Assembly: GCF_013376095.1 (NCBI RefSeq)
Contig: NZ_JAAMFN010000003.1
Span: 1-64,000, forward strand
From: Arthrobacter sp. SDTb3-6
GTDB lineage: Bacteria; Actinomycetota; Actinomycetes; Actinomycetales; Micrococcaceae
DNA: 64,000 bases
Reading direction: 5' to 3'
The first letter of the stretch is position 1. Each line of letters begins with the position of its first letter. Position numbers and translations under genes: made by a program. A model generated the notes under the pieces. That model was not told the origin of the DNA, ran no database searches, and saw only the letters and a program-made list of their open reading frames with translations. Shown one piece after another: positions 1-64,000 of this stretch.

Positions 1-29
1 GGCTGGGTGGCTGGGTGGTACTGGGCGGG

Positions 30-53
30 GGGCCCTGCCGCGCGGCAGGGCCC
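30..53. terminator. Perfect GC-rich palindrome downstream of the sugar-catabolic genes
   Basis: A 24-base perfect inverted repeat (GGGCCCTGCCG and its complement around CG) lies 23 bases beyond the stop of the minus-strand dehydrogenase gene. It is well placed to end that transcript, but no clear T-run follows on the minus strand, so termination is inferred. Confidence 0.5.
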
Positions 54-75
54 GCCACAACAGGGAACCGCGGGG

Positions 76-1083
76 TCAGGCGACCTCTGCCGGCCGGTCC
101 GGATAGCTCTGCGCGTACACATCCTTGATGATGCGCAGGGTCTTCAACGCTTCCTGCGGGTCGATCCAAAAGGGCCCGTCCTGGCCCAGTTGCGCGTAAA
201 AGTCGGCAATGTAGAGCTGGTGTGAGACGCCCCAGTAGTCCCGGCCGCCGGATGCTGCCCGGCGTTCCCGGACAACCTCCACCCGGCCGTCGCCATGCGT
301 GATGGTCAGGTCCCCGCGGAGGTGGAAGTCCGCCTTCTCGGTAACAATGTCCACCGTGACGGGGGCGTTGACCGTGTTGGCCAGGGTCGCGTAGAAAACG
401 CTGCGTGCCCCGCCCGTGTGGGTCAGGACCAGCTCGGCCGTGTCCTCCACCTCGATGGCGTCCGCGAGGGCATGGGTGGCCGCGTGCCCGGCGACGCCCG
501 CCACTTCCCCCATCAGCCACTGCAGGAGGTCCAGCGTGTGGATGGCCTGGTTCATCAGCAGCCCCCCGCCGCCACCGGCCCAGGTGCCGCGCCAGGGCCG
601 GCTGGCGTAGTAGGCGGCGTCACGGTGCCACATCACCGTCCCCGAACCGCCGAGGACGGCGCCAAACTCTCCGCTGGAGAGCCGCCCGTGCAGGGCCTGG
701 ACGGCCGCGTTGTAGCGGTTTTGGAAACAGATGCCGATCCGCGCCGGGCTGGCGGCCGCCGCGGCTGCCAGCCGCAAGGCATCCGCCAGGGTGCTGGCCA
801 GCGGCTTCTCACTGATCACGTTGATCCCGCGCCCCAGCGCCGCAATGGCCGGGTCGGCGTGCTGGTGGTGGGGCGTGCAGACGTGCACGACGTCGGGACG
901 CACCTCCTCGAGCATGCGCACGTGGTCGCTGTAGCCGGGCACCCCGTGCGCACCTTCGGCCAGGGCGAGCCGCTCCGGATCGCTGTCACACACGGCCACC
1001 AGCTCCGCGTCCCCCAGCGCGGCAATCGCCTCGAAGTGGACGGTTGCTACGTCCCCGCAACCAATGACGGCAACTCTTGGCAT
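76..1083 (-). CDS. Gfo/Idh/MocA family oxidoreductase
   Basis: A 335-residue NAD(P)-dependent sugar or polyol dehydrogenase-like protein. The N-terminal Rossmann motif GCGDVATVH is at residues 8-16 and the family motif EKPLA at 92-96, whose lysine is the usual catalytic base; the C-terminal half is the substrate-binding alpha/beta domain. The length is typical. AAAGGAG precedes the ATG at a good distance. It lies 68 nt downstream of a sugar isomerase-like gene on the same strand, so the two probably form an operon controlled by the divergent LacI-type repressor. The substrate cannot be read from the sequence; an inositol-like or rare sugar is a guess from the pairing of the two families. Confidence 0.9.
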   Translation of the reverse strand: MPRVAVIGCGDVATVHFEAIAALGDAELVAVCDSDPERLALAEGAHGVPGYSDHVRMLEEVRPDVVHVCTPHHQHADPAIAALGRGINVISEKPLASTLADALRLAAAAAASPARIGICFQNRYNAAVQALHGRLSSGEFGAVLGGSGTVMWHRDAAYYASRPWRGTWAGGGGGLLMNQAIHTLDLLQWLMGEVAGVAGHAATHALADAIEVEDTAELVLTHTGGARSVFYATLANTVNAPVTVDIVTEKADFHLRGDLTITHGDGRVEVVRERRAASGGRDYWGVSHQLYIADFYAQLGQDGPFWIDPQEALKTLRIIKDVYAQSYPDRPAEVA

Positions 1084-1151
1084 GGTGTGGCTCCTTTGAC
1101 GGGTGATGCGGGGCTGGTGATCCGGTGCTGGTGGTGCGGGGCGGGCGGGGG

Positions 1152-1997
1152 CTAGGCCAGCGTCACGCCGATGGCGTCGGTGGCCGAGCGGAAGGCCCGC
1201 GCCGCCTCGCCAAACGCGGTGGGGCCCGAGAAGCCGCCAAGTTCATGCTGGGCGGCCAGGTGCGGTTCCAGCGAGGCGAAGCCGGCGTAGCCGTCATCGC
1301 GCAGCGCCGTCAGTGTTTCCACGAGCTGTCCGTCGCCCTTGCCGGTGGGCACCACCTCGCCGCTTCCTGCGATGGCGTCCTTGACCTGCAGGTATTCCAG
1401 GTACGGGCGCAGCATGGCGTAGGCGTCGGTGTGGGGCTTCACGCCCACCTGGACAAAGTTGGCGTTGTCCCATGCCGCACGCAGGGCCGGGGAGTTGACG
1501 GTCTGCAGGATGTCCAGGACCCGTTCGGGGGTGTCGCCGTAGATGTCCTTTTCGTTTTCATGGATCAGGACCACGCCGGCCTGCTCGGCCTCGGCAGCCA
1601 ACAGCGCGAGCCGCTCCATGACGGCGTCGCGGATTTCTTCAGGGGTCTGCTCCGGGGCACGGAAGAAGGAGAACATGCGGATGTACTTCGTCTCCAGCGC
1701 CTTGGCCACCTCAATGATGCGGCGCAGCCGTTCCACCTCGAGGGTGGCCGGAAGGCTGATGTCCACCTTGCCGATGGGGCTTGCCACGGCGGACACCTTC
1801 AGCCCGGCGCCGTCAAGGATGGACTTGAGCTCAGCGACCTGGGCATCATCCAGTTCCACCACGTTGGTCCCCCACGCGCTGCGCACCTCAATGTACTGCG
1901 CGCCCAGGGCCAGCATGACGGCCGCCTGGATCTTGGGGTCCGGGTCGATTTCATCGCCGAACCCGGAAAGGGTCCACGTCGGGTTGATGGTGGGCAT
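1152..1997 (-). CDS. Sugar phosphate isomerase/epimerase (AP endonuclease-2 fold)
   Basis: A 281-residue TIM-barrel protein of the xylose isomerase-like family. Candidate metal and active-site residues are the HENE motif at 146-149, WDNAN at 176-180, H189, the VKD at 205-207 and E244/H246. A longer reading frame starts 28 codons upstream, but GGAGG lies 5 nt before the ATG at 1997, and the protein then begins directly with the first strand, so the shorter start is preferred. It is the first gene of a minus-strand pair with the Gfo/Idh/MocA dehydrogenase. Such pairs usually isomerise and oxidise sugars or inositols; the exact substrate is unknown. Confidence 0.85.
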   Translation of the reverse strand: MPTINPTWTLSGFGDEIDPDPKIQAAVMLALGAQYIEVRSAWGTNVVELDDAQVAELKSILDGAGLKVSAVASPIGKVDISLPATLEVERLRRIIEVAKALETKYIRMFSFFRAPEQTPEEIRDAVMERLALLAAEAEQAGVVLIHENEKDIYGDTPERVLDILQTVNSPALRAAWDNANFVQVGVKPHTDAYAMLRPYLEYLQVKDAIAGSGEVVPTGKGDGQLVETLTALRDDGYAGFASLEPHLAAQHELGGFSGPTAFGEAARAFRSATDAIGVTLA

Positions 1998-2123
1998 TGG
2001 TCCTCCAGAATAGGCACTACGGGGTGGTTCGGCACCGAACCCGGCCGCCCCGGGGGACCCGCGTTCGGTGACCTGATTCACAGGTCATCTCTCACTACAG
2101 AAGCCTAACGCCAATGCAAACTC

Positions 2124-2141
2124 TTGACAACCGATTGCCAA
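2124..2141. promoter_or_regulatory. LacI-family operator between divergent sugar genes
   Basis: TTGACAACCGATTGCCAA is an 18-bp imperfect palindrome (7 of 9 pairs match) centred on CG, the usual form of a LacI/PurR-family operator. Its right half overlaps the -35 of the repressor's own promoter. On the other strand it would sit just downstream of the predicted start of the isomerase/dehydrogenase transcript. One site could therefore repress both directions. Confidence 0.7.
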
Positions 2142-2163
2142 AATTCTCCGCAGACCGTAGTCT
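2135..2163 (+). promoter_or_regulatory. Candidate promoter of the LacI-type gene
   Basis: TTGCCA at 2135-2140 and TAGTCT at 2158-2163 are separated by 17 bp. On the minus strand CTGACA (2182-2187) and CAGACT (2159-2164), also 17 bp apart, are a candidate promoter for the divergent sugar genes. The two -10 elements overlap. Confidence 0.5.
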
Positions 2164-2287
2164 GGCATCGACGGACAGTGTTGTCAGTCACAAACATGCC
2201 CCTGCCCGCAGGCGCGTCTCCGCGCCGAACTGCCCGCAGCCCCAGCCATCGGCCCGACGGGCCAGTTTCCCACAAGGATGTGTCCGA

Positions 2288-3308
2288 ATGACGGCTCCCC
2301 CAGGCGTTTCGCCACAGCGTCCAGCAACAATCCACGACGTCGCAGCACTCTCGGGCGTTGCCGCGTCAACGGTCTCACGGGCCTTGTCCACGCCCGGCCG
2401 CGTCAACTTCCGCACCCGTGCCCGCATCGAGGCGGCCGCAGCGCAACTGAAATACATTCCCAATGCCCAGGCGAAGGCGCTCAGCTCGGGGCGCACCAAG
2501 GCCGTGGCCGTGCTCGTTGCGGACATCACCAACCCGTTTTACTTTGACATCATCCGCGGCACGCAGCTTCAGTTGAAGGCGGCCGGATACACCCAGCTGC
2601 TGGTGGACACCGAGGAATCCGACGAAGTCGAGGTCAACACGGTGGAGCAGTTGCGCCAGACGGCCGACGGCGTCATCCTGACCGCGTCCCGCCTCAGCGA
2701 CGCCGCCCTTGCCGCCGTGGCGGCGAAGATGCCCGTGGTCACCATCAACCGCGACATTGACGGCGTGCCGTCCGTCCTGCTGGACACCCCGACGGCCACC
2801 AACCAGGCCCTTGACCACCTCATCTCCCTGGGCCACTCCCACGTTGCCTACCTGGGGGGTCCGGAGACGTCGAGTTCAAACACGCGCCGTTGGGCTGCGC
2901 TGTCCGAGGCCGCGAAGGAACGCGGCGTGAAGGTGGTGCGGCTTGGCCCGTTTGCCCCGCGCACCCACTCCGGTGCCGCGGCCGCCGATGCGCTGGTCCA
3001 TTCCGGCGCCACGGCCGGAATCGCGTTCAACGACTTGGTGGCGATCGGCATGTTGCAGCGTCTCCGGGAGCGCGGGGTCCGGGTGCCCGAGGACGTCAGC
3101 ATCGTCGGCTGCGACGACATTTTTGGGGCCGACTTCTGCAGCCCCCCGCTGACCACGGTGACGGCGCCGGTGGAACAGGCAGGCCGGGTGGCCGTTGCCA
3201 TGCTCCTGGGCAAGCTCGATGCCGCCCAGGGAAACCTCCCGCGCACCCAGACCATCCTCCCCACCTACCTGACCATCCGCGGTTCCACCGGGCCGGCCCC
3301 CGCGGCCC

Positions 3309-3313
<5 letters not shown>
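2288..3313 (+). CDS. LacI family transcriptional regulator
   Basis: A 341-residue repressor. The N-terminal LacI helix-turn-helix (TIHDVAALSGVAASTVSRAL) is followed by the hinge helix and a periplasmic-binding-protein-like effector domain containing VADITNPFYFDII and the late SIVGCDDI motif. The frame is open further upstream, but the ATG at 2288 has AAGGA 9 nt upstream and puts the HTH where the family has it. It is divergent from the two sugar-catabolic genes and probably controls them and itself through the palindrome at 2124-2141. The effector is presumably a sugar linked to that pathway. Confidence 0.92.
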
Positions 3314-5175
<1,862 letters not shown>

Positions 5176-8100
5176 GTGCCAGAGCAATCCATCCACCGTC
5201 TACCCGAGGAATTTGGCGGAAACGAGTGGCTCGTCGATGAACTCTACGAGCGGTACCAGGCCGACAAGAACTCAGTGGACACAAAGTGGTGGCCGCTCTT
5301 CAAGTCGTTCGACGCCGAAGAATCCGCCGCCACCAACGGACGCCACACAGCCCCCAACGCCAGCCCGGTAACGGCGCAGATCCCCGTGGTTCCGGTCCCC
5401 GCCGCTCGCCCGGCGGCACCCGCCGCAGCCGCCCCGGCCGCACCTGCGCCGGCCCCCAGCGCAGCCCCCGCCCCCAGCGCAGCGGCCCCGGCTGCAGCCG
5501 CCCCTGCCGCGGCACCCGCCAAGGCACCTGCCGCCCCGCCGCGCCCGCCGGCCCCCGCCAAGGACGCCGCCCGCACCGGCACCACGCCCATCCCGGCGCA
5601 GCTGCCCAAGACCGCCAAGGACACCTCGATCCCCGACGAGGCCGTGAACACGATCCTGCGCGGACCGGCCAAGGCCATCGCCACGAACATGATCACCAGC
5701 CTCGAGGTGCCCACCGCCACCAGCGTGCGCGCCATCCCGGCCAAGCTGCTCATTGACAACCGAGTGGTCATCAACTCCAACCTTGCCCGCGCCCGCGGCG
5801 GCAAGGTCTCCTTCACGCACCTGATTGGCTACGCCGTCATCCGTGCGCTGAGCCAGTTCCCTTCCATGAACGTCTACTACGACGTGGTGGACGGCAAGCC
5901 CGTTGCCGTCCAGCCCCCGCACGTGAACTTCGGCATCGCGATCGACATGCCCAAGCCGGACGGCAGCCGCCTGCTCATGGTGCCGAACATCAAGAAGGCC
6001 GAGACCCTCAGCTTTGCCGAGTTCTGGCACACCTACGAGGACCTGATCAAGCGTGCCCGCGCCGGCAAGCTCACCGCCGACGACCACGCCGGCACCACCG
6101 TCTCCCTGACCAACCCCGGCGGCATCGGCACCGTGCACTCCGTGCCCCGCCTGTCCAAGGGCCAGGCGGCCATCATCGGCGTCGGCGCGCTGGACTACCC
6201 GGCCGAGTTCCAGGGCGCCAGCGCCAAGATCATCGCCAAGAACGCCGTGTCCAAGATCCTGACGCTGACCTCCACCTATGACCACCGCGTCATCCAGGGT
6301 GCCGGGTCCGGGGAGTTCCTGAAGAAGGTCCACCAGCTGCTGCTCGGCGCCGAGAACTTCTATGACGACATCTTCGAAGACCTGCGCATCCCCTACGAGC
6401 CCATCCGCTGGAGCCTGGACCTCCAGGTGGACCCGGCCGATGAGATCAACAAGGTCGCCCGGATCCAGCAGCTGATCCACTCCTACCGTGTGCGCGGCCA
6501 CCTCATGGCCGACACCGACCCGCTGGAATTCCGCCAGCGCAAGCACCCCGACCTGGACGTGCTCACCTACGGCCTGACCCTGTGGGACCTGGACCGCGAG
6601 TGGCCCACCGGCGGCTTCGGCGGCAAGCCCAAGCTGCTGCTGCGTGACATCCTCGGCGTACTGCGTGACGCCTACTGCCGCACCACCGGCATCGAATACA
6701 TGCACATCCAGGAACCCGAGCAGCGCAAGTGGTTCCAGGACGAGCTGGAGCACCCCTATTCCAAGCCGAGCCGGGAAGAGCAGATCCGCATCGTCTCCAA
6801 GCTGAACTCTGCCGAGGCGTTTGAGACGTTCCTGCAGACCAAGTTCGTTGGCCAGAAGCGCTTCTCCCTGGAAGGCGGCGAGTCCCTGATCCCGCTGCTG
6901 GACTCCATCATCTCCGACGCCGCCGACGACGGCCTGGACGAAGTGGCCATCGGCATGGCCCACCGCGGCCGCCTGAACGTGCTGACCAACATCGCCGGCA
7001 AGACCTACGCCCAGGTGTTCCGTGAGTTCGAGGGCACGCTGGATTCCCGCAGCGTGCAGGGCTCCGGCGACGTGAAGTACCACCTCGGCACAGAGGGCAC
7101 CTTCACCTCCGACGCCGGCAACGAGACGAAGGTCTACCTGGCCGCCAACCCCTCGCACCTGGAAGCCGTCGACGCCGTGCTTGAGGGAATTGTCCGGGCC
7201 AAGCAGGACCGCCTCGACCAGGGCGAGAACTTCCCCGTGCTGCCCATCATGGTCCACGGCGACGCCGCCTTTGCCGGCCAGGGCGTGGTGGCGGAAACGC
7301 TGAACCTGTCCCAGCTGCGTGGCTACCGCACCGGCGGCACCATCCACGTGGTGGTCAACAACCAGGTCGGCTTCACGACGGCGCCGTCCTCCTCGCGCTC
7401 TTCGGTGTACTCCACCGACGTGGCCAAGATGATCCAGGCACCGGTCTTCCATGTCAACGGCGACGACCCCGAAGCCGTGGTGCGTGTGGCCCAGCTGGCC
7501 TACCAGTTCCAGCAGCGCTTCCGCAAGGACGTAGTCATCGACATGGTCTGCTACCGCCGCCGCGGGCACAACGAGGGCGACGACCCCTCGATGACCCAGC
7601 CGCTGATGTACAACCTGATCGAGGCCAAGCGTTCCGTGCGCCGCCTGTACACCGAGGCCCTGATCGGCCGCGGGGACATCACCGAGGATGAGGCCTCGCA
7701 GCTGCTGCGCGACTACCAGGAACGCCTGGAGCGCGTCTTCGCCGAGACCCACGCGGCCCAGACCTCGCCCATCCCGATCATCACCAAGGACACGCACGCC
7801 GTCTCCGACCTGGAACGCCCCATGGCGCAGCAGGCCGATTCCGGCGTCAACGACCCCAAGAACACGGCCATCACCGCGGACACGCTGGCACGCATCGGCG
7901 CCATCCACACCGCGGTCCCGGAAGGCTTTACGGTCCACCAGAAGCTGAAGTCCCTGCTGGAAAAGCGCGAGGCCATGTCCCGCAACGGCGGCATCGACTG
8001 GGGCTTTGGCGAACTCGCCGCGTTTGGTTCGCTCCTGCTGGAAGGCGTCCCGATCCGCATGGCCGGACAGGACTCGCGCCGCGGCACGTTCGTCCAGCGC

Positions 8101-9015
8101 CACGCCGTGTTCCACGACCGTGCCACGGGCAAGGTCTGGACCCCCATCGCGGGCCTCAGCGAGGACCAGGCCAAGCTGTGGATCTATGATTCCCTGCTGA
8201 GCGAATACGCGGCCATGGGATTTGAGTACGGCTACTCGGTGGAACGCCCGGACGCGCTGGTCATCTGGGAAGCCCAATTTGGTGACTTCGCCAACGGCGC
8301 CCAGACAGTCATGGATGAGTTCATCTCCTCCGCCGAGCAGAAGTGGGGCCAGCGTTCCTCGCTGGTGCTGATGCTGCCGCACGGCTACGAGGGCCAGGGC
8401 CCGGACCATTCCTCGGCCCGGATCGAACGCTACCTGCAGATGTGCGCGGAACAGAACATGGTGGTGGCCAACCCGACCACGCCGGCGTCGCACTTCCACC
8501 TGCTGCGCCGCCAGGCATACAGTCGCCCACGCAAGCCACTGATCATCTTCACGCCCAAGCAGCTGCTGCGCCTGAAGGCCGCCGCGTCCGCCGTGGAGGA
8601 CTTCACCACGGGCGGCTTCCGCCCGGTCATCGGTGAGCATGCCGCCCAGGACGCCAACGCCGTCGACCGCGTGCTGCTGGTCTCCGGCCGGCTGTACTAC
8701 GACCTCCTCGCCGCCCGCGACAAGGCCGGGGACTCCAGGACCGCCATCGTGCGCGTCGAGCAGCTGTACCCGCTGCCTGAGGCGGAAATCAAGGCGGAAC
8801 TGGCCAAGTACCCGAACGCGGAAGTCATCTGGGCGCAGGACGAGCCGGCCAACCAGGGTCCGTGGCCGTTCATGGCCCTGAACCTGGCACCGGTGCTGGA
8901 GAAGCGGCTGGGCCGGGTGTCGCGCCCCGCCTCCGCGGCAACGTCCACCGGTTCGGCGAAGATCCACGCCGTGGAGCAGACACTGCTCGTCAAGCAAGCC
9001 TTCGAACGCAACTAA
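5176..9015 (+). CDS. kgd: Multifunctional 2-oxoglutarate dehydrogenase E1/succinyltransferase (Kgd)
   Basis: A 1279-residue fused enzyme of the actinobacterial TCA cycle. In order it has the OdhA-type N-terminal helix (GGNEWLVDELY), an Ala/Pro-rich linker of about residues 60-145, a dihydrolipoyl succinyltransferase catalytic domain ending with DHRVIQG (active-site His near 370), and the ThDP-dependent E1 domain with HGDAAFAGQG near residue 694 and VVNNQVGFTT. It decarboxylates 2-oxoglutarate and with E3 forms succinyl-CoA. The GTG start is preceded by GGAAGAGG. The linker lacks a lipoyl domain, as in its mycobacterial and corynebacterial relatives. A strong intrinsic terminator follows. Confidence 0.95.
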   Translation: MPEQSIHRLPEEFGGNEWLVDELYERYQADKNSVDTKWWPLFKSFDAEESAATNGRHTAPNASPVTAQIPVVPVPAARPAAPAAAAPAAPAPAPSAAPAPSAAAPAAAAPAAAPAKAPAAPPRPPAPAKDAARTGTTPIPAQLPKTAKDTSIPDEAVNTILRGPAKAIATNMITSLEVPTATSVRAIPAKLLIDNRVVINSNLARARGGKVSFTHLIGYAVIRALSQFPSMNVYYDVVDGKPVAVQPPHVNFGIAIDMPKPDGSRLLMVPNIKKAETLSFAEFWHTYEDLIKRARAGKLTADDHAGTTVSLTNPGGIGTVHSVPRLSKGQAAIIGVGALDYPAEFQGASAKIIAKNAVSKILTLTSTYDHRVIQGAGSGEFLKKVHQLLLGAENFYDDIFEDLRIPYEPIRWSLDLQVDPADEINKVARIQQLIHSYRVRGHLMADTDPLEFRQRKHPDLDVLTYGLTLWDLDREWPTGGFGGKPKLLLRDILGVLRDAYCRTTGIEYMHIQEPEQRKWFQDELEHPYSKPSREEQIRIVSKLNSAEAFETFLQTKFVGQKRFSLEGGESLIPLLDSIISDAADDGLDEVAIGMAHRGRLNVLTNIAGKTYAQVFREFEGTLDSRSVQGSGDVKYHLGTEGTFTSDAGNETKVYLAANPSHLEAVDAVLEGIVRAKQDRLDQGENFPVLPIMVHGDAAFAGQGVVAETLNLSQLRGYRTGGTIHVVVNNQVGFTTAPSSSRSSVYSTDVAKMIQAPVFHVNGDDPEAVVRVAQLAYQFQQRFRKDVVIDMVCYRRRGHNEGDDPSMTQPLMYNLIEAKRSVRRLYTEALIGRGDITEDEASQLLRDYQERLERVFAETHAAQTSPIPIITKDTHAVSDLERPMAQQADSGVNDPKNTAITADTLARIGAIHTAVPEGFTVHQKLKSLLEKREAMSRNGGIDWGFGELAAFGSLLLEGVPIRMAGQDSRRGTFVQRHAVFHDRATGKVWTPIAGLSEDQAKLWIYDSLLSEYAAMGFEYGYSVERPDALVIWEAQFGDFANGAQTVMDEFISSAEQKWGQRSSLVLMLPHGYEGQGPDHSSARIERYLQMCAEQNMVVANPTTPASHFHLLRRQAYSRPRKPLIIFTPKQLLRLKAAASAVEDFTTGGFRPVIGEHAAQDANAVDRVLLVSGRLYYDLLAARDKAGDSRTAIVRVEQLYPLPEAEIKAELAKYPNAEVIWAQDEPANQGPWPFMALNLAPVLEKRLGRVSRPASAATSTGSAKIHAVEQTLLVKQAFERN

Positions 9016-9023
9016 GGCGCCTT

Positions 9024-9056
9024 GGATGCCCGGCCTGCCCAACAGGCCGGGCATCC
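9024..9056 (+). terminator. Rho-independent terminator after kgd
   Basis: A perfect 14-bp stem (GGATGCCCGGCCTG with its complement) around a 5-nt loop begins 9 bases after the kgd stop and is followed by TTCATTT. Confidence 0.85.
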
Positions 9057-9087
9057 TTCATTTGATGTGAGAAACGAAAGGGGCACC

Positions 9088-9687
9088 GTGGACAAGCGGG
9101 AGCTGCGAATTGTGGCCATCGGGGACGAACTGGTGGCGGGGGTCGGTGATCCCCGCGCGCTGGGCTGGCTGGGCCGCGTACTGGCCAGGACCCCCCAGGA
9201 GAACGTCTCGGTGGCGCCGTTTGTGCTCGCCACGCCCCACGAGGGCACCGAGGCACTGGCGGGGCGGTGGCTGCAGGAGGCGGGCCGGCGCTTTGACGAC
9301 TTCCACGAAAACCGGCTGGTGGTGGGCCTGTCCGGACGGGACATCGAGTTTGGCCTGACCACGGCGCGCAGCCGGCTCAACCTGGCCAACATCCTCGACG
9401 GCGCCACCCAGCTGAACATTCCGGTGTTCGTGGTGGGCCCTCCGCCGTCGCTGGACCCGGCCCTGAACCGCAAGCTGGCGGAACTGAACACTGCCTTCGC
9501 CGACGTCACCACGCGCCGCAAGCACCACTACGTTGACACGTTCTCGCCGCTGCAAAACCATGAGCAGTGGCGCAACGACGTCGCGGCGAATGCCGGCTCC
9601 CCGGGCCAGGCCGGCTACGGGCTGATGGCCTGGCTGGTGCTGCACCGCGGCTGGTACCAGTGGCTGGACCTTCCCGAGGCTGCCTGA
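9088..9687 (+). CDS. GDSL/SGNH-type hydrolase
   Basis: A 200-residue protein of the SGNH hydrolase fold. It begins VAIGDELVAGVGDPR, a variant block I in which the usual GDS is GDE, so the nucleophilic serine is not at its normal place. LSGRDIEFGL and VVGPPPS correspond to the next blocks, and HHYVDTF is near the C-terminal block. The GTG at 9088 follows GAAAGGGG and is chosen over an upstream in-frame ATG that lies inside the kgd terminator. The missing classical serine makes hydrolytic activity uncertain. Confidence 0.65.
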   Translation: MDKRELRIVAIGDELVAGVGDPRALGWLGRVLARTPQENVSVAPFVLATPHEGTEALAGRWLQEAGRRFDDFHENRLVVGLSGRDIEFGLTTARSRLNLANILDGATQLNIPVFVVGPPPSLDPALNRKLAELNTAFADVTTRRKHHYVDTFSPLQNHEQWRNDVAANAGSPGQAGYGLMAWLVLHRGWYQWLDLPEAA

Positions 9688-9724
9688 CCCCGGGCCGGCG
9701 GCCGTGCTGCCGCCGCTTCCGCCA

Positions 9725-9749
9725 CGGGCGGCGGCCTGCCCGCCGCCCG
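9725..9749 (+). terminator. GC-rich hairpin after the SGNH gene
   Basis: CGGGCGGC (9725-9732) pairs with GCCGCCCG (9742-9749). It could terminate the upstream gene before the bL37 promoter; there is no clear T-run. Confidence 0.35.
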
Positions 9750-9827
9750 GTTAGGTTCGCAAGTGCCGTTTATGGGAGACTAGAGGGCAGATCTTATTCG
9801 GATCTTTGTGAAAGATTGGAGGCAGCT

Positions 9828-9902
9828 ATGTCAAAGCGTTCACGCAAGCGTCGGGACCGCAAGAATGGCGGCGCAAACCACGGTAAGCGCCCCAACACCT
9901 GA
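9828..9902 (+). CDS. 50S ribosomal protein bL37
   Basis: A 24-residue, extremely basic peptide starting MSKRSRKRRDRKN and ending ANHGKRPNT. It matches the actinobacterial large-subunit protein bL37, which was first seen in mycobacterial ribosome structures and is often missed because of its size. GGAGG sits 5 nt before the ATG, and an intrinsic terminator follows 20 nt after the stop, so it is a complete monocistronic gene. The conserved ANHGKRPN end and the RBS make chance coding unlikely. Confidence 0.88.
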   Translation: MSKRSRKRRDRKNGGANHGKRPNT

Positions 9903-9922
9903 GTCTTGACCGACCCACGCAC

Positions 9923-9955
9923 GGACCCGTCCCACCTCCATGGTGGGGCGGGTCC
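9923..9955 (+). terminator. Terminator after bL37
   Basis: A 14-bp stem with one G-T wobble (GGACCCGTCCCACC pairing with GGTGGGGCGGGTCC) around a 5-nt loop, followed by TTGCGTTGT. Confidence 0.8.
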
Positions 9956-10051
9956 TTGCGTTGTGGCGCCGGTCCCTGCAGCCACGGACATTAAGCACGG
10001 AAAGAGTTGTGTTTATTGATATGCTGGAGGCGCTCCCCGCACCGGACCGTT

Positions 10052-10077
10052 GTGACAAGAAAAGTCGTGACAAGAAA
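10052..10077 (+). repeat. Direct repeat GTGACAAGAAA upstream of a membrane-protein gene
   Basis: The 11-mer GTGACAAGAAA occurs at 10052-10062 and again at 10067-10077, a 15-bp period. The second copy ends 8 bp before the start codon. It may be a regulator site; this is speculative. Confidence 0.4.
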
Positions 10078-10085
10078 GCCGTTCC

Positions 10086-10553
10086 ATGCCCGCCGTCGTT
10101 TTACTCACCATGCTTCCCTTCACCTGGTTTGGCATGGTGGCCGCCATTTCCTTCCTGGAGACCCCGTTGAAGTTCCGGGCCCCCGGCATGACCCACGCCC
10201 TGGGAGTAGGGATCGGCCGGCTGGTCTTCAAGGCCCTGAACTCGATTGAGGCGGTGCTCGCGCTGGCGGTCCTGGCCGCATGGCTGCTGTCCCCCGCCAC
10301 GGTCACCCCGGCGGCGGGCGTGCTGCTCGTGGTCGCCATGGCCGCCCTGGCCCTGCAGCTGCTGGTCCTGCGCCCCGCCATGGCCAAGCGCACCGCGGCC
10401 CTGTCCCGCACGGCCCTCACGCACGACGGCGGCACGGCCGTCAAGGCGAAGGTCGGTACGTCCACGCACATCGCCTACATCAGCTCGGAGGCGGTCAAGG
10501 TGCTGGCCCTGCCGGTTGCCGGCATCCTCATCGTCCTCGGCGTGGCAGGGTAG
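10086..10553 (+). CDS. Predicted integral membrane protein
   Basis: A 155-residue protein with about four hydrophobic segments (roughly residues 2-24, 52-70, 73-95 and 131-153). FLETPLKFRAPG follows the first segment and a basic stretch precedes the last. I do not recognise the family with certainty. It ends 6 nt before the truncated haemoglobin gene, so the two are probably cotranscribed and may share a role in oxygen or nitric-oxide response, which is inference from position only. Confidence 0.75.
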   Translation: MPAVVLLTMLPFTWFGMVAAISFLETPLKFRAPGMTHALGVGIGRLVFKALNSIEAVLALAVLAAWLLSPATVTPAAGVLLVVAMAALALQLLVLRPAMAKRTAALSRTALTHDGGTAVKAKVGTSTHIAYISSEAVKVLALPVAGILIVLGVAG

Positions 10554-10559
10554 GCACCG

Positions 10560-11093
10560 GTGGACACCCCGCGACCCGTGCGCCGGCACGCGAACTCCGG
10601 CAGGACGGCGTCGAACCTGGATGCCTACACGCCCATGGCCCCCGGCAACGGGGAGCTGGCGGACATTGCGGGCCGGGAGGACATCCTGCACCTGGTCCGC
10701 ACCTTTTACACCCGGGCCTTTGCGGACCGGCTGATCGGGCCGATCTTCACCGAGGTGGTGCACATGGACCTGGCACGGCACATGCCCATCATGGCTGACT
10801 TCTGGCAGACCGTGTTGTTCAAGGCCAGCCTCTACAGCCGCAACGCCCTGGCGATCCACTTTGACATCCATGCCAAGGCACCCCTCGGGCTGGAGCACTT
10901 CAACCGGTGGCTGCAGCTGTGGACCAACACGGTGGACGAGCTGTTCGCCGGAGAGAAGGCGGAGATGGCCAAGGTGCAGGCGCACCTGATTGCCGGTTCG
11001 CTGCACCGGCGCGTGACGGGCCGCCCGGCCAGCCAATACAGCACCATTTCGATGCGTCCGCCGGAATCCGGCACCGCAGCGGGGCGGGGCTAG
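10560..11093 (+). CDS. Group III truncated haemoglobin
   Basis: A 177-residue globin with the group III pattern: LVRTFYTRAFADRLIGPIF in the B/C region, MADFWQTVLF in the E helix region and a later AIHFDIHA block containing the likely proximal histidine. Such proteins bind haem and oxygen or nitric oxide; their exact role is usually unclear. The first 25 or so residues are polar extra sequence, so the GTG start at 10560 may be upstream of the true one. It follows a membrane-protein gene by 6 nt and converges on rsrA. Confidence 0.85.
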   Translation: MDTPRPVRRHANSGRTASNLDAYTPMAPGNGELADIAGREDILHLVRTFYTRAFADRLIGPIFTEVVHMDLARHMPIMADFWQTVLFKASLYSRNALAIHFDIHAKAPLGLEHFNRWLQLWTNTVDELFAGEKAEMAKVQAHLIAGSLHRRVTGRPASQYSTISMRPPESGTAAGRG

Positions 11094-11121
11094 ACTTCGG
11101 CGGGACTGAACTTCGCCGGGA

Positions 11122-11382
11122 CTAGACCCCGGCGGGACGGCCTTCATGCAGGCGGGCCAGGATCGCGCTTTTAAGCGTCTCGGGGGCGGCTTCCTTGCAG
11201 GAGCGCTTCACCACCGAGCGGATCACGCACTCAAGGTCGTACTCATGGGCGCAGTCGGTGCACCCGTCCAGGTGGGCCTTGATCTCCACGAGGTCCTCGC
11301 GGGACAGCGCGCCGTCGAGGTACTCGTAAATACGGGCAATCCGTTTGTCGTCGCAGTCACCCAGGCTCTGGCAATCGCCCAT
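11122..11382 (-). CDS. rsrA: Mycothiol-system anti-sigma-R factor RsrA
   Basis: An 86-residue zinc-binding anti-sigma factor. The ZAS signature HxxxCxxC is at H37, C41 and C44, and C4 and C10 are near the N-terminus. In the family, thiol oxidation forms a disulfide, releases zinc and frees SigR. It lies 2 nt downstream of the sigma gene on the same strand, so the pair is cotranscribed from the SigR-type promoter at 12176-12201, giving the usual positive feedback with a built-in inhibitor. Confidence 0.94.
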   Translation of the reverse strand: MGDCQSLGDCDDKRIARIYEYLDGALSREDLVEIKAHLDGCTDCAHEYDLECVIRSVVKRSCKEAAPETLKSAILARLHEGRPAGV

Positions 11383-11384
11383 GG

Positions 11385-12131
11385 TCAGTTCTCCGTTTCC
11401 TTAAGTTCATTCCCGGCTTCCTTGAGGTAGCCGCGGTCCACTGCATAGTCCGAGAGCATGTCCCGGAGCAGCTTTCTCCCCCGGTGCAGCCGTGACATCA
11501 CGGTGCCGATGGGGGTGTTCATGATTTCTGATATTTCCTTGTACGCAAAGCCTTCAACGTCGGCGAAGTACACCGCCAGCCGGAACTCCTCCGGAATGGC
11601 CTGCAACGCGCTCTTCACATCCGAGTCCGGCAGGTGGTCCAGCGCGTCGGCCTCGGCCGAGCGCAGACCGCGGGAAGTGTGCGATTCCGCCCGGGCCAGC
11701 TGCCAATCCTCAATCACATCCGCATTGGACTGCAGGGGTTCGCGCTGGCGCTTGCGGTACAGGTTGATGTAGGTGTTCGTCAGGATCCGGTACAGCCACG
11801 CCTTCAGGTTGGTGCCGGGCTTGTACTGGTGGAACGCCGAAAACGCCTTGGTGTACGCCTCCTGGACCAGGTCCTCGGCATCGCTGGGATTGCGTGCCAT
11901 GCGCATGGCCGCCGAGTACAGCTGGTCCACGTATTGCATGGCGTCCCGCTCAAACCGGGCACGGCGTGCCTCGACACTTTCCGTGGCGACGTCAACCGTG
12001 GCGACGTCGGTGTTTTCCACCGCCGCCTTGCGCTCCGCCGTCACAGCGGTGGAGGGCCGTGCAGCGGTGTCATGGGCTTGCTCAGGCTCGGAAATGTTCA
12101 TCACAGACGAGTCTACTGTCAGTGCCTGCAT
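11385..12131 (-). CDS. sigR: ECF sigma factor SigR/SigH
   Basis: A 248-residue group IV sigma factor. Region 2 includes [20 protein letters not shown] and the -10-binding [12 protein letters not shown]; region 4 includes [18 protein letters not shown] and [11 protein letters not shown]. It directs the thiol-oxidative-stress regulon (thioredoxin, mycothiol functions) in actinobacteria. The ATG at 12131 has GGAAAGG about 5 nt upstream; the alternative ATG at 12101 lacks an RBS. The N-terminus of about 50 residues is an Ala/Thr-rich extension. It is followed directly by rsrA. The frame stays open far upstream through aroA, which is an artefact of GC content. Confidence 0.93.
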
Positions 12132-12175
12132 TGCCGCCTTTCCGAGGGTGTGCCAGTCCGTTCCATACCAATGCA

Positions 12176-12201
12176 AACCCGGCCCCGCCGCGGTATATTC
12201 C
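12176..12201 (-). promoter_or_regulatory. SigR/SigH-type autoregulatory promoter
   Basis: On the minus strand GGAAT (12201-12197) is followed after exactly 18 bp by GTT (12178-12176), the known SigR/SigH consensus. It lies about 45 bp upstream of the preferred sigR start. Confidence 0.8.
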
Positions 12202-12305
12202 GCAATGCTGCGCCAAAGTGCGAGACTTGTTGAAAGCAGGAACACCCCCGTCCGCGGCCTGCGCTGCGGGAAGGGACGTTTACGGCACAAAATCAGGAGG
12301 CCTCC

Positions 12306-12821
12306 TTGACCATCGTTCGCGCACTCGCCCGCCCCATGCTCGCCTCGTCCTTCATCCTTTCCGGCCTGGACAGCCTGCGGAATGTGGACCGGACCACCCG
12401 GCAGTTGGACCCCGTCCTTGACCGCGTCTCGGCGGCACTGCCCTTTGACGCCAGCGAAAAGACGCTGGCACGCGCCATCGCCGGGGCCCAGGTGGGTGCC
12501 GGCGTCCTGCTGGCCACCGGCAAGTTCGCCCGCCCGGCCGCGCTGCTGCTGACCGCCACCGCTGCCGTCACCACCTTTGTCGAGTACCGCAGCTCCGCCA
12601 CGGACACCAAGGAGGCCAAGGCCCACCGCCGCAGCCAGCTGGCCAGGAACATCGGCCTCCTCGGAGGGGCCCTCCTGGCCAGCGTTGACACGGCCGGCCG
12701 CCCCGGCCTGGCCTGGCGGGCCGGGAAACTGATCGAATCCGGCAGGAAGGGCACCAACCGGCGCATCAAGGCCGCCGACAGGAACGCCCGGGCCCTCGCC
12801 CACGACGTGACGGGACAATAA
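12306..12821 (+). CDS. DoxX family membrane protein
   Basis: A 171-residue protein with the DoxX-type N-terminus ([19 protein letters not shown]) and three or four membrane helices, then a basic C-terminal tail of about 25 residues. The start is TTG, supported by AGGAGG 5 nt upstream. It is divergent from sigR and ends 6 nt before aroA. Family members are linked to redox homeostasis, notably with superoxide dismutase in mycobacteria; the link to SigR here is positional only. Confidence 0.85.
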
Positions 12822-12827
12822 GCACCG

Positions 12828-14144
12828 ATGACCGCCGCCTCCTGGCCCGCACCGTTTGCCGCAACACCCCTTGACGCCACCGTCACCATCCCCGCCTCCA
12901 AGTCGCTGACCAACCGGTATCTGGTCCTGGCCGCCCTGGCCGCGGGCCCCTCCCGGCTCCGGGCGCCGCTGCAGTCCCGCGACTCCGACCTCATGGTCGG
13001 TGCGCTGCGCGCCCTGGGCTCCGGCATCGAGGAGGTGCCCGGCACAGGGTCCGTGCCGGACCTGGCGGTCACCCCGATCCCCGCCGGACACGCCGTCCAC
13101 ACCGCCGTTGATTGCGGCCTGGCCGGCACCGTCATGCGTTTTGTGCCGCCGATCGCCGCGCTCCTGCGGGGTGCCGTGGCGTTCGACGGCGACCCCGCCG
13201 CCCGCGTGCGGCCAATGGCGCCGGTCCTGGCAGCCCTCCGGGGCCTCGGCGTCCGCGTCGAGGGCGGCACGGACGGCTTCATGCCGTTCACGGTCCACGG
13301 CACCGGCACCGTGGCCGGCGGACACGTGGCCATCGACGCCGGCGGCTCCTCGCAGTTCATCTCGGCACTCCTGCTGGCCGCCGCCCGCTTCGAGGGCGGA
13401 CTGCACCTGGAACACACCGGCACGTCGGTGCCCAGCATCGACCACATTTCGATGACGGTCAAGGTCCTGCGCTCCCTGGGCGTCAGGGTGGACGATTCCA
13501 CCCCCAACCACTGGATCGTGGAACCCGGACCCATCACCGCGTTTGACGTGCAGCTGGAACAGGACCTCTCCAACGCCGGGCCGTTCCTGGCGGCAGCCCT
13601 GGCCACCCGCGGCACGGTGCGCATCCCCCACTGGCCGGCGGACACCACCCAGGTGGGTGACAAGTGGCGGACCATCCTCCCGCAACTGGGCGCCACCGTC
13701 ACGCTGGAGGACGGCGTGCTCACCGTGACCGGCGGGCCGCAGATCCTTGGTGCCGAGCTTTCCGACACCAGCGAGCTGGCACCGTCGGTGGCCGCCCTGT
13801 GCGCACTGGCGTCCACGCCGTCGCGCCTGCGCGGGATCGCCCACCTGCGCGGCCACGAGACCGACCGGCTCGCCGCCCTGGTGGCCGAGATCAACGCCCT
13901 CGGCGGGGACGCCGTCGAAACGGAGGACGGGCTCATCATCAACCCGGCCCCGCTGCACGGCGGGCTGTTCCACAGTTACGAGGACCACCGCATGGCCACT
14001 GCCGGCGCCATCATCGGGCTGGCCGTGCCCGGCGTCGAGGTTGAAAACATCGCCACCACGGCCAAGACCATGCCAGACTTCCCGCACATGTGGGCGGACA
14101 TGCTTGCCCAGACGGCCGCGGTGGGGACTGCCGGGCGTGGCTAG
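12828..14144 (+). CDS. aroA: 3-phosphoshikimate 1-carboxyvinyltransferase (EPSP synthase)
   Basis: A 438-residue EPSP synthase that joins shikimate-3-phosphate with phosphoenolpyruvate on the way to chorismate. Visible motifs are the N-terminal KSLTNRYL, the AGTVMRF loop and the C-terminal DHRMATAGA. The length is normal. It overlaps rsgA by 8 bp (the shared GTGGCTAG), so the two are translationally coupled. aroA next to rsgA and downstream of sigR-rsrA is a conserved actinobacterial arrangement. Confidence 0.96.
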
Positions 14145-15267
14145 GGACTACAGCAACTGGGACGAATCCGATGTGCGCGTCCGCGCCAACAAAAAGGGCA
14201 GCCGGCCGCGCACCAAGGACCGGCCCGCCCACGAGGACGCCGTGATCGGGCGCATCACCACCGTGGACCGCGGCCGGTACACGGCCATCGTGGACGAGGA
14301 CACGCCGGCCGAACGGGTGGTCATTGCCGCACGCGCCCGCGAGCTGCGCCGCTCCCCCGTGGTGGCCGGGGACTTTGTGGCGCTGGTGGGCGACACCACG
14401 GGCACGCCGGACACCCTGGCCCGCCTGGTGCGCGTGGAGAAACGCCGCACCCTGTTGCGCCGCAGCGCGGACGACACCGACCCCGTGGAGCGCGTGGTGG
14501 TGGCCAACGCCGACCAGCTGGTCATCGTCGTGGCGGCGGCGAACCCGGAACCTCGCACTGGCTTCATCGACCGCGCCCTGGTGGCCGCCTACGACGCCGG
14601 CATTGCCCCCATCCTGCTGATCACCAAGGCGGACATCAAGGACCCGTCCGGGCTGCTCGCCAATTATGACAACCTGGACATGACGGTCATCATCAGCCGC
14701 ACGGCCTCCGCCGGTGCGCCCGACGCCGCCTCCGCCATTGACGCCCGCAGCGACGACGGCGACTCCGCCCTCCTGGCGGGGGGTGCCGTCGAACAACTGC
14801 GCGGGCACCTGGACGGCAGGGTCAGCGTGCTGGTGGGCCACTCCGGCGTCGGCAAATCCACCATGGTCAACGCCCTGACCGGTTCGCAACGGGCCACGGG
14901 GGGCGTCAACGCGGTCACGGGGCGCGGCCGGCACACTTCTTCCTCCGCCCTGGCGCTGCGGCTGCAGGACGGCGAGGCCGGCTCGTGGATCATCGACACC
15001 CCCGGCATCCGCTCCTTCGGGCTGGCCCACGTGGACGCGGACCGGATCCTGCATGCCTTCCCGGACCTGGAGCCCGGCACCGACGACTGCGAACGCGGCT
15101 GCAAGCACGACGACGCCGCCGTCAACTGCGGGCTGGACGCCTGGGTGGCCGGCGGCCATGCCGGGGATGCGGGCCCGGCCCGGCTCGCGTCCCTCCGCCG
15201 TCTGCTGGGCACCAGCACCCGCACCGAGGGCCGCGCCGAGGCCAAGGAGCTTGGCACCCTGGCGTAG
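14137..15267 (+). CDS. rsgA: Ribosome small subunit-dependent GTPase A
   Basis: A 376-residue circularly permuted GTPase that assists 30S maturation. The G4 motif TKAD (163-166) comes before the P-loop GHSGVGKST (234-242) and DTPG (287-290), as expected for the permuted fold. The C-terminal zinc site is C318, C322, H324 and C331. An OB domain occupies about residues 35-105. The GTG start at 14137 overlaps the aroA stop. The N-terminus is basic. Confidence 0.95.
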
Positions 15268-15330
15268 CGCACATGCGGGTGGAGGGCGTCATCCCGCACT
15301 TTGGCCCCATCTACCGATAGCGTGTTGCCT

Positions 15331-16146
15331 ATGACTGTCCAACCCCAGACGTACAATGACGACCTCCGCCTGGCCCACGTCCTGGCTGACACCGTCGACT
15401 CCCTGACGATGTCACGCTTCAAGGCCCTTGACCTGAAGATTGAAACCAAGCCGGACCTGACCCCGGTCACGGACGCGGACAAGGCGGCCGAGGAATCCAT
15501 CCGCAGCCAGCTGTCCCGGGTGCGCCCGCGCGATGCCGTGCTGGGCGAGGAGTTTGGCAGCAGCGGCCACGGCTCGCGCCGGTGGATCATCGACCCGATC
15601 GACGGGACCAAGAACTTTGTGCGCGGCGTGCCGGTCTGGGCCACGCTGATTGCGCTGGTGGACGAGGGCCGGCCCGTGGTGGGCGTGGTCAGCGCCCCCG
15701 CCCTGGGCAAGCGCTGGTGGGCGGCCGAGGGCACGGGCGCGTATACGGGCAAGTCGCTCGCGTCCGCCACGCGCATCCGCGTCTCCAACGTCTCCGAGCT
15801 GGCCGACGCGTCCCTGTCCTACTCCTCGCTGACCGGCTGGGCGGCCCGCGGCAACCGGGAGGAGTTCCTGGGCCTGACCGACGACGTCTGGCGAACCCGG
15901 GCCTACGGCGATTTCTGGTCCTACTGCCTCGTCGCGGAAGGGTCCGTGGACATTGCCTGCGAGCCCGAACTGAACCTGTACGACATGGCCGCCCTGGTGC
16001 CCATCGTGACCGAAGCCGGCGGCCGCTTCACCTCCCTGGACGGAGTGGACGGCCCCTTCGGTGGCAACGCCCTGGCCACCAACTCCATCCTGCACACCGA
16101 GGTGCTGCGCCGGTTAAACCCCGGCTGGGACGACCTCCTCTCCTAA
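15331..16146 (+). CDS. hisN: Histidinol-phosphatase, inositol monophosphatase family
   Basis: A 271-residue magnesium-dependent phosphatase. The metal-binding motifs GEE (72-74) and DPIDGT (88-93) and the later [16 protein letters not shown] are intact. In actinobacteria this family member completes histidine synthesis by dephosphorylating histidinol phosphate; inositol phosphatase is the alternative. No RBS precedes the ATG, but TAGCGT at 15318-15323 lies 7 nt before it, so the mRNA is probably leaderless. It has its own promoter 63 bp after rsgA. Confidence 0.85.
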
Positions 16147-16492
16147 GCGGCCCGGCACCCGCGCAGGTTGTTGCACAGCGGCCGGTCGCGGGCCCGGCCC
16201 GAACCGGTGGTGCAGCAAATGCGGGTTGGAACCCAGGCGCCAAACCGGTGGTGCAGCAAATGCGGGTTGCAGCCGGGCTTGCCCGCATGTGCTGCACCGC
16301 CGAATGCCCCGACGGGGCACAAGTCGCCCCATCTGCACCGCCGAATTCCATGGCTGGGAAAATGAGGGCTGGAACCCGCCGGCCCGAACCGGTGGTGCAG
16401 CAAATGCGGGTTGCAGCCCCGCCCCAACGAGCCGCAGCAATGTGTCGTAACAAATGCGCACGCTGCCGCGGCTGGGCTAGCCTTTTGGGCAT
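16147..16492. other. Repeat-rich intergenic region
   Basis: About 350 bp with no credible gene. It holds three 27-bp direct repeats and at least one inverted partial copy. Minus-strand frames here encode repeated NPHLLHHR-like peptides, which are just translations of the repeat. Confidence 0.6.
16202..16413. repeat. Cluster of a 27-bp intergenic repeat, direct and inverted copies
   Basis: Copies at 16202-16228, 16243-16269 and 16387-16413 share all 27 bases, from AACCGGTGGTGCAGCAAATG onwards to GCGGGTTG. A diverged inverted copy lies at 16282-16300 (CCCGCATGTGCTGCACCGC), and a shorter inverted piece near 16333. Flanks also repeat (GGCCCG before copies 1 and 3, TGGAACCC nearby). Spacing is irregular, so this is not a CRISPR. 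Confidence 0.85.
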
Positions 16493-16596
16493 AGGTCACG
16501 AGTGCCAGCGCTAAACCCCGGTTTGCTGGCCGGCAACCCTCCTTTCGCGGCGGGGTGCCCCGGGTGACGACCTGGCCAGGCCGGAACGGTCTTGGC
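16493..16596 (+). promoter_or_regulatory. SAM riboswitch (SAM-IV/SAM-I superfamily)
   Basis: AGGTC (16493-16497) pairs with GACCT (16569-16573) as P1. Between them is the SAM-core pattern, ACGAGTGCCAGCG ... GCTGGCCGGCAACCC ... GGGGTGCCCCGGGTGA. A further hairpin at 16575-16596 (GCCA...TGGC) matches the 3' element that separates SAM-IV from SAM-I. TAGCCT at 16478-16483 is a -10 placed so that transcription starts at the aptamer. A T6 run at 16608-16613 could serve a termination switch. Confidence 0.85.
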
Positions 16597-16666
16597 AAGC
16601 GCGGACATTTTTTCGTTCCCGGCGGCTTCGCCGCGACGGAATGGTCCCTTCCTTTTGGGAGCCCCC

Positions 16667-18079
16667 ATGAGTTCTGCAACCCTTGAAACAGCCCGCCTTT
16701 CCGACGCACCCCTGCTGCCCGTGGCGGGCCGCGACCTGGCAGCGCCGTTGATCCACGGCGGCACCGCCAGGTATGCCAACCTGGACTACGCGGCGTCGGC
16801 GCCGGCCGTGGACGAGGTGGCCGCGCACCTGGCCGAGGTGCTGCCGTACTACGCCAGCGTGCACCGGGGCGCCGGCTTTGCCTCCCAGGTCAGCACCTCA
16901 CTATACGAAAACGCCCGGCGCACGGTGGCCGACTTCGTCGGTGCACGCCCCGGGGACACCGTCATTTTCACCCGCAACACGACCGATTCGCTGAACCTGC
17001 TCGCAGCTTGCGTGGAGTCGCTCCTGGCGGGGCAGGGGCGCACCGGGGGCCCTTCCAACGACCATGGCGAGGTGCTGTACCTGGACATCGAGCACCACGC
17101 CAACCTGCTGCCGTGGCAGGGGCTGCCGCACCGCTCCGTGGTGGCCGGACACACCCTCGAGTCCACCCTGGGCCGGGTCGCGACGCAGTTGCGTGCCGGC
17201 AACGTGGTGCTGCTGGCCGTCACGGGCGCCTCCAACGTCACCGGCGAGGTGCTGCCGATCGCCGAGCTCGCGGCCCTGGCCCACCGGCACGGTGCGCGGA
17301 TCGTGGTCGATGCCGCCCAGCTGGCCCCGCACCGGCGCCTCGACCTGGCCCGCGACGGAATCGACTACGTGGCCTTTTCCGGCCACAAGCTCTATGCCCC
17401 GTTTGGTGCGGGCGTGCTGGTGGGCCGTCCCGACTGGCTCGACACCGGCCGCCCGCACCTGGCCGGCGGCGGCGCCGTGAAGGACGTGCGGCTGGAGTCC
17501 GTGCTCTGGACCGACGGCCCGGCCCGCCACGAAGCCGGTTCGCCCAATGTGCTCGGCGCCGCCACGCTGGCGAAGGCCGCCGAGGTGCTGGCCGCCCTGG
17601 ATGCCGAAACGTGGCACGCCCATGAGCAGGAACTGCGCTCGCACCTGGTGGCCGGGCTGGAGGCGCTCGACGGCGTCACCGTCCACCAACTGTTCGCCGA
17701 CTCCGGCTCGTACCCCGGCAGCGGCACCATCGGCGTCGTCAACTTTTCCGTGGAGGGGTACGACGCCGGCCTGGCCGCGGCCTACCTGTCCGCCGAGCAC
17801 GGCGTGGGCGTGCGGGACGGCAGGTTCTGCGCCCACCCCCTGCTGCGCCGGGTGGGCCTGGCCTCGGGCTCGCTGCGCGCCAGCTTCGGGGTGGGTTCCC
17901 GCCGCACCGACGCCGACCGGCTCATTGACGGCGTGGCCGCCCTGCTCCGCGACGGCCTGGGCTGGGACTACGTCGTGGACGCCGGACGCTGGGTGCCCGC
18001 CAACGACACCCGCAGCTTCCCCTCCTGGGCGCCCAACACGCCCGGCACGGCCGGTGCCGCCCCCTGCTCCACCCGCTGA
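16667..18079 (+). CDS. Class V aminotransferase, cysteine desulfurase-like
   Basis: A 470-residue PLP enzyme. The PLP lysine is K241 in FSGHK, D215 in VVDAAQ holds the pyridine nitrogen, and the H143-H144 pair in the IEHH motif stacks on the cofactor. It starts with the class V pattern NLDYAASAPAVDEV. The ATG at 16667 has GGGAG 5 nt upstream; an earlier in-frame start would lie in the riboswitch platform. Control by a SAM riboswitch implies a role in sulfur amino acid metabolism, such as handling cysteine or a related thiol substrate, rather than a housekeeping IscS. The last 30 residues are an extension. Confidence 0.85.
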   Translation: MSSATLETARLSDAPLLPVAGRDLAAPLIHGGTARYANLDYAASAPAVDEVAAHLAEVLPYYASVHRGAGFASQVSTSLYENARRTVADFVGARPGDTVIFTRNTTDSLNLLAACVESLLAGQGRTGGPSNDHGEVLYLDIEHHANLLPWQGLPHRSVVAGHTLESTLGRVATQLRAGNVVLLAVTGASNVTGEVLPIAELAALAHRHGARIVVDAAQLAPHRRLDLARDGIDYVAFSGHKLYAPFGAGVLVGRPDWLDTGRPHLAGGGAVKDVRLESVLWTDGPARHEAGSPNVLGAATLAKAAEVLAALDAETWHAHEQELRSHLVAGLEALDGVTVHQLFADSGSYPGSGTIGVVNFSVEGYDAGLAAAYLSAEHGVGVRDGRFCAHPLLRRVGLASGSLRASFGVGSRRTDADRLIDGVAALLRDGLGWDYVVDAGRWVPANDTRSFPSWAPNTPGTAGAAPCSTR

Positions 18080-18151
18080 GCCCGCCGTCGAACGCTTCCG
18101 CCGCGGTAGAGTGGAGCGGCGGAATCGGCACAAGCAAACAGGCGGAGGACA

Positions 18152-18961
18152 ATGGCAGGCGCGGGCGGACCGGTTTTTGACGACGTGCGGCGGCTCGAGT
18201 TGGCCGGCGCCTTCCAGGAGGGCGGGGAGCACTATGACAAGGTGCGCCCGGGCTACCCCGTCGAGTCGCTGGCGTGGCTGGCCGCCGGCCTCGACGTCCG
18301 CGACGCCCTGGACGTAGGCGCGGGGACCGGCAAGTACACCCACCTGCTGGCCGCACGCGGCTGGCGGGTCAGCGCCGTCGACCCGTCCGGTGACATGCTC
18401 GTCCAGCTGCGCCGCAACCTGCCCGGCGTCGCGGTGCGGCAGGGCACGGCCGAGGACACCGGCCTGGGCGCGGCGTCCATCGACCTGGCGGTGGCCGCCC
18501 AGGCCTGGCACTGGTGCGATCCCCTGGCGGCGAGCACGGAAATGGCACGGGTCCTGCGCCCCGGCGGCGTCCTGGGACTGGTCTGGAACCAGCTGGACGT
18601 CAGCGTGCCCTGGGTGCACCGGCTGTCGCGGATCATGCATGCCGGCGACGTCCACAAGCCCGGTTTCCGTCCGCATGTCGGTCCCGAATTCCACGGCCTC
18701 AGCGTGCACGGGACCCGGTGGGAGCAGGCCGTCACCCCGGAAGAACTGCTGGAGCTGGCCAAGTCGCGCAGCTACTACCTCAAGGCTGACGCCGCCATCC
18801 GCGCCAAGGTGCTGGGCAACCTGCGCTGGTACCTGTTCGAGCACCTGGGCCACACCCCCGGCCAGGAGCTGGCGCTCCCGTACTTCTGCCAGACCTGGCG
18901 CGCCCACACCCAGCAGCGCCTGCGTGACGTCCCCTCGACACCCGGCCCCTGGCCGCGCTAG
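18152..18961 (+). CDS. Class I SAM-dependent methyltransferase
   Basis: A 269-residue methyltransferase with the SAM-binding motif LDVGAGTGKYT at residues 53-63, the acidic AVDPSGDM strand-2 loop, and a UbiE-like ARVLRPGGVLGLVWN segment. The methyl acceptor is unknown. GGCGGAGGACA provides the RBS. It follows the riboswitch-controlled aminotransferase by 72 nt and precedes the manganese transporter. Confidence 0.85.
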   Translation: MAGAGGPVFDDVRRLELAGAFQEGGEHYDKVRPGYPVESLAWLAAGLDVRDALDVGAGTGKYTHLLAARGWRVSAVDPSGDMLVQLRRNLPGVAVRQGTAEDTGLGAASIDLAVAAQAWHWCDPLAASTEMARVLRPGGVLGLVWNQLDVSVPWVHRLSRIMHAGDVHKPGFRPHVGPEFHGLSVHGTRWEQAVTPEELLELAKSRSYYLKADAAIRAKVLGNLRWYLFEHLGHTPGQELALPYFCQTWRAHTQQRLRDVPSTPGPWPR

Positions 18962-18963
18962 AA

Positions 18964-18979
18964 TTTCGGCATACCTAAA
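18964..18979. promoter_or_regulatory. DtxR/MntR-type operator before mntH
   Basis: TTTCGGCATACCTAAA matches the actinobacterial MntR-type palindrome TTTAGGN4CCTAAA at 11 of 12 positions. It overlaps a second inverted repeat, CCTAAAC-TTGGG-GTTTAGG, at 18974-18992. Both lie 20-48 bp before the transporter start, where binding would block transcription. Confidence 0.7.
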
Positions 18980-19011
18980 CTTGGGGTTTAGGGCTAGCGA
19001 AGGGGCGGAAA

Positions 19012-20268
19012 TTGCTGGAGACCGGCACTGCCAGGAAGCGCCTGCCGCGGCGCGACCGCGGCAGGGGGCTTTTTCTTCTGGGCCCTGCCTTCGTGGCGGC
19101 AATCGCCTACGTGGACCCCGGGAATGTCGCCGCAAACCTGACCTCCGGCGCCCGCTACGGCTACCTGCTCGTGTGGGTGCTGGTAGCGGCCAACCTCATG
19201 GCCATGCTGGTGCAGTACCAGTCCGCCAAGCTTGGGGTGGTGACCGGCCGGTCGCTGCCGGAACTGCTCGGAAAGCGGTTCGGCACCGCCGGGCGCCGGC
19301 TGTACTGGGCACAGGCGGAACTGGTGGCCATGGCCACGGACCTGGCCGAGGTCGTGGGCGGCGCCATAGCCCTGAACCTGCTCTTCCACGTGCCGCTGCC
19401 CGTCGGCGGGGTGATCGTGGGCGTCGCCTCCATGGCGCTGCTGGCCGTGCAAAACCGCCATGGGCAGCGCCACTTTGAAACCATCATCATTTTCCTGCTG
19501 GTCGTCATCACCGTGGGGTTCCTGGCCGGGCTGGTGCTCAGCCCGCCGGATCCGGCCGGCGTCGTCTCCGGCCTGGTGCCACGGTTCGAGGGCAGCAACA
19601 GCCTCCTGCTGGCCGCCGGGATGCTCGGCGCCACCGTGATGCCCCACGCCATCTACCTGCACTCCCAGCTGGCCAAGGACCGGCACACCGGGGCCCGCCG
19701 CACGCCGGAGTCCCTGCGCCGCATTGTCCGGGCCACGCGCTGGGACGTGGTCTCAGCCCTGCTCCTGGCCGGGGCCGTCAACATCGGCATGCTGCTGCTC
19801 GCCGCGTCCACGCTGGGAGGGGTCCCCGGCACCGACACCATTGAGGGCGCCCATGCGGCCATTGCCGCCACCCTGGGCCCGGTGGTCGGCGTGGTGTTCG
19901 CCGTCGGGCTGCTGGCCTCCGGCCTGGCCTCCACCTCCGTGGGCGCGTACGCCGGCGCCGCCATCATGCACGGCCTGCTCCACGTCCACATCCCGCTCAT
20001 GGCACGGCGCGTGGTCAGCCTGGTCCCGGCCATCGTCCTGCTGACCATCGGCACCGACCCCACGTGGGCGCTGATCGTCAGCCAGGTGGTGCTGAGCTTC
20101 GGCATCCCCTTTGCGCTGGTTCCGCTGCTGCGCCTGACCGCCAACAAGGCGCTGATGGGCGAACACCGGGACGGGCTGCCGCTGCGGATTCCCGCCCTGG
20201 CCAGTGCCGCGCTGATCGTTGCGCTGAACGCGGTCCTGCTGTGGCTGACCGCCACCGGGGTTGCGTAG
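19012..20268 (+). CDS. mntH: Nramp family divalent metal transporter
   Basis: A 418-residue membrane protein with about 11 helices. The family signatures DPGN (35-38, metal-binding helix 1) and MPHAIYLHS (from residue 210, helix 6) are intact. It probably imports Mn(II) with protons. The start is TTG at 19012 following a purine-rich stretch. The MntR-type box upstream and the DtxR-family gene 17 nt downstream indicate manganese-dependent repression. Confidence 0.93.
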   Translation: MLETGTARKRLPRRDRGRGLFLLGPAFVAAIAYVDPGNVAANLTSGARYGYLLVWVLVAANLMAMLVQYQSAKLGVVTGRSLPELLGKRFGTAGRRLYWAQAELVAMATDLAEVVGGAIALNLLFHVPLPVGGVIVGVASMALLAVQNRHGQRHFETIIIFLLVVITVGFLAGLVLSPPDPAGVVSGLVPRFEGSNSLLLAAGMLGATVMPHAIYLHSQLAKDRHTGARRTPESLRRIVRATRWDVVSALLLAGAVNIGMLLLAASTLGGVPGTDTIEGAHAAIAATLGPVVGVVFAVGLLASGLASTSVGAYAGAAIMHGLLHVHIPLMARRVVSLVPAIVLLTIGTDPTWALIVSQVVLSFGIPFALVPLLRLTANKALMGEHRDGLPLRIPALASAALIVALNAVLLWLTATGVA

Positions 20269-20285
20269 CCGGTAGGCTGGTGCAC

Positions 20286-21059
20286 GTGAAAGCCACCCCC
20301 ACCTCCTCCAGCATTGAGGACTACGTCAAGGTCATTTACTCTTTCACGGAGTGGCAGGACAAGCCCATCACGTCCACCCAGCTGGCCGTGCGGCTGGGCG
20401 TGGCCAACTCCTCCGTCTCGGAGATGGTCCGCAAGCTCAAGGACCAGGACCTGGTGGAGCACGAACCCTACAGCCCCATCCGCCTCACCGAATCCGGCCT
20501 GGCCCTGGCACTGTCCATGGTCCGCCGCCACCGGCTGCTGGAGACGTACCTGGTCCGCGAACTCGGCTACACCTGGGACGAGGTCCATGAGGAGGCCGAA
20601 CGGCTCGAACACGCCGTCTCGGAAACGTTCATCGGGCGCATGTCCGCGAAACTGGGCAACCCCACGCGCGACCCCCACGGCGATCCCATCCCGGATGCCG
20701 GCGGCCACATCACCATGCCGCCCTCGCACCGTCTCGACGAGCTTGACGCCGGCCACCACGGCCGCGTCAGCCGCATCAGCGACCACGACCCCGAACTGCT
20801 GCGCTATCTTGAACAGCACGGCATCGGCGTGGACACCGAGCTGGAAGTCGTGGGCAGGCGCCCCTTTGGCGGCACCCTGGAGGTGGCCCGGCTCCCCTCC
20901 CCCAATGCCCCTGCAGGCACGGACGACGCCGGCCGCCTCGACCTGGGCGACGAGGCGGCGGTTTCGCTGTGGCTGGTCACCGTCGGCACCCACCCGGGCT
21001 GCACCGTCCAGGAACCCGCCGGAGGATCCCTCATGGGCCCCCACACGGCCGATGGTTGA
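20286..21059 (+). CDS. mntR: DtxR-family manganese-dependent regulator (MntR)
   Basis: A 257-residue regulator. The N-terminal winged HTH (SSSIEDYVKVIYSF through ANSSVSEMVRKLKDQDLVEH) is followed by the dimerisation and metal domain (MVRRHRLLETYLV, EEAERLEHAVSE) and a C-terminal FeoA/SH3-like domain, as in DtxR, IdeR and mycobacterial MntR. The neighbouring Nramp transporter makes manganese the likely metal. TAGGCT at 20273-20278 lies 7 nt before the GTG, indicating a leaderless transcript independent of mntH. A GTG 6 nt earlier is also in frame. Confidence 0.9.
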   Translation: MKATPTSSSIEDYVKVIYSFTEWQDKPITSTQLAVRLGVANSSVSEMVRKLKDQDLVEHEPYSPIRLTESGLALALSMVRRHRLLETYLVRELGYTWDEVHEEAERLEHAVSETFIGRMSAKLGNPTRDPHGDPIPDAGGHITMPPSHRLDELDAGHHGRVSRISDHDPELLRYLEQHGIGVDTELEVVGRRPFGGTLEVARLPSPNAPAGTDDAGRLDLGDEAAVSLWLVTVGTHPGCTVQEPAGGSLMGPHTADG

Positions 21060-21276
21060 GCCGGTCCGACCCACCCGGCCGCCGCGACCACGTCACGCCC
21101 GCGGAGCCGGCATTTTTTGTAGTCCGGCGTCAGGGAGGCCCGGACGATGGGGCAGGGCGCTCCGACCAGCGGCAGGTCCGGTGTTTCCGTAGCCCGCGTA
21201 AAGGAGACGCCAAAGGCCGCTTGCGGCCGTGGTGTCGGATGGCCGCCGGAAAAATGCCGGACCGCCGGCATCGGAA

Positions 21277-21663
21277 TTAGGCCGGCTGCACCACACGGGA
21301 CGCGGCGAACCAGGCGGCGGCGAACACCATCAGGGCAATGCCCGGGGCTGTGGCCCCGGCGGCCAGCAGGGCGCCGCCTGCGAGCAGGAACAGCGCCAAG
21401 GACGCCAGGGACACCACGTTCAACGGCAGCCGTCGGGCACATTTCGGGGCCAGGAAGATGCCCCACAGGACCACCACCGCGGCCGGAATGCCAAGGCCGA
21501 GAATGAAGTTCCAGGGGCCGGCCTGGCGGAACCCCCAGTAGACGAAGGACGCCAGCATGGCCACCTCCAGGGCAAAGCCGACGGCCGGAAGGACCATGCC
21601 TTCCGTGGCGGCCTGGAGGCCGGCAAGCCGGCTGGCCGTGTTTTTGGCGGTGCGACGTCCCAT
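21277..21663 (-). CDS. YrdB-like membrane protein (DUF2568 family)
   Basis: A 128-residue protein with four predicted helices. WGIFLAPKCARRLP in the middle loop resembles the DUF2568/YrdB family. Function unknown. It follows the acyl-CoA synthetase gene on the same strand by 14 nt and is probably cotranscribed. Confidence 0.75.
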   Translation of the reverse strand: MGRRTAKNTASRLAGLQAATEGMVLPAVGFALEVAMLASFVYWGFRQAGPWNFILGLGIPAAVVVLWGIFLAPKCARRLPLNVVSLASLALFLLAGGALLAAGATAPGIALMVFAAAWFAASRVVQPA

Positions 21664-21677
21664 GGTTCCTTGTCCGT

Positions 21678-23336
21678 TCAGTCGCCCGGTGCCGCGGCAG
21701 CCAGGTCGCGGCGCAGCACGAAGCGCTGCACCTTCCCGCTGGGCGTCTTGGGCAGTTCAGCCATGAAATGCACGCGCCGCGGGTATGCGTGCGCGGCAAA
21801 CTTCTCCTTCACCAGCTGCTGCAGTTCGGCGGCCAGCGCCGGCGTACCGTCATGGCCGGCGTTGAGGACCACACAGGCCTCGAGCACCTCGCCGCGCAGG
21901 CTGTCCGGCACGCCCACCACGGCGGATTCGGCCACGGCGGGGTGGGCGGCCAGGACGGATTCGACGTCGAACGGGCCGATGCGGTAGCCGGCCATGATGA
22001 TGACGTCGTCGTCGCGGGAGGTGAAGTAAAGGTTCCCGTCGGCGTCGCGGCGGCCGGCGTCGCCGGTCAGGTACCACGCGCCGTCGGCCGTGAATCGTTC
22101 CGCAGTTTTCTCCGGGGCACCCGCATAACCGGTGAACCAGAAGAAGGGGCTGCCCGCGACATTGACGGCCACGCGCCCGGATTCGCCGTCGGCGGCCCGG
22201 GTGTCGGCGGCATCGGCCAGCACGTCCACGCTCCAGCCCGGCAGCGCGGCCCCCATGGAGCCGGGCTGCAGCGGCCGGCGCAGCCCGTCGTGCCACGCGT
22301 TGCCGGCCACCATGCCAAGCTCCGTCTGGCCGTACTGGTCGCGCACCTCCTGGCCGAAGGCGCCGCGACCCCATTCAACGACGTCGGGTGTGAGCGGTTC
22401 GCCGGCACTGGAGGCCCGGCGCAGGGCGTGGTGCCGGCCGGCGGCGGAGCCGGCGCGCAAGGCACGGTACACGGTGGGGGCGGCGGCAAAATTGGAGACC
22501 TGGAACTTGTCCATGACGGCCCAGGAAAGTTCGGGGCTGAAGCCGGCGGAGAGCAGCAGCGTGCGGGTGCCGGTGGCCAGGGGCGCCATCAGGGCAAAGT
22601 AGAGCCCGTAGGCCCAGCCGGGATCGGCCATGTTCCAGAAAACATCGTCGGGGCGCACATCCAGCCCGAACTCCTGGTAGCCCACAAAGGAGGCCACGGC
22701 ACCCAGGGTGACGGGCACGCCCTTGGGGCTGCCGGTCGTCCCCGAGGTGAACAACTGCACCAGGGTGCCGTTGCCGCCCACGGCGACCGGTCCGGCGTCG
22801 TCCGCCGACAGATCGGCAAAGGCGCCGGTGCCGGCCGTCATTTCGGAAAATGCCACGTCGTAGCCGAAGGCCTCGCCGCGGGCCACGACCACCAGGGGCG
22901 AGGCGTCGTTGGGCACCCCGCCCGGCGGGACCAGCTTGCGGCGCTGGTCGGCGTCGCAGATGACCAGCTTCGCGCCGGTGGCCTGAAGGCGGAAGGCGAT
23001 GGCGTCGTGGGCGAAGGCCGTGAACAGCGGCACGTCGACGGCCCCGAGCCGCCACAGGCCCAGCAGCGCCACCGCCAGTTCGGCGGACTTGCCCATCAGG
23101 GTAGCCACGTGGTCTCCGCGGCGCACCCCCATGGATCCCAGGGCGGAGGCGAACCGCGTGGACTGCTCACGCAGTTCGCCGTACGTCACGTCCCTAAAGC
23201 CTAAATCGGACCCCACCACGGTGAATGCGGTGCGGTCCGCCGGATGCCTGTCGCAGAACAGCTCCGCGGCATTGGCCCCGGGCACCGCGAAGGCATCCAG
23301 GAGCTCCTGGACCCTTTCCCGTGCCGTGAATGTCAT
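21678..23336 (-). CDS. AMP-forming acyl-CoA/acetyl-CoA synthetase
   Basis: A 552-residue ANL-superfamily ligase. It carries the phosphate loop LFTSGTTGSPKGVP, the QYGQTELG adenylate motif, YLTGDAGRRD, the hinge region SRDDDVIIMAGYRIGP and the C-terminal acyl-CoA lysine motif PKTPSGKVQRF. It activates a carboxylic acid with ATP and CoA. The sequence resembles medium-chain (ACSM-type) ligases more than housekeeping Acs, which is longer; the substrate is not certain. The start at 23336 lies just downstream of the DUF4193 gene, so the two may share a transcript. Confidence 0.88.
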   Translation of the reverse strand: MTFTARERVQELLDAFAVPGANAAELFCDRHPADRTAFTVVGSDLGFRDVTYGELREQSTRFASALGSMGVRRGDHVATLMGKSAELAVALLGLWRLGAVDVPLFTAFAHDAIAFRLQATGAKLVICDADQRRKLVPPGGVPNDASPLVVVARGEAFGYDVAFSEMTAGTGAFADLSADDAGPVAVGGNGTLVQLFTSGTTGSPKGVPVTLGAVASFVGYQEFGLDVRPDDVFWNMADPGWAYGLYFALMAPLATGTRTLLLSAGFSPELSWAVMDKFQVSNFAAAPTVYRALRAGSAAGRHHALRRASSAGEPLTPDVVEWGRGAFGQEVRDQYGQTELGMVAGNAWHDGLRRPLQPGSMGAALPGWSVDVLADAADTRAADGESGRVAVNVAGSPFFWFTGYAGAPEKTAERFTADGAWYLTGDAGRRDADGNLYFTSRDDDVIIMAGYRIGPFDVESVLAAHPAVAESAVVGVPDSLRGEVLEACVVLNAGHDGTPALAAELQQLVKEKFAAHAYPRRVHFMAELPKTPSGKVQRFVLRRDLAAAAPGD

Positions 23337-23343
23337 TGCAGGA

Positions 23344-23643
23344 TCAGCCTTCGCAGTCCTTGCAGTACAGCAGGCCGTTCTTTTCACGGGCCACCTGGCT
23401 GCGGTGCCGGACCAGGAAGCAGGAGGCACAGGTGAATTCGTCTTCCTGCGCCGGGATGACCTGGATGATCAGTTCTTCGTTGGAGAGGTCCGCGCCCGGC
23501 AGGTCCGCGCCTTCGGCCGTGTCCGAGTCCTCGACGTCAATGTGCGCCGTCTGGGCACCGCCGCGCTGGACCTGGAGAGCCTGGAGCGACTCTGTCTCGT
23601 GGTCTTCGTCCTTGTTGCGGGGTGCGTCGTAGTCGGTTGCCAT
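23344..23643 (-). CDS. DUF4193 family protein
   Basis: A 99-residue acidic protein with a C-terminal putative zinc site, CASCFLVRHRSQ and CKDCEG (two CxxC pairs), which is the DUF4193 pattern found across actinobacteria. Function unknown. A -10-like TAGGAT (revcomp of 23697-23702) lies about 54 bp upstream of the ATG. Confidence 0.9.
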   Translation of the reverse strand: MATDYDAPRNKDEDHETESLQALQVQRGGAQTAHIDVEDSDTAEGADLPGADLSNEELIIQVIPAQEDEFTCASCFLVRHRSQVAREKNGLLYCKDCEG

Positions 23644-23979
23644 GCGGTTTTCAAGCTCCTGGTGTTCGTGGTTTTGGCGGGGTATTTCAGCGCCCCATCC
23701 TAGCCCCTGAAAGCAGGATTAGTGCCCTTAAATTCCCAATGTTTTCCCACAGCATAGGGTATGGTGGCCCAATTTCCATGCCGGAAGGCCATTTAACCCG
23801 GATTTTGCCTGCATAAAACATTCGATTGTGCCATTTGTCACCTTGGGAGCGGCCCGTGGCGGCCTGAACCGTGTGCGCTGCGTTGTGCCGGACGGGGTGC
23901 CGGACCGGGTGCCCCGCCGGGCGCCGGACCGGGGCACGGCGTCGCCGGCGCCCGCGGAACGCCCTATCCTTGTAGGGAT
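23644..23979. other. AT-richer divergent intergenic region
   Basis: About 335 bp without a gene. The section 23700-23840 is clearly less GC-rich than its surroundings (for example TTAAATTCCCAATG and TTTTGCCTGCATAAAAC) and probably holds the DUF4193 promoter. The right end carries CCCTATCCTTGTAGGG, a short inverted repeat that contains the -10 of the next gene. Confidence 0.5.
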
Positions 23980-24378
23980 ATGGTAAACAACTCCGCTGCT
24001 GCAAATCCGTCCCTCAACCGCCGGCAAGTGGCCCAGGCTTTGAACATTCCCCCGGAAATGGCCGCGCGGAACGGCATCCCGTCGCGCATGCTGGCGTCCG
24101 CCGTCGCTGAAATCGATGCCAATCCGCCCGCCTGGCTGGCCCAGTCCCGGGCCAACTCGACCGGAAAGCGGCCCGTCTGGGTTGAACTGCGCTGCTACGT
24201 TTGCGATTTCCACGAACTGGCGCGGCCCAAGAAGTGGTGGCCGGAATTCAGCTACGTGATGTGCGACTTCCACAGCGACCGGGACCTCCCTGCCCCCGCG
24301 GCGGGAGTGCGCCGCAGCCAGTTCGACGGCGTGGGCAGCCGGTTCCGCGGTTTCACCGACACGCGGGACGACGCCTAG
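23980..24378 (+). CDS. Conserved hypothetical protein with CxxC
   Basis: A 132-residue protein. The N-terminal part (RQVAQALNIPPEMAARNGIPSR and NPPAWLAQSR) recalls the actinobacterial DUF5997 group, though I am not sure. The C-terminal half has CYVCDFHE and a second CDFHSD, which could bind a metal. TATCCT at 23965-23970 lies 9 nt before the ATG and no RBS is seen, so the transcript may be leaderless or nearly so. Function unknown. Confidence 0.75.
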   Translation: MVNNSAAANPSLNRRQVAQALNIPPEMAARNGIPSRMLASAVAEIDANPPAWLAQSRANSTGKRPVWVELRCYVCDFHELARPKKWWPEFSYVMCDFHSDRDLPAPAAGVRRSQFDGVGSRFRGFTDTRDDA

Positions 24379-24445
24379 CGCCCCCGCTTCTTCATCCACC
24401 GCACCCGGCCCCACGCCGGGGGCACGAACCAAGGAGAGCCGCGCC

Positions 24446-25180
24446 GTGACCGTTCCGGCAAAGGTCTTTTTACGCTGGCTTGACGGGGTGGCCGGCGGCG
24501 CCAGCCACGCCGCCGTGTGCCGCGCCGCCGGGATCAAGCGTTCCACGCTGGGCCAGCAGCTGGTGCGTGGGCGGGTCACCCTGGCCACCGTGGCTGCTGT
24601 CAGCCGTTCCCTGCGGCTTCCCGTCGTCGAGTCCCTTTCCACCTTCGCCCCGTACCAGGGCCTGGCCGCCGGCGTGGCACAGCCCACCGATGCCGAACTG
24701 CTCAGCCAGGTCTCCGACATGGACCTCCTGCGCGAAATCCTGTACCGCTCCGCCCGGGCGGAGAACGGCTCGGCACCCCCGCCGGCGGGACTCTCCCCCA
24801 TCCCCCACCGGGCCTCCGTGCGCGCCTGGCTGGACGCCGTCGACCCTTCCGAGCTGCGCCAGAGCGTGGCAAGGGACGCGGGGATTGCCCCGCAAAACCT
24901 GTCCGCCCAAATCACAGCCAACCGGTTGACGCCCGAACTGGCCATCAGGTCCGCGGAACTGGCGGGCGTGGGGCTGGCCAACGGCCTGGTCGCCACCGGA
25001 TTCCTGACTGCCGCGGAGGCCGGCTGGCGGCCGGGCTCCCGCAGCGCAGCACTTCGCCGGACGCCCAGCAGCATGCTGGTTTCGCTGACCGCCGAACGGC
25101 TCGATGCCCTGGGCCGCACCCTGCGGCGCACAGAGCAGGATTCTGCCGCTGCACAAACGATCTGGGAGAACCTCGCATGA
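24446..25180 (+). CDS. HTH-containing protein coupled to a membrane protein
   Basis: A 244-residue soluble protein. The N-terminal 50 residues look like an HTH (HAAVCRAAGIKRSTLGQQLV followed by TLATVAAVSRSLRLP). A second similar stretch occurs at about 120-170 (RQSVARDAGIAPQNLSAQI then LTPELAIRSAELAG), so the protein may carry two HTH-like units. The GTG start follows AAGGAGA. The stop overlaps the start of the next gene (ATGA), showing translational coupling. It probably regulates or partners the membrane protein; the specific role is unknown. Confidence 0.75.
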   Translation: MTVPAKVFLRWLDGVAGGASHAAVCRAAGIKRSTLGQQLVRGRVTLATVAAVSRSLRLPVVESLSTFAPYQGLAAGVAQPTDAELLSQVSDMDLLREILYRSARAENGSAPPPAGLSPIPHRASVRAWLDAVDPSELRQSVARDAGIAPQNLSAQITANRLTPELAIRSAELAGVGLANGLVATGFLTAAEAGWRPGSRSAALRRTPSSMLVSLTAERLDALGRTLRRTEQDSAAAQTIWENLA

Positions 25181-25872
25181 CAACAGGTCTCCAATGGGCG
25201 GTCCTGGCTGTATGTGTCGGCTGCTCCCTGTGGCGGCTTCCCGCAGCCGCCAAGGGCCGCAACCGGGGCCTCTTCTGGTCATTCCTGCTGGTCTCCCTGG
25301 CCGTGGCGCTGAGCATTCCGGCCATCTACGTTCAGGTCGACGGAGTCCTTGGCCGGGAGAACCTTGCCAATGTGGTGCTGCGATTGAGTCTTTTTGCCGT
25401 GCTCTTTCTGCTCGCGGCCAAGATCGCCGCCGCCTACAAGGCGCCCGTAGCGCGGCGGCTTATTCGCGGCCCGGTGGGCCTGGCCGTAGTGTCGGCCAGT
25501 TCGGCCGGGATCCTGGCCATGTACTTCCTGTCCGAGCTGCACGGCTCAAGCCCCGGGCTGGCCGCGTTTTTCGACCAGCCGACGGTCGTGGCCTACATGT
25601 GGATCGGACGCGGGTACCAGGCGTACGTGGCGGCCTGCCTGGTGCCTGCCACGGGCCGCGCCGCGTTTTCGCGGCTCCCCGCCCTGGACCGTGCTGCAGC
25701 CCTGTCCATGTGCCTGGGCTTTGCCGGCGTCTGCCTCACCCTGGTGGTCCAGGCCACCGGGTGGCACGGCGCCGCCCTGATGACGGCACTCTCCTTCGGC
25801 TCCATCCTGCTCGTGGCAGCCGGACTGGTCCTTGTCTGGGTGTCGTATATGCGCCGGCCCGTGAAACATTGA
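25177..25872 (+). CDS. Seven-helix membrane protein, MAB_1171c-like
   Basis: A 231-residue protein with about seven hydrophobic segments. Its layout (short N-terminal helix, basic loop, helix ending AIYVQVDGVLGRENLANVV, then paired helices) resembles the MAB_1171c/DUF6545 group of actinobacterial membrane proteins, which are often encoded beside XRE-type HTH genes. That resemblance is from memory of the pattern, not a search. It overlaps the upstream HTH gene by 4 bp. A hairpin at 25964-25999 may terminate the pair. Confidence 0.7.
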   Translation: MTTGLQWAVLAVCVGCSLWRLPAAAKGRNRGLFWSFLLVSLAVALSIPAIYVQVDGVLGRENLANVVLRLSLFAVLFLLAAKIAAAYKAPVARRLIRGPVGLAVVSASSAGILAMYFLSELHGSSPGLAAFFDQPTVVAYMWIGRGYQAYVAACLVPATGRAAFSRLPALDRAAALSMCLGFAGVCLTLVVQATGWHGAALMTALSFGSILLVAAGLVLVWVSYMRRPVKH

Positions 25873-25963
25873 GAAGCCCATGTACACATTTCCATTAGCG
25901 TCTGGCATACTAATGATTGTGTGAACGCCACAGCGGCTGGGTTCGACACAATTCCTTTGGGGG

Positions 25964-25999
25964 TAAGTGGTGGCTGGACGCTGTTCCGGCCACCACTTA
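25964..25999. terminator. Perfect 11-bp hairpin
   Basis: TAAGTGGTGGC (25964-25974) pairs perfectly with GCCACCACTTA (25989-25999) around a 14-nt loop and is followed by GCATTTTAAG. It can end the HTH/membrane-protein operon or a short RNA that starts near 25920. Confidence 0.6.
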
Positions 26000-26071
26000 G
26001 CATTTTAAGTCCACCGTTTGGACAAGCCCTCCGCCACTCCGGTTCCTGGCGGCCCCTTTGCCGGGCAGGAC

Positions 26072-26128
26072 GTTGCGGGGCATATGTTGCGGCGCATATG
26101 TTGTTGGGCAGACGTTGTTGGGCAAAAC
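26072..26128 (+). repeat. Four 14-bp tandem repeats next to ssrA
   Basis: GTTGCGGGGCATAT (26072), GTTGCGGCGCATAT (26086), GTTGTTGGGCAGAC (26100) and a final GTTGTTGGGCAAAAC (26114) form a head-to-tail array just beyond the ssrA terminator. It looks like a minisatellite; the function is unknown. Confidence 0.75.
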
Positions 26129-26131
26129 GAA

Positions 26132-26167
26132 GGGCCCGCCCCCGCCGCGATGGCTGGAAACGGGCCC
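26132..26167 (-). terminator. Terminator of ssrA
   Basis: GGGCCCG (26132-26138) pairs with CGGGCCC (26161-26167). On the minus strand it is followed by CTTCGTTTTGCC, and it lies 12 nt beyond the tmRNA 3' end. Confidence 0.75.
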
Positions 26168-26178
26168 CAACAGGGGTG

Positions 26179-26542
26179 TGGAGATGGGGAGAATTGAACT
26201 CCCGTCCGATGTTGTTTCATCAGGGCTTCTCCGGGTGCAGTTTGCGTCGGTTTTTCTCGGCCCCAGCTGTCTTGCAAACAAGCAGCTGCCAGGCCCAGTT
26301 GCATAAGAGTCCCCCAAACGCCTGCAACGGGCGTTTAGGGCAGTGGCCCTCTAAATGACGCCAGGATCCGGGACGAGAGCATTCCCGGGCTGACGGACTG
26401 TCTTACTGCTTAGGCAGCAAGAGCGAAGTCAGTGCGATTTGATTCAGCACTTATTGTTTTACAGAGATCGTTTACGAGATAACCCTGTATCCTCGACCCG
26501 CTTCACCTGTCTCGACAAACACCGTCGAAACCGATCATCCCC
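26179..26542 (-). ncRNA. ssrA: Transfer-messenger RNA
   Basis: About 364 nt. The 5' end GGGGATGATCGGTTTCGAC and 3' end CGGGAGTTCAATTCTCCCCATCTCCA form the tRNA-like domain; GGGGATG pairs with CATCTCC (one G-U), and GGGAG-TTCAATT-CTCCC is the T arm. The CCA end is not encoded. The tag frame at 26448-26410 (minus) reads AESNRTDFALAA then TAA, the ALAA-ended degradation tag expected for Micrococcaceae. It rescues stalled ribosomes together with SmpB, encoded about 2.3 kb upstream on the same strand. Confidence 0.97.
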
Positions 26543-26616
26543 TATTGTGTTTTCAAACCCACGCCATGCCGGCCGTGGACTACCCATCATAGCGCATGCA
26601 CGGGCCCAAATATTCC

Positions 26617-27936
26617 CTAGCGGGCCACCATGCCCCTGGCCGCCTTGGCCTCCAGCACCAGCAGTGCGGCAGCGTCAATCTTGCGGGCAAACGCAGGGTC
26701 CGCCTGCGCGGCGTCCACCATGCCCTGGTACATGGCCGGCGCCACGGCCTGGTCGGTGCACAGGACCATGGTGCCGCCGGCGTTGATGAAGTCCACGCCG
26801 CGCCGGGACACCGGCACGGCGGCCACCTGGCGGGCGTCGCAGATGTCGTCGCTGACGATGATGCCGTTGAAGCCAAGGTCACCGCGGACCATGCCCTGGA
26901 CAACCACGTGGGAAAACGGGCCCAGGTCCTGCGTGTCAATTTTCGGGTAGTAGGCGTTGGAGACCATCAGCCACGGCACGCCGGCGTCCACGGCATCGCG
27001 GAAGGGGGCCACATACGGGTCGTTGCGGACCGTGACGTTGTCCGTGACGCCCGCGGTCACGTCGGTGTTTCCGGTGACGCGCCCCAGGCCCGGGAAATGC
27101 TTCACCGTGGGGTCCACCCCGGCGGCCAGCATGCCACGGGCGAACGCAACGCCGTGGCTGGAGACGGTGCCGGGCGTGTACCCGTATTCGCGGCCAAATG
27201 CGCCAATCGGGGCGTTCTGCGGCGCGAACGCGGGCGACGGCACGGTGTCCAGGACAGGGGCCAGGTTGACATTGACGCCGGCGGCGGCCAGCTGGCGCCC
27301 CCAGCGTGTGGCATCCGCCTGCAGCGTGGCCGGTGCGAGCTGTCCCTGTTCGATGGCCTGCGGGATGGCGTCGAAGCCGGGCCCCTGCATGATCTGCACA
27401 AACCCGCCTTCCTGGTCGGTCGCCACAAAGGGGCGGACCCCCAGCTCGAGCCCGTGCCCCGCGGCGGTGGCGACCACCGACGCGATGGCGTCCACACCGG
27501 CGGTGCTGCGTCCCTTCATGAACACATTGCCCACGTGCAGCGACTCGAGCACGTAGGTGGACTGCGGATCGGCACCGGTCACGGGCGTGGACACCATGAA
27601 CGCCTGGCCCACTCGCTGGCCGAGTGTCATCGCGGCCAGTTTTTGCCGGGCCAGGTCCTTCGCCGGGGCGGACGACGGCGGCGCCTGTGTTGCGCTGGCA
27701 GGCGGCGGCGCCGCCGTGGCCGGCACGGAGGCGGTTGCGGTTCCTCCGCGACCGGCTGTGGAGGGGCCGGCCGTGGGCGTTGCGGAAGGCGGGGCGGTTG
27801 TCGGTGACGCGGAGGACGGCGCGGGTGCCGGCGTCGTGCGTGGCGGGGAGGAGAAGGTCAGGACCATGACAACAACGACTCCCAGGACGGCGGCGGACAC
27901 GCCGATCCCCCACCAGTGGCGCGCCCCCAGAGCCAT
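26617..27936 (-). CDS. Secreted glycoside hydrolase family 3 (NagZ-like)
   Basis: A 439-residue exported enzyme. One N-terminal membrane segment (about residues 8-28) is followed by a Pro/Ala/Ser/Thr linker to about residue 90 and then the GH3 barrel. The family motif KHFPGLGRVTGNTD is present, and the nucleophile is probably in GIIVSDD. Relatives remove beta-N-acetylhexosamine, often from peptidoglycan fragments. The loop differs from E. coli NagZ (KHFPGHG), as in other Gram-positive members. It lies between ctaG-like and ssrA genes, and the stop is 74 bp before the tmRNA 5' end. Confidence 0.87.
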   Translation of the reverse strand: MALGARHWWGIGVSAAVLGVVVVMVLTFSSPPRTTPAPAPSSASPTTAPPSATPTAGPSTAGRGGTATASVPATAAPPPASATQAPPSSAPAKDLARQKLAAMTLGQRVGQAFMVSTPVTGADPQSTYVLESLHVGNVFMKGRSTAGVDAIASVVATAAGHGLELGVRPFVATDQEGGFVQIMQGPGFDAIPQAIEQGQLAPATLQADATRWGRQLAAAGVNVNLAPVLDTVPSPAFAPQNAPIGAFGREYGYTPGTVSSHGVAFARGMLAAGVDPTVKHFPGLGRVTGNTDVTAGVTDNVTVRNDPYVAPFRDAVDAGVPWLMVSNAYYPKIDTQDLGPFSHVVVQGMVRGDLGFNGIIVSDDICDARQVAAVPVSRRGVDFINAGGTMVLCTDQAVAPAMYQGMVDAAQADPAFARKIDAAALLVLEAKAARGMVAR

Positions 27937-27940
27937 GGCG

Positions 27941-28822
27941 TCAGTCCCTCAGGTGGAGGTGGGCGGCGTTCAGCTCATCCATTTGCTCATCGGTGAGCTC
28001 GTCGAGAATTTTGCGTTCACCCTTGTCCGACTTTGAAAACCGGACAAAGAGCAGGATCATGACCGGCAGGTCCATGATTTCGGCAATGAACCACAGGAAG
28101 TCCCCGCCCAGCTGCTGGTCGCGAAGGGCACCGGGGAACCAGGCGGGCACCGGCCCGGACAGGGCGCCGGCACCGTCGAAGATGGTAGGCACCAGGCGCA
28201 TGATGAGCCCCGGGGCTGCGTCCCCCAGCAGCTCGATGAAGGCAAACACAAACTCGAGCATGATCAGGGCCGTGCTGACCCGGGTTTTCTCCTCGACCAT
28301 GGGCAGCACCATGAGCAGCCCCAGCAACGGCATGGCGAGGGTCAGCAGGCCTTCCAGCAGGGGGCTCACCCGGGAAATGCCGGCCAGCGGGGTCAGCATC
28401 ATGGACAGGACCACCAGGCCCGCCACCGGTGCCACGGCACTGTTGCCGAACAGTTTCATGGGGCCGCGGGACACGGTGGCGAGGAAGGTCCGCAGGCGTC
28501 CCGGGCGGACCGTCTGGCGGGCCAGGCCCACCGGAAGGCCGAGTGCCAGGCCCGCCGGGACCACAAAGACCATCATGGCGATGCGGACGGAAAACGCCCA
28601 GCGCAGCTGGGGCGAATACGTGCCCAGGAAGCCAAAGTTGACGAACGCGTACAGGCCCAGGCCCAGCACATAGAAGCACGCCGCACGCCAGGTCGGCCAG
28701 CGGACGCCGGCGGCGGCTGCGCGCGCCAGTCCCCAGGCGTAGAGGCCGCCGGCGGCAACGATCAGGGCCAGGGCCCACAGGTCCAGGCTCCAGGTGCCAA
28801 GGAAAACGCCCCACGGTGGCAT
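27941..28822 (-). CDS. CtaG-like cytochrome c oxidase assembly protein
   Basis: A 293-residue membrane protein with about nine hydrophobic segments, in the layout of the Caa3_CtaG family, and an acidic C-terminal tail ending in DELTDEQMDELNAAHLHL. The usual histidine-rich loop of CtaG (HMVQH-like) is not evident where SVRIAMM stands, so copper-related function is uncertain. It starts 3 nt after the smpB stop and is probably cotranscribed. Confidence 0.65.
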   Translation of the reverse strand: MPPWGVFLGTWSLDLWALALIVAAGGLYAWGLARAAAAGVRWPTWRAACFYVLGLGLYAFVNFGFLGTYSPQLRWAFSVRIAMMVFVVPAGLALGLPVGLARQTVRPGRLRTFLATVSRGPMKLFGNSAVAPVAGLVVLSMMLTPLAGISRVSPLLEGLLTLAMPLLGLLMVLPMVEEKTRVSTALIMLEFVFAFIELLGDAAPGLIMRLVPTIFDGAGALSGPVPAWFPGALRDQQLGGDFLWFIAEIMDLPVMILLFVRFSKSDKGERKILDELTDEQMDELNAAHLHLRD

Positions 28823-28825
28823 CGG

Positions 28826-29296
28826 CTAGCCGCGGTTCTTCTCGCGCATGGCCCGCAGCGCCTCGCGGTTGTCCTGCTTTTCGCGCAGTGACTGGCGTTT
28901 GTCGTAGTCCTTCTTGCCCCGGGCAATGGCAATTTCCACCTTGGCCCGGCTGTCCAGGAAGTACAGCTGGAGCGGCACAATGGTGAATCCGGATTCCCGG
29001 GTCTTGTGTGCGATCTTCTCCAGTTCCTCGCGGTGCAGCAGGAGCTTGCGGCGGCGCCGGGCCGTATGGTTGGTCCAGCTGCCGTTGAGGTACTCGGGGA
29101 TGTAGACGGCCTCCAGCCAGAGTTCGTCGTTGTAGAAGGTGGCAAAGCCGTCCACGAGGGAGGCCCGGCCTTCCCGCAGCGACTTGACCTCGGTGCCCAT
29201 CAGGACCAGCCCTGCCTCATAGGTGTCCAGGATGTGGTAGTCGTGCCGGGCCTTGCGATTGGTGGCCACAACCTTCAGGCCACTTTCCTTGGGCAC
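28826..29296 (-). CDS. smpB: SsrA-binding protein
   Basis: A 156-residue SmpB with the OB-fold core, [20 protein letters not shown] and [18 protein letters not shown], and the basic C-terminal tail ending AMREKNRG that enters the mRNA channel. It is essential for tmRNA rescue. The position after ftsEX and near ssrA matches other actinobacteria. The remaining 120 bp up to the M23 gene shows no other feature. Confidence 0.97.
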
Positions 29297-29415
29297 TGTA
29301 CGGCTCCTTCACGGGTGGTTCGGCACTGCCTGTGCGGTGCGCCCTCTAGTCTAGCAACTTTGGCCGTGCGAAAATTTGACGCCGTGCACACTCGCCCGGC
29401 ACCGGCGTCCTTGCA

Positions 29416-30858
29416 CTACAGCAGCGTCATGGGGTCCACGGCAACGCCGTTGAGCCACGTTTCAAAGTGGGCGTGGCAGCCGGTGGAGTTTCCGGTCCCG
29501 CCGGAGATGGCGATGAGCTGTCCGCGGTTCACGTGCTGGCCGGCGGAAACCTGCACCGAGGTGTTGTGGTAGTAGGCGGTCAGCAGGGCATTGCCTTGGA
29601 TGACGCCGTGGGAGATCTTCACGCCGTTGCCGCCTCCCCACACGTCCCAGCCGGCGAAGACAACGGTTCCGGCCGCCGCCGCGTAGACGGGCGTGCCGCA
29701 GGGGGCGCCGAAGTCGATGCCGGTGTGGACGTACCCGCCGGTGCCGTAAAAGTCGATGGTCCCCGGCGGGGTCTGGCGCCAGCCGAAGCCGGAGGTAATG
29801 GGGACGGAGCTGGCGAAGGGGTGCTGCAGGCCAAAGGCCGACGGGTTGCCCGGTGCCGGCGGCACGTAGGGCGGAGGGACAAAGTTGTTGTCGCCCGCAG
29901 CCTTCGCCGCGGCCGCCTGCTGGCGGGCAAGGCGCTCGGCTGCCGCCTTGGCGGCCGCCGCGGCAGCCTCGCGTTCCTTGCGCTGGCGTTCGGCGATCTG
30001 GGCAGCCACCGTGTCCTGCTGCTTCTTCACCGCCGCAACCTTCGCCTGGATCTGCGGCTTCTGCTTTTCCAGCCTGGCGTTGATGGCCGCCGAATCGCTG
30101 ATCAGCTTGTCCACCGCGGACTTCTTCGCCGCAGCCTCGTCGCGGGCGGCCTGCTCGGCCACAAGGGCCGCATCCGCCCGCACCTTCAGGTCCTTGATCT
30201 CGGCCTCGACGGCCGCCAGCCGGGCCTGCGCGTTTTGGTTCGTGGCCCTTTGGCTGGTCAGCTGTGCCAGCGCCGCATTCTGGCTGCGCATGGCCTGCTC
30301 GGCCAGGTCGATCGAGTTGGCCAGATCCTCGGAGGTGCCCGCGCCAAGGACCAGTGCCAGGTTGGCGGGGATGCCGCCAGCCTTGTAGGACTGCGCGGCG
30401 ATCTGCCCGATCATGCTCTTGGCTTCCGCCTGTTTCTTCGAATCCAGAGCGATCTGGGCGGTGATCCTGTCCTTGCCGGCCTGTGCCAGTTCTATGCGTG
30501 CCGCGAGGGAGCCGACCAGCTCGGTGGCCGCACCCACGCGGTTTTGGGCGTCCATGAGGGCTGCCTGCGCACCGGGCAGCCGGCCCTGGTACATGACAAG
30601 GTCCGAGGCGGACTTTGCCAGCCCTGCGTCAACGAATTCGAGGGCGGAGGCGGCATCGGCGGCCTGCTGCTTCAGCGCGGCTGCCTGGTCGTCGAGCTTG
30701 TCTGCGTGCGCGGCCGGAACCACGCCCAGCAGCCCGGCCACCAGCACGGCCGCCAGCCCCGCGCCGAGGCAGCGGGCGACGGCGCGCCCCGTTGTCCGGC
30801 GTCGCAGCGGCCCGGCCGGGCCTGCTGCCACGCTTCCCCCGGAAGACAACGAATCCAT
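29416..30858 (-). CDS. M23 family peptidoglycan endopeptidase with coiled coil (EnvC/FtsX-linked)
   Basis: A 480-residue secreted hydrolase. A signal segment at about residues 28-50 is followed by a long Ala/Gln/Lys-rich coiled coil (about 50-340) and a LytM/M23 domain. Zinc ligands are visible in HTGIDFGAP and CHAHFE (HxH), with KISHG between them. The ATG at 30858 has AAGGAG upstream; the frame is open further but overlaps ftsX. Following ftsE-ftsX on the same strand, it is likely to be the hydrolase activated by FtsEX at the septum, comparable in arrangement to EnvC or PcsB. Confidence 0.9.
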   Translation of the reverse strand: MDSLSSGGSVAAGPAGPLRRRTTGRAVARCLGAGLAAVLVAGLLGVVPAAHADKLDDQAAALKQQAADAASALEFVDAGLAKSASDLVMYQGRLPGAQAALMDAQNRVGAATELVGSLAARIELAQAGKDRITAQIALDSKKQAEAKSMIGQIAAQSYKAGGIPANLALVLGAGTSEDLANSIDLAEQAMRSQNAALAQLTSQRATNQNAQARLAAVEAEIKDLKVRADAALVAEQAARDEAAAKKSAVDKLISDSAAINARLEKQKPQIQAKVAAVKKQQDTVAAQIAERQRKEREAAAAAAKAAAERLARQQAAAAKAAGDNNFVPPPYVPPAPGNPSAFGLQHPFASSVPITSGFGWRQTPPGTIDFYGTGGYVHTGIDFGAPCGTPVYAAAAGTVVFAGWDVWGGGNGVKISHGVIQGNALLTAYYHNTSVQVSAGQHVNRGQLIAISGGTGNSTGCHAHFETWLNGVAVDPMTLL

Positions 30859-30934
30859 GCTCAAACAGCTCCTTGCATCGTGGCGCTTGGGACGTGGGGC
30901 CGGACGGGCAGTGATGGGACCCGTCGGGCGTGAA

Positions 30935-31849
30935 TCAAACCTTGAGGTTCTTTCGCAGTGAGACCGCCGACGCGATGCCGGCCAGCACCACGCCCAGCAC
31001 AATCAGGACAGGGTAGATCACCAGGGCCTGGGTGGTGGAAATGATGGGCGTGCCGCTGTTTCCGCCGGCCAGGTAGCGACCCAGGAAGAATTCCACGATC
31101 GACCACACCGCCCCGGAGGCAAGCAGTGCCCCGATCGTGGCGGCGATCACCCCCTCAAGCACAAACGGCAGCTGAATCACCGTCTTGGACGCGCCCACCA
31201 GCCTCATGATGTCGATTTCCTTGGCGCGCGACTGGGCGGAGAGCCTGATGGTGGTGGCAATGAGCAGGGCCGCGCAGACAATCATCAGCACCGCAACGCC
31301 CACCGCAACGATCGTCGCAATGTTCATCCACGAAAACAGCGATTCGAGCACCTTGCGCTGGTCCACCACCGAATCCACCCCGGGCGTGGCGGAGAAGGAC
31401 TCGTTGATGATCTGGTACTTTTCGGGGTCCGTCAGCTTGATCCGGAACGAGGACGGCAGGTTGCCGGCCTCCACCGAGTCCACCATGGGTGAGTTGGCGA
31501 ACTGCTCCTTGAAGTGGACCAGGGCCTCCGCCTGGCTTTCAAACGTCCACTTTTCCACGTATGGCTTGACGGCGGGCGAGTCCAGCATGGCCTCGATGGT
31601 CTTCTTCTGGCCGTCGGTAACGGGGCCGGAGACACAGTTGGCATTGGTGGGCACGTCGTTGCACAGGTAGATGGTGACCTGGACCTTGTCATACCAATAC
31701 CCCTTCAGCTGGCCGATCTGCAGCTGCAGGACCCCGGCCGCGCCAACGAAGGTCAGGGACACGAAGGTCACCAAAATGACGGAGATGACCATGGTCAGGT
31801 TGCGGCGCAGCCCGCTGCCGAGCTCGCTGAGGATGAAGGCAAGTCTCAT
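30935..31849 (-). CDS. ftsX: Cell division protein FtsX
   Basis: A 304-residue permease-like protein with one N-terminal helix (about 20-45), a large extracytoplasmic domain (about 45-170) and three C-terminal helices. The motif EIDIMRLVGAS between helices is typical. It couples FtsE ATPase activity to a periplasmic or external hydrolase, probably the M23 protein encoded next. The ATG overlaps the ftsE stop (ATGA). Confidence 0.95.
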   Translation of the reverse strand: MRLAFILSELGSGLRRNLTMVISVILVTFVSLTFVGAAGVLQLQIGQLKGYWYDKVQVTIYLCNDVPTNANCVSGPVTDGQKKTIEAMLDSPAVKPYVEKWTFESQAEALVHFKEQFANSPMVDSVEAGNLPSSFRIKLTDPEKYQIINESFSATPGVDSVVDQRKVLESLFSWMNIATIVAVGVAVLMIVCAALLIATTIRLSAQSRAKEIDIMRLVGASKTVIQLPFVLEGVIAATIGALLASGAVWSIVEFFLGRYLAGGNSGTPIISTTQALVIYPVLIVLGVVLAGIASAVSLRKNLKV

Positions 31850-32760
31850 GGCTGGACCCCGTTCCGGGTGGATTCTTCGGCGTTTCCGGCCGGGTACACG
31901 CGGCCCCTGTTGCGCTCAAGCCGGGGCGGCATCGCTTCGTCCGCAGCGTCGCCGGCTGCCGCCGCGGCACTCACGGCGCGCTGGCGGCGGGTCTGGGGTG
32001 CGTCGTCGTCCACGGCGGGCACGACGCCGGACGCGTCGCCGGACGCTTCCGGCGCGGCGGCGGGAATGATCGGGAGCATGGACGTGTACTGGGCGCGGGC
32101 CTCGTCACGCACCACCCTGCCGAGGCGCAGTTCGATGACGCGCTTGCGCATCGAGTTGACGATGTCGTCATCGTGGGTGGCCATGACCACGGTGGTGCCG
32201 TTTTGGTTGATCTTGTCCAGGATTTCCATGATGCCGGCGCTTGTCGTGGGGTCAAGGTTGCCGGTGGGTTCGTCCGCCAGCAGGATGCCGGGCTGGTTGA
32301 CGATAGCACGGGCGATGGCCACGCGCTGCTGCTCGCCGCCGGAAAGTTCGGTGGGCAGGCGCCGCTCCTTGCCTTCGAGCCCGACGAGTTCGAGGACGCG
32401 GGGAACCTCGGTGCGGATGGCGGCGCGGGACTTGCCGATCACCTGCATGGCGTAGGCGACGTTGGCGAAAACGGTCTTGGTGTTGATGAGGCGGAAGTCC
32501 TGGAACACGATGCCGATGCCCCGGCGGAACTTGGGCACGCGCCAGCTGGGCACGTTGGCCACATTTTGGCCTGCCACGTACACCTGGCCCTGCCCGGTCT
32601 TGTATTCACGCAGGACCAGGCGCAGGAACGTTGACTTCCCGGAGCCGGAGGAACCGACCAGGAACACAAACTCGCCGCGGTTGACCTCCAGCGAGACGTC
32701 ATCAAGGGCGGGTTTGCTTTTTCGGTCGTAAGCTATGCTCACATTTTCAAAACGAATCAT
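31846..32760 (-). CDS. ftsE: Cell division ATP-binding protein FtsE
   Basis: A 304-residue ABC ATPase: Walker A GSSGSGKST, signature LSGGEQQRVAIARA and Walker B ILLADEPTGNLD. Residues beyond about 225 form an extra Ala/Pro/acidic tail of some 75-80 residues, making it longer than the usual 225-230-residue FtsE. It is the first gene of the ftsE-ftsX-M23-smpB group and overlaps ftsX by 4 bp. Confidence 0.95.
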   Translation of the reverse strand: MIRFENVSIAYDRKSKPALDDVSLEVNRGEFVFLVGSSGSGKSTFLRLVLREYKTGQGQVYVAGQNVANVPSWRVPKFRRGIGIVFQDFRLINTKTVFANVAYAMQVIGKSRAAIRTEVPRVLELVGLEGKERRLPTELSGGEQQRVAIARAIVNQPGILLADEPTGNLDPTTSAGIMEILDKINQNGTTVVMATHDDDIVNSMRKRVIELRLGRVVRDEARAQYTSMLPIIPAAAPEASGDASGVVPAVDDDAPQTRRQRAVSAAAAAGDAADEAMPPRLERNRGRVYPAGNAEESTRNGVQP

Positions 32761-32934
32761 GGTTTTACGTTGCCCTTCCAGCGAACGGTACTGGCATGCC
32801 GGTGCCTGGGCTTGGGGTTGGGGAGGAAACCACCAGCGTATCGACTATAGGCGCCATTCCGCGCCTTTTTGCGCTCCTGCACGGTGTGTCGGGCAGGGGC
32901 CTGGCTGTGAAAGCCGGCGCCGGCCGTGGTTCCC

Positions 32935-34053
32935 CTACTGGTTTTCGGCGTTGCGGTTGTCCGCGCGCCAGCGGATGCCGGCGTCGATGAAGTCGTCAAT
33001 TTCGCCGTCCAGGACCGCGGCGGTGTTGCCAACCTCGTGCTCGGTGCGCAGGTCCTTGACCATCTGGTACGGGTTGAGCACGTAGGAGCGCATCTGGTCT
33101 CCCCAGGACGCCTTGACGTCGCCGGCCATGGCCTTCTTGGTGGCATCCTCCTCCGCCTTTTTCAGCAGCAGCAGGCGGGACTGGAGCACGCGCATGGCCG
33201 CGGCCCGGTTTTGGATCTGCGACTTTTCGTTTTGCATCGACACCACGGTGCCGGTGGGCAGGTGGGTCAGGCGGACGGCGGAGTCGGTGGTGTTGACCGA
33301 CTGCCCGCCGGGGCCGGAGGAGCGGAACACGTCCACGCGGATCTCGTTGTCGGGAATCTCGATGCTGTCGGTCTGTTCGATCAGCGGGATGACCTCGACG
33401 GCGGCAAAGGAGGTCTGGCGGCGGCCCTGGTTGTCGAACGGGCTGATGCGCACCAGCCGGTGCGTGCCGGCCTCCACGCTGAGCGTGCCGAAGGCGTAGG
33501 GCGCCTTGACCTCGAAGGTGGCGGACTTCAGCCCGGCCTCTTCCGCGTAGGAGGTGTCCAGGACCGCTGTGGGGTAGCCGTGGCGTTCGGCCCAGCGCAG
33601 GTACATGCGCAGCAGCATCTCGGCAAAGTCGGCCGCGTCCACGCCGCCGGCGCCGGAACGGATGGTCACCACGGCCTCGCGCTCGTCGTACTCCCCGGCC
33701 AGGAGCGTGACGATTTCCAGGTCCTTGAGCGACTTTTGCAGGGTGGGAAGTTCCTTGGCCGCCTCGGCGAGGGAATCGGCGTCGCCCTCTTCCTGGGCCA
33801 GTTCCACCAGGACTTCCAGGTCGTCGATGCGGGCCTCAAGCGTGCGCAGCTTCTCCAGCTTGGACTGGGCGTGGCTGAGCCGCGAGGTCACCTTTTGGGC
33901 CGCTGCCGGGTCGTCCCAGAGGTTGGGCAAACCTGCCTGGTCCGATAAATCCTCGATGTCCTCCAGCAGCTTGTCCACCTCGGACACCTGTTCGATGGAG
34001 ACGTAGGTGGCGCGCAGCGCCTTGATTTCTGCGGAAAAGTCGATCTCAGCCAT
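32935..34053 (-). CDS. prfB: Peptide chain release factor 2
   Basis: A 372-residue RF2. The codon-recognition tripeptide SPF is in RISPFDNQG, and the peptidyl-hydrolase GGQ is in [10 protein letters not shown]. The frame is continuous from ATG to stop, so the +1 programmed frameshift seen in many bacteria is absent. TAGGCT lies 8 nt before the ATG at 34053 and no RBS is seen, so the transcript is probably leaderless. A 174-bp gap with no visible feature separates it from ftsE. Confidence 0.96.
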
Positions 34054-34109
34054 GATGTTCAAGCCTACGGCATGCCCGGGGCTCCCCCGTCGGGCACCCC
34101 GCCCGGCCG

Positions 34110-34607
34110 TTACAGGACCAGGTGTGCCCGTGCCGTTCCGGTCACCGTCAGCCTGATCCCGTCCGGGACCAGGAAGTTGATGAACATCGGGTGCACGATG
34201 CCGGTCACGCGGACTTCGGCGGTCCGGCCGTCCGGCGTTCCAGTGCCCGCGGCCAGCTGTACGCCGGAGAGTGCACGGGGAACGTCGGCGCCGGAAAGGT
34301 ATTCAACGGCCGCTGCATTGATGCCGCGTCCCGTCAGCACCGTGCCGGGGGCGTTTTCCGCCGAGCCTCCGGCCAGGGTGAAGGTGTCTGCGGCCGCAAG
34401 TGCGGCGCCGTCAGCCAGGGAGAGCAGCCTTTTGTGGCCGATGTACAGGCTGGAGCCCGCCGCCACGACCGTCATGAGGAGCAGGGCAATCAGCACGTAG
34501 CCGATCATGAGCACCATGACATGGCCGTCCTGCTGCGGTGTGGCCCGGTCCCGGCGGTGCGGCCGGTGTTGGTCGGCAGGCCTGTCGTGAAGATTTGCCG
34601 GGGTCAC
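34110..34607 (-). CDS. TadE/G-like pilus assembly protein (Rv3654c type)
   Basis: A 165-residue protein with a basic N-terminus, one membrane helix (about 28-52) and an extracytoplasmic region containing [15 protein letters not shown], the TadG/DUF2134-like pattern. The GTG start overlaps the previous stop (GTGA). It is the last gene of the Tad operon. Such pseudopilins help assemble Flp pili; homologues near tadABC in mycobacteria have the same small size. Confidence 0.78.
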
Positions 34608-35056
34608 TTGAAGCGGCCCACCTTCTGCGCGGCCGAGGACTCCACCTCGGCGGCGGACAGCCGCGTTCCGGGGATGCCGCCCACCAGGGGAAGCTCCACA
34701 CGCAGGGTCACGTGCGCGCGCACCATGGTGCCCGGGGTGAGACAGCCGGCGTCACAGGAGATGGTGAGGGAGGCGTCGGCGGGGTCAAAGCCCATGTCGG
34801 TGACGGCCAGCGCCACCGCCGCTTCGGCGGCCTGCCGGGCGGCACCGGCGTCGGGCTGGAGGACAAACACCTTCGCGGCCTGGTCGGCGGCACCCACCAC
34901 AGCGTACGAACCGCCCTGCAGGGAACCCACGGTGAGGATCAGGTACGCCACCGGCACCATCAGCAGCACGGCCAGGAAGACGAACTCGACGACAGCGCTG
35001 CCCTGCTCCGCCGCTGCGCCCGTCGCGGACGGGCACTTATTTGTCGACGACGGCAT
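34604..35056 (-). CDS. tadE: TadE-family pseudopilin
   Basis: A 150-residue protein with the TadE helix EQGSAVVEFVFLAVLLMVPVA (about 18-45) after a short cytoplasmic stretch, and a C-terminal domain with two cysteines (SCDAGC) that could form a disulfide. It overlaps the preceding pseudopilin gene by 20 bp and the following one by 4 bp. Confidence 0.85.
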   Translation of the reverse strand: MPSSTNKCPSATGAAAEQGSAVVEFVFLAVLLMVPVAYLILTVGSLQGGSYAVVGAADQAAKVFVLQPDAGAARQAAEAAVALAVTDMGFDPADASLTISCDAGCLTPGTMVRAHVTLRVELPLVGGIPGTRLSAAEVESSAAQKVGRFK

Positions 35057-35438
35057 GGCCGCTCATTTCCAGTGTGCGTCCCGGCCCCCACAGTCCCATC
35101 AGCGGCAGCGGTGCCGTGACGGAAACCGTCAGGATGCGGACCCCGTTGGACGACGTCACGCCCGCGCTCACCTCACGGCTGTAGCCGTCGCCCAGGGCGG
35201 AACCGATCAGGAGGTCGGCGCGGTCCCGGGCATCCTGGGCGGTGCGGTCGGCGAGCGCGCCGTACCGTGCCGCGGACGATGCCGCATCGGCCACCGTGTT
35301 GCGCACATGCAGCACCAGTGCCAGCTGGAGCAGCGCCAGAAAAATGACTGTCACGATGGCGGAAACCAGCACAAAGTCGACCACCGCGGCACCGCGCTCC
35401 CCCGGGTGCCCGGTCGGCCCGGTCGGCCTGTGTGTCAG
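35037..35438 (-). CDS. TadE-like pseudopilin with probable CTG start
   Basis: About 133 residues. ERGAAVVDFVLVSAIVTVIF is a TadE-type membrane segment, and the rest matches the family (RNTVADAASSAARYG). The frame has no ATG, GTG or TTG upstream of the conserved ERG motif after the previous gene ends. A CTG at 35438 overlaps that gene's TGA stop (CTGA), the same geometry as the ATGA/GTGA couplings elsewhere in this operon. The first standard start is GTG at 35384, inside the conserved motif. The CTG start is inferred. Confidence 0.7.
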   Translation of the reverse strand: MTHRPTGPTGHPGERGAAVVDFVLVSAIVTVIFLALLQLALVLHVRNTVADAASSAARYGALADRTAQDARDRADLLIGSALGDGYSREVSAGVTSSNGVRILTVSVTAPLPLMGLWGPGRTLEMSGHAVVDK

Positions 35439-35698
35439 GGATGGACCTGGTCCATGGCTTCGTTGAACATCTTGGCCAAGGCCGGTCCGGCGATGGCGAG
35501 GAGCCCGGCGACGAGCACCGCCGACATCAAGGTGATCAGGACCCAGCCGGGAACGTCGCCGCGGGTCCTGCCGGCGGCCGGCCGGAGCCTGAAGTGCCGC
35601 GGCCCGGCCAGCCAGCCTGACAGCCAACGGGCCAGAAGGCGTTGCCCTGCCACCATGAGGGTGAGCGCTTGTCCGGCCAAAGGATGGATCTTTTCCAT
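35435..35698 (-). CDS. Flp-type pilin (DUF4244-like)
   Basis: An 87-residue small protein. A basic region is followed by RGDVPGWVLITLMSAVLVAG and a helix ending ALAKMFNEAMDQV, in the place where Flp/DUF4244 pilins carry their processing site (GDVPGWV) and hydrophobic helix. It is probably the main pilin. The ATG at 35698 has AGGGGA upstream. No prepilin peptidase gene is in the window. Confidence 0.75.
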   Translation of the reverse strand: MEKIHPLAGQALTLMVAGQRLLARWLSGWLAGPRHFRLRPAAGRTRGDVPGWVLITLMSAVLVAGLLAIAGPALAKMFNEAMDQVHP

Positions 35699-35857
35699 GG
35701 TGAGTCCCCTCGTTCTTGATTTCCCCATGCGGGTTTTCGTGCCGTATGTGTTCAAACCGGGTTTGTTCCTCATGTGCCGGTCCGTCGCAGCCCCGTCCGC
35801 CCCGCTCGCGCGGACGGACCGTGCGCGGCGGGTGCTGTGGCGGCTGGCCGGCAGGCA

Positions 35858-36796
35858 TCAGAAGCCGAACTGCAACAGGGCCAGGCCGGGAAAGACGGCA
35901 AAGATGACAGTCAGCGGAAGCACGCCGAAGACCAGGGGAACCATCATGGCAATTTCCTTGCGCCCGGCGGCTTCCATGAGTTCGCGCTTGGCCACGTCGC
36001 GCACGTCCTGGGCCTGGGAGCGCAGCACATCGGCCAGGGGCGTGCCCCGGTTGACCGCCACGCTGATGCCGTCGACAAAGCGGGCCAGGGCGGGGATGGC
36101 CAGTCGGTCGGAAAAGCTGCCCAGCGCCTCCACCAACGGCGTCCCCGCCCGGGTTTGGGCCACGATCCGGGAAAACTCGCCGGATAGCTCCCCGTGGGAC
36201 TGCCGGGCCACCCGGTCCAGGGCGCTGCCGGCACTTTCGCCGGCGCCCACGGCCAGGGCCATGAGTTCGGCCAGGGCGGGAAATTCCGCCATGATCAGGG
36301 CCTGCCGGCGCTTGATCCGTGCTCCGAGCAGGTAGTCGCAGCCCAGGTAGCCGCCCAGCATGAGCACGCCGGTCAGCGCCAGCCCGCCCATGGCGTTGGT
36401 GCGGCCCTGCCACACGAGGGCCAGCGAGAGGGCCAGTCCGGCGACCATGCCCGCACCCGTCCACAGCAGCTGGACGGCACGGAACTCCAGCGGCGATTCG
36501 CTCCGTCCTGCGCGTTCCAGCCGTGCGGCCAGGCCCTTGACACTGATGTTGAAACGGCCCAGCCGGGTGACGGCGTCGGAAACCATCAGGCGCAGGATCC
36601 TTTCCAGCGGGCCGAAGAGCGCGCCGGCGTCCTCCTGGATGAGCAGTCCCGAGCGGCTGGCAACGCTGCGCAGCTGCGGTTCCACACGTTCGGCAAAAGT
36701 GGGGCGGCGCATGGCGGGCAGGCGGACAAACACCAGCCACAGGCCAAGGCCCAGGCCCACCCCGGCCGCCAGGGTTGCCGCGGCATGGCCGTTCAT
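35858..36796 (-). CDS. tadC: Type II secretion system F family protein TadC
   Basis: A 312-residue inner-membrane platform protein. The T2SSF domain occupies about residues 165-290 (ALIMAEFPALAELMALAVGAGES, then RGTPLADVLRSQAQDVRD) with helices before and after. It partners TadB at the base of the Flp pilus. It overlaps tadB by 4 bp. Confidence 0.88.
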   Translation of the reverse strand: MNGHAAATLAAGVGLGLGLWLVFVRLPAMRRPTFAERVEPQLRSVASRSGLLIQEDAGALFGPLERILRLMVSDAVTRLGRFNISVKGLAARLERAGRSESPLEFRAVQLLWTGAGMVAGLALSLALVWQGRTNAMGGLALTGVLMLGGYLGCDYLLGARIKRRQALIMAEFPALAELMALAVGAGESAGSALDRVARQSHGELSGEFSRIVAQTRAGTPLVEALGSFSDRLAIPALARFVDGISVAVNRGTPLADVLRSQAQDVRDVAKRELMEAAGRKEIAMMVPLVFGVLPLTVIFAVFPGLALLQFGF

Positions 36797-37647
36797 TGCA
36801 GCACCCGCCGTTCCCCCGGCAGCTTTCCAATCCGCAACATGAGGCGGTAGCAGACCACCGAGACCAGCAGCCCGCCGCCCAACACCAGCCAGCCGGCGGC
36901 GGAATTGTAGGCGGCGATGGCCTCGGGCCGGGTGGCCATGAGCACCAGCACGATCCAGGGCGCGGCGACGGCGAGCCGGGCGGCGTTGACCGTCCAGGAC
37001 TGGCGCGCTTCCAGCTCGCTGCGGGTGCGGGCATGGTCGCGGAGGAATTCCGACAAGGTGCCCAGGAGCCGCCCCAGGTCGGTGCCGCCCACATCGCGGG
37101 TCAGGCGCAGCGCCTCCATGATACGGTCCGCGACGGGGTCCGCCAGCCGGTCCTTGAGTCTTTCCAGTGCCGCCTCGAACTGGCCGGAGGAACGGTAGTC
37201 GGCCCCAAATCCGGCAAACTCGCCACGCAGTTCCATGGGGCCCTTGCTGCCCAGCTGGATAAGGGCCTCGGGCAAGGGCAGCCCCGCCCGGATGGCCGAG
37301 CGCAGGTGGTCCACGACGTCGGGCCAGAGTTCACGCAGGACGGCCGAGCGGCGTCGTGCCCGCCAACGCAGCAGGGCCAGGGGGACATAGCCGGCAAACA
37401 GGCCCAGGCACAAGGCGATGGGCGCCGCCCCGGTCACGACCATCACCAGCAGCGCGGCCAGGACGGCGAACCCCAGGGTGCTGGCGATCAGCGACGCCGG
37501 GGTCACCTGGGCCACGCCTGCCTGTTGAAGCAGGTCCTCGAGCCTGCTGTGCCGCGCCGGCCGGGCGGCCTGTTCGGGCGTGTCCCAACAGGCCGTCCAG
37601 ACAAGGAACAGTCCCAGCCCGGCCAGCAGTCCCACGAGCGCGGACAT
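36793..37647 (-). CDS. tadB: Type II secretion system F family protein TadB
   Basis: A 284-residue membrane protein with N-terminal helices, a T2SSF domain (ELWPDVVDHLRSAIRAGLPLPEALIQLG) and two C-terminal helices. The length and position between the ATPase and TadC identify it as TadB. The ATG abuts the stop of the ATPase gene. Confidence 0.88.
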   Translation of the reverse strand: MSALVGLLAGLGLFLVWTACWDTPEQAARPARHSRLEDLLQQAGVAQVTPASLIASTLGFAVLAALLVMVVTGAAPIALCLGLFAGYVPLALLRWRARRRSAVLRELWPDVVDHLRSAIRAGLPLPEALIQLGSKGPMELRGEFAGFGADYRSSGQFEAALERLKDRLADPVADRIMEALRLTRDVGGTDLGRLLGTLSEFLRDHARTRSELEARQSWTVNAARLAVAAPWIVLVLMATRPEAIAAYNSAAGWLVLGGGLLVSVVCYRLMLRIGKLPGERRVLQ

Positions 37648-38870
37648 CAGGATTCCGCCATCAGGGCGGCCACGCTGTACCCGGCGGCGGCGAACTTTTC
37701 CGGCGACGGCATGGCGGAGGCGGAGGGTGTGAGGCGTCCGTCGACGGTGTCGAACGCCATGCCGGACTCGATGACGCCGTTTTCCACGCGGCGGCCCAGG
37801 GAGAGGATCTGGCCAACCCGCCGTTTGCCGTTGGGCAGCCTGACGCAGTGCACCACCAGGTCAATGCAGGCAGCCACGGTGGGCACCACGAAGGCGGCAC
37901 TGATGTTTTCCCCGGCCAGCAGGGGCAGCGTGCAAATCTTGACGACGGCGTCGTGGGCCGAGTTCGCATGGACGCTGGCCATGCCGGGCAGCCCGCTATT
38001 CAAGGCAATCAACATGTCCAGGCTTTCGGCTTCGCGGACCTCGCCCACGATGAGCCGTTCTGGGCGCATGCGCAGGGCCTCCTTGACCAGTCGCCGCAGC
38101 GGGATTTCGCCCACGCCTTCCAGGTTCGGCTGGCGGCACTGCAGTCCCACCACGTCACGCAGTGGCAGCTTCAGCTCGAAAATCTCCTCAACCGTCACCA
38201 CTCGCTCACGGGAACCGATGCCGGCCGCGAGGCAGTTGAGCAGCGTGGTCTTGCCGGCCTGCGTGGCACCGGACACCAGGATGTTCAGGCCGCTGCTGAC
38301 GGCGGCGCCCAGGAAGCGGGCCGCCTGCGGCGTCAGCGAGCCAAGCTCCACCAGGTGCTCGAGGCGGCTGGCGCGGGCGGTGAACTTGCGGATGTTCACG
38401 GCCCAGTGCCGCGCCGTGATGTCCGGGATGACAACATGCAGCCGGGACCCGTCCGGCAGGGCGGCGTCAACGAAGGGGCTGCTCAGGTCCAGCCGGCGGC
38501 CCGAACTTTTCAACATGCGCTCGACGAGGTCGCGCACCTGCTGCTGGGTGAACGCCAGCGGGGTCAGCTCGGATTCGCCGTTGCGGGCCACGAAAACCTC
38601 ATCCGGGGCGTTGAGCCAGATTTCCTCAATGTCGGGATCGTCCAGGAAGGGCTGCAGGGCGCCAAAGCCGGCGACGGCGTCGTACACATGCTGCATGGCG
38701 TCACCGGCGTGGGCCAGCGGCGGCACGGCACCCACCAGGGACCGCTCCCCATAGTCATTGACCGCCGCTTCCACCAGCGTGCGGACCTCGCTGCCCTGGC
38801 GCAAGGGGTCAAGGCCCTTCCGACGGATGAGTTCCCGAACCTCATCCTCCACCAAAGCAAGTGCATCCAT
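37647..38870 (-). CDS. tadA: Pilus assembly ATPase TadA/CpaF
   Basis: A 407-residue secretion ATPase. Walker A is SGATQAGKTTLLN near residue 200, followed by the Asp box (VTVEEIFELKL), the His-containing ARRMRPERLIVGEVR-like block (here LRMRPERLIVGEVRE) and the N-terminal CpaF domain. It powers Flp pilus assembly. The ATG at 38870 has GGAGA 6 nt upstream and is preferred over a longer frame. It is the first gene of the operon tadA-tadB-tadC-flp-tadE-tadE-tadG. TadZ, RcpA/C and a prepilin peptidase are not encoded here. Confidence 0.92.
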   Translation of the reverse strand: MDALALVEDEVRELIRRKGLDPLRQGSEVRTLVEAAVNDYGERSLVGAVPPLAHAGDAMQHVYDAVAGFGALQPFLDDPDIEEIWLNAPDEVFVARNGESELTPLAFTQQQVRDLVERMLKSSGRRLDLSSPFVDAALPDGSRLHVVIPDITARHWAVNIRKFTARASRLEHLVELGSLTPQAARFLGAAVSSGLNILVSGATQAGKTTLLNCLAAGIGSRERVVTVEEIFELKLPLRDVVGLQCRQPNLEGVGEIPLRRLVKEALRMRPERLIVGEVREAESLDMLIALNSGLPGMASVHANSAHDAVVKICTLPLLAGENISAAFVVPTVAACIDLVVHCVRLPNGKRRVGQILSLGRRVENGVIESGMAFDTVDGRLTPSASAMPSPEKFAAAGYSVAALMAES

Positions 38871-39050
38871 AGTGCGTCTCCGCCCCCGCGGTCCGGCTAT
38901 TTTCCCCTTGTCAGTGGAGCCTAGCCCGGCACATGGAGAACGCGCTAGAGGCATTTGCGCACCTGTGGACAATGGCGGGCGGCAACGGCCGGGCCATTTT
39001 CACTGGAATTCCCCAGCAAACGGCCACGGAACGGACATTATTCTTGTGAC

Positions 39051-40367
39051 GTGAATCAGTTCTTCCAGATGCCAATCATCAACGGTGCAATTCCGGCCAT
39101 CCTCATCGCTGCCGGACTGCTCGCGCTGCTGTGGCTCCTTTGGGGGAACAAGCGTCATCTGACCCTCTGGGCTCCCGCGGCATTGGTCATTTCCATTGCT
39201 GCCGGCACCGCCTTCTGGTACTTGGCGGAAAAGGTGTGGAACCTGTGGGGCGAGCCGTTGCCCGGACAGCTGTACGTCTATGCCGGCCTGGCGCTTTTCG
39301 CAGTACTGCTGGTCGTGCCGAAGATCCTCGCCCTGCGGCGCCTCTGGGCCAGATTGCTCGTGCTCCCTGTCGCCGCCATCGTGCTGGTATCGGCAGCAGG
39401 GCTGACGAATCAGAACTTCGAGTACTACCCCACCGTCGGGTCCCTTTTTGGTGACACGGGGACAATCGTCAAATCGCTTGCCCAATTCGAAGCCAGCAAC
39501 GGACGGATGAAGCTCACTGCTCCCGGACGGCCCACCACGGAAGCGACATGGCAGCCACCCGCCGACATGCCGTCCCATGGCGACGTGCTCACAGTGCACA
39601 TACCCGGGACCCTCTCCCATGAGATCTCATCCAACGCCTACGTTTACCTGCCGCCGGCCTACCTGGCGACGCCGCGGGCCAACCTCCCAGTGCTGGTGTT
39701 GATCCACGGTGTTCCCGGGGGCACCATCGACTGGCTCCGCGGCGGGCAGATCAACAAGTTCATGGACAACTACGCAGCCGCCCACAAGGGACTCGCGCCA
39801 GTGGTGGTGATGCCCGACGCCGGTGCGTGGTGGTCGTACTACCCGCCGGTCTGCATGAACAGCCGGGCCGGCCAGGCCGCCACCTACCTCACGCAGGACG
39901 TACCAAACTGGGTCAAGAAGACCTTCGGCGCAGGCACCTACTCCTCCCGTCAATGGGCCATCGGTGGCTTTTCCTATGGCGGTACATGTGCCATGACCCT
40001 CGCCGTCAACCATCCCGGGGTGTATCCGACATTCATTGACAGTTCGGGCGAATCGGAGCCCACCATCGACCAGGGCCATGCCGTGCTGATCAAGAAGTAC
40101 TTCGGTGGCAACACCGCCGCCTTTGCAAAGCAAAACGCGCTCGACATCCTCAAGACCCGGCACTTCCATGGGGTTGCCGGGGTGGTCACAGTGGGGGCCA
40201 GCGACAACCAATACAGGCCCCAGGGCATTGAGGTCTACAAGGCCATGAAGCATGCCGGCATGGATGTCCGCCTCCAGGAAGCCCCTGGCGGGCACGCATG
40301 GCCCGCCTGGAAGTATGGCGTCTACCACAACATGGCATGGCTGATGGGCCGTCTGGGCCTCAGCTAG
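39051..40367 (+). CDS. Membrane-anchored alpha/beta hydrolase (esterase D/antigen 85-like fold)
   Basis: A 438-residue protein with about four N-terminal helices (within residues 10-125) and an extracytoplasmic hydrolase domain. The nucleophile elbow is GGFSYGG (Ser near 308), and GGHAW supplies the catalytic His near 415. It resembles bacterial esterase or mycolyltransferase-type proteins that act on cell-envelope esters; the substrate is unknown. TATTCT at 39039-39044 lies 6 nt before the GTG at 39051, so the transcript is probably leaderless. An ATG at 39069 is an alternative start. Confidence 0.8.
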   Translation: MNQFFQMPIINGAIPAILIAAGLLALLWLLWGNKRHLTLWAPAALVISIAAGTAFWYLAEKVWNLWGEPLPGQLYVYAGLALFAVLLVVPKILALRRLWARLLVLPVAAIVLVSAAGLTNQNFEYYPTVGSLFGDTGTIVKSLAQFEASNGRMKLTAPGRPTTEATWQPPADMPSHGDVLTVHIPGTLSHEISSNAYVYLPPAYLATPRANLPVLVLIHGVPGGTIDWLRGGQINKFMDNYAAAHKGLAPVVVMPDAGAWWSYYPPVCMNSRAGQAATYLTQDVPNWVKKTFGAGTYSSRQWAIGGFSYGGTCAMTLAVNHPGVYPTFIDSSGESEPTIDQGHAVLIKKYFGGNTAAFAKQNALDILKTRHFHGVAGVVTVGASDNQYRPQGIEVYKAMKHAGMDVRLQEAPGGHAWPAWKYGVYHNMAWLMGRLGLS

Positions 40368-40451
40368 GGCAGGTCAACCACTGCGCACAATTGGCAACCA
40401 CGTTGGATTGTTAGACTCGGGGCGGACTTCTAACGATTGGCGGATAGTGGC

Positions 40452-42455
40452 ATGACTTGGTGGCAAGCGGTACCGGCAATATGTACAGCCGCTGCTTTGC
40501 TGTTCGTACCCGGATACATCTTGGCGCGCGGGTTGGGGGCAAGGGGCTTCGGCGGCGCCGCAATGGCTCCACTGGCGTCGTGCGGGCTGGTGGGGGTTGC
40601 AGGCATTCTCGGCGGGCTGGCGCACATTTCATGGTCGGTCTGGCTGCTCGCCGGTTTCACGATCGCTTGCACGGCGGCTGCCTGGGTGCTGCGACGGATT
40701 GCCTACCGTAAGGCCACACCCTTGAGGGAGACCAAGGGACCGGTCTGGCTGAACTGGATCGTCATGGTTGCGTCACTGGCGATCGCAGCCAAAGTGATTA
40801 CCGGCCGCCTGCTTCCGGCGATGGGGGGTCCGGACTCGTTCGGGCAGGTTTTTGACAATATTTTTCACCTGAACGCCATCAAGTACATTCTTGAAACGGG
40901 CAACGCATCGACCCTCAATTTGGGAAACTTGGCATCCGGAGGCCACGGAGTATCGCTCTACCCATCTGTATGGCACTCGATTGCCGCCCTCGTAGCCCAA
41001 CTCGCCTCAGTCAATGTCTTTGTTGCCGAAAATACACTCACGGTGGCCGTTGCCGCACTTCTGTGGCCCTTTGCCTGCATCTGCCTGGTGCGGGGCATCC
41101 TTGGGCCGCGTGTCCTCCCCACCGTCGTGGCCGGGATCCTGTCCGCCGGATTCTGGATCTTCCCCTACCAGCTGCTGCAGTGGGGACCGTTGTTTCCCAA
41201 CACGCTGTCCTACAGCATCCTGCCTTTGGCATTGTTGGTGGTGGCCGGCCTGTGTGGGCGGCTAAGGGAACCGGTGGCCGATACATTTACCCTGTCCATG
41301 ATGCTGCTGGTGGGCATTGCTGCGCTTTTCCTGACCCAGCCCAACGGTTTCAGTGCACTGCTGGCCTTTTCGGTGCCCATTCTGGCCGGCTCCTGGTTGC
41401 GCGTATTCGCGGCTGGAATTCGCGCCCGCAAGGGCACCCGGTACGCACTCTTCACGGTGTTGTGGGGCCTGGCAGCCATCGTCGCCCTGCTGGTCATCTG
41501 GACTGCGCTGGTTCTCGGCTTCGATACCTGGAAGCCTTCCAGGTCCTTGCCCACGGCGGTCAAGGACGTCTTAACGGGCGGGCTGCTCGGTGGGCGGTTT
41601 ACGTGGCTGGCGTCCTTGCTGGCCGCCGCAGGACTGCTGGTCATCCTCGCCAAACGCCGCGGCTGGTGGATGATCGGCTCCATGGCGGTGGCCGGCGGGC
41701 TGTACGTCGTCGCAGCTTACCTGCCCACCGGACCGGTCCGACAATTCTTGATTGGCAGCTGGTACCAAGATCCCTACCGGCTTGCCGGACTGGTTCCCCT
41801 CTTTACCATTGTCCTGGCGTGCGTTGGCGTGGACGGCGCGGCGTCAGCCCTCACCGCCGCCATCCGCTGGCTGGCGGCGAGGACCTCGCACCGCTTCCAG
41901 GAAGCGCTGGTGCATCCGGCCACCACCGTTCGGGCGGCCGGCGGCCTCCTGGCCCTGGTGGTGGTTGCCTCAGTCCTTGTCCCCCTCTCGATGCAGGCAA
42001 ACCACAAGGGCTTGGACGAAGTCAGCGCCAAGATCAGGACCTCGTGGTCCTGGACCCCTGGCTGGGTCGTCTCGGCGGACGAATACAAACTGATGCAGCG
42101 CCTCGACAAGGACGTTCCGGCGGATGCCGTGATCGGTGTTGACCCCTTCAATGGCGGCTCACTGGCGTATGCGGTATCGGGCCGGAAAGTGTCCCAGTAC
42201 CATCTGACTCCCGCCCCGTCCGCGTCCGTGTCCTTGGTCGCCAAGGATTTGGCCACGGCCGCCCCGGGCTCGGCAACGTGCAGGGCAGCCGCGAAGGCGA
42301 ACATCAGGTACGTCCTCGACTTCGGCTCGTTCTACATGCTCCAGTTCCCGCAAGCCAGGATGTATCCGTCCTTCGTCAATATCAAGGACTCGTCCACCTT
42401 GAAACTGGTGGACCAGCAAGGCGCCGCGAAGCTCTACAAGGTAGTCGGTTGCTAG
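40452..42455 (+). CDS. DUF6541 family polytopic membrane protein
   Basis: A 667-residue membrane protein with about 14 helices. It has the DUF6541 layout: N-terminal LFVPGYILARGLG, a first external loop with PDSFGQVFDNIFHLNAI, and a C-terminal extracytoplasmic region of about 170 residues. The fold recalls GT-C glycosyltransferases, with an acidic pair in the first loop, but the catalytic function is unproven. It opens the surface-glycan region, so transfer of a lipid-linked sugar outside the membrane is a reasonable hypothesis. ATG at 40452 is used; an in-frame TTG lies 15 nt earlier. Confidence 0.8.
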   Translation: MTWWQAVPAICTAAALLFVPGYILARGLGARGFGGAAMAPLASCGLVGVAGILGGLAHISWSVWLLAGFTIACTAAAWVLRRIAYRKATPLRETKGPVWLNWIVMVASLAIAAKVITGRLLPAMGGPDSFGQVFDNIFHLNAIKYILETGNASTLNLGNLASGGHGVSLYPSVWHSIAALVAQLASVNVFVAENTLTVAVAALLWPFACICLVRGILGPRVLPTVVAGILSAGFWIFPYQLLQWGPLFPNTLSYSILPLALLVVAGLCGRLREPVADTFTLSMMLLVGIAALFLTQPNGFSALLAFSVPILAGSWLRVFAAGIRARKGTRYALFTVLWGLAAIVALLVIWTALVLGFDTWKPSRSLPTAVKDVLTGGLLGGRFTWLASLLAAAGLLVILAKRRGWWMIGSMAVAGGLYVVAAYLPTGPVRQFLIGSWYQDPYRLAGLVPLFTIVLACVGVDGAASALTAAIRWLAARTSHRFQEALVHPATTVRAAGGLLALVVVASVLVPLSMQANHKGLDEVSAKIRTSWSWTPGWVVSADEYKLMQRLDKDVPADAVIGVDPFNGGSLAYAVSGRKVSQYHLTPAPSASVSLVAKDLATAAPGSATCRAAAKANIRYVLDFGSFYMLQFPQARMYPSFVNIKDSSTLKLVDQQGAAKLYKVVGC

Positions 42456-42507
42456 GCTGCCGGCCCGCCAGCAGCCAGGCGCCCGGCGTCCGCTAGCTTG
42501 ACGCGGC

Positions 42508-42539
42508 CGGGCCCGACGCCGGAAGGCCCGTCGGACCCG
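42508..42539. terminator. Bidirectional hairpin between convergent genes
   Basis: CGGGCCCGACG (42508-42518) and CGTCGGACCCG (42529-42539) pair with one mismatch around a 10-nt loop, between the stops of the DUF6541 gene and galE. Confidence 0.55.
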
Positions 42540-42547
42540 GCGCAGTC

Positions 42548-43561
42548 CTACGCGTCGTACCCCTGTGGGTTCTCGCGCTGCCAGCGCCAGTGGTCCTGGC
42601 ACATCTGCGCCAGGTTCCGGTGGGCGGACCAGCCCAGGTCAGCCAGCGCGGCCGAGGGATCGGCATAGCTGACCGCGGCGTCGCCGGGGCGGCGGGGCGC
42701 GAACTCAAAGGGCACCGGCTTTCCGGCCGCCTCGCCGAAGGCCTGGATGACTTCCAGGACCGAAGAACCGTTGCCGGTGCCCAGGTTCCAGCGGAACACG
42801 CCGGGGTGGGCGGGGAGGTAGTCGAGCGCCGCCAGGTGCCCGGCGGCCAGGTCCATCACGTGGATGTAGTCGCGCACCCCGGTGCCGTCCGGCGTCGGAT
42901 AGTCATTGCCGAACACCATGACCTTTTCGCGGCGCCCCACGGCCACCTGGGCCACGAACGGCAGAAGGTTGTTGGGGATCCCGCTGGGGTCCTCGCCAAT
43001 CCGTCCGGATTCGTGCGCGCCGACGGGGTTGAAGTAGCGCAGGAGCGCCACGCGCCAGGTGGGATCGGCTGCACCAAGGTCGGTGAGGATGTCCTCGATC
43101 TGCTCCTTGGTGCGCCCATAAGGATTGGTGGCGTCCAGCGGCATCTTCTCAATCAGCGGAACCTCTTCGCTGGCGCCATACACGGTGGCCGAAGAGCTGA
43201 AAACGATGGTGCGCACGCCGTGCTTGTCCATGGAGGCCAGCAGGTTCAGTGTGCCGACAATGTTGTTTTGGTAGTACATGAGCGGCTTGGCCACCGACTC
43301 CCCCACGGCCTTCAGCCCGGCGAAGTGGATGACGGCGTCGAAGCCGCCGCTGTCAAAGAGTTTGTCGACGCCGGCAGCATCGAGGAGGTCCAGTTCAACA
43401 AAGTCCGGGTGCCCTCCGGTGAGTTCCTCGACGCGGCGCAGTGACTCGGCGGAGGAGTTGGCCAGGTTGTCGAGCACGACGACGCCGTGCCCGGCCTCAA
43501 GCAGGCAAAGGACAGTATGTGAACCTATGTAGCCGGCACCGCCGGTAACCAAAACTTTCAT
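42548..43561 (-). CDS. galE: UDP-glucose 4-epimerase
   Basis: A 337-residue extended short-chain dehydrogenase. The NAD motif GGAGYIGSH, the SSSATVYG serine block and the catalytic tyrosine in NPYGRTK are intact. It interconverts UDP-glucose and UDP-galactose, supplying galactose for the adjacent glycan genes. On the minus strand TAGGCT lies 7 nt before the ATG at 43561 and there is no RBS, so the mRNA is probably leaderless. Confidence 0.94.
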   Translation of the reverse strand: MKVLVTGGAGYIGSHTVLCLLEAGHGVVVLDNLANSSAESLRRVEELTGGHPDFVELDLLDAAGVDKLFDSGGFDAVIHFAGLKAVGESVAKPLMYYQNNIVGTLNLLASMDKHGVRTIVFSSSATVYGASEEVPLIEKMPLDATNPYGRTKEQIEDILTDLGAADPTWRVALLRYFNPVGAHESGRIGEDPSGIPNNLLPFVAQVAVGRREKVMVFGNDYPTPDGTGVRDYIHVMDLAAGHLAALDYLPAHPGVFRWNLGTGNGSSVLEVIQAFGEAAGKPVPFEFAPRRPGDAAVSYADPSAALADLGWSAHRNLAQMCQDHWRWQRENPQGYDA

Positions 43562-43752
43562 GGTTTCCAGCCTATAGTGCCCGAACGGAAGGTGTGCCCG
43601 TGCAGACGGGCCAGGACGCTGTTCCTTGGTTGTCGAAGTGGCGGCACTTCCCGGCATTCAGCTAAAGTCGGATGGGCTGCTTCCGAATGCACGATGGTTA
43701 AAGTCGCTCGTCGCCTGACCCCAGTAACTAAAATGGAATGCCGAGGTAGCCC

Positions 43753-44625
43753 GTGCCGCAGTTGAGCGTGATGATTCCCGTCAAGAACGGGATGCCGTAT
43801 TTGAAATCCACCATCGCAAGCACCTTGTTCGCCATGCCACGGGACTCGGAGCTGTTGGTCATGGACGATGGCAGCACGGACGGCACTGGCGGATTCCTTG
43901 CCACCGTGAAGGACAGGCGCCTGAAGGTCTTCCGGAATGAGGAGTCCATCGGCGTTGCCGCCGCTGGCACTGCCTTGCTGGGACAAGCGACCGGCGAGCA
44001 CGTTGCGCGAATGGACGGAGACGACATCTGCCTCCCGTGGCGCTTCTCCGTGGAGCGCAGGGCCCTGAGGGGCGTGGACATCGTTTTTTCCCCCATGTTG
44101 CTGATCAGTGCACGCAATTTGCCTTTCAGGCCGCATTTGGAGCGCGGCTTGTCGGTGGATGCGGTGCCCCTGCACCTATTGCTCGGCAATGTGCTCGCGA
44201 ACCCAACGATGTACGGCACCCGCGCCGCGCTGGAGTCGTTGGACGGTTACCAAAAGACACACGCCGAGGACTACGACATGTGGCTTCGGGCCGCGACATT
44301 GGGGATCCGCATGCGCCGAATTGACGCATTGCCCACCGTTCTCTACCGCCGCCATTCAAGCCAGTTAAGCCGTTCCCGCCCATGGGACCGCAAAAGCGCC
44401 GACGTAGTCCTGGAAGCTTCATTCCAGGCATTGGCTGGGGCCGCCATCGGGTTCGAGGGTTCGGCATCAACCGTCCTCTACAACCGTCCCCGTTCAAACC
44501 AGCCTTACCCGACGGATCCGGACATTCAGGCCTTTGCGGACGGTATGCTCAGTGCGTGTGCCCGCCTCAAGAAGGACGACCGGCGGATACTGGAAACGCG
44601 GCTTCGATCCATATACCGACTTTAA
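43753..44625 (+). CDS. Glycosyltransferase family 2
   Basis: A 290-residue GT-A glycosyltransferase. MIPVKNGMPYL begins the nucleotide-binding fold, MDDGSTDGT is the first acidic site and MDGDD is the DxD motif that holds the metal and sugar nucleotide. HAEDYDMWLRA gives the catalytic-base region. Donor and acceptor are unknown. GTG start. It is divergent from galE. Confidence 0.88.
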   Translation: MPQLSVMIPVKNGMPYLKSTIASTLFAMPRDSELLVMDDGSTDGTGGFLATVKDRRLKVFRNEESIGVAAAGTALLGQATGEHVARMDGDDICLPWRFSVERRALRGVDIVFSPMLLISARNLPFRPHLERGLSVDAVPLHLLLGNVLANPTMYGTRAALESLDGYQKTHAEDYDMWLRAATLGIRMRRIDALPTVLYRRHSSQLSRSRPWDRKSADVVLEASFQALAGAAIGFEGSASTVLYNRPRSNQPYPTDPDIQAFADGMLSACARLKKDDRRILETRLRSIYRL

Positions 44626-44858
44626 TGCCTGCAACACGTAACAGGAACCCGCTGCGCTGAAACGGGCATGTCCTTGCCCTGTGCGGCGACAGCTTCGCAG
44701 CAGCGTACAACATTTGTAACATAAGAAACATTGTTCACTCCAGTATCACCGGAGTACTCTATGTAGCAAGTTGCTCTGGGGGCGTACTTCAGGCACAAGC
44801 CTGCGCTTCGCCGTCTTCAGGCCACAATTTGTTGACCCATCGAACCGGAGAAGATTCC

Positions 44859-47800
44859 ATGTTTTCACCTAGGAACCGGCTGGCGCGTTTTTCGACCCGA
44901 GCACTGTTGCTTGGCGCCGCCAAGGTTGCGGGTACCGGGCTGATTGCCGTCTCCGTTGCCATTACGATGGGAACATTGCCTGCCACGGCCGCCCCGTCGG
45001 ATCCAGTTCCTGCAGCTTCTTCCACCGCGTCGCCCACGGCAACAGCTCCGGGTACAGACCCGGCTTCAGTTGCTACTGCGCCTGCAACTCCCCAGCCGTC
45101 GCCGAGCGCCAGCCCAACACCAAGTCCTGCCTCGACGCCAGGGTCCTCCCCTTCGGCAGCCGAAATGGCGAAGTACGGCGCATACATGGGGATAGGTCTC
45201 GTCAAAGAGGGGGCCGGCCAGCAACAATCGCACAGTGGAACAGGAACAAAATCATCCCTCTCGGCCTCGGTTGCCCAACCACTTTCCTCCGTTTCACCGG
45301 GCGGGGTGCTGGGCATGGACGTCAGCGGCTGGCAGACCTCCGACGCGGCGCACTCCATAAGTGACGTCAACTGGACTGATCAATGGAGAATGGGAGCGCG
45401 GTTTGTCTACATAAAGGCTACGGAGGGGACCTCTTTCCGCGACGCCTCGTTTTCCTCCCAGTACGTGGGTGCCTCCAGCGTGGGCATGTTGCGCGGAGGC
45501 TACCATTTTGCCCGCCCTGACCAGTCCGACGGTGCCACGCAGGCCGACTTCTTCACCAGCAACGGGGGTGGTTGGAGTGCGGACGGCAAAACCATGCCCC
45601 CACTTCTGGACATTGAAAACAACCCATATGGAGCTGAATGCTACGGCCTGAGCGCGTCGCAGATAGTTTCGTGGATCAGCGCGTTTTCCAAGGAGGTCCA
45701 GGCGCGCACAGGTCGATTGCCCATGATCTACACCAACTACTACTGGTGGCAGGACTGTACGGGAAACTCGGCCGCGTTCACCAACCAGCCGCTCCACATT
45801 GCCGCCTATGGCACATCCAGTCCCTGGATTCCGGGGGGCTGGCCAAACTACAGCGTATGGCAGTACAGCTCCAGTGGTCCTTTTGCCGGCGATTCAAACA
45901 CGTGGAACGGGACGCAAACCAGTCTGAATACTTTTGCCACCAATGCTGATTCCCCTGCACCGCCGCCCGCGTCTCCGCTAGTCAACCCGTCCATTGTCTC
46001 CACTGCGGATATGGTTGCCGCCGACAGCACCGGCGCGCTTTGGGACTACCCCTCCAACGGAGCAGGCGGGTTGGAACCACGAAAGCAAATCGGCCAGGGC
46101 TGGACAGGCATGCGTTCCATCACCGTCATCGATTGGAATTCCGACGGCGTCTTGGATCTGCTTGCCCAAAAGACCACGGGCTCGTTATCGGTCTACCCTG
46201 GTTTGCCAGGTGGAGGATTCGGCGCCCCCCAAACGTTGGCCTCCTCCGGCTGGGGCGGCTACCAGCTGACGGTGGGCTACTGGCTCAATTCTGCCCCATA
46301 CCCACAAATACTGACGCGCTCCGACTCGGGCGTCCTCACGCTGTGGAAAAACCCGTCCGGTGGCGGAATTGACGCCGGAACACAGATCGGCCAGGGCTGG
46401 AACTCGCTTAACCTGACGATGGTCGATTTCGACGGGGACGGCAACCAGGACTTGCTGGCCCAGGACACTACGGGTACGGTCCGGCTATACCGTTCCAACG
46501 GGGCTGGCGGCTTCATGGCCGAGACCCGAAAGACGGTTGCCACTGGCTGGAATGCCTTCACGAGCGTCACGGTGTACAGCGGTTTCGCTTTTCCCGGTTC
46601 CACCGGCTTGATCCAGAGGAATACGTCCGGCGGGATTCGTTACGTGCCTGTTCCCGGCAATTCGAGCTTCGGTACGCCATCAGCGCTCGGTAGCGGATGG
46701 AATCCGTATCTGATTGCCGGCGGCGAAAACATCAACACCAGCCTCCCCGCCACACCTGACCCGTCCATCAAGTCCGTCTCGGATGTTGTGACGGTGGATG
46801 CTGCCGGGAACCTCTGGCGCTACCCCGTCGCGAATGCCGGGCTCGGCGCGGGCACACAGATCGGATACGGGTTCACCGGCATCAAATCGATACACGTGAC
46901 CGACTGGAATGCTGACGGCACCCTGGACCTGCTTGTCCAGCGCACGGACGGCCGGCTGCTGCTGTATCCTGGTGCATCCGGAGGGGGATTTACCGGGGTC
47001 CTCACCCTTGCCGGTTCCGGCTGGGCCGGCTATGACATGACCGTGGGCCAATGGATCCGCGGAGGAAGGTTCCCTTCGATTGTCGCGCAGGCCGCCAACG
47101 GATCGCTCACATCGTTCACCACCACCAACGGAACATCCCTGAGCGCCGGAACCGCAGTTGCTCAAGGCATGACCCGGATGCACCCCGTCATGACCGACTT
47201 CGACGGCGACGGCAACGCCGACATCGTGGCTGTCGACAACATCGGCCGCCTGATACTCTACAGGTCAAACGGTGCGGGGCAGCTCATTGCGGAGACACGC
47301 CCCGTTATTGGGACAGGGTGGAACGGCATGACCAGCGTTGGCCCCGCCAATGGATTCACGTCATCGGGATCGACAGGACTGCTGGCCAAGACCGGCAGCG
47401 GGAACATGATGTACTACCCGACGTCCTCTTCCCACTTTGGTGCGGCATCAACCATCGCCACCGGATGGGGAGCAAACGCTGTTGCCGGAAGCCAGGCGCT
47501 GGCGGGCCAACAAGCCCTCACCAGCCCGAACGACGTCATTTCTGCCGATGCCAACGGCATACTTTGGAATTCCGCAGCGACCGGAACTGGGCAACTTCAG
47601 CCACCATACCCAATCGGTAGGGGCTGGACGGGCCTGAAAAGCCTGCATGTGATCGATTGGAACCAGGACGGCATCCCGGACATCCTGGCCCAGTGGTCCT
47701 CAGGCACCATGACCGTCTATGCGGGTACCACAGGCCCGGGCTTTGCAGCCCCCATCACGGTGGGCACCGCAGGATGGGGCAATATCCGCATAACGACAGG

Positions 47801-48248
47801 GAAATGGGTGTCGGGCGCGCCGTATCCGGGGGTCCTCGGAATCAATGCCGCGGGCCAAATGTTCTATTGGGCCAACCAATCGGGAGGTACGCTTTCGGCC
47901 GGAAACCAAATCGGGACCGGCTGGGGGCCGCTGCGCATCATCATGGTCGACTTCGATTTGGATAGTCGAGCGGACCTGCTCGCCGTTGACGGGCAGGGCC
48001 TCATGCGCCTGTACCGTTCCAACGGAAGCGGCAACTTTGTGGCTGAGACCCGCCCGGTGGTGGGTTCCGGCTGGGCTGCCTTCCAGCAGTTTTCCGGAGT
48101 AACCGGCTTCACCGGCCCCGGCAGCACCGGAGTTCTCGCGGATTCCTCGGACGGATCCGTGCGGTACTACCCCATTACGGCACCACGCAGTTGGGGCGCG
48201 CCAAGCATCCTGGAACAGACGGTCTCAGGGACAACGATCAGTTATTAG
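44859..48248 (+). CDS. Secreted GH25 muramidase with three FG-GAP-like modules
   Basis: A 1129-residue exported protein. A signal peptide (about 1-45) is followed by a Pro/Ala/Thr/Ser linker to about 130 and a GH25 lysozyme domain (about 145-365). The catalytic acids are probably in GMDVSGWQ and PPLLDIENN. Three long homologous modules follow (about 379-640, 641-890 and 891-1125), each with two calcium-type loops such as DWNSDGVLD and DFDGDGNQD and recurring WTGMRSI, GWNS and RLYRSNGAG. GGAGAAG precedes the ATG at 44859. The enzyme should cut peptidoglycan; the modules probably bind wall glycans. The upstream 230 bp has an AT-rich stretch (44706-44740) likely to hold the promoter. Confidence 0.92.
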   Translation: MFSPRNRLARFSTRALLLGAAKVAGTGLIAVSVAITMGTLPATAAPSDPVPAASSTASPTATAPGTDPASVATAPATPQPSPSASPTPSPASTPGSSPSAAEMAKYGAYMGIGLVKEGAGQQQSHSGTGTKSSLSASVAQPLSSVSPGGVLGMDVSGWQTSDAAHSISDVNWTDQWRMGARFVYIKATEGTSFRDASFSSQYVGASSVGMLRGGYHFARPDQSDGATQADFFTSNGGGWSADGKTMPPLLDIENNPYGAECYGLSASQIVSWISAFSKEVQARTGRLPMIYTNYYWWQDCTGNSAAFTNQPLHIAAYGTSSPWIPGGWPNYSVWQYSSSGPFAGDSNTWNGTQTSLNTFATNADSPAPPPASPLVNPSIVSTADMVAADSTGALWDYPSNGAGGLEPRKQIGQGWTGMRSITVIDWNSDGVLDLLAQKTTGSLSVYPGLPGGGFGAPQTLASSGWGGYQLTVGYWLNSAPYPQILTRSDSGVLTLWKNPSGGGIDAGTQIGQGWNSLNLTMVDFDGDGNQDLLAQDTTGTVRLYRSNGAGGFMAETRKTVATGWNAFTSVTVYSGFAFPGSTGLIQRNTSGGIRYVPVPGNSSFGTPSALGSGWNPYLIAGGENINTSLPATPDPSIKSVSDVVTVDAAGNLWRYPVANAGLGAGTQIGYGFTGIKSIHVTDWNADGTLDLLVQRTDGRLLLYPGASGGGFTGVLTLAGSGWAGYDMTVGQWIRGGRFPSIVAQAANGSLTSFTTTNGTSLSAGTAVAQGMTRMHPVMTDFDGDGNADIVAVDNIGRLILYRSNGAGQLIAETRPVIGTGWNGMTSVGPANGFTSSGSTGLLAKTGSGNMMYYPTSSSHFGAASTIATGWGANAVAGSQALAGQQALTSPNDVISADANGILWNSAATGTGQLQPPYPIGRGWTGLKSLHVIDWNQDGIPDILAQWSSGTMTVYAGTTGPGFAAPITVGTAGWGNIRITTGKWVSGAPYPGVLGINAAGQMFYWANQSGGTLSAGNQIGTGWGPLRIIMVDFDLDSRADLLAVDGQGLMRLYRSNGSGNFVAETRPVVGSGWAAFQQFSGVTGFTGPGSTGVLADSSDGSVRYYPITAPRSWGAPSILEQTVSGTTISY

Positions 48249-48277
48249 ACTGTGTACGTCCCGCTCCCGCGCCGCGA

Positions 48278-49417
48278 CTACCGCGTGCCCGCAATTTCCT
48301 TGACGGCAGTTTCCCAAACCGCCATCTGCGATTCAGCTGACAACGGCCTGGCTGCAGTCTCGGCCGCACGCTTCCAGCCGTCGATGGCTTCGGGAGTCAG
48401 CGACCAGAGAGTCTTTCGCAGCGACTCCGCAGAGAAATCCTCTGTGATGGCACCGAGCCCATATTTCTCCACCAGCCCCGCCATGGCCGGCGACGGCCCC
48501 ACAATGAGGCCGATGCGGGCCTGGACCGCCTCGAAAAACTTGTTGGGCAGGGCGTTCTTCAAATTAAAGTTGGTGGGCGGCAGGAACACCAAGGAGACGT
48601 CGTACTTGCTCAGGGTGGCGACCAGTTCCTTGTACGGTACAGGTTCGCGGAAAGTGATGGAAGGAACGGATTCGGCCATGGCCTTGAGCTCCGCCACATA
48701 GTCTGGTTCGTTGGGCATGACGATCATGTCCAGGGAGAGCCAGTCCGGGGCGCCCTTCATGGCCTCAATGAAATTCTCCAGTTTCCGGTACCGTTGCCCG
48801 GCGGCGCTGTGGATGAGGCGCACCTTCTCCGGTGTTGGTTCAACCCTGCCTTCAACGTACGGAGCCGCATTCGTAACAACGCCCGTCGGTGTTCCGTAGT
48901 CTTTGAAATATTCATCTGCGATGCCCTGGGACACTGAGGTTACCGATGAGGCTCCCGCAAGGTATCGGGAGCACAGCCACCGCATGAACGGCGCGATAAA
49001 CAGCCGCCATTTAAGGTTGTCTTCCTTTTCGCGTGGTGCAAACTCGTGCAGGTCCGAGTGGACTCCCAGGCGCGGTTCAAGGTCCAGGGCCAGCGGCAGG
49101 GTGTTGAGGTCATTAGCCAGAATGATGTCAAAACGGCCCTTGGGCAAGAGGGCGCGGGCCGATTTCACGGCTGGGAGTCCGTTGTAAACCTTGGCATACT
49201 GGCGGCTGACCAGCCCAAGCTTGTCAGACGGCCATCCCCGGGAGTCTTCAGGGAGGGGATAATGCTCCTCCACGCCGTCAGGGGCCCCACCATAGGCGCA
49301 GGTGCTCACGCGGTACTTTTCCTTGAACAACTCCACCTGCTTCAGCACCCGGGGGTCCGATCGAATGGGGGAAAATGTCAGGATAAGCAAGGAAGGAAGC
49401 TCAGTCATGTCCTCCAT
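48278..49417 (-). CDS. GT-B glycosyltransferase
   Basis: A 379-residue glycosyltransferase with an N-terminal LTFSPIRSDPRVLKQ (a family 4-like start), DIILANDLNTLPLAL, and a C-terminal domain containing LPNKFFEAVQARIGLIVG, the usual nucleotide-sugar binding region. Donor unknown. It is the last gene of a minus-strand glycan operon that starts at 54514. ATG at 49417 is used; a second ATG is three codons later. Confidence 0.85.
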   Translation of the reverse strand: MEDMTELPSLLILTFSPIRSDPRVLKQVELFKEKYRVSTCAYGGAPDGVEEHYPLPEDSRGWPSDKLGLVSRQYAKVYNGLPAVKSARALLPKGRFDIILANDLNTLPLALDLEPRLGVHSDLHEFAPREKEDNLKWRLFIAPFMRWLCSRYLAGASSVTSVSQGIADEYFKDYGTPTGVVTNAAPYVEGRVEPTPEKVRLIHSAAGQRYRKLENFIEAMKGAPDWLSLDMIVMPNEPDYVAELKAMAESVPSITFREPVPYKELVATLSKYDVSLVFLPPTNFNLKNALPNKFFEAVQARIGLIVGPSPAMAGLVEKYGLGAITEDFSAESLRKTLWSLTPEAIDGWKRAAETAARPLSAESQMAVWETAVKEIAGTR

Positions 49418-49465
49418 TATTCCCGATGGCGCGTTGTGCCAGGACCCACGCGACGACTGACGCGG

Positions 49466-50575
49466 CTAAAAGACCCTGCGGAGAAGCGGCACCTTCGAGG
49501 CCAGCCACGAAATGGCAAAGCTTGCCACCAACGTGACGACATAGGCCACCGCTACTGCCGTGAGTGACCTGGCATGAAGGACGGCCGGTACATTGAGCCG
49601 AATGGCCTCGAAAATGACCAAATGAACCAGGAACACCCCAAAGGATGCATTGGAGAGCGCCACAAGCAATGCACCGGCCGTTCGCGGAATCTTGATAAAT
49701 TCCACCAGGGAAAGCCCGACGACGAACACGCCAAGCGCGGCCAGGGCAACGCCCGCACCCAAATATGAAACGGAAACCAAACGGTCTGCCAGCGGCAAGA
49801 CGCCCCGGTGCCCGTAATGCCAGACAGTGAAGGCGATGAGCCCCACCGTCACCATTGCTGCACCTGCAAGCGGCAGACCCCTTAACCGGACCTGGCGAAG
49901 CGCATACCCCGCCGCAAAATATCCGACATAGGGTATCCAGTACGTAAAGACATTCATCGGTATCGGCCGGGATACCCCGAAAATTCCCAAAACGCCAGGC
50001 ACCATGAAGGCCACCACAGTGACGGCAAGAAGTGTACCTGCGGTTATGAGGGAGCGCCGGCGGCCGTTGGCAGTGATGAACACTGCCAACAAGGGTGCAA
50101 TGGCATACAGGCCCAGGATAAGCCACAGGAAGTACATCTGCGTAAAGACCGAACTGTCATAAAGCAGTTGCAGGACCCGCGCGGTGGTTAGGTGCTCGTG
50201 CCGCATCCAGAGGCGCACGCCCACCAAGTAGACCGCATTCCAGACGATTAGTGCCGGAACCAGCCGGGCCGCACGCTTGCGGTAAAACGTGCCTGGTGAT
50301 TCGCGCACCTGCCGTGAGCCGAGCAAGAGTGCACCGGATATCATGACGAAAACGGGAACAACCCAGATGAAGCCGATGTCGATGGCAGCTGCGCTCCACC
50401 AGCCACGGCCGCTCTTTGGGGCCACCCCTACACGAAGTCCAAAAACGTGGATGGCGACCACACCGCAGATGCTGAGGACCCGCAGTACGTCAAGCCCGTA
50501 GTTGCGCTGCGCGCCTGCCTGCTCCGCACGAACGACCGTGACCGTTGGTTTTCCTGATCCGGCGTCACAGCTCAT
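49466..50575 (-). CDS. Acyltransferase family 3 membrane protein
   Basis: A 369-residue protein with about ten helices. The N-terminal GLDVLRVLSICGVVAIHVFG contains the family's RxxH-type catalytic histidine, and PVFVMISGALLL and FYRKRAARLVPALIVW follow as usual. It is likely to O-acetylate a surface glycan. The start overlaps the DUF2304 stop by 4 bp. Confidence 0.9.
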   Translation of the reverse strand: MSCDAGSGKPTVTVVRAEQAGAQRNYGLDVLRVLSICGVVAIHVFGLRVGVAPKSGRGWWSAAAIDIGFIWVVPVFVMISGALLLGSRQVRESPGTFYRKRAARLVPALIVWNAVYLVGVRLWMRHEHLTTARVLQLLYDSSVFTQMYFLWLILGLYAIAPLLAVFITANGRRRSLITAGTLLAVTVVAFMVPGVLGIFGVSRPIPMNVFTYWIPYVGYFAAGYALRQVRLRGLPLAGAAMVTVGLIAFTVWHYGHRGVLPLADRLVSVSYLGAGVALAALGVFVVGLSLVEFIKIPRTAGALLVALSNASFGVFLVHLVIFEAIRLNVPAVLHARSLTAVAVAYVVTLVASFAISWLASKVPLLRRVF

Positions 50576-50988
50576 CCGGCGGCAGCTCCGTTGCTTTCAG
50601 AGGTCGACGGAGCCTCTTTCACCGACATGGACAAGGCGGCAACGGCTGGCGCCTGGGTCCGGTTGACTTCGTCCAACGCCACCCTTCGAGACAATTTGGT
50701 CATAGTGGTTTCCATGTGACGAAACCGCTGGTATGTGGTTGCCATGAACACAAGGAAACTGACGATCAGCCCGTAGAGAACCAAATCGGTTCCGCGGCCT
50801 ATGCCAAAGAACCTGGCAATATGCGTCAGCATCTCCGGAAAGAAAATCGACAAGGCTGCGATGCAGGCAAAAAGCACCAGCATCATGCGTCGGATGGCCA
50901 AGTGTCGCGCATTGGAGCCACCACGCATAAGGGCGAGTGAAACGATCACAACAGCGAGGACAAGGACGATTTGAACAACAATTTGCAC
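50572..50988 (-). CDS. DUF2304 membrane protein
   Basis: A 138-residue protein with three helices and a polar C-terminal tail, in the DUF2304 pattern (LALMRGGSNARHLAIRRMM, then FFGIGRGTDLVLY). It is commonly paired with a dolichol-phosphate-mannose-synthase-like GT2, as here, where it follows by 4 nt. It may anchor or assist that enzyme. GTG start. Confidence 0.88.
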   Translation of the reverse strand: MQIVVQIVLVLAVVIVSLALMRGGSNARHLAIRRMMLVLFACIAALSIFFPEMLTHIARFFGIGRGTDLVLYGLIVSFLVFMATTYQRFRHMETTMTKLSRRVALDEVNRTQAPAVAALSMSVKEAPSTSESNGAAAG

Positions 50989-50992
50989 TATG

Positions 50993-51658
50993 TCACCTAA
51001 ACAAAAGGTCGGCGAGGATGTTTACCGAATTCAGAAGGGACTGGCCCTTGCCCTTTGAATAGTCGGTATAGATGATTTCCACCGGTTGCTCCACCCATTT
51101 GGGCTTCATTTCAGCAACCTGGTGAACCAGCTCCGAGGCATGCGCCATACGGTTCTGCGTCAAGTGGATGCCCCGGGCCACCTTGGGGCTCAAAGCACGG
51201 AGCCCGTTGTGGGCGTCCGTCAGGGCCAATCCGGTGGCCATGCGCGACTGCACGGCCGCCGTCCGGAGCACAAGTCGCTTGGCTGGCGAGAGTTTGGTCC
51301 GCTTGTCCAGGAAACGCGAACCAAGCACAATCTCGGCCTCGCCGGACTTGATGCGCTCTGCCATCGCTTGCGCATCAACCACGCGGTGCTGTCCGTCCGC
51401 GTCGAAGGTGATGATGCAATCCAACTCGGGATCGTTAAGGGCATACTCGATACCAGTCTGAAGTGACGCCCCTTGACCAAGGTTGACCGGGTGCTGCACT
51501 ACCACTGCCCCGGCGTCACGGGCCGCCGTCTGGGAGCCGTCAGTGCTGCCGTCGTCGACACAAACGACGTACGGGAACACCTTTCGGAGCCCCGTGATGA
51601 CGGCGCCGACAACCGAGGCCTCGTTATACATGGGGATGACTATCCAAGTTCGACTCAC
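50993..51658 (-). CDS. Polyprenyl-phosphate glycosyltransferase (family 2, DPM-like)
   Basis: A 221-residue GT2: IVIPMYNEASVVGAVI, CVDDGSTDGSQ and TFDADGQH are the donor-binding and DxD motifs of the DPM1/polyprenyl-phosphate class. It probably charges undecaprenyl phosphate with a sugar for later transfer outside the cell. The DUF2304 gene immediately downstream supports this. GTG start. Confidence 0.88.
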   Translation of the reverse strand: MSRTWIVIPMYNEASVVGAVITGLRKVFPYVVCVDDGSTDGSQTAARDAGAVVVQHPVNLGQGASLQTGIEYALNDPELDCIITFDADGQHRVVDAQAMAERIKSGEAEIVLGSRFLDKRTKLSPAKRLVLRTAAVQSRMATGLALTDAHNGLRALSPKVARGIHLTQNRMAHASELVHQVAEMKPKWVEQPVEIIYTDYSKGKGQSLLNSVNILADLLFR

Positions 51659-51714
51659 CGCTCAAGTATCCCATATGCCCCAGCCACGGCGTGGCCGGCG
51701 CTTCCCGTGCTGCC

Positions 51715-52203
51715 TCAACCGCGGGCAGCCTCTGACAGTGCGTTGGCCATGGCGAAGGGGCCGTGCATCAGGCGGGCATCGGTGCGTCGCCGCAGCTTCC
51801 ACACAGCCCTGTCGGCCTCCGGATCCGCCGAAACGATCACATCGGCGCGGCAAAAAATATTCGTCAGTTCCCGGTTCGCCTTCAGCGCACGCGCCACCCG
51901 ACGGGAAGCAAGATTGTACTTCGCCAAGCGGGCCGCGATGCCCAGCGGCCCGGGCCTGGCAGCCAAGGATTCCACGAGGGCACCGAGCCGGCCCGCGGCA
52001 GGGACGCCAAGTCCGACGACGACCACTTCGTCGTGGCTGACAGGTTCCCTCACGGAGGGCCCCTGCACATAACCTGCAACACAATGGACGGCAATACCAA
52101 AGTCTGACACAGCCTCCCTTGCTTGACGTACCAGCTCATCAATTGCCATGTCCGGCCGCTCGGCGCGGCCCAGCAGGATGGCGAGTTGAAGGGGTTCCCT
52201 CAC
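51715..52203 (-). CDS. Hypothetical protein in glycan operon
   Basis: A 162-residue protein with no membrane segment. FCRADVIVSADPEADRAVWKLRRRT near the C-terminus resembles the end of a nucleotide-binding fold, and HDEVVVVGLGVPAAG another strand-loop, but no family is recognised. The GTG overlaps the upstream glycosyltransferase stop (GTGA), so it is translated with it. It may be an accessory or degenerate glycosyltransferase-like protein. Confidence 0.65.
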   Translation of the reverse strand: MREPLQLAILLGRAERPDMAIDELVRQAREAVSDFGIAVHCVAGYVQGPSVREPVSHDEVVVVGLGVPAAGRLGALVESLAARPGPLGIAARLAKYNLASRRVARALKANRELTNIFCRADVIVSADPEADRAVWKLRRRTDARLMHGPFAMANALSEAARG

Positions 52204-53543
52204 TGTTTGCTCCTCTCCGAGGGTTGCGCAGGCTGCCCGGCCCGTTCGTCAAGTTCCGAGCGGAGTTCGGCGATTGCCGGTCGGAGCGTGGCGGACCGTT
52301 CAAACTGCTGCCCGAATTCCCATGCCGCTTCCCACTTGGCCGGGTCGGGTGCGGCGAGTTCCTTGGCGCAGGCTAGCAGCGCAGCTGCGATGCCTTCTGG
52401 TGTCAGGTCCCTGGCCTCAAACCAAAGCGGGTAGTTGCGAAGAATTGTCGACGCGGCGCTGTCTGCTGCGTGGACAGACACAATGGGCAGGCCCGTTGCA
52501 ATGTACTCCGCCGTTTTTCCGCCCGTCACATACTTTCCCGGAGGGAGTATTAGCAACAGCGCATCAACTCCTTGATAGAATGTGGCAACATCGCGCTTGG
52601 AGATGGGGCCTTCGTAGGCAAGGCCCCGGTGCATGCCGGAATTGAAAATTTCCAGGACGTTTGCCGGAACCAGTCCGGTAGGGCTCAGCTTTCCGCGGAA
52701 GACTGCATGCGCCATCTGCGCATCGTCCTTGCCGAAGGCCGCGTCCCATCCCGCCAGGAACTCGGCCAAGGGAACGGCTGTGTATTGAAGGGTGCCAAGG
52801 TAGCCAATACGTGGTTCCATGGTTTTTCTGGCCTCAGGACGGCGGTGACCCGGTTGGGGGTCAAATCCGTTCGGCACCACGCGCATGCTACGGATCGTGT
52901 CGGGATACCTGCGCGCGTATTCGTCGAGTATGGGCTGGTTCACAAACCACGTACGCAGCGCCCCTTTCAGATAGCCATGTTCAAGCCTGCCCCGCTCCGA
53001 TACGGTCGCGAAAATCTCAGCACCGGTGAACGTACTGAATGACCAGGCGTCCCGGTAGTCCAGGACATAGGGAACATCAGGCAGCTCACGCGCTATTTTG
53101 TACGAAACATAGGGCGCCGCAGAGGCCATGACCAGGTCAACGGGGTGCTCCCGGTGAATTTGGTGCACGGCCTGGCTGGCGGGGCCAAACCAGGACGCGT
53201 GAAAGTCCTCGGGAAACCCCTTGTTGCTGCGCCGACGAAAAAGTTCCTTCCAGATATAGGGTGCCTCAATCCGGAGCCTCGAATAACGCCGAAGGTCACG
53301 CCGGTTCGGTTCCTCCGAACCGCCGTCGGATACGTGGACCACGTTGATCGTGGGGTCGATGGCATCCAGCAGCCGTCTGTCTGCTCCGGTCACCTCGGCC
53401 CAGATGTCCGCGTCAACAGTGAGGACCGTAACATCCCAGCCAGCTTCTGCGAAGCCGTTTGCCACTGCCGTGCAACGGTATACCGAGGAAGCCGAGCTGG
53501 GCGGAAAGGCAAACGAAATATAAAGAAGATGGGGCCGGTTCAC
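52200..53543 (-). CDS. Glycosyltransferase, GT-B type
   Basis: A 447-residue protein. The N-terminal LYISFAFPPSSASSVYRCTAVANGFAE is a family 4-type acceptor-domain start, DYRDAWSF is typical of sugar transferases of this group, and GGKTAEYIATGLPIVSVH is the donor-domain E-loop. It overlaps the neighbouring genes by 4 bp on each side. Donor and acceptor unknown. Confidence 0.85.
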   Translation of the reverse strand: MNRPHLLYISFAFPPSSASSVYRCTAVANGFAEAGWDVTVLTVDADIWAEVTGADRRLLDAIDPTINVVHVSDGGSEEPNRRDLRRYSRLRIEAPYIWKELFRRRSNKGFPEDFHASWFGPASQAVHQIHREHPVDLVMASAAPYVSYKIARELPDVPYVLDYRDAWSFSTFTGAEIFATVSERGRLEHGYLKGALRTWFVNQPILDEYARRYPDTIRSMRVVPNGFDPQPGHRRPEARKTMEPRIGYLGTLQYTAVPLAEFLAGWDAAFGKDDAQMAHAVFRGKLSPTGLVPANVLEIFNSGMHRGLAYEGPISKRDVATFYQGVDALLLILPPGKYVTGGKTAEYIATGLPIVSVHAADSAASTILRNYPLWFEARDLTPEGIAAALLACAKELAAPDPAKWEAAWEFGQQFERSATLRPAIAELRSELDERAGQPAQPSERSKQ

Positions 53544-54514
53544 TTTGCCGTCTCCAACACTTTCTTGTAGCCGGCTTCGAGCCGTGGCAGCAGGGCCGCC
53601 GGGCCGTGGTTCTTGATGATGTAATTCACACTGTCGAGCCTGCAGGAGAGCGCAGGCGGGTCGGCCAGCGATTCACGCACGGCCGTGCCCACATCGACGC
53701 GAGCCACGGAAACCGTGGCAACGTCCGCCGGATACCCGGCATGCTGGTCGGCAAAGATCGTGGGAATGCCCATGCCCATGGCCTCCAACTCACTTGTGGC
53801 CAATATCCCAGCGATCTGTCCCACGGCAATGTGTGCGTGTGACATTTCCCGAAGGAAATCTGCCTTGGGCATCTTCGGCAGAAGTTCCACGCCCATTGCA
53901 CCGACCTCCGCCGCACGGTCGCCCCAGTCCAGTCCGACGATGTCAACATCCATTCCGGCCAGGGCAGCCACAACGTCGGCGGCGGTCTGCACCCAGGCGT
54001 CGCCGCCCTTCGATGCGTCCCAGCGCGACGGGAAGAACACCCGGGGCCTGTCGGCCGGAGACCATTTGGGAAGCTCGGCGAGGTCTATCGGAATGGGCAT
54101 GTATTCAGCATCGGACCGGGCACGCTCTGCTTTTTCTCGATTGTCCGGTGTGGCATACCAGACATGCCCGGCGCCATCCACGTCAGCCCGGATCGCCGCA
54201 TGGTGCTGCTCTTGCCAGTAGTTTTCCCGAATGTCAGTGCCGTGCAGGGTCAGTGCATATGGCCGTGCAAACCTGCCACGAGCCCATTTTGCCCTTCCGC
54301 CCATGTTGACATGCCACAGTTGCGTACGCGGGTATGCCGAGGCCTGTTCCAGGAGGAACCGGTAGTAGGCAGCTTTAGTGCCCCCGCGGGTCCACGGTCC
54401 CTGAATGATCTTCCAGGGCTTACCTTGTCGTTGTCCCTCCGTGACAAAGGTTTTGCCAACATCGGCGCAGTCGAAGAGTTGCGTGACCCGGATTTCCTTG
54501 TTCATGCCATACAT
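53540..54514 (-). CDS. Glycosyltransferase
   Basis: A 324-residue protein of GT-B type. TLHGTDIRENYW, VFFPSRWDASKGGDAW and ATSELEAMGMGIPTIFADQHAG mark the donor domain. It is the first gene of the operon running to 48278. Two starts are possible, MYGM at 54514 or ATG at 54505; neither has a clear RBS. A longer upstream frame overlaps the divergent ABC transporter and is not credible. Confidence 0.82.
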   Translation of the reverse strand: MYGMNKEIRVTQLFDCADVGKTFVTEGQRQGKPWKIIQGPWTRGGTKAAYYRFLLEQASAYPRTQLWHVNMGGRAKWARGRFARPYALTLHGTDIRENYWQEQHHAAIRADVDGAGHVWYATPDNREKAERARSDAEYMPIPIDLAELPKWSPADRPRVFFPSRWDASKGGDAWVQTAADVVAALAGMDVDIVGLDWGDRAAEVGAMGVELLPKMPKADFLREMSHAHIAVGQIAGILATSELEAMGMGIPTIFADQHAGYPADVATVSVARVDVGTAVRESLADPPALSCRLDSVNYIIKNHGPAALLPRLEAGYKKVLETAK

Positions 54515-54670
54515 TCTCGCATTGAACCCGCTCCCACCGGTGTCAGGCAACGCGCCCGCTGGGCCTGGGTCGCGAACTTCATCGGTCCGCGAAAGCGCAC
54601 GGGCAAGGCGCTCTTCAGGCAACCCCCGTAGTATAGGAAGGATTCTTCCACTGCAGTTCTGGAGTAAAAC

Positions 54671-56494
54671 TTGAAAAACCTGCGACGCACTCTTGGCCAA
54701 CTGCTGCCGCTTCTGCCGGCCAACGCGAGAAAATTCCTGTATCTGTTCGCGTCGTTGTCTTCGGTACTGGTCCTCGTTGACGCAGGGGCCTTGGGCGTTT
54801 TTGCCTTGGTGCTGAACCAAATCATGCAATCCCAAAGTTCCGGCCACCCAATGATGCTGCCGATTCTCGGAAGCATCTCAGACAATGTCGGCCTCTTGAT
54901 TCTGGTGTGCTCGGCGGCACTGATGATCATCAAGTCGTTCCTGAACATCTGGCTGCAGTGGGTCTCAACCCGTAAGTTCGCCGATTACGAGTTGGAGATC
55001 GGCACGGTCCTCTTCCAGAGCTACATCCGTGCCCCCTGGACGTCGCGCCAAAACAGGTCGACCACCGAACTAGTGCGCATGATCGATGTGGGCATAGCCA
55101 ACACCATCGCCGGCGTGCTGTTTCCTGCGGTTGTCTTGCCGTCCCAGGCGTTGACGTTCGCATCCGTGCTGGTCATCCTTGTTGCTGCTTCATGGCAGAC
55201 GGCGCTTATTACGGTCCTTTACCTGGGTCTTATTGCGGGTTTCCTGTATCTGTATTTGTCGAAAAAGTCCTACGAGGCGGGTAGGGTAAACCGCGATTCG
55301 GCCATGCGGATGTCAACACTGGTCTCGGAGATGCTGGCGGCACTAAAGGAAATCACGCTCCAGGACAAGGCCGACGAAGTCGGCGCAGTCGTCCTCTTGA
55401 GCCGCGAAAAGGCCGCAAGGTCCAGATCCAACATTCGTTTCCTGGCTGCTGTGCCGAAATTCGTCATTGACATGGCACTCATCGGGGGCTTCCTTCTCAT
55501 TGGAACCGTTGGGTACTTCAACGGCGGCATCGCCGCCGCCATGACCTCGGTGGCGATTTTCGCTCTCGCCGGCTTCAAAATGGTCCCGGCTCTTACCACC
55601 ATCCAGTCGCAGGTGACACTGGTGCAGTCGACGCTTCCCTACACGGAACTTGTCATGGCCGATATTCGGGACGCCGAGGACTTCCGCAACAATGCCGAAA
55701 AACTGGGCAGGACCCCCCTCGGCGGGGAACCGAAAATCCTTGAGTTGCGCAACGTCGAATTTACCTACCCTGGCGCCACCAGCCCCGCAGTAACCGATGT
55801 CAACCTGCGAATCCCGCTCGGAACATCGGTCGGTGTGGTCGGACAGTCCGGCGCCGGCAAGTCGACATTGATTGACATCTTCCTGGGCCTGCTGGTGCCC
55901 TCGAGCGGCACCATGACGCTCGATGACGTTCCCCTTGAAGAGGTCCTGGCAGCCTGGCGAAAGCGTGTGGGTTACGTACCCCAGGAAGTCGCAATTTTCG
56001 ACGGCACCGTGGCCCAGAATGTTGCCCTCTCATGGGGTGGCGACGTCGACGAGGACCGAGTGCGCCTTTCATTGCGGCGCGCCCAATTACTTGAAACCAT
56101 AGAGGCGCGCCCCAACGGCATTCATGGGCGGGTTGGCGAGCGCGGCGGCTCACTCTCCGGCGGCCAGCGTCAGCGCCTCGGTATCGCCAGGGCGCTCTAC
56201 ATGGACCCGCTTGTGCTTGTGTTGGATGAGGCCACCAGCGCCCTCGACACCGCCACGGAGGCTGCGGTGGCCGCGGCCATCCATGAACTGCAAGGCGATG
56301 TCACTGTTATTTCAGTGGCCCACCGGCTGTCCACCATCCGCGACAACGCGCAGGTTCTTTACATGAGCGGGGGCACGATTGAGGCCAGGGGGACTTTTGA
56401 TGAAGTCGTTGCCGCAAACCCAAATTTCGCACGGCAGGCCGCTTTGGCGGGATTGACTCCCCTGGAGCCGGTGACCGAACCTGGTATGAAGTGA
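54671..56494 (+). CDS. ABC transporter, fused permease and ATPase (glycan flippase type)
   Basis: A 607-residue half-transporter. Six helices occupy about residues 20-320 and are followed by an ATPase with Walker A GQSGAGKST, signature LSGGQRQRLGIARAL and Walker B LVLVLDEATSALD. Its size and place among glycosyltransferases resemble PglK/MsbA-like lipid-linked oligosaccharide flippases. TTG start with GGAG upstream. It is divergent from the GT operon and convergent with the next glycosyltransferase gene. Confidence 0.9.
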   Translation: MKNLRRTLGQLLPLLPANARKFLYLFASLSSVLVLVDAGALGVFALVLNQIMQSQSSGHPMMLPILGSISDNVGLLILVCSAALMIIKSFLNIWLQWVSTRKFADYELEIGTVLFQSYIRAPWTSRQNRSTTELVRMIDVGIANTIAGVLFPAVVLPSQALTFASVLVILVAASWQTALITVLYLGLIAGFLYLYLSKKSYEAGRVNRDSAMRMSTLVSEMLAALKEITLQDKADEVGAVVLLSREKAARSRSNIRFLAAVPKFVIDMALIGGFLLIGTVGYFNGGIAAAMTSVAIFALAGFKMVPALTTIQSQVTLVQSTLPYTELVMADIRDAEDFRNNAEKLGRTPLGGEPKILELRNVEFTYPGATSPAVTDVNLRIPLGTSVGVVGQSGAGKSTLIDIFLGLLVPSSGTMTLDDVPLEEVLAAWRKRVGYVPQEVAIFDGTVAQNVALSWGGDVDEDRVRLSLRRAQLLETIEARPNGIHGRVGERGGSLSGGQRQRLGIARALYMDPLVLVLDEATSALDTATEAAVAAAIHELQGDVTVISVAHRLSTIRDNAQVLYMSGGTIEARGTFDEVVAANPNFARQAALAGLTPLEPVTEPGMK

Positions 56495-56506
56495 CGGGGC
56501 GTGGCC

Positions 56507-57730
56507 TCAGCCGCCGGCAATGAGTGCAGCGGCAATCTCGGCGTTGGCTGACCCATCGTAGTCTCTGGCCCAAACTGCCCGTGGGTCATAACTTTGCGGT
56601 GCGGCGGCCATCACTTTGGCCAGCGCACAGTTTAAGTCTTCCCGCGTAAAACTGGCCGGAATAAGTTCACCGGTTTTAAGGTCGCGCCCAACTATTTCGG
56701 CTGTGCCGCCCACATCGGTCGCAACAACGGGAATGCCATAGGATATGGCTTCCATGATGCTTACTGGCAGGCCTTCCGACGCACTGACGTTCACGAAGGC
56801 TGTAATCCGGTGTGTCCGGTAGTACTCCATGATTTCCGGGTGCGGGGTCGCCCCGCGGATTTCGATGGACAGCCCGGGGCGGTCAACCAGGGCGGCTCGT
56901 TTGCGCAAGGCATCTTCCAACACCCCGCCGCCGAAATGGATCCAAGTCAGGGGGGAGTCGAGCTGCAGTTCCTCAAGCGACTCAAGAATCCGTTCGACGC
57001 GCTTGACTGCGATCAAATTCGAGCAGCTGACGATGGTTCGCCCGGATCCGTCAACCAGGGGACGATCTGCCTCGAGCGGCTTGGCGGTTCCGAGCCTGCT
57101 GGTAAATATCTTGCCCTCCAGGCGCTCCCCCGGGTACTTTTCCATGAGGTAGCCCCGTGCGGATTCGGAAATGGCCAGGATGCGATCAGACCTGGCAAAC
57201 ATGGAAGGCCGAAACGGCAGGTACCCGGATTCTTCTTCGTAGAGGTCGTATCGATGAAGCCTCAGGCTCACGTTTTTGACGTCTCGTGGCAACCATGGGA
57301 CCAGCAGGCCTGCCCCCATGCCCCAAAAGGCATAGGCGCTCGTTTCGGCATTCGGCTTCGACAAGGACCGGCGAAGCCGAGGATCGCAAGCCAAGGACAT
57401 TCCAACAGCCACCGCCGAGAGGAATCGGCCCACGTGTCCTGCCAGCCTCCCGGACCGAAATTCTCTCCTCACGATGCCGATTGAGCGGGCCAGCAGGGAA
57501 GGCGTGAGACAGGCCCGGACCTTGGCTGACCGGGCACTTCCATACAGATTTCCGCCGTAGACAACGTTTGGTGGCAAGTCCACCATCGGAGCAGAGGCAC
57601 CCGGCGTGTAATTGAAGACTTCAATTTCATCAAAACGGGCCGCCAGGGCTGCAATTTCGCCGCCAACAAATACATGGTCGCCATGGGCGTAGGGATACTG
57701 GTTTGTCAGCAGAACAAGCCTGCGCATCAT
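56507..57730 (-). CDS. Glycosyltransferase family 4
   Basis: A 407-residue GT-B enzyme. LLTNQYPYAHGDHVFVGGEI begins the acceptor domain; SCSNLIAVKRVERILESL and the E-loop SEGLPVSIMEAISYGIPVVATDVGGTAEI are clear family 4 donor-domain motifs. Probably retaining. The start is at MMRRL; a longer frame overlaps nothing but lacks a signal. Confidence 0.88.
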   Translation of the reverse strand: MMRRLVLLTNQYPYAHGDHVFVGGEIAALAARFDEIEVFNYTPGASAPMVDLPPNVVYGGNLYGSARSAKVRACLTPSLLARSIGIVRREFRSGRLAGHVGRFLSAVAVGMSLACDPRLRRSLSKPNAETSAYAFWGMGAGLLVPWLPRDVKNVSLRLHRYDLYEEESGYLPFRPSMFARSDRILAISESARGYLMEKYPGERLEGKIFTSRLGTAKPLEADRPLVDGSGRTIVSCSNLIAVKRVERILESLEELQLDSPLTWIHFGGGVLEDALRKRAALVDRPGLSIEIRGATPHPEIMEYYRTHRITAFVNVSASEGLPVSIMEAISYGIPVVATDVGGTAEIVGRDLKTGELIPASFTREDLNCALAKVMAAAPQSYDPRAVWARDYDGSANAEIAAALIAGG

Positions 57731-57802
57731 TGTCACGTTAGTCGTCCCTGAGTAGTTTGTCTCGGTTTCCGGGCCCCGACTGGTGCGAGGCATTCGTGTG
57801 CG

Positions 57803-58924
57803 CTAGGCGCGGGTGATCGCGGCCGCATAGGCGTCGTCGAATAGTTCACCAACGGCACCCGGTGCGAATCTGGCCCGGATGGGCGCAGCTATGGCTTCCG
57901 CCGGTTGGTTCCGGAACGCCGAGACGGCGGCCAGGACGGCCCGGCCAAGAACGTCCGGGGTGAATTCGTCGACGAGCCTGCTGTTGGCTGCGTCTGCATA
58001 GTCACTGAAGCCTCCCACCCGCGTGGCCACCACGGGGCGGCCGGCGGCAAGGGCCTCGGCCGCCGAGGTAAAGAAGTTTTCCTGGGCCGTGGGCAGGAAA
58101 AACAGGTCAGCCGCGGAGAGGTGCCCGGCCACTTCGGCCGGACGCACCGAGCCAGCCAACGTGACCTGGTCCGCCAGTCCCAACCTCGATATGAGGGACT
58201 CGCACTCCGCCCGCTGTGGACCGTCACCCACCCAGGTCAGCTGCGCCTCCGTTCCCTGGTCGCGCAGCCAGGCGACGGTTTCGATTGCGGCCAGGGGGCG
58301 CTTGCGTTCAATCAGGCCGCCGACTGCCACCAGCCGCAATGGGGAGCCGAAGGATGCGGGTGCAACGGGACCGCGGCCCTTCACCACGCAGGGAACCACC
58401 CGGGCGGCGCGGGGACGGGCGAAACGCTGCATTTCGGCCGCGAGTTGACCTGTTACACCTGTCACTACGTGGGGGAACCGGAGCACGCGGCGCACCCCCG
58501 ACAATTTATCCCACAGGGACGAGACGCTGGCCGGGTTGACCACGCCGTTCCAGTGCTCAGTGTGCACCCAAGGCCGGCCGCGCCCTGCAACCGTGCGCGC
58601 CAACCAAGCCGGCAGGGCCACCAGCACTGAGGAGAACGCCATGGTGTGGACGACGTCGGCCCAGGCCATCTCCCCTGCGAGCAGGCGCTCGCAGGCGAGC
58701 ACGGTTCCCGGGCGCTTGGGGTCCGCCAGTACGCGATGCACCGGCACCCCTTCCCACTCACCGTTGACGTGGCTGGGCATGGCCAGGGACGCCCCAAGCC
58801 GCACATGGACCACGCGCACGTCATGGCCCTGGCCGCGGATCGCTTCGACATGATCGGCGTTGAACGGCGCCTCGGTGGGGTTTTCATCATGCGGGTACCA
58901 AGTGGCGATGACCAGGATCTTCAT
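57803..58924 (-). CDS. Glycosyltransferase family 4
   Basis: A 373-residue GT-B enzyme starting MKILVIATWYPHDENPTEAPF. The donor domain has VAVGGLIERKRPLAAIET and FFTSAAEALAAGRPVVATRVGGFSDY. It is downstream of a family 2 gene on the same strand, separated by 46 bp. Confidence 0.88.
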   Translation of the reverse strand: MKILVIATWYPHDENPTEAPFNADHVEAIRGQGHDVRVVHVRLGASLAMPSHVNGEWEGVPVHRVLADPKRPGTVLACERLLAGEMAWADVVHTMAFSSVLVALPAWLARTVAGRGRPWVHTEHWNGVVNPASVSSLWDKLSGVRRVLRFPHVVTGVTGQLAAEMQRFARPRAARVVPCVVKGRGPVAPASFGSPLRLVAVGGLIERKRPLAAIETVAWLRDQGTEAQLTWVGDGPQRAECESLISRLGLADQVTLAGSVRPAEVAGHLSAADLFFLPTAQENFFTSAAEALAAGRPVVATRVGGFSDYADAANSRLVDEFTPDVLGRAVLAAVSAFRNQPAEAIAAPIRARFAPGAVGELFDDAYAAAITRA

Positions 58925-58970
58925 GTGTTCCTTGAATGGGGTTGTTCTGGATTTCTGTGCGCTTGGAAGG

Positions 58971-60080
58971 TTAGGACACCAGTGCCGAGGCACTCATGAA
59001 CCGTAGGGGGGCTTCCGGGTGCAGGAGCTGGGTGGCGTCCCTGGGCAGCCAGGTGCGCGGGTTCGTGAAAGTGCGCCGGAGGGTGGCCAGTGACTTCATC
59101 TCCACGGAGTCAGCTTCCCGCCGCGTCACGGCGTCGAGCAGGGCCCGGTCCGCCACCGACAGTGGACGGGCGGCCGTGGGGGCGGCGAACAACAAGGTCC
59201 GGGCGGCTGCGGCCATTTCGGCGGCGTCTGCAGCACCCCAGGTACCGGCCTCGGCACGCAGCAGCACGTGCCCGAACAGGTGGACGCGGATGAGCTTGGT
59301 CACGATCGAGGCACGTTGGGCGGGGGCCAAACCGGCAAACCAGTCCGATTCCACCAGGTCCGTGGCGAATGCCAGGTCTTCCGCCACGGGACGCGGCGTT
59401 GCCGTTACCCGGACTGCGGCGTCGTCGTGCACGAGGTACCGGGGAAGGCCCCGGCCATAGCTCACGCTCGCGCCCGAGAACCAGAGCTTGGCGGAGAAGG
59501 ACTGGTCCTCGCCGGTGACGTACCGGGTGGGGAAGTCCAGGCCCAGCGAACGGACCAGTTGCAGGCGCATTATGCCCAGCGGTGCGGTGCGGTAGGTGAG
59601 GCGGTCGGCTACCGGGTCGAGCGCGGCGGTCCTGGTGCGGCGCACGACGGGCGTGTGGATCGCGGCCCCGCCGGCGTGCGCCATGGGCGCGATCAGCACG
59701 TCGGCGCCGTCCCGGCCGGCAGCCTCGACCCAGCGGGCCAGGGCGTCCGGCTCCAGTGAATCGTCGCTGCCCATGATGGACACCCAGGTGCCCGTGGCCA
59801 GCGACAGTCCATGGTTGAAGGGTCCCGCCGGGCTCTTGATCCCATCGGCATACGCCACAAAACGGACCAGGTTCCGGTGCCCGGGCGCCACGCGGGCGCG
59901 AATCGGCTCCACGTCGGTGTTGTGGCATACCACCGTGACACGCAACCGCCCGGCCGCGCCGGCGTCCGTCGGCAAACCCGAGGCCATGAGCGAGGCGACG
60001 GTGCGCTCAATGGGCCTGTCAGGGGTGTGCACGGCCACCACCACGTCGACCAGCACGGAATCCTGAGAATTGTTGTCCAC
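58971..60080 (-). CDS. Glycosyltransferase family 2
   Basis: A 369-residue GT-A enzyme: VVVAVHTPDRPIERT, SPAGPFNHGL, SIMGSDDSLEPDAL (acidic SDD in the place of DxD) and YVTGEDQSFSAKLWF. TAACCT lies 6 nt before the GTG at 60080, so the transcript is probably leaderless. It is homologous to the divergent gene at 60136 (shared TVVCHN, SPAGP and SDDxLEP), so the two arose by duplication. Confidence 0.87.
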   Translation of the reverse strand: MDNNSQDSVLVDVVVAVHTPDRPIERTVASLMASGLPTDAGAAGRLRVTVVCHNTDVEPIRARVAPGHRNLVRFVAYADGIKSPAGPFNHGLSLATGTWVSIMGSDDSLEPDALARWVEAAGRDGADVLIAPMAHAGGAAIHTPVVRRTRTAALDPVADRLTYRTAPLGIMRLQLVRSLGLDFPTRYVTGEDQSFSAKLWFSGASVSYGRGLPRYLVHDDAAVRVTATPRPVAEDLAFATDLVESDWFAGLAPAQRASIVTKLIRVHLFGHVLLRAEAGTWGAADAAEMAAAARTLLFAAPTAARPLSVADRALLDAVTRREADSVEMKSLATLRRTFTNPRTWLPRDATQLLHPEAPLRFMSASALVS

Positions 60081-60135
60081 CCAGTAAGGTTATCGCGGAA
60101 CCAAAGGAACCAAGCGGGAACGGGAGGGCGCGGCC

Positions 60136-61272
60136 ATGAGCCAGTGCATTGAAGTGGTCATACCGGTGCATGAGACGGCCCGGCCACTGGAAAGGGGGCT
60201 GGAATCCGTCCTGGCCCAGCGGTCCGAACTTGCCGCCCTCGGTGTGAAAATCGCGGCCACTGTGGTCTGCCACAACATCGCCACCGAGGCCATCAAGGGC
60301 AGCCTCACCCCTTCCCTGGCTTCGGACGACGCCGTCACCTGGCTGGGGCACAATGACGGCACCCGGTCCCCCGCAGGGCCGCGCAACGCGGCCTTGGACC
60401 GCAGTGCCGCCACCTACATGAGCTTCCTGGATTCCGACGACTATCTTGAACCCGGTTCCCTCGGGGCTTGGTGGAAGGTGGCCGAGGCCTTGGACGCCGC
60501 AGCCGTCATTGCCCCTCTTCGGACACCGGAGGGCACGATCCTCCGTTCCCCGCGCATCCGTCCGTCAAAACCGGCCGTGCTGGACGCGGTCAAGGACGGG
60601 CTCGCCTACCGTAGCGTGCCCTACGGACTTCTGCGCCGTTCCGCTTTGCTCGCGTGCGGTTTCCGCTACGCTGAGGGCATTACGATCGGTGAGGACCTGG
60701 AAGCCGCCCTAAAGCTCTGGTTCCGGGGTGGCCGGATCGTTTATCCGTATTCCACGCCCGCGTACCACCAAACCGACGCATCGGGCACCACCAGGGTTAC
60801 GAGCGCCATCCGCCCGCTCGCGGAGGAATTCCTGTGGCTTGACGCCCTGGTCCAGGCCCCGTGGATACTGTCCGCTTCGGTTGTCGAACGCCGGACCATC
60901 GCCCTGAAACTGTTCCGCATCCACGGCATTGGTGCGCTGCTGCGCCGCGGCTCCCCGCAATTCAGTTCCGGAGCGCCAGTTTGGTCAGAAGATGATCGTG
61001 CGGCCTGGGCCCAAGCCCGCTCGCACCTCCTCCGCTTGGCCGGCGGCGCCCTGCCGGCACTGTCGCGCCGCGATGCAGCCCTTGGCCGTGCCGCCGCCGA
61101 AGCCGGGGACGACGAGCAGTTGCGTGCCGCCGTCGTCCGATACGCTCGCGCCGGCAGGCTGGGGGAAATGGCAACGGACCGGCCGGCGGCCATGTTTTCA
61201 GCGGACTCCGTGCTCAGGCACTACGCTGCCGAGAGGCTACGAACGCGGTCCGGAGTGTTCGCCCTCGGTTAG
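60136..61272 (+). CDS. Glycosyltransferase family 2
   Basis: A 378-residue GT-A enzyme, paralogous to the divergent neighbour at 58971-60080. Motifs are EVVIPVHETARPLERG, SPAGPRNAAL, SFLDSDDYLEPG and GITIGEDLEAALKLWF. A GGGAGGG stretch precedes the ATG, so unlike its partner it has a leader. It ends 9 nt before wecB. Confidence 0.87.
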   Translation: MSQCIEVVIPVHETARPLERGLESVLAQRSELAALGVKIAATVVCHNIATEAIKGSLTPSLASDDAVTWLGHNDGTRSPAGPRNAALDRSAATYMSFLDSDDYLEPGSLGAWWKVAEALDAAAVIAPLRTPEGTILRSPRIRPSKPAVLDAVKDGLAYRSVPYGLLRRSALLACGFRYAEGITIGEDLEAALKLWFRGGRIVYPYSTPAYHQTDASGTTRVTSAIRPLAEEFLWLDALVQAPWILSASVVERRTIALKLFRIHGIGALLRRGSPQFSSGAPVWSEDDRAAWAQARSHLLRLAGGALPALSRRDAALGRAAAEAGDDEQLRAAVVRYARAGRLGEMATDRPAAMFSADSVLRHYAAERLRTRSGVFALG

Positions 61273-61281
61273 GCTGGGACC

Positions 61282-62346
61282 ATGCGAATTTTGAGTGTGG
61301 TGGGCGCACGCCCCCAGTTTGTCAAGCTTGCCCCGATTGCCAAGGCCATGGAGGGCCGCGCCGAACACGTCATTGTCCACACCGGGCAGCACTACGACGA
61401 ACTCATGTCCGACGTCTTCTTCCAGGACCTTGGCATTCCGGCTCCGGACTACAACCTCGGCGTGGGCTCGGGAAAGCACGGTGAGCAGACGGGCGCCATG
61501 CTTGCAGGCCTGGAAAACGTCTTCGAGGAAGCCAAGCCCGACGTGGTGCTGGTCTACGGCGATACAAACTCCACGCTGGCCGCGGCCCTTGCCGCCGTCA
61601 AGATCCACATTCCCGTGGCGCACCTGGAAGCGGGTCTGCGATCCTTTAACCGGCGCATGCCTGAGGAACACAACCGGGTGCTGACCGACCATGCCTCGGA
61701 CCTGCTGCTCTCCCCCACGCAGGTGGGCATGGACCACTTGGCGTCCGAGGGCCTGGCCGAGCGCTCACGCATGGTGGGCGACGTCATGACTGACGTCCTG
61801 TACAGCGTGCGGGACCAGCTCGCCGCCCAGGACCCGTCCCTGCCTGACGGCGTCACGGCCGGCAACTACTACGTCTGCACCATCCACCGGCCTGACAACA
61901 CGGACGACCCGGCACGCCTGAAGGCCATTGTGGGGTCGCTGGCTGCCCTGGGCAAGCCGGTGCTGCTGCTGGCCCACCCCCGGCTGAAGGCCCTGGCCGA
62001 AAAGCACGGGATCGACCTGGCGGCGGGTTCCATAGTGATTCATGAGCCGTTGGCCTATCCGCAGCTGGTCAACGCCGTGGCCAACAGCTCCGGCGTGGTC
62101 ACCGACTCGGGCGGGCTGCAGAAGGAGGCGTTCCTGCTGCGGGTGCCCTGCACCACCATCCGCCCGGAAACCGAATGGGTGGAAACGGTGGAGCTGGGCT
62201 GGAACGTACTAGTGAATGGCGACCTCGGCAAGTTGGCCGCAGCCGTGGAACGCCCTGCGCCGGCCGCTACCGACGCCGCGCCGTACGGCGACGGCCATGC
62301 CGCCCAACGGACGGTCGATGCACTGCTGGATATCTTTGCAAAATAA
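61282..62346 (+). CDS. wecB: UDP-N-acetylglucosamine 2-epimerase (non-hydrolysing)
   Basis: A 354-residue epimerase making UDP-ManNAc. GQHYDELMSDVFF, VYGDTNSTLAAALAA, HLEAGLRSFNRRMPEEHNR, TIHRPDNTD and DSGGLQKEAFLLRVPC are the family's conserved active-site and UDP-binding blocks. TAGGCT at 61270-61275 lies 6 nt before the ATG, suggesting a leaderless transcript in addition to read-through from the upstream GT gene. UDP-ManNAc would feed the local glycan. A hairpin at 62361-62390 follows. Confidence 0.94.
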   Translation: MRILSVVGARPQFVKLAPIAKAMEGRAEHVIVHTGQHYDELMSDVFFQDLGIPAPDYNLGVGSGKHGEQTGAMLAGLENVFEEAKPDVVLVYGDTNSTLAAALAAVKIHIPVAHLEAGLRSFNRRMPEEHNRVLTDHASDLLLSPTQVGMDHLASEGLAERSRMVGDVMTDVLYSVRDQLAAQDPSLPDGVTAGNYYVCTIHRPDNTDDPARLKAIVGSLAALGKPVLLLAHPRLKALAEKHGIDLAAGSIVIHEPLAYPQLVNAVANSSGVVTDSGGLQKEAFLLRVPCTTIRPETEWVETVELGWNVLVNGDLGKLAAAVERPAPAATDAAPYGDGHAAQRTVDALLDIFAK

Positions 62347-62360
62347 GCGCGTTTGCCCAT

Positions 62361-62390
62361 GAGGGCCCCGGGCAGTTGGCCGGGGCCCTC
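62361..62390. terminator. Strong hairpin between wecB and the C5-epimerase gene
   Basis: GAGGGCCCCGG (62361-62371) pairs perfectly with CCGGGGCCCTC (62380-62390) around an 8-nt loop between convergent genes. There is no clear T-run on either side. Confidence 0.6.
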
Positions 62391-62443
62391 CGCACGTCCA
62401 TTATCGGTGCGCAGGCGAATGGTCATGCGCACCTGCCAGGCAA

Positions 62444-63487
62444 TTATGCATCATGGTCCGCATGCAGAAGGTCAGCCTGCCGCGAAAACTCATCGTCACC
62501 TGTCATCCCGGCCATCGTGCGAAGCTGGCTGATGACGCCTTTATGATAGTTTGCCGGGTTGTCCCAAACTGTCCTGCCGTAGTAGGTCGGCGAATACCAG
62601 CTGGGTTTTCCCGGATTTCTATAGGCACCAAACGAGTCGCGAATACTGGATGCCCCAACATCGAACAGCCATTTGACGTGTCTGTCACCGGATATCCGGT
62701 AGTAATCATAAAGTCCGTACAACGCATAAATATGGCCGTTGACCACGTGGGCGTTCTGTTCGTCGGCAAGGGCGGGATATTCCTCATAGTAGAGAAACTT
62801 TTTGCCGTCCAGCAGCTTGACGTTTTGGAACCATGGACCGGCCTCCACCTTCGGCTGGTCATATGACTTGACAGTCGATGCCGCCATCTTCTTCCAGTGC
62901 TTGTCGCCGGTAGTCTCGTACAAGTTGACGAAAACCGACGTCATCATGCCTTGGGCCATGCCTGAATACCATGGCGTTCCAAGGCGCAGCGTCCTGACAT
63001 CATGTGCAAAGCGGTACGGAAACCAAAGTGCCCCTTTGTCGTCAGTCACAGACCACTTGACCAAATAATTGGCAGTGGAGACTGCCCGGTCCAAATACTG
63101 TGGATTCTTGGATTCCTGGTACGAGGACAGCATCTGGCTGATGTACCAGGCTGAATTCACCGGGTGGTAGACGGCTTGCCCGTGCAGTTTTGTGACCAGG
63201 ACGTTGTTTTCGTTGGTCTCGCCCCACCTGGTGTCCTCCAGTGGCACCACGAACCTGCCGATGTAGGGTGACGTCCCATCGCGGCTTAATTCGAAGCCTG
63301 AATGGTTGAATTTTGGGCCCCAAATGGCGTCCCTCAAGGAAAAAAGACCACCGGAAACTGCCAGAACCACCACCATGGCCACAATTCCGAGGGCAATGCG
63401 CCGACGGCGAATGATGCGGCGCCGCCTGAGCCTTCGGAATTGGGCATTGGACGCCACGGCAGTGGTCGCCGGCGTTTGAATTGTCAT
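62444..63487 (-). CDS. D-glucuronyl C5-epimerase-like membrane-anchored protein
   Basis: A 347-residue protein. A very basic N-terminus (RRLRRRRIIRRRR) and one membrane helix (about 31-50) are followed by an extracytoplasmic domain. The C-terminal half matches the heparan-sulfate glucuronyl C5-epimerase C-terminal pattern: EYPALADEQNAHVVNGHIYALYGLYDYYR and ALWFPYRFAHD, with conserved Tyr and Glu. In animals this fold turns D-glucuronate into L-iduronate in the polymer. Here it could epimerise uronate of a surface glycan outside the membrane. No sulfotransferase or UDP-glucose dehydrogenase is in the window. It starts 2 nt after the upstream glycosyltransferase stop, so they are cotranscribed. 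Confidence 0.8.
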   Translation of the reverse strand: MTIQTPATTAVASNAQFRRLRRRRIIRRRRIALGIVAMVVVLAVSGGLFSLRDAIWGPKFNHSGFELSRDGTSPYIGRFVVPLEDTRWGETNENNVLVTKLHGQAVYHPVNSAWYISQMLSSYQESKNPQYLDRAVSTANYLVKWSVTDDKGALWFPYRFAHDVRTLRLGTPWYSGMAQGMMTSVFVNLYETTGDKHWKKMAASTVKSYDQPKVEAGPWFQNVKLLDGKKFLYYEEYPALADEQNAHVVNGHIYALYGLYDYYRISGDRHVKWLFDVGASSIRDSFGAYRNPGKPSWYSPTYYGRTVWDNPANYHKGVISQLRTMAGMTGDDEFSRQADLLHADHDA

Positions 63488-63488
63488 T

Positions 63489-64000
63489 TCACATTCCCAA
63501 TTTCAGTACGGCCTGGGCGGCAACCCGCCCCGATGCCGCCAGTGACGCGTTCTGAAGGACCCACCGGACCCTGGCATCCGCCGACGGCGAGCCAGCCACG
63601 ACAGCCTCGTGCAAGACGGCCGACATGGCCTGGGCAACCGCCTGGACGTCGTAGGCGGCAGCCGCGCCGAGCCGGCCGGACTCGACGACGGCGGCGCCGT
63701 CGCCCTGCCCCGCGAACACCACAGGGGTGCCGCAGGCGGCGGCAGCATAGATCTTCGTGGGCTTGGCAAAGTCGTAGCCCTGGCCCGGCTTGATGCTGAC
63801 CAATGCCGCGGCGGCGCCCCGAATCCAGGCGGCGGCATCGGCCGGCGGCACGACCCCGCCAAAGTGGACCGCACCCGGGATGGCCTGGGCGGCCACGGCC
63901 TTGAGGTGCCCTTCATCCGCGCCCTGGCCGAAGAACCGCAGCTCCACGTCCGGGAACTTTTCGCGGACCAGGGCCAATGCCTCGATGAAAATGGCCGCGC
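63489..64000 (-). CDS. Glycosyltransferase family 4, C-terminal part (runs off the window)
   Basis: The last 170 residues of a GT-B enzyme whose start lies beyond the right edge. IEALALVREKFPDVELRFFGQG, VPPADAAAWIRGAAAALV and FAKPTKIYAAAACGTPVVFAG show the donor domain. It is the upstream partner of the C5-epimerase gene. Confidence 0.85.
   Translation of the reverse strand, partial: AAIFIEALALVREKFPDVELRFFGQGADEGHLKAVAAQAIPGAVHFGGVVPPADAAAWIRGAAAALVSIKPGQGYDFAKPTKIYAAAACGTPVVFAGQGDGAAVVESGRLGAAAAYDVQAVAQAMSAVLHEAVVAGSPSADARVRWVLQNASLAASGRVAAQAVLKLGM

What the first reader, a model, noticed from the sequence alone, without database searches (positions are those of the whole stretch)
62444..64000. 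Glucuronyl C5-epimerase-like protein coupled to a glycosyltransferase in a bacterial surface-glycan locus
The membrane-anchored protein carries the C-terminal pattern of heparan-sulfate D-glucuronyl C5-epimerases (NGHIYALYGLYDYYR and nearby residues), starts 2 nt after a glycosyltransferase stop, and sits in a 25-kb glycan region with galE, wecB and an ABC exporter. If active it would make L-iduronate-type residues in an actinobacterial glycan, after polymerisation and outside the cell. The fold is known; the bacterial pathway, donor chain and product are not evident from the sequence.
Basis: partly seen in the sequence, partly recalled or inferred. Interest (0 to 1): 0.72.

Follow-up and report, generated by a model that had tools for sequence, protein, structure and literature searches.

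The report
Heparan-type epimerase for diacetamido-uronate glycan
An Arthrobacter-like actinobacterium carries a relative of the animal heparan-sulfate C5-epimerase inside the operon for an unusual diacetamido sugar acid, which suggests that these bacteria use this enzyme family to flip that sugar on their cell-surface polymer rather than to make heparan-style iduronate.

Summary
The gene is real: 62444-63487(-) matches Pfam C5-epim_C (1.6e-29), keeps all five catalytic residues of human GLCE, and its model (pLDDT 92) finds eight GLCE chains first. Beyond the window edge the same strand carries four enzymes for UDP-ManNAc3NAcA, then a glycosyltransferase and this gene; the convergent "wecB" best matches a UDP-GlcNAc3NAcA 2-epimerase and has its diagnostic Trp. 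Elsewhere, 13 of 14 strong-hit genomes of an order sample have that 2-epimerase against 68 of 283 others, and 10 of 11 in a class sample against 28 of 285. Of 50 actinobacterial genomes chosen for a C5 homologue, 47 have it and 45 the 3-dehydrogenase. UDP-glucose dehydrogenase shows no association: 8 of 14 against 185 of 283. Pathway genes lie within 10 kb in 15 of 80 homologous loci. Best reading: a membrane-anchored enzyme that, after export, epimerises diacetamido-mannuronate to L-guluronate-type residues. A GlcA epimerase or a lyase is not excluded. I know of no biochemistry on it.

The parts
62444..63487 (-). C5-epimerase-like protein, 347 aa, N-terminal membrane anchor plus alpha-helical catalytic domain
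   Evidence: Pfam C5-epim_C 1.6e-29; GLCE chains by sequence and by fold; five GLCE catalytic residues kept as E236, Y237, N250, Y298, Y314
63489..64000 (-). 3' part of the GT4 glycosyltransferase (388 aa; runs to C68:64655 outside the window), stop 1 nt before the epimerase start
   Evidence: Pfam Glyco_trans_4_4 / Glyco_trans_1_4; junction read; same order in L036 and L037
61282..62346 (+).
   Evidence: best solved match 8sxv 345.6 bits against 272 (4neq) and 129.5 (1f6d); Trp299 = T. thermophilus Trp307. NCBIfam's name for it is wecB
60136..61272 (+). GT2-type glycosyltransferase upstream of the 2-epimerase
   Evidence: Pfam Glycos_transf_2 2.1e-7

Best explanation
A type II membrane-anchored member of the C5-epim_C (GLCE-like) family acts on the outer face of the membrane on an exported wall or surface glycan. 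It removes and returns the C5 proton of a polymer-bound 2,3-diacetamido-2,3-dideoxy-D-mannuronate residue, giving 2,3-diacetamido-2,3-dideoxy-L-guluronate. The donor UDP-ManNAc3NAcA comes from the same operon (6-dehydrogenase, 3-dehydrogenase, 3-aminotransferase, 3-N-acetyltransferase) plus the convergent 2-epimerase. Shown by sequence: family, predicted fold, catalytic residues, operon, and association with the pathway in the genomes sampled. Inferred: substrate, product, polymer level, location, and that the reaction is epimerisation and not elimination.
For: Pfam, PDB sequence and Foldseek point to GLCE, with an AlphaFold model of mean pLDDT 92.4. E236/Y237/N250/Y298/Y314 align with human E499/Y500/N510/Y560/Y578 (alignment; residue list from PMC13308652 section 6); N250, Y298 and Y314 are invariant and E236 and Y237 at least 90% conserved in 64 sequences. 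Operon gene classes. The 2-epimerase has the Trp that replaces the arginine of UDP-GlcNAc enzymes. At least one pathway gene within 10 kb in 15 of 80 homologous loci, two or more in 14 of 80. All five pathway genes plus a 30%-identical C5 homologue in one 20-kb stretch in two other actinobacterial families (2 of 8 stretches). 2-epimerase in 13 of 14 strong-hit genomes against 68 of 283 others and in 10 of 11 against 28 of 285 in the class sample; by genus, with the looser cut-offs, 8 of 9 against 31 of 85 (p 0.003) and 6 of 7 against 15 of 108 (p 1e-4). 47 of 50 and 45 of 50 C5-positive actinobacterial genomes have the 2-epimerase and the 3-dehydrogenase. Control: a UDP-glucose-dehydrogenase-type protein of this genome (best solved match 4a7p, 339 bits) is found in 8 of 14 against 185 of 283, p 0.57.
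Against: No biochemistry was available. 65 of 80 homologous loci show no pathway gene within 10 kb (some are cut short by contig ends); so do 9 of 13 C5-centred stretches and 6 of 8. The Arthrobacter sister group L038-L040 keeps the pathway elsewhere in the genome, so co-occurrence is often not linkage. Three of 50 C5-positive genomes lack the 2-epimerase match (G747, G765, G788) and five lack the 3-dehydrogenase match. Pathway-linked proteins are not one clade: 11 changes on the tree. NCBIfam calls the 2-epimerase wecB, above that model's cut-off, and one of three specificity positions (Ala18) is Leu16 here, as in UDP-GlcNAc enzymes. The genome has two UDP-glucose-dehydrogenase-type genes. 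Weak C5 hits not counted as positive in the 2x2 tables: 8 of 11 (order) and 1 of 4 (class) have the 2-epimerase. Related genomes are not independent and the samples overlap.
Confidence: 0.52

Rival explanations
1. A true glucuronyl C5-epimerase: it turns polymer-bound GlcA into L-IdoA, as the first reader proposed and as animal GLCE and the Bermanella enzyme do.
For: All five GLCE catalytic residues kept; best fold matches are GLCE chains, some with heparin-type ligands; the only tested bacterial relative acted on desulfated HS/heparin (passages in PMC4432689, section 3 of PMC13308652); two UDP-glucose-dehydrogenase-type genes in the genome.
Against: The only UDP-sugar dehydrogenase in the operon is of the UDP-HexNAc type; no association of the family with UDP-glucose dehydrogenase (8 of 14 against 185 of 283); tight association with the ManNAc3NAcA pathway.
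Confidence: 0.15
2. It acts on D-GlcNAc3NAcA residues (the pathway's intermediate) and makes L-IdoNAc3NAcA.
For: UDP-GlcNAc3NAcA is the substrate of the 2-epimerase (PMC10622841 passages), and Streptomyces griseus has a GlcNAc3NAcA residue at the reducing end of its polymer (PMC13274773 passages); gluco-configured uronate is GLCE's natural configuration.
Against: The C5 homologues co-occur with the 2-epimerase that converts this intermediate. In G345 the C5 gene is truncated and no 2-epimerase is found in that 20-kb stretch, though this may be a single event.
Confidence: 0.12
3. It is a polysaccharide lyase or chain-trimming enzyme of the diacetamido-uronate polymer: same C5 proton abstraction, followed by beta-elimination.
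For: The double-tyrosine arrangement of GLCE is also found in heparinase II and an alginate lyase (PMC8006597 passage); many homologues sit in longer open frames (secretion and extra domains not tested).
Against: Closest by sequence and fold is GLCE, including E499/N510 equivalents; a biosynthetic operon with the gene directly after a glycosyltransferase.
Confidence: 0.15

Closest known systems
Animal heparan-sulfate D-glucuronyl C5-epimerase GLCE (PDB 4pw2/4pxq, 6hzz/6i01)
   Same: Alpha-helical catalytic domain, five catalytic residues; type II topology (inferred here, recalled for GLCE)
   Different: 347 aa with one N-terminal helix and the catalytic domain only; operon points to a diacetamido-uronate; no sulfotransferase among the neighbours scanned with Pfam
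Bermanella marisrubri RED65_08024 (Raedts 2013, known here only through PMC4432689 and PMC13308652)
   Same: Bacterial GLCE-like enzyme
   Different: Assayed on desulfated HS/heparin, native glycan unknown; its sequence was not compared here
P. aeruginosa Wbp / T. thermophilus UDP-ManNAc3NAcA pathway (PMC10622841)
   Same: All five enzyme classes are present beside the epimerase
   Different: The passages read mention no C5-epimerase step
Streptomyces utr teichuronic acid clusters (PMC13274773)
   Same: Actinobacterial wall polymer with ManNAc3NAcA, proposed to be made by the same pathway
   Different: The reported repeat is ManNAc3NAcA-GalNAc; the epimerases named in the passages read are a 2- and a 4-epimerase
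H. salinarum Agl32 (PMC13308652)
   Same: Prokaryotic uronyl C5-epimerase for a surface glycan
   Different: Lacks the GLCE catalytic residues; acts on a lipid-linked glycan before it crosses the membrane
Alginate epimerases AlgG/AlgE
   Same: Reaction type: D-manno to L-gulo at polymer level
   Different: Unrelated fold (beta-helix, recalled); none among the 50 Foldseek matches listed

Membership tests
C5-epim_C (GLCE-like) family | Pfam PF06662 above gathering score | tested here: met
   103.2 bits against 23.3, 1.6e-29
C5-epim_C (GLCE-like) family | Catalytic Glu/Tyr/Asn/Tyr/Tyr (human E499, Y500, N510, Y560, Y578) | tested here: met
   E236, Y237, N250, Y298, Y314 (alignment; conservation; residue list from PMC13308652)
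C5-epim_C (GLCE-like) family | Alpha-helical catalytic domain of GLCE | tested here: met
   Model pLDDT 92.4; top eight Foldseek matches all GLCE, E 1.5e-9 to 1.6e-8
Animal-type GLCE | N-terminal beta-hairpin dimerisation domain and beta-sandwich | tested here: not met
   347 aa, one long N-terminal helix, a few short strands, then the catalytic domain. Filed therefore in the C5-epim_C family, not as a GLCE orthologue
Animal-type GLCE | GlcA-containing substrate, IdoA product | not testable with these tools
   No assay; context argues for another uronate
UDP-ManNAc3NAcA (Wbp) pathway | Five enzyme classes present together | tested here: met
   6-dehydrogenase, hexapeptide acetyltransferase, DegT aminotransferase, GFO/IDH 3-dehydrogenase and 2-epimerase; activities not tested
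UDP-GlcNAc3NAcA 2-epimerase (WbpI type) | Trp in place of the Arg of UDP-GlcNAc 2-epimerases | tested here: met
   Trp299; Trp in all 16 rows at 60% identity or more apart from the query's own locus (15 different places); Arg in L112 (46%), L115 (34%) and L056 (30%); Trp in L105, L054, L078
UDP-GlcNAc3NAcA 2-epimerase (WbpI type) | Ala18 and Tyr96 of the T. thermophilus enzyme | tested here: inconclusive
   Tyr kept (Tyr92, alignment); Ala18 is Leu16 here
WecB (UDP-GlcNAc 2-epimerase) | NCBIfam equivalog TIGR00236 above cut-off | tested here: met
   271.8 bits against 210.15; the model does not settle the substrate, and the Arg of UDP-GlcNAc enzymes is replaced by Trp
AlgE/AlgG alginate epimerases | Parallel beta-helix fold (recalled) | tested here: not met
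   Model is alpha-helical; the 50 listed matches start with GLCE and continue with AGE, GH76 and GH127 proteins
Polysaccharide lyases with double-Tyr site | Beta-elimination product | not testable with these tools
   Shares the first chemical step; needs an assay

The most novel reading that the evidence does not exclude
The actinobacterial branch of the heparan-epimerase family does not serve iduronate. It is a polymer-level C5-epimerase of 2,3-diacetamido-mannuronate that makes L-GulNAc3NAcA on wall teichuronic-type polymers, a third epimerisable uronate beside GlcA and alginate's ManA. The module is gained and lost separately from the pathway and changes the surface epitope that phages and lectin-bearing toxins see.
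Probability: 0.42. Interest if true: 0.76.

Novelty: new variant of a known kind. Interest (0 to 1): 0.6.

Why it matters
The one tested bacterial GLCE homologue has no known native substrate (PMC4432689 passage: its target remains unknown). The tie to the ManNAc3NAcA pathway gives a concrete, testable substrate for the actinobacterial branch. It could name an enzyme class for the C5 inversion that PMC3901696 proposed for GulNAcA (passages) and that gulo-configured diacetamido-uronates (PMC3210612 passage) would need. It also warns against taking the family name 'D-glucuronyl C5-epimerase' literally in actinobacteria.

Tried and rejected
Alginate-type epimerase and AGE-type 2-epimerase were considered and rejected on fold and catalytic residues. 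AGE, GH76 and GH127 proteins appear only as weaker fold or Pfam matches. A UDP-glucose-dehydrogenase control first used the wrong ORFs; it was corrected, run on the order sample, and the query's identity was checked (4a7p, 339 bits; nearest NCBIfam equivalogs are UDP-glucose dehydrogenases, below their cut-offs). The claim that C5-positive genomes lack GlcA synthesis was tested and dropped: six of 14 have no match, but three of those six (G683, G503, G529) have a shorter dehydrogenase closer to UGD1 than to the operon enzyme. Of the rest, G541 and G516 (drafts) show only the operon-type enzyme (G516 also a short unclassified match); G326 has one enzyme, 34% identical to the operon type, and no 2-epimerase match. 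Single origin of the linked proteins is not supported by the tree. The paper search (2,418 papers, 25 listed) gave nothing used. Substrate docking was not attempted.

Full report
OBSERVATION. The ORF at 62444-63487(-) is 347 aa from an ATG. It matches Pfam C5-epim_C at 1.6e-29, 103 bits against a cut-off of 23.3, and is the only such match in the genome at E up to 0.001. phmmer finds zebrafish and human GLCE in the PDB (8.9e-10, 3.2e-8). It begins 1 nt after the stop of a GT4 glycosyltransferase. An Arg-rich N-terminus and one hydrophobic stretch from about residue 31 suggest a type II anchor with the enzyme outside (inference).

ACTIVE SITE AND FOLD. In the alignment printed, human chain position plus 90 gives the human numbering; E499, Y500, N510, Y560 and Y578, the GLCE catalytic residues listed in PMC13308652 (section 6), all fall on the right letters. 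All five are kept here: E236, Y237, N250, Y298, Y314. In 64 aligned sequences N250, Y298 and Y314 are invariant and E236 and Y237 at least 90% conserved. AlphaFold on that alignment gives mean pLDDT 92.4, pTM 0.83. Foldseek's first eight PDB matches are all GLCE chains, E 1.5e-9 to 1.6e-8, rmsd 2.6-2.8 A over 221-222 columns, 23-24% identity. The model has one long N-terminal helix and the catalytic domain; GLCE's beta-hairpin and beta-sandwich domains are not there.

THE OPERON BEYOND THE WINDOW. The window is C68:1-64000 of a 185-kb contig. Going upstream on the same strand from the epimerase (contig coordinates): GT4 63489-64655, GFO/IDH/MocA 64655-65647, DegT aminotransferase 65651-66742, hexapeptide acetyltransferase 66739-67353, UDP-sugar dehydrogenase 67381-68670, acyltransferase with SGNH domain, ABC ATPase and permease, GlfT2-like transferase, UDP-galactopyranose mutase to 75777. 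The oxidoreductase is nearest NCBIfam's UDP-GlcNAc 3-dehydrogenase (3e-64, 217 bits, below its cut-off of 450). The acetyltransferase is nearest 3mqg, an LPS-biosynthesis acetyltransferase (a WlbB structure by recall). The dehydrogenase is nearest UDP-ManNAc dehydrogenases (below their NCBIfam cut-offs). The aminotransferase is DegT-type, best solved match 7b0d, with WbpE among the matches at 191 bits, so its step is assigned by context. With a 2-epimerase these are the five steps of UDP-ManNAc3NAcA synthesis (WbpA, B, E, D, I; passages of PMC10622841).

THE 2-EPIMERASE. Against solved structures it scores 345.6 bits with the T. thermophilus UDP-GlcNAc3NAcA 2-epimerase, 272 with 4neq and 129.5 with 1f6d, both named UDP-GlcNAc 2-epimerases. 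PMC10622841 (passages) names three changes that fit the bulkier substrate: Arg to Trp307, Leu/Met to Ala18, His/Gln to Tyr96. Here Trp299 and Tyr92 agree; Leu16 does not. The Trp is in all 16 other rows at 60% identity or more (15 different places; L118 is L036 again). Of the six less similar rows, L105, L054 and L078 have Trp, and L112, L115 and L056 have Arg.

CONSERVED LINKAGE. A genome-contig scan found 156 relatives and kept the best 80 loci. 15 of 80 hold at least one pathway gene at 55% identity or more within 10 kb, 14 of 80 two or more; some stretches are shortened by contig ends. Two Arthrobacter records (L036, L037) keep the order 6-dehydrogenase, acetyltransferase, aminotransferase, 3-dehydrogenase, GT4, C5-epimerase, convergent 2-epimerase; in L037 no ABC permease or GlfT2 match was found in its 20.9 kb. 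Of 13 further C5-centred stretches fetched by place, 4 hold pathway genes (L118, which is L036's place; L119, with a truncated C5 gene; L120; L121) and 9 do not. Of eight around class-sample hits, 2 (L155, L156; other families; C5 homologue 30% identical) hold matches to all five pathway genes, the aminotransferase of L156 cut by the end of the stretch, and 6 hold none. On a 79-row tree the linked proteins need 11 changes, at least 8 forced by well-supported branches, so linkage is repeated or repeatedly lost, not one inheritance.

CO-OCCURRENCE. Order sample of 297 genomes: 25 match the C5 model. Of 14 with E below 1e-30, 13 have the 2-epimerase at 57% identity or more, against 68 of the other 283 (p 2e-7). 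The 11 weak hits, counted among the 283, have it in 8 of 11. Class sample of 296: 10 of 11 strong hits (E below 1e-15) against 28 of 285 (p 4e-9); the 4 weak hits, 1 of 4. By genus, with the cut-offs of the searches themselves, 8 of 9 against 31 of 85 (p 0.003) and 6 of 7 against 15 of 108 (p 1e-4). The strong-hit limits were set after seeing the lists. In 50 genomes chosen for a C5 homologue (50 of the 80 loci, Actinomycetota by record title), 47 have the 2-epimerase (E up to 1e-60; 45 of them at 57% or more over most of its length) and 45 the 3-dehydrogenase. The three sets overlap and related genomes are not independent. Control: a UDP-glucose-dehydrogenase-type protein of this genome is found in 8 of 14 C5-positive against 185 of 283 other genomes of the order sample, p 0.57.

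AGAINST. Most homologues examined are not within 10 kb of the pathway (65 of 80). G747, G765 and G788 lack the 2-epimerase match. This genome has two UDP-glucose-dehydrogenase-type genes. The double-Tyr site also occurs in lyases (PMC8006597 passage). Nothing here measures activity.

MECHANISM. Most likely the operon makes UDP-ManNAc3NAcA, the glycosyltransferases build it into a chain, an ABC exporter carries the chain out, and the anchored enzyme inverts C5, turning D-manno into L-gulo units. Streptomyces griseus walls contain a ManNAc3NAcA-GalNAc teichuronic-type polymer for which such a pathway is proposed (PMC13274773 passages), and C5 inversion of ManNAcA to L-GulNAcA was proposed, without naming an enzyme in the passages read, for Vibrio VPS (PMC3901696). 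2,3-Diacetamido-hexuronate of gulo configuration is reported in marine Gram-negatives (PMC3210612 passage).

A MOVABLE MODULE. The C5 gene is 54.6% GC against 65-68% for the five genes before it. L036 and L037 show the same (0.54 against 0.61 and 0.60 for the locus), but it is not general: L155's C5 part is richer in GC than its locus. In G345, same genus, the C5 match covers residues 16-118 only, beside ORFs that look like transposases by eye, and no 2-epimerase match is found in that 20-kb stretch. This fits a decoration gained and lost on top of the pathway (inference).

IN PRINT? Searches for C5-epimer with diacetamido (3 papers; one opened in passages and not on this topic, two seen only in the listing), for GulNAc3NAcA/ManNAc3NAcA with C5-epim and others (21 papers, none listed with both), and for bacterial glucuronyl C5-epimerases (25 of 54 and 20 of 54 listed) showed no paper proposing this link. 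The library is partial; Raedts 2011 and 2013 are not held.

Noticed in passing
62444-63487: The epimerase gene is about 54.6% GC in a 65.9% GC window, with the five genes before it in the operon at 65-68%, which suggests recent arrival or exchange.
   Followed up: partly
L119 (G345:C102), 11430-11879 and 6101-8367: A relative keeps four pathway genes, but its C5 gene is truncated next to ORFs that look like transposases by eye, and no 2-epimerase match is found in that 20-kb stretch.
   Followed up: partly
44829-48248: Large open frame with a GH25 domain and FG-GAP repeats beside the glycan region.
   Followed up: no
35037-38972 (-): Tad-type pilus or secretion genes (T2SSE, T2SSF, TadE matches).
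   Followed up: no
53540-54847 (-): 435-aa frame in the glycan region with no Pfam match at 0.001 and only a weak, partial NCBIfam match to a teichuronic-acid transferase.
   Followed up: no
L105 near 220, L054 near 5221, L112 near 6402: C5-epimerase homologues in Chloroflexota and Latescibacterota MAG contigs lie near 45-51% identical 2-epimerases, so the link may reach beyond actinobacteria; L112's has Arg in place of Trp.
   Followed up: no
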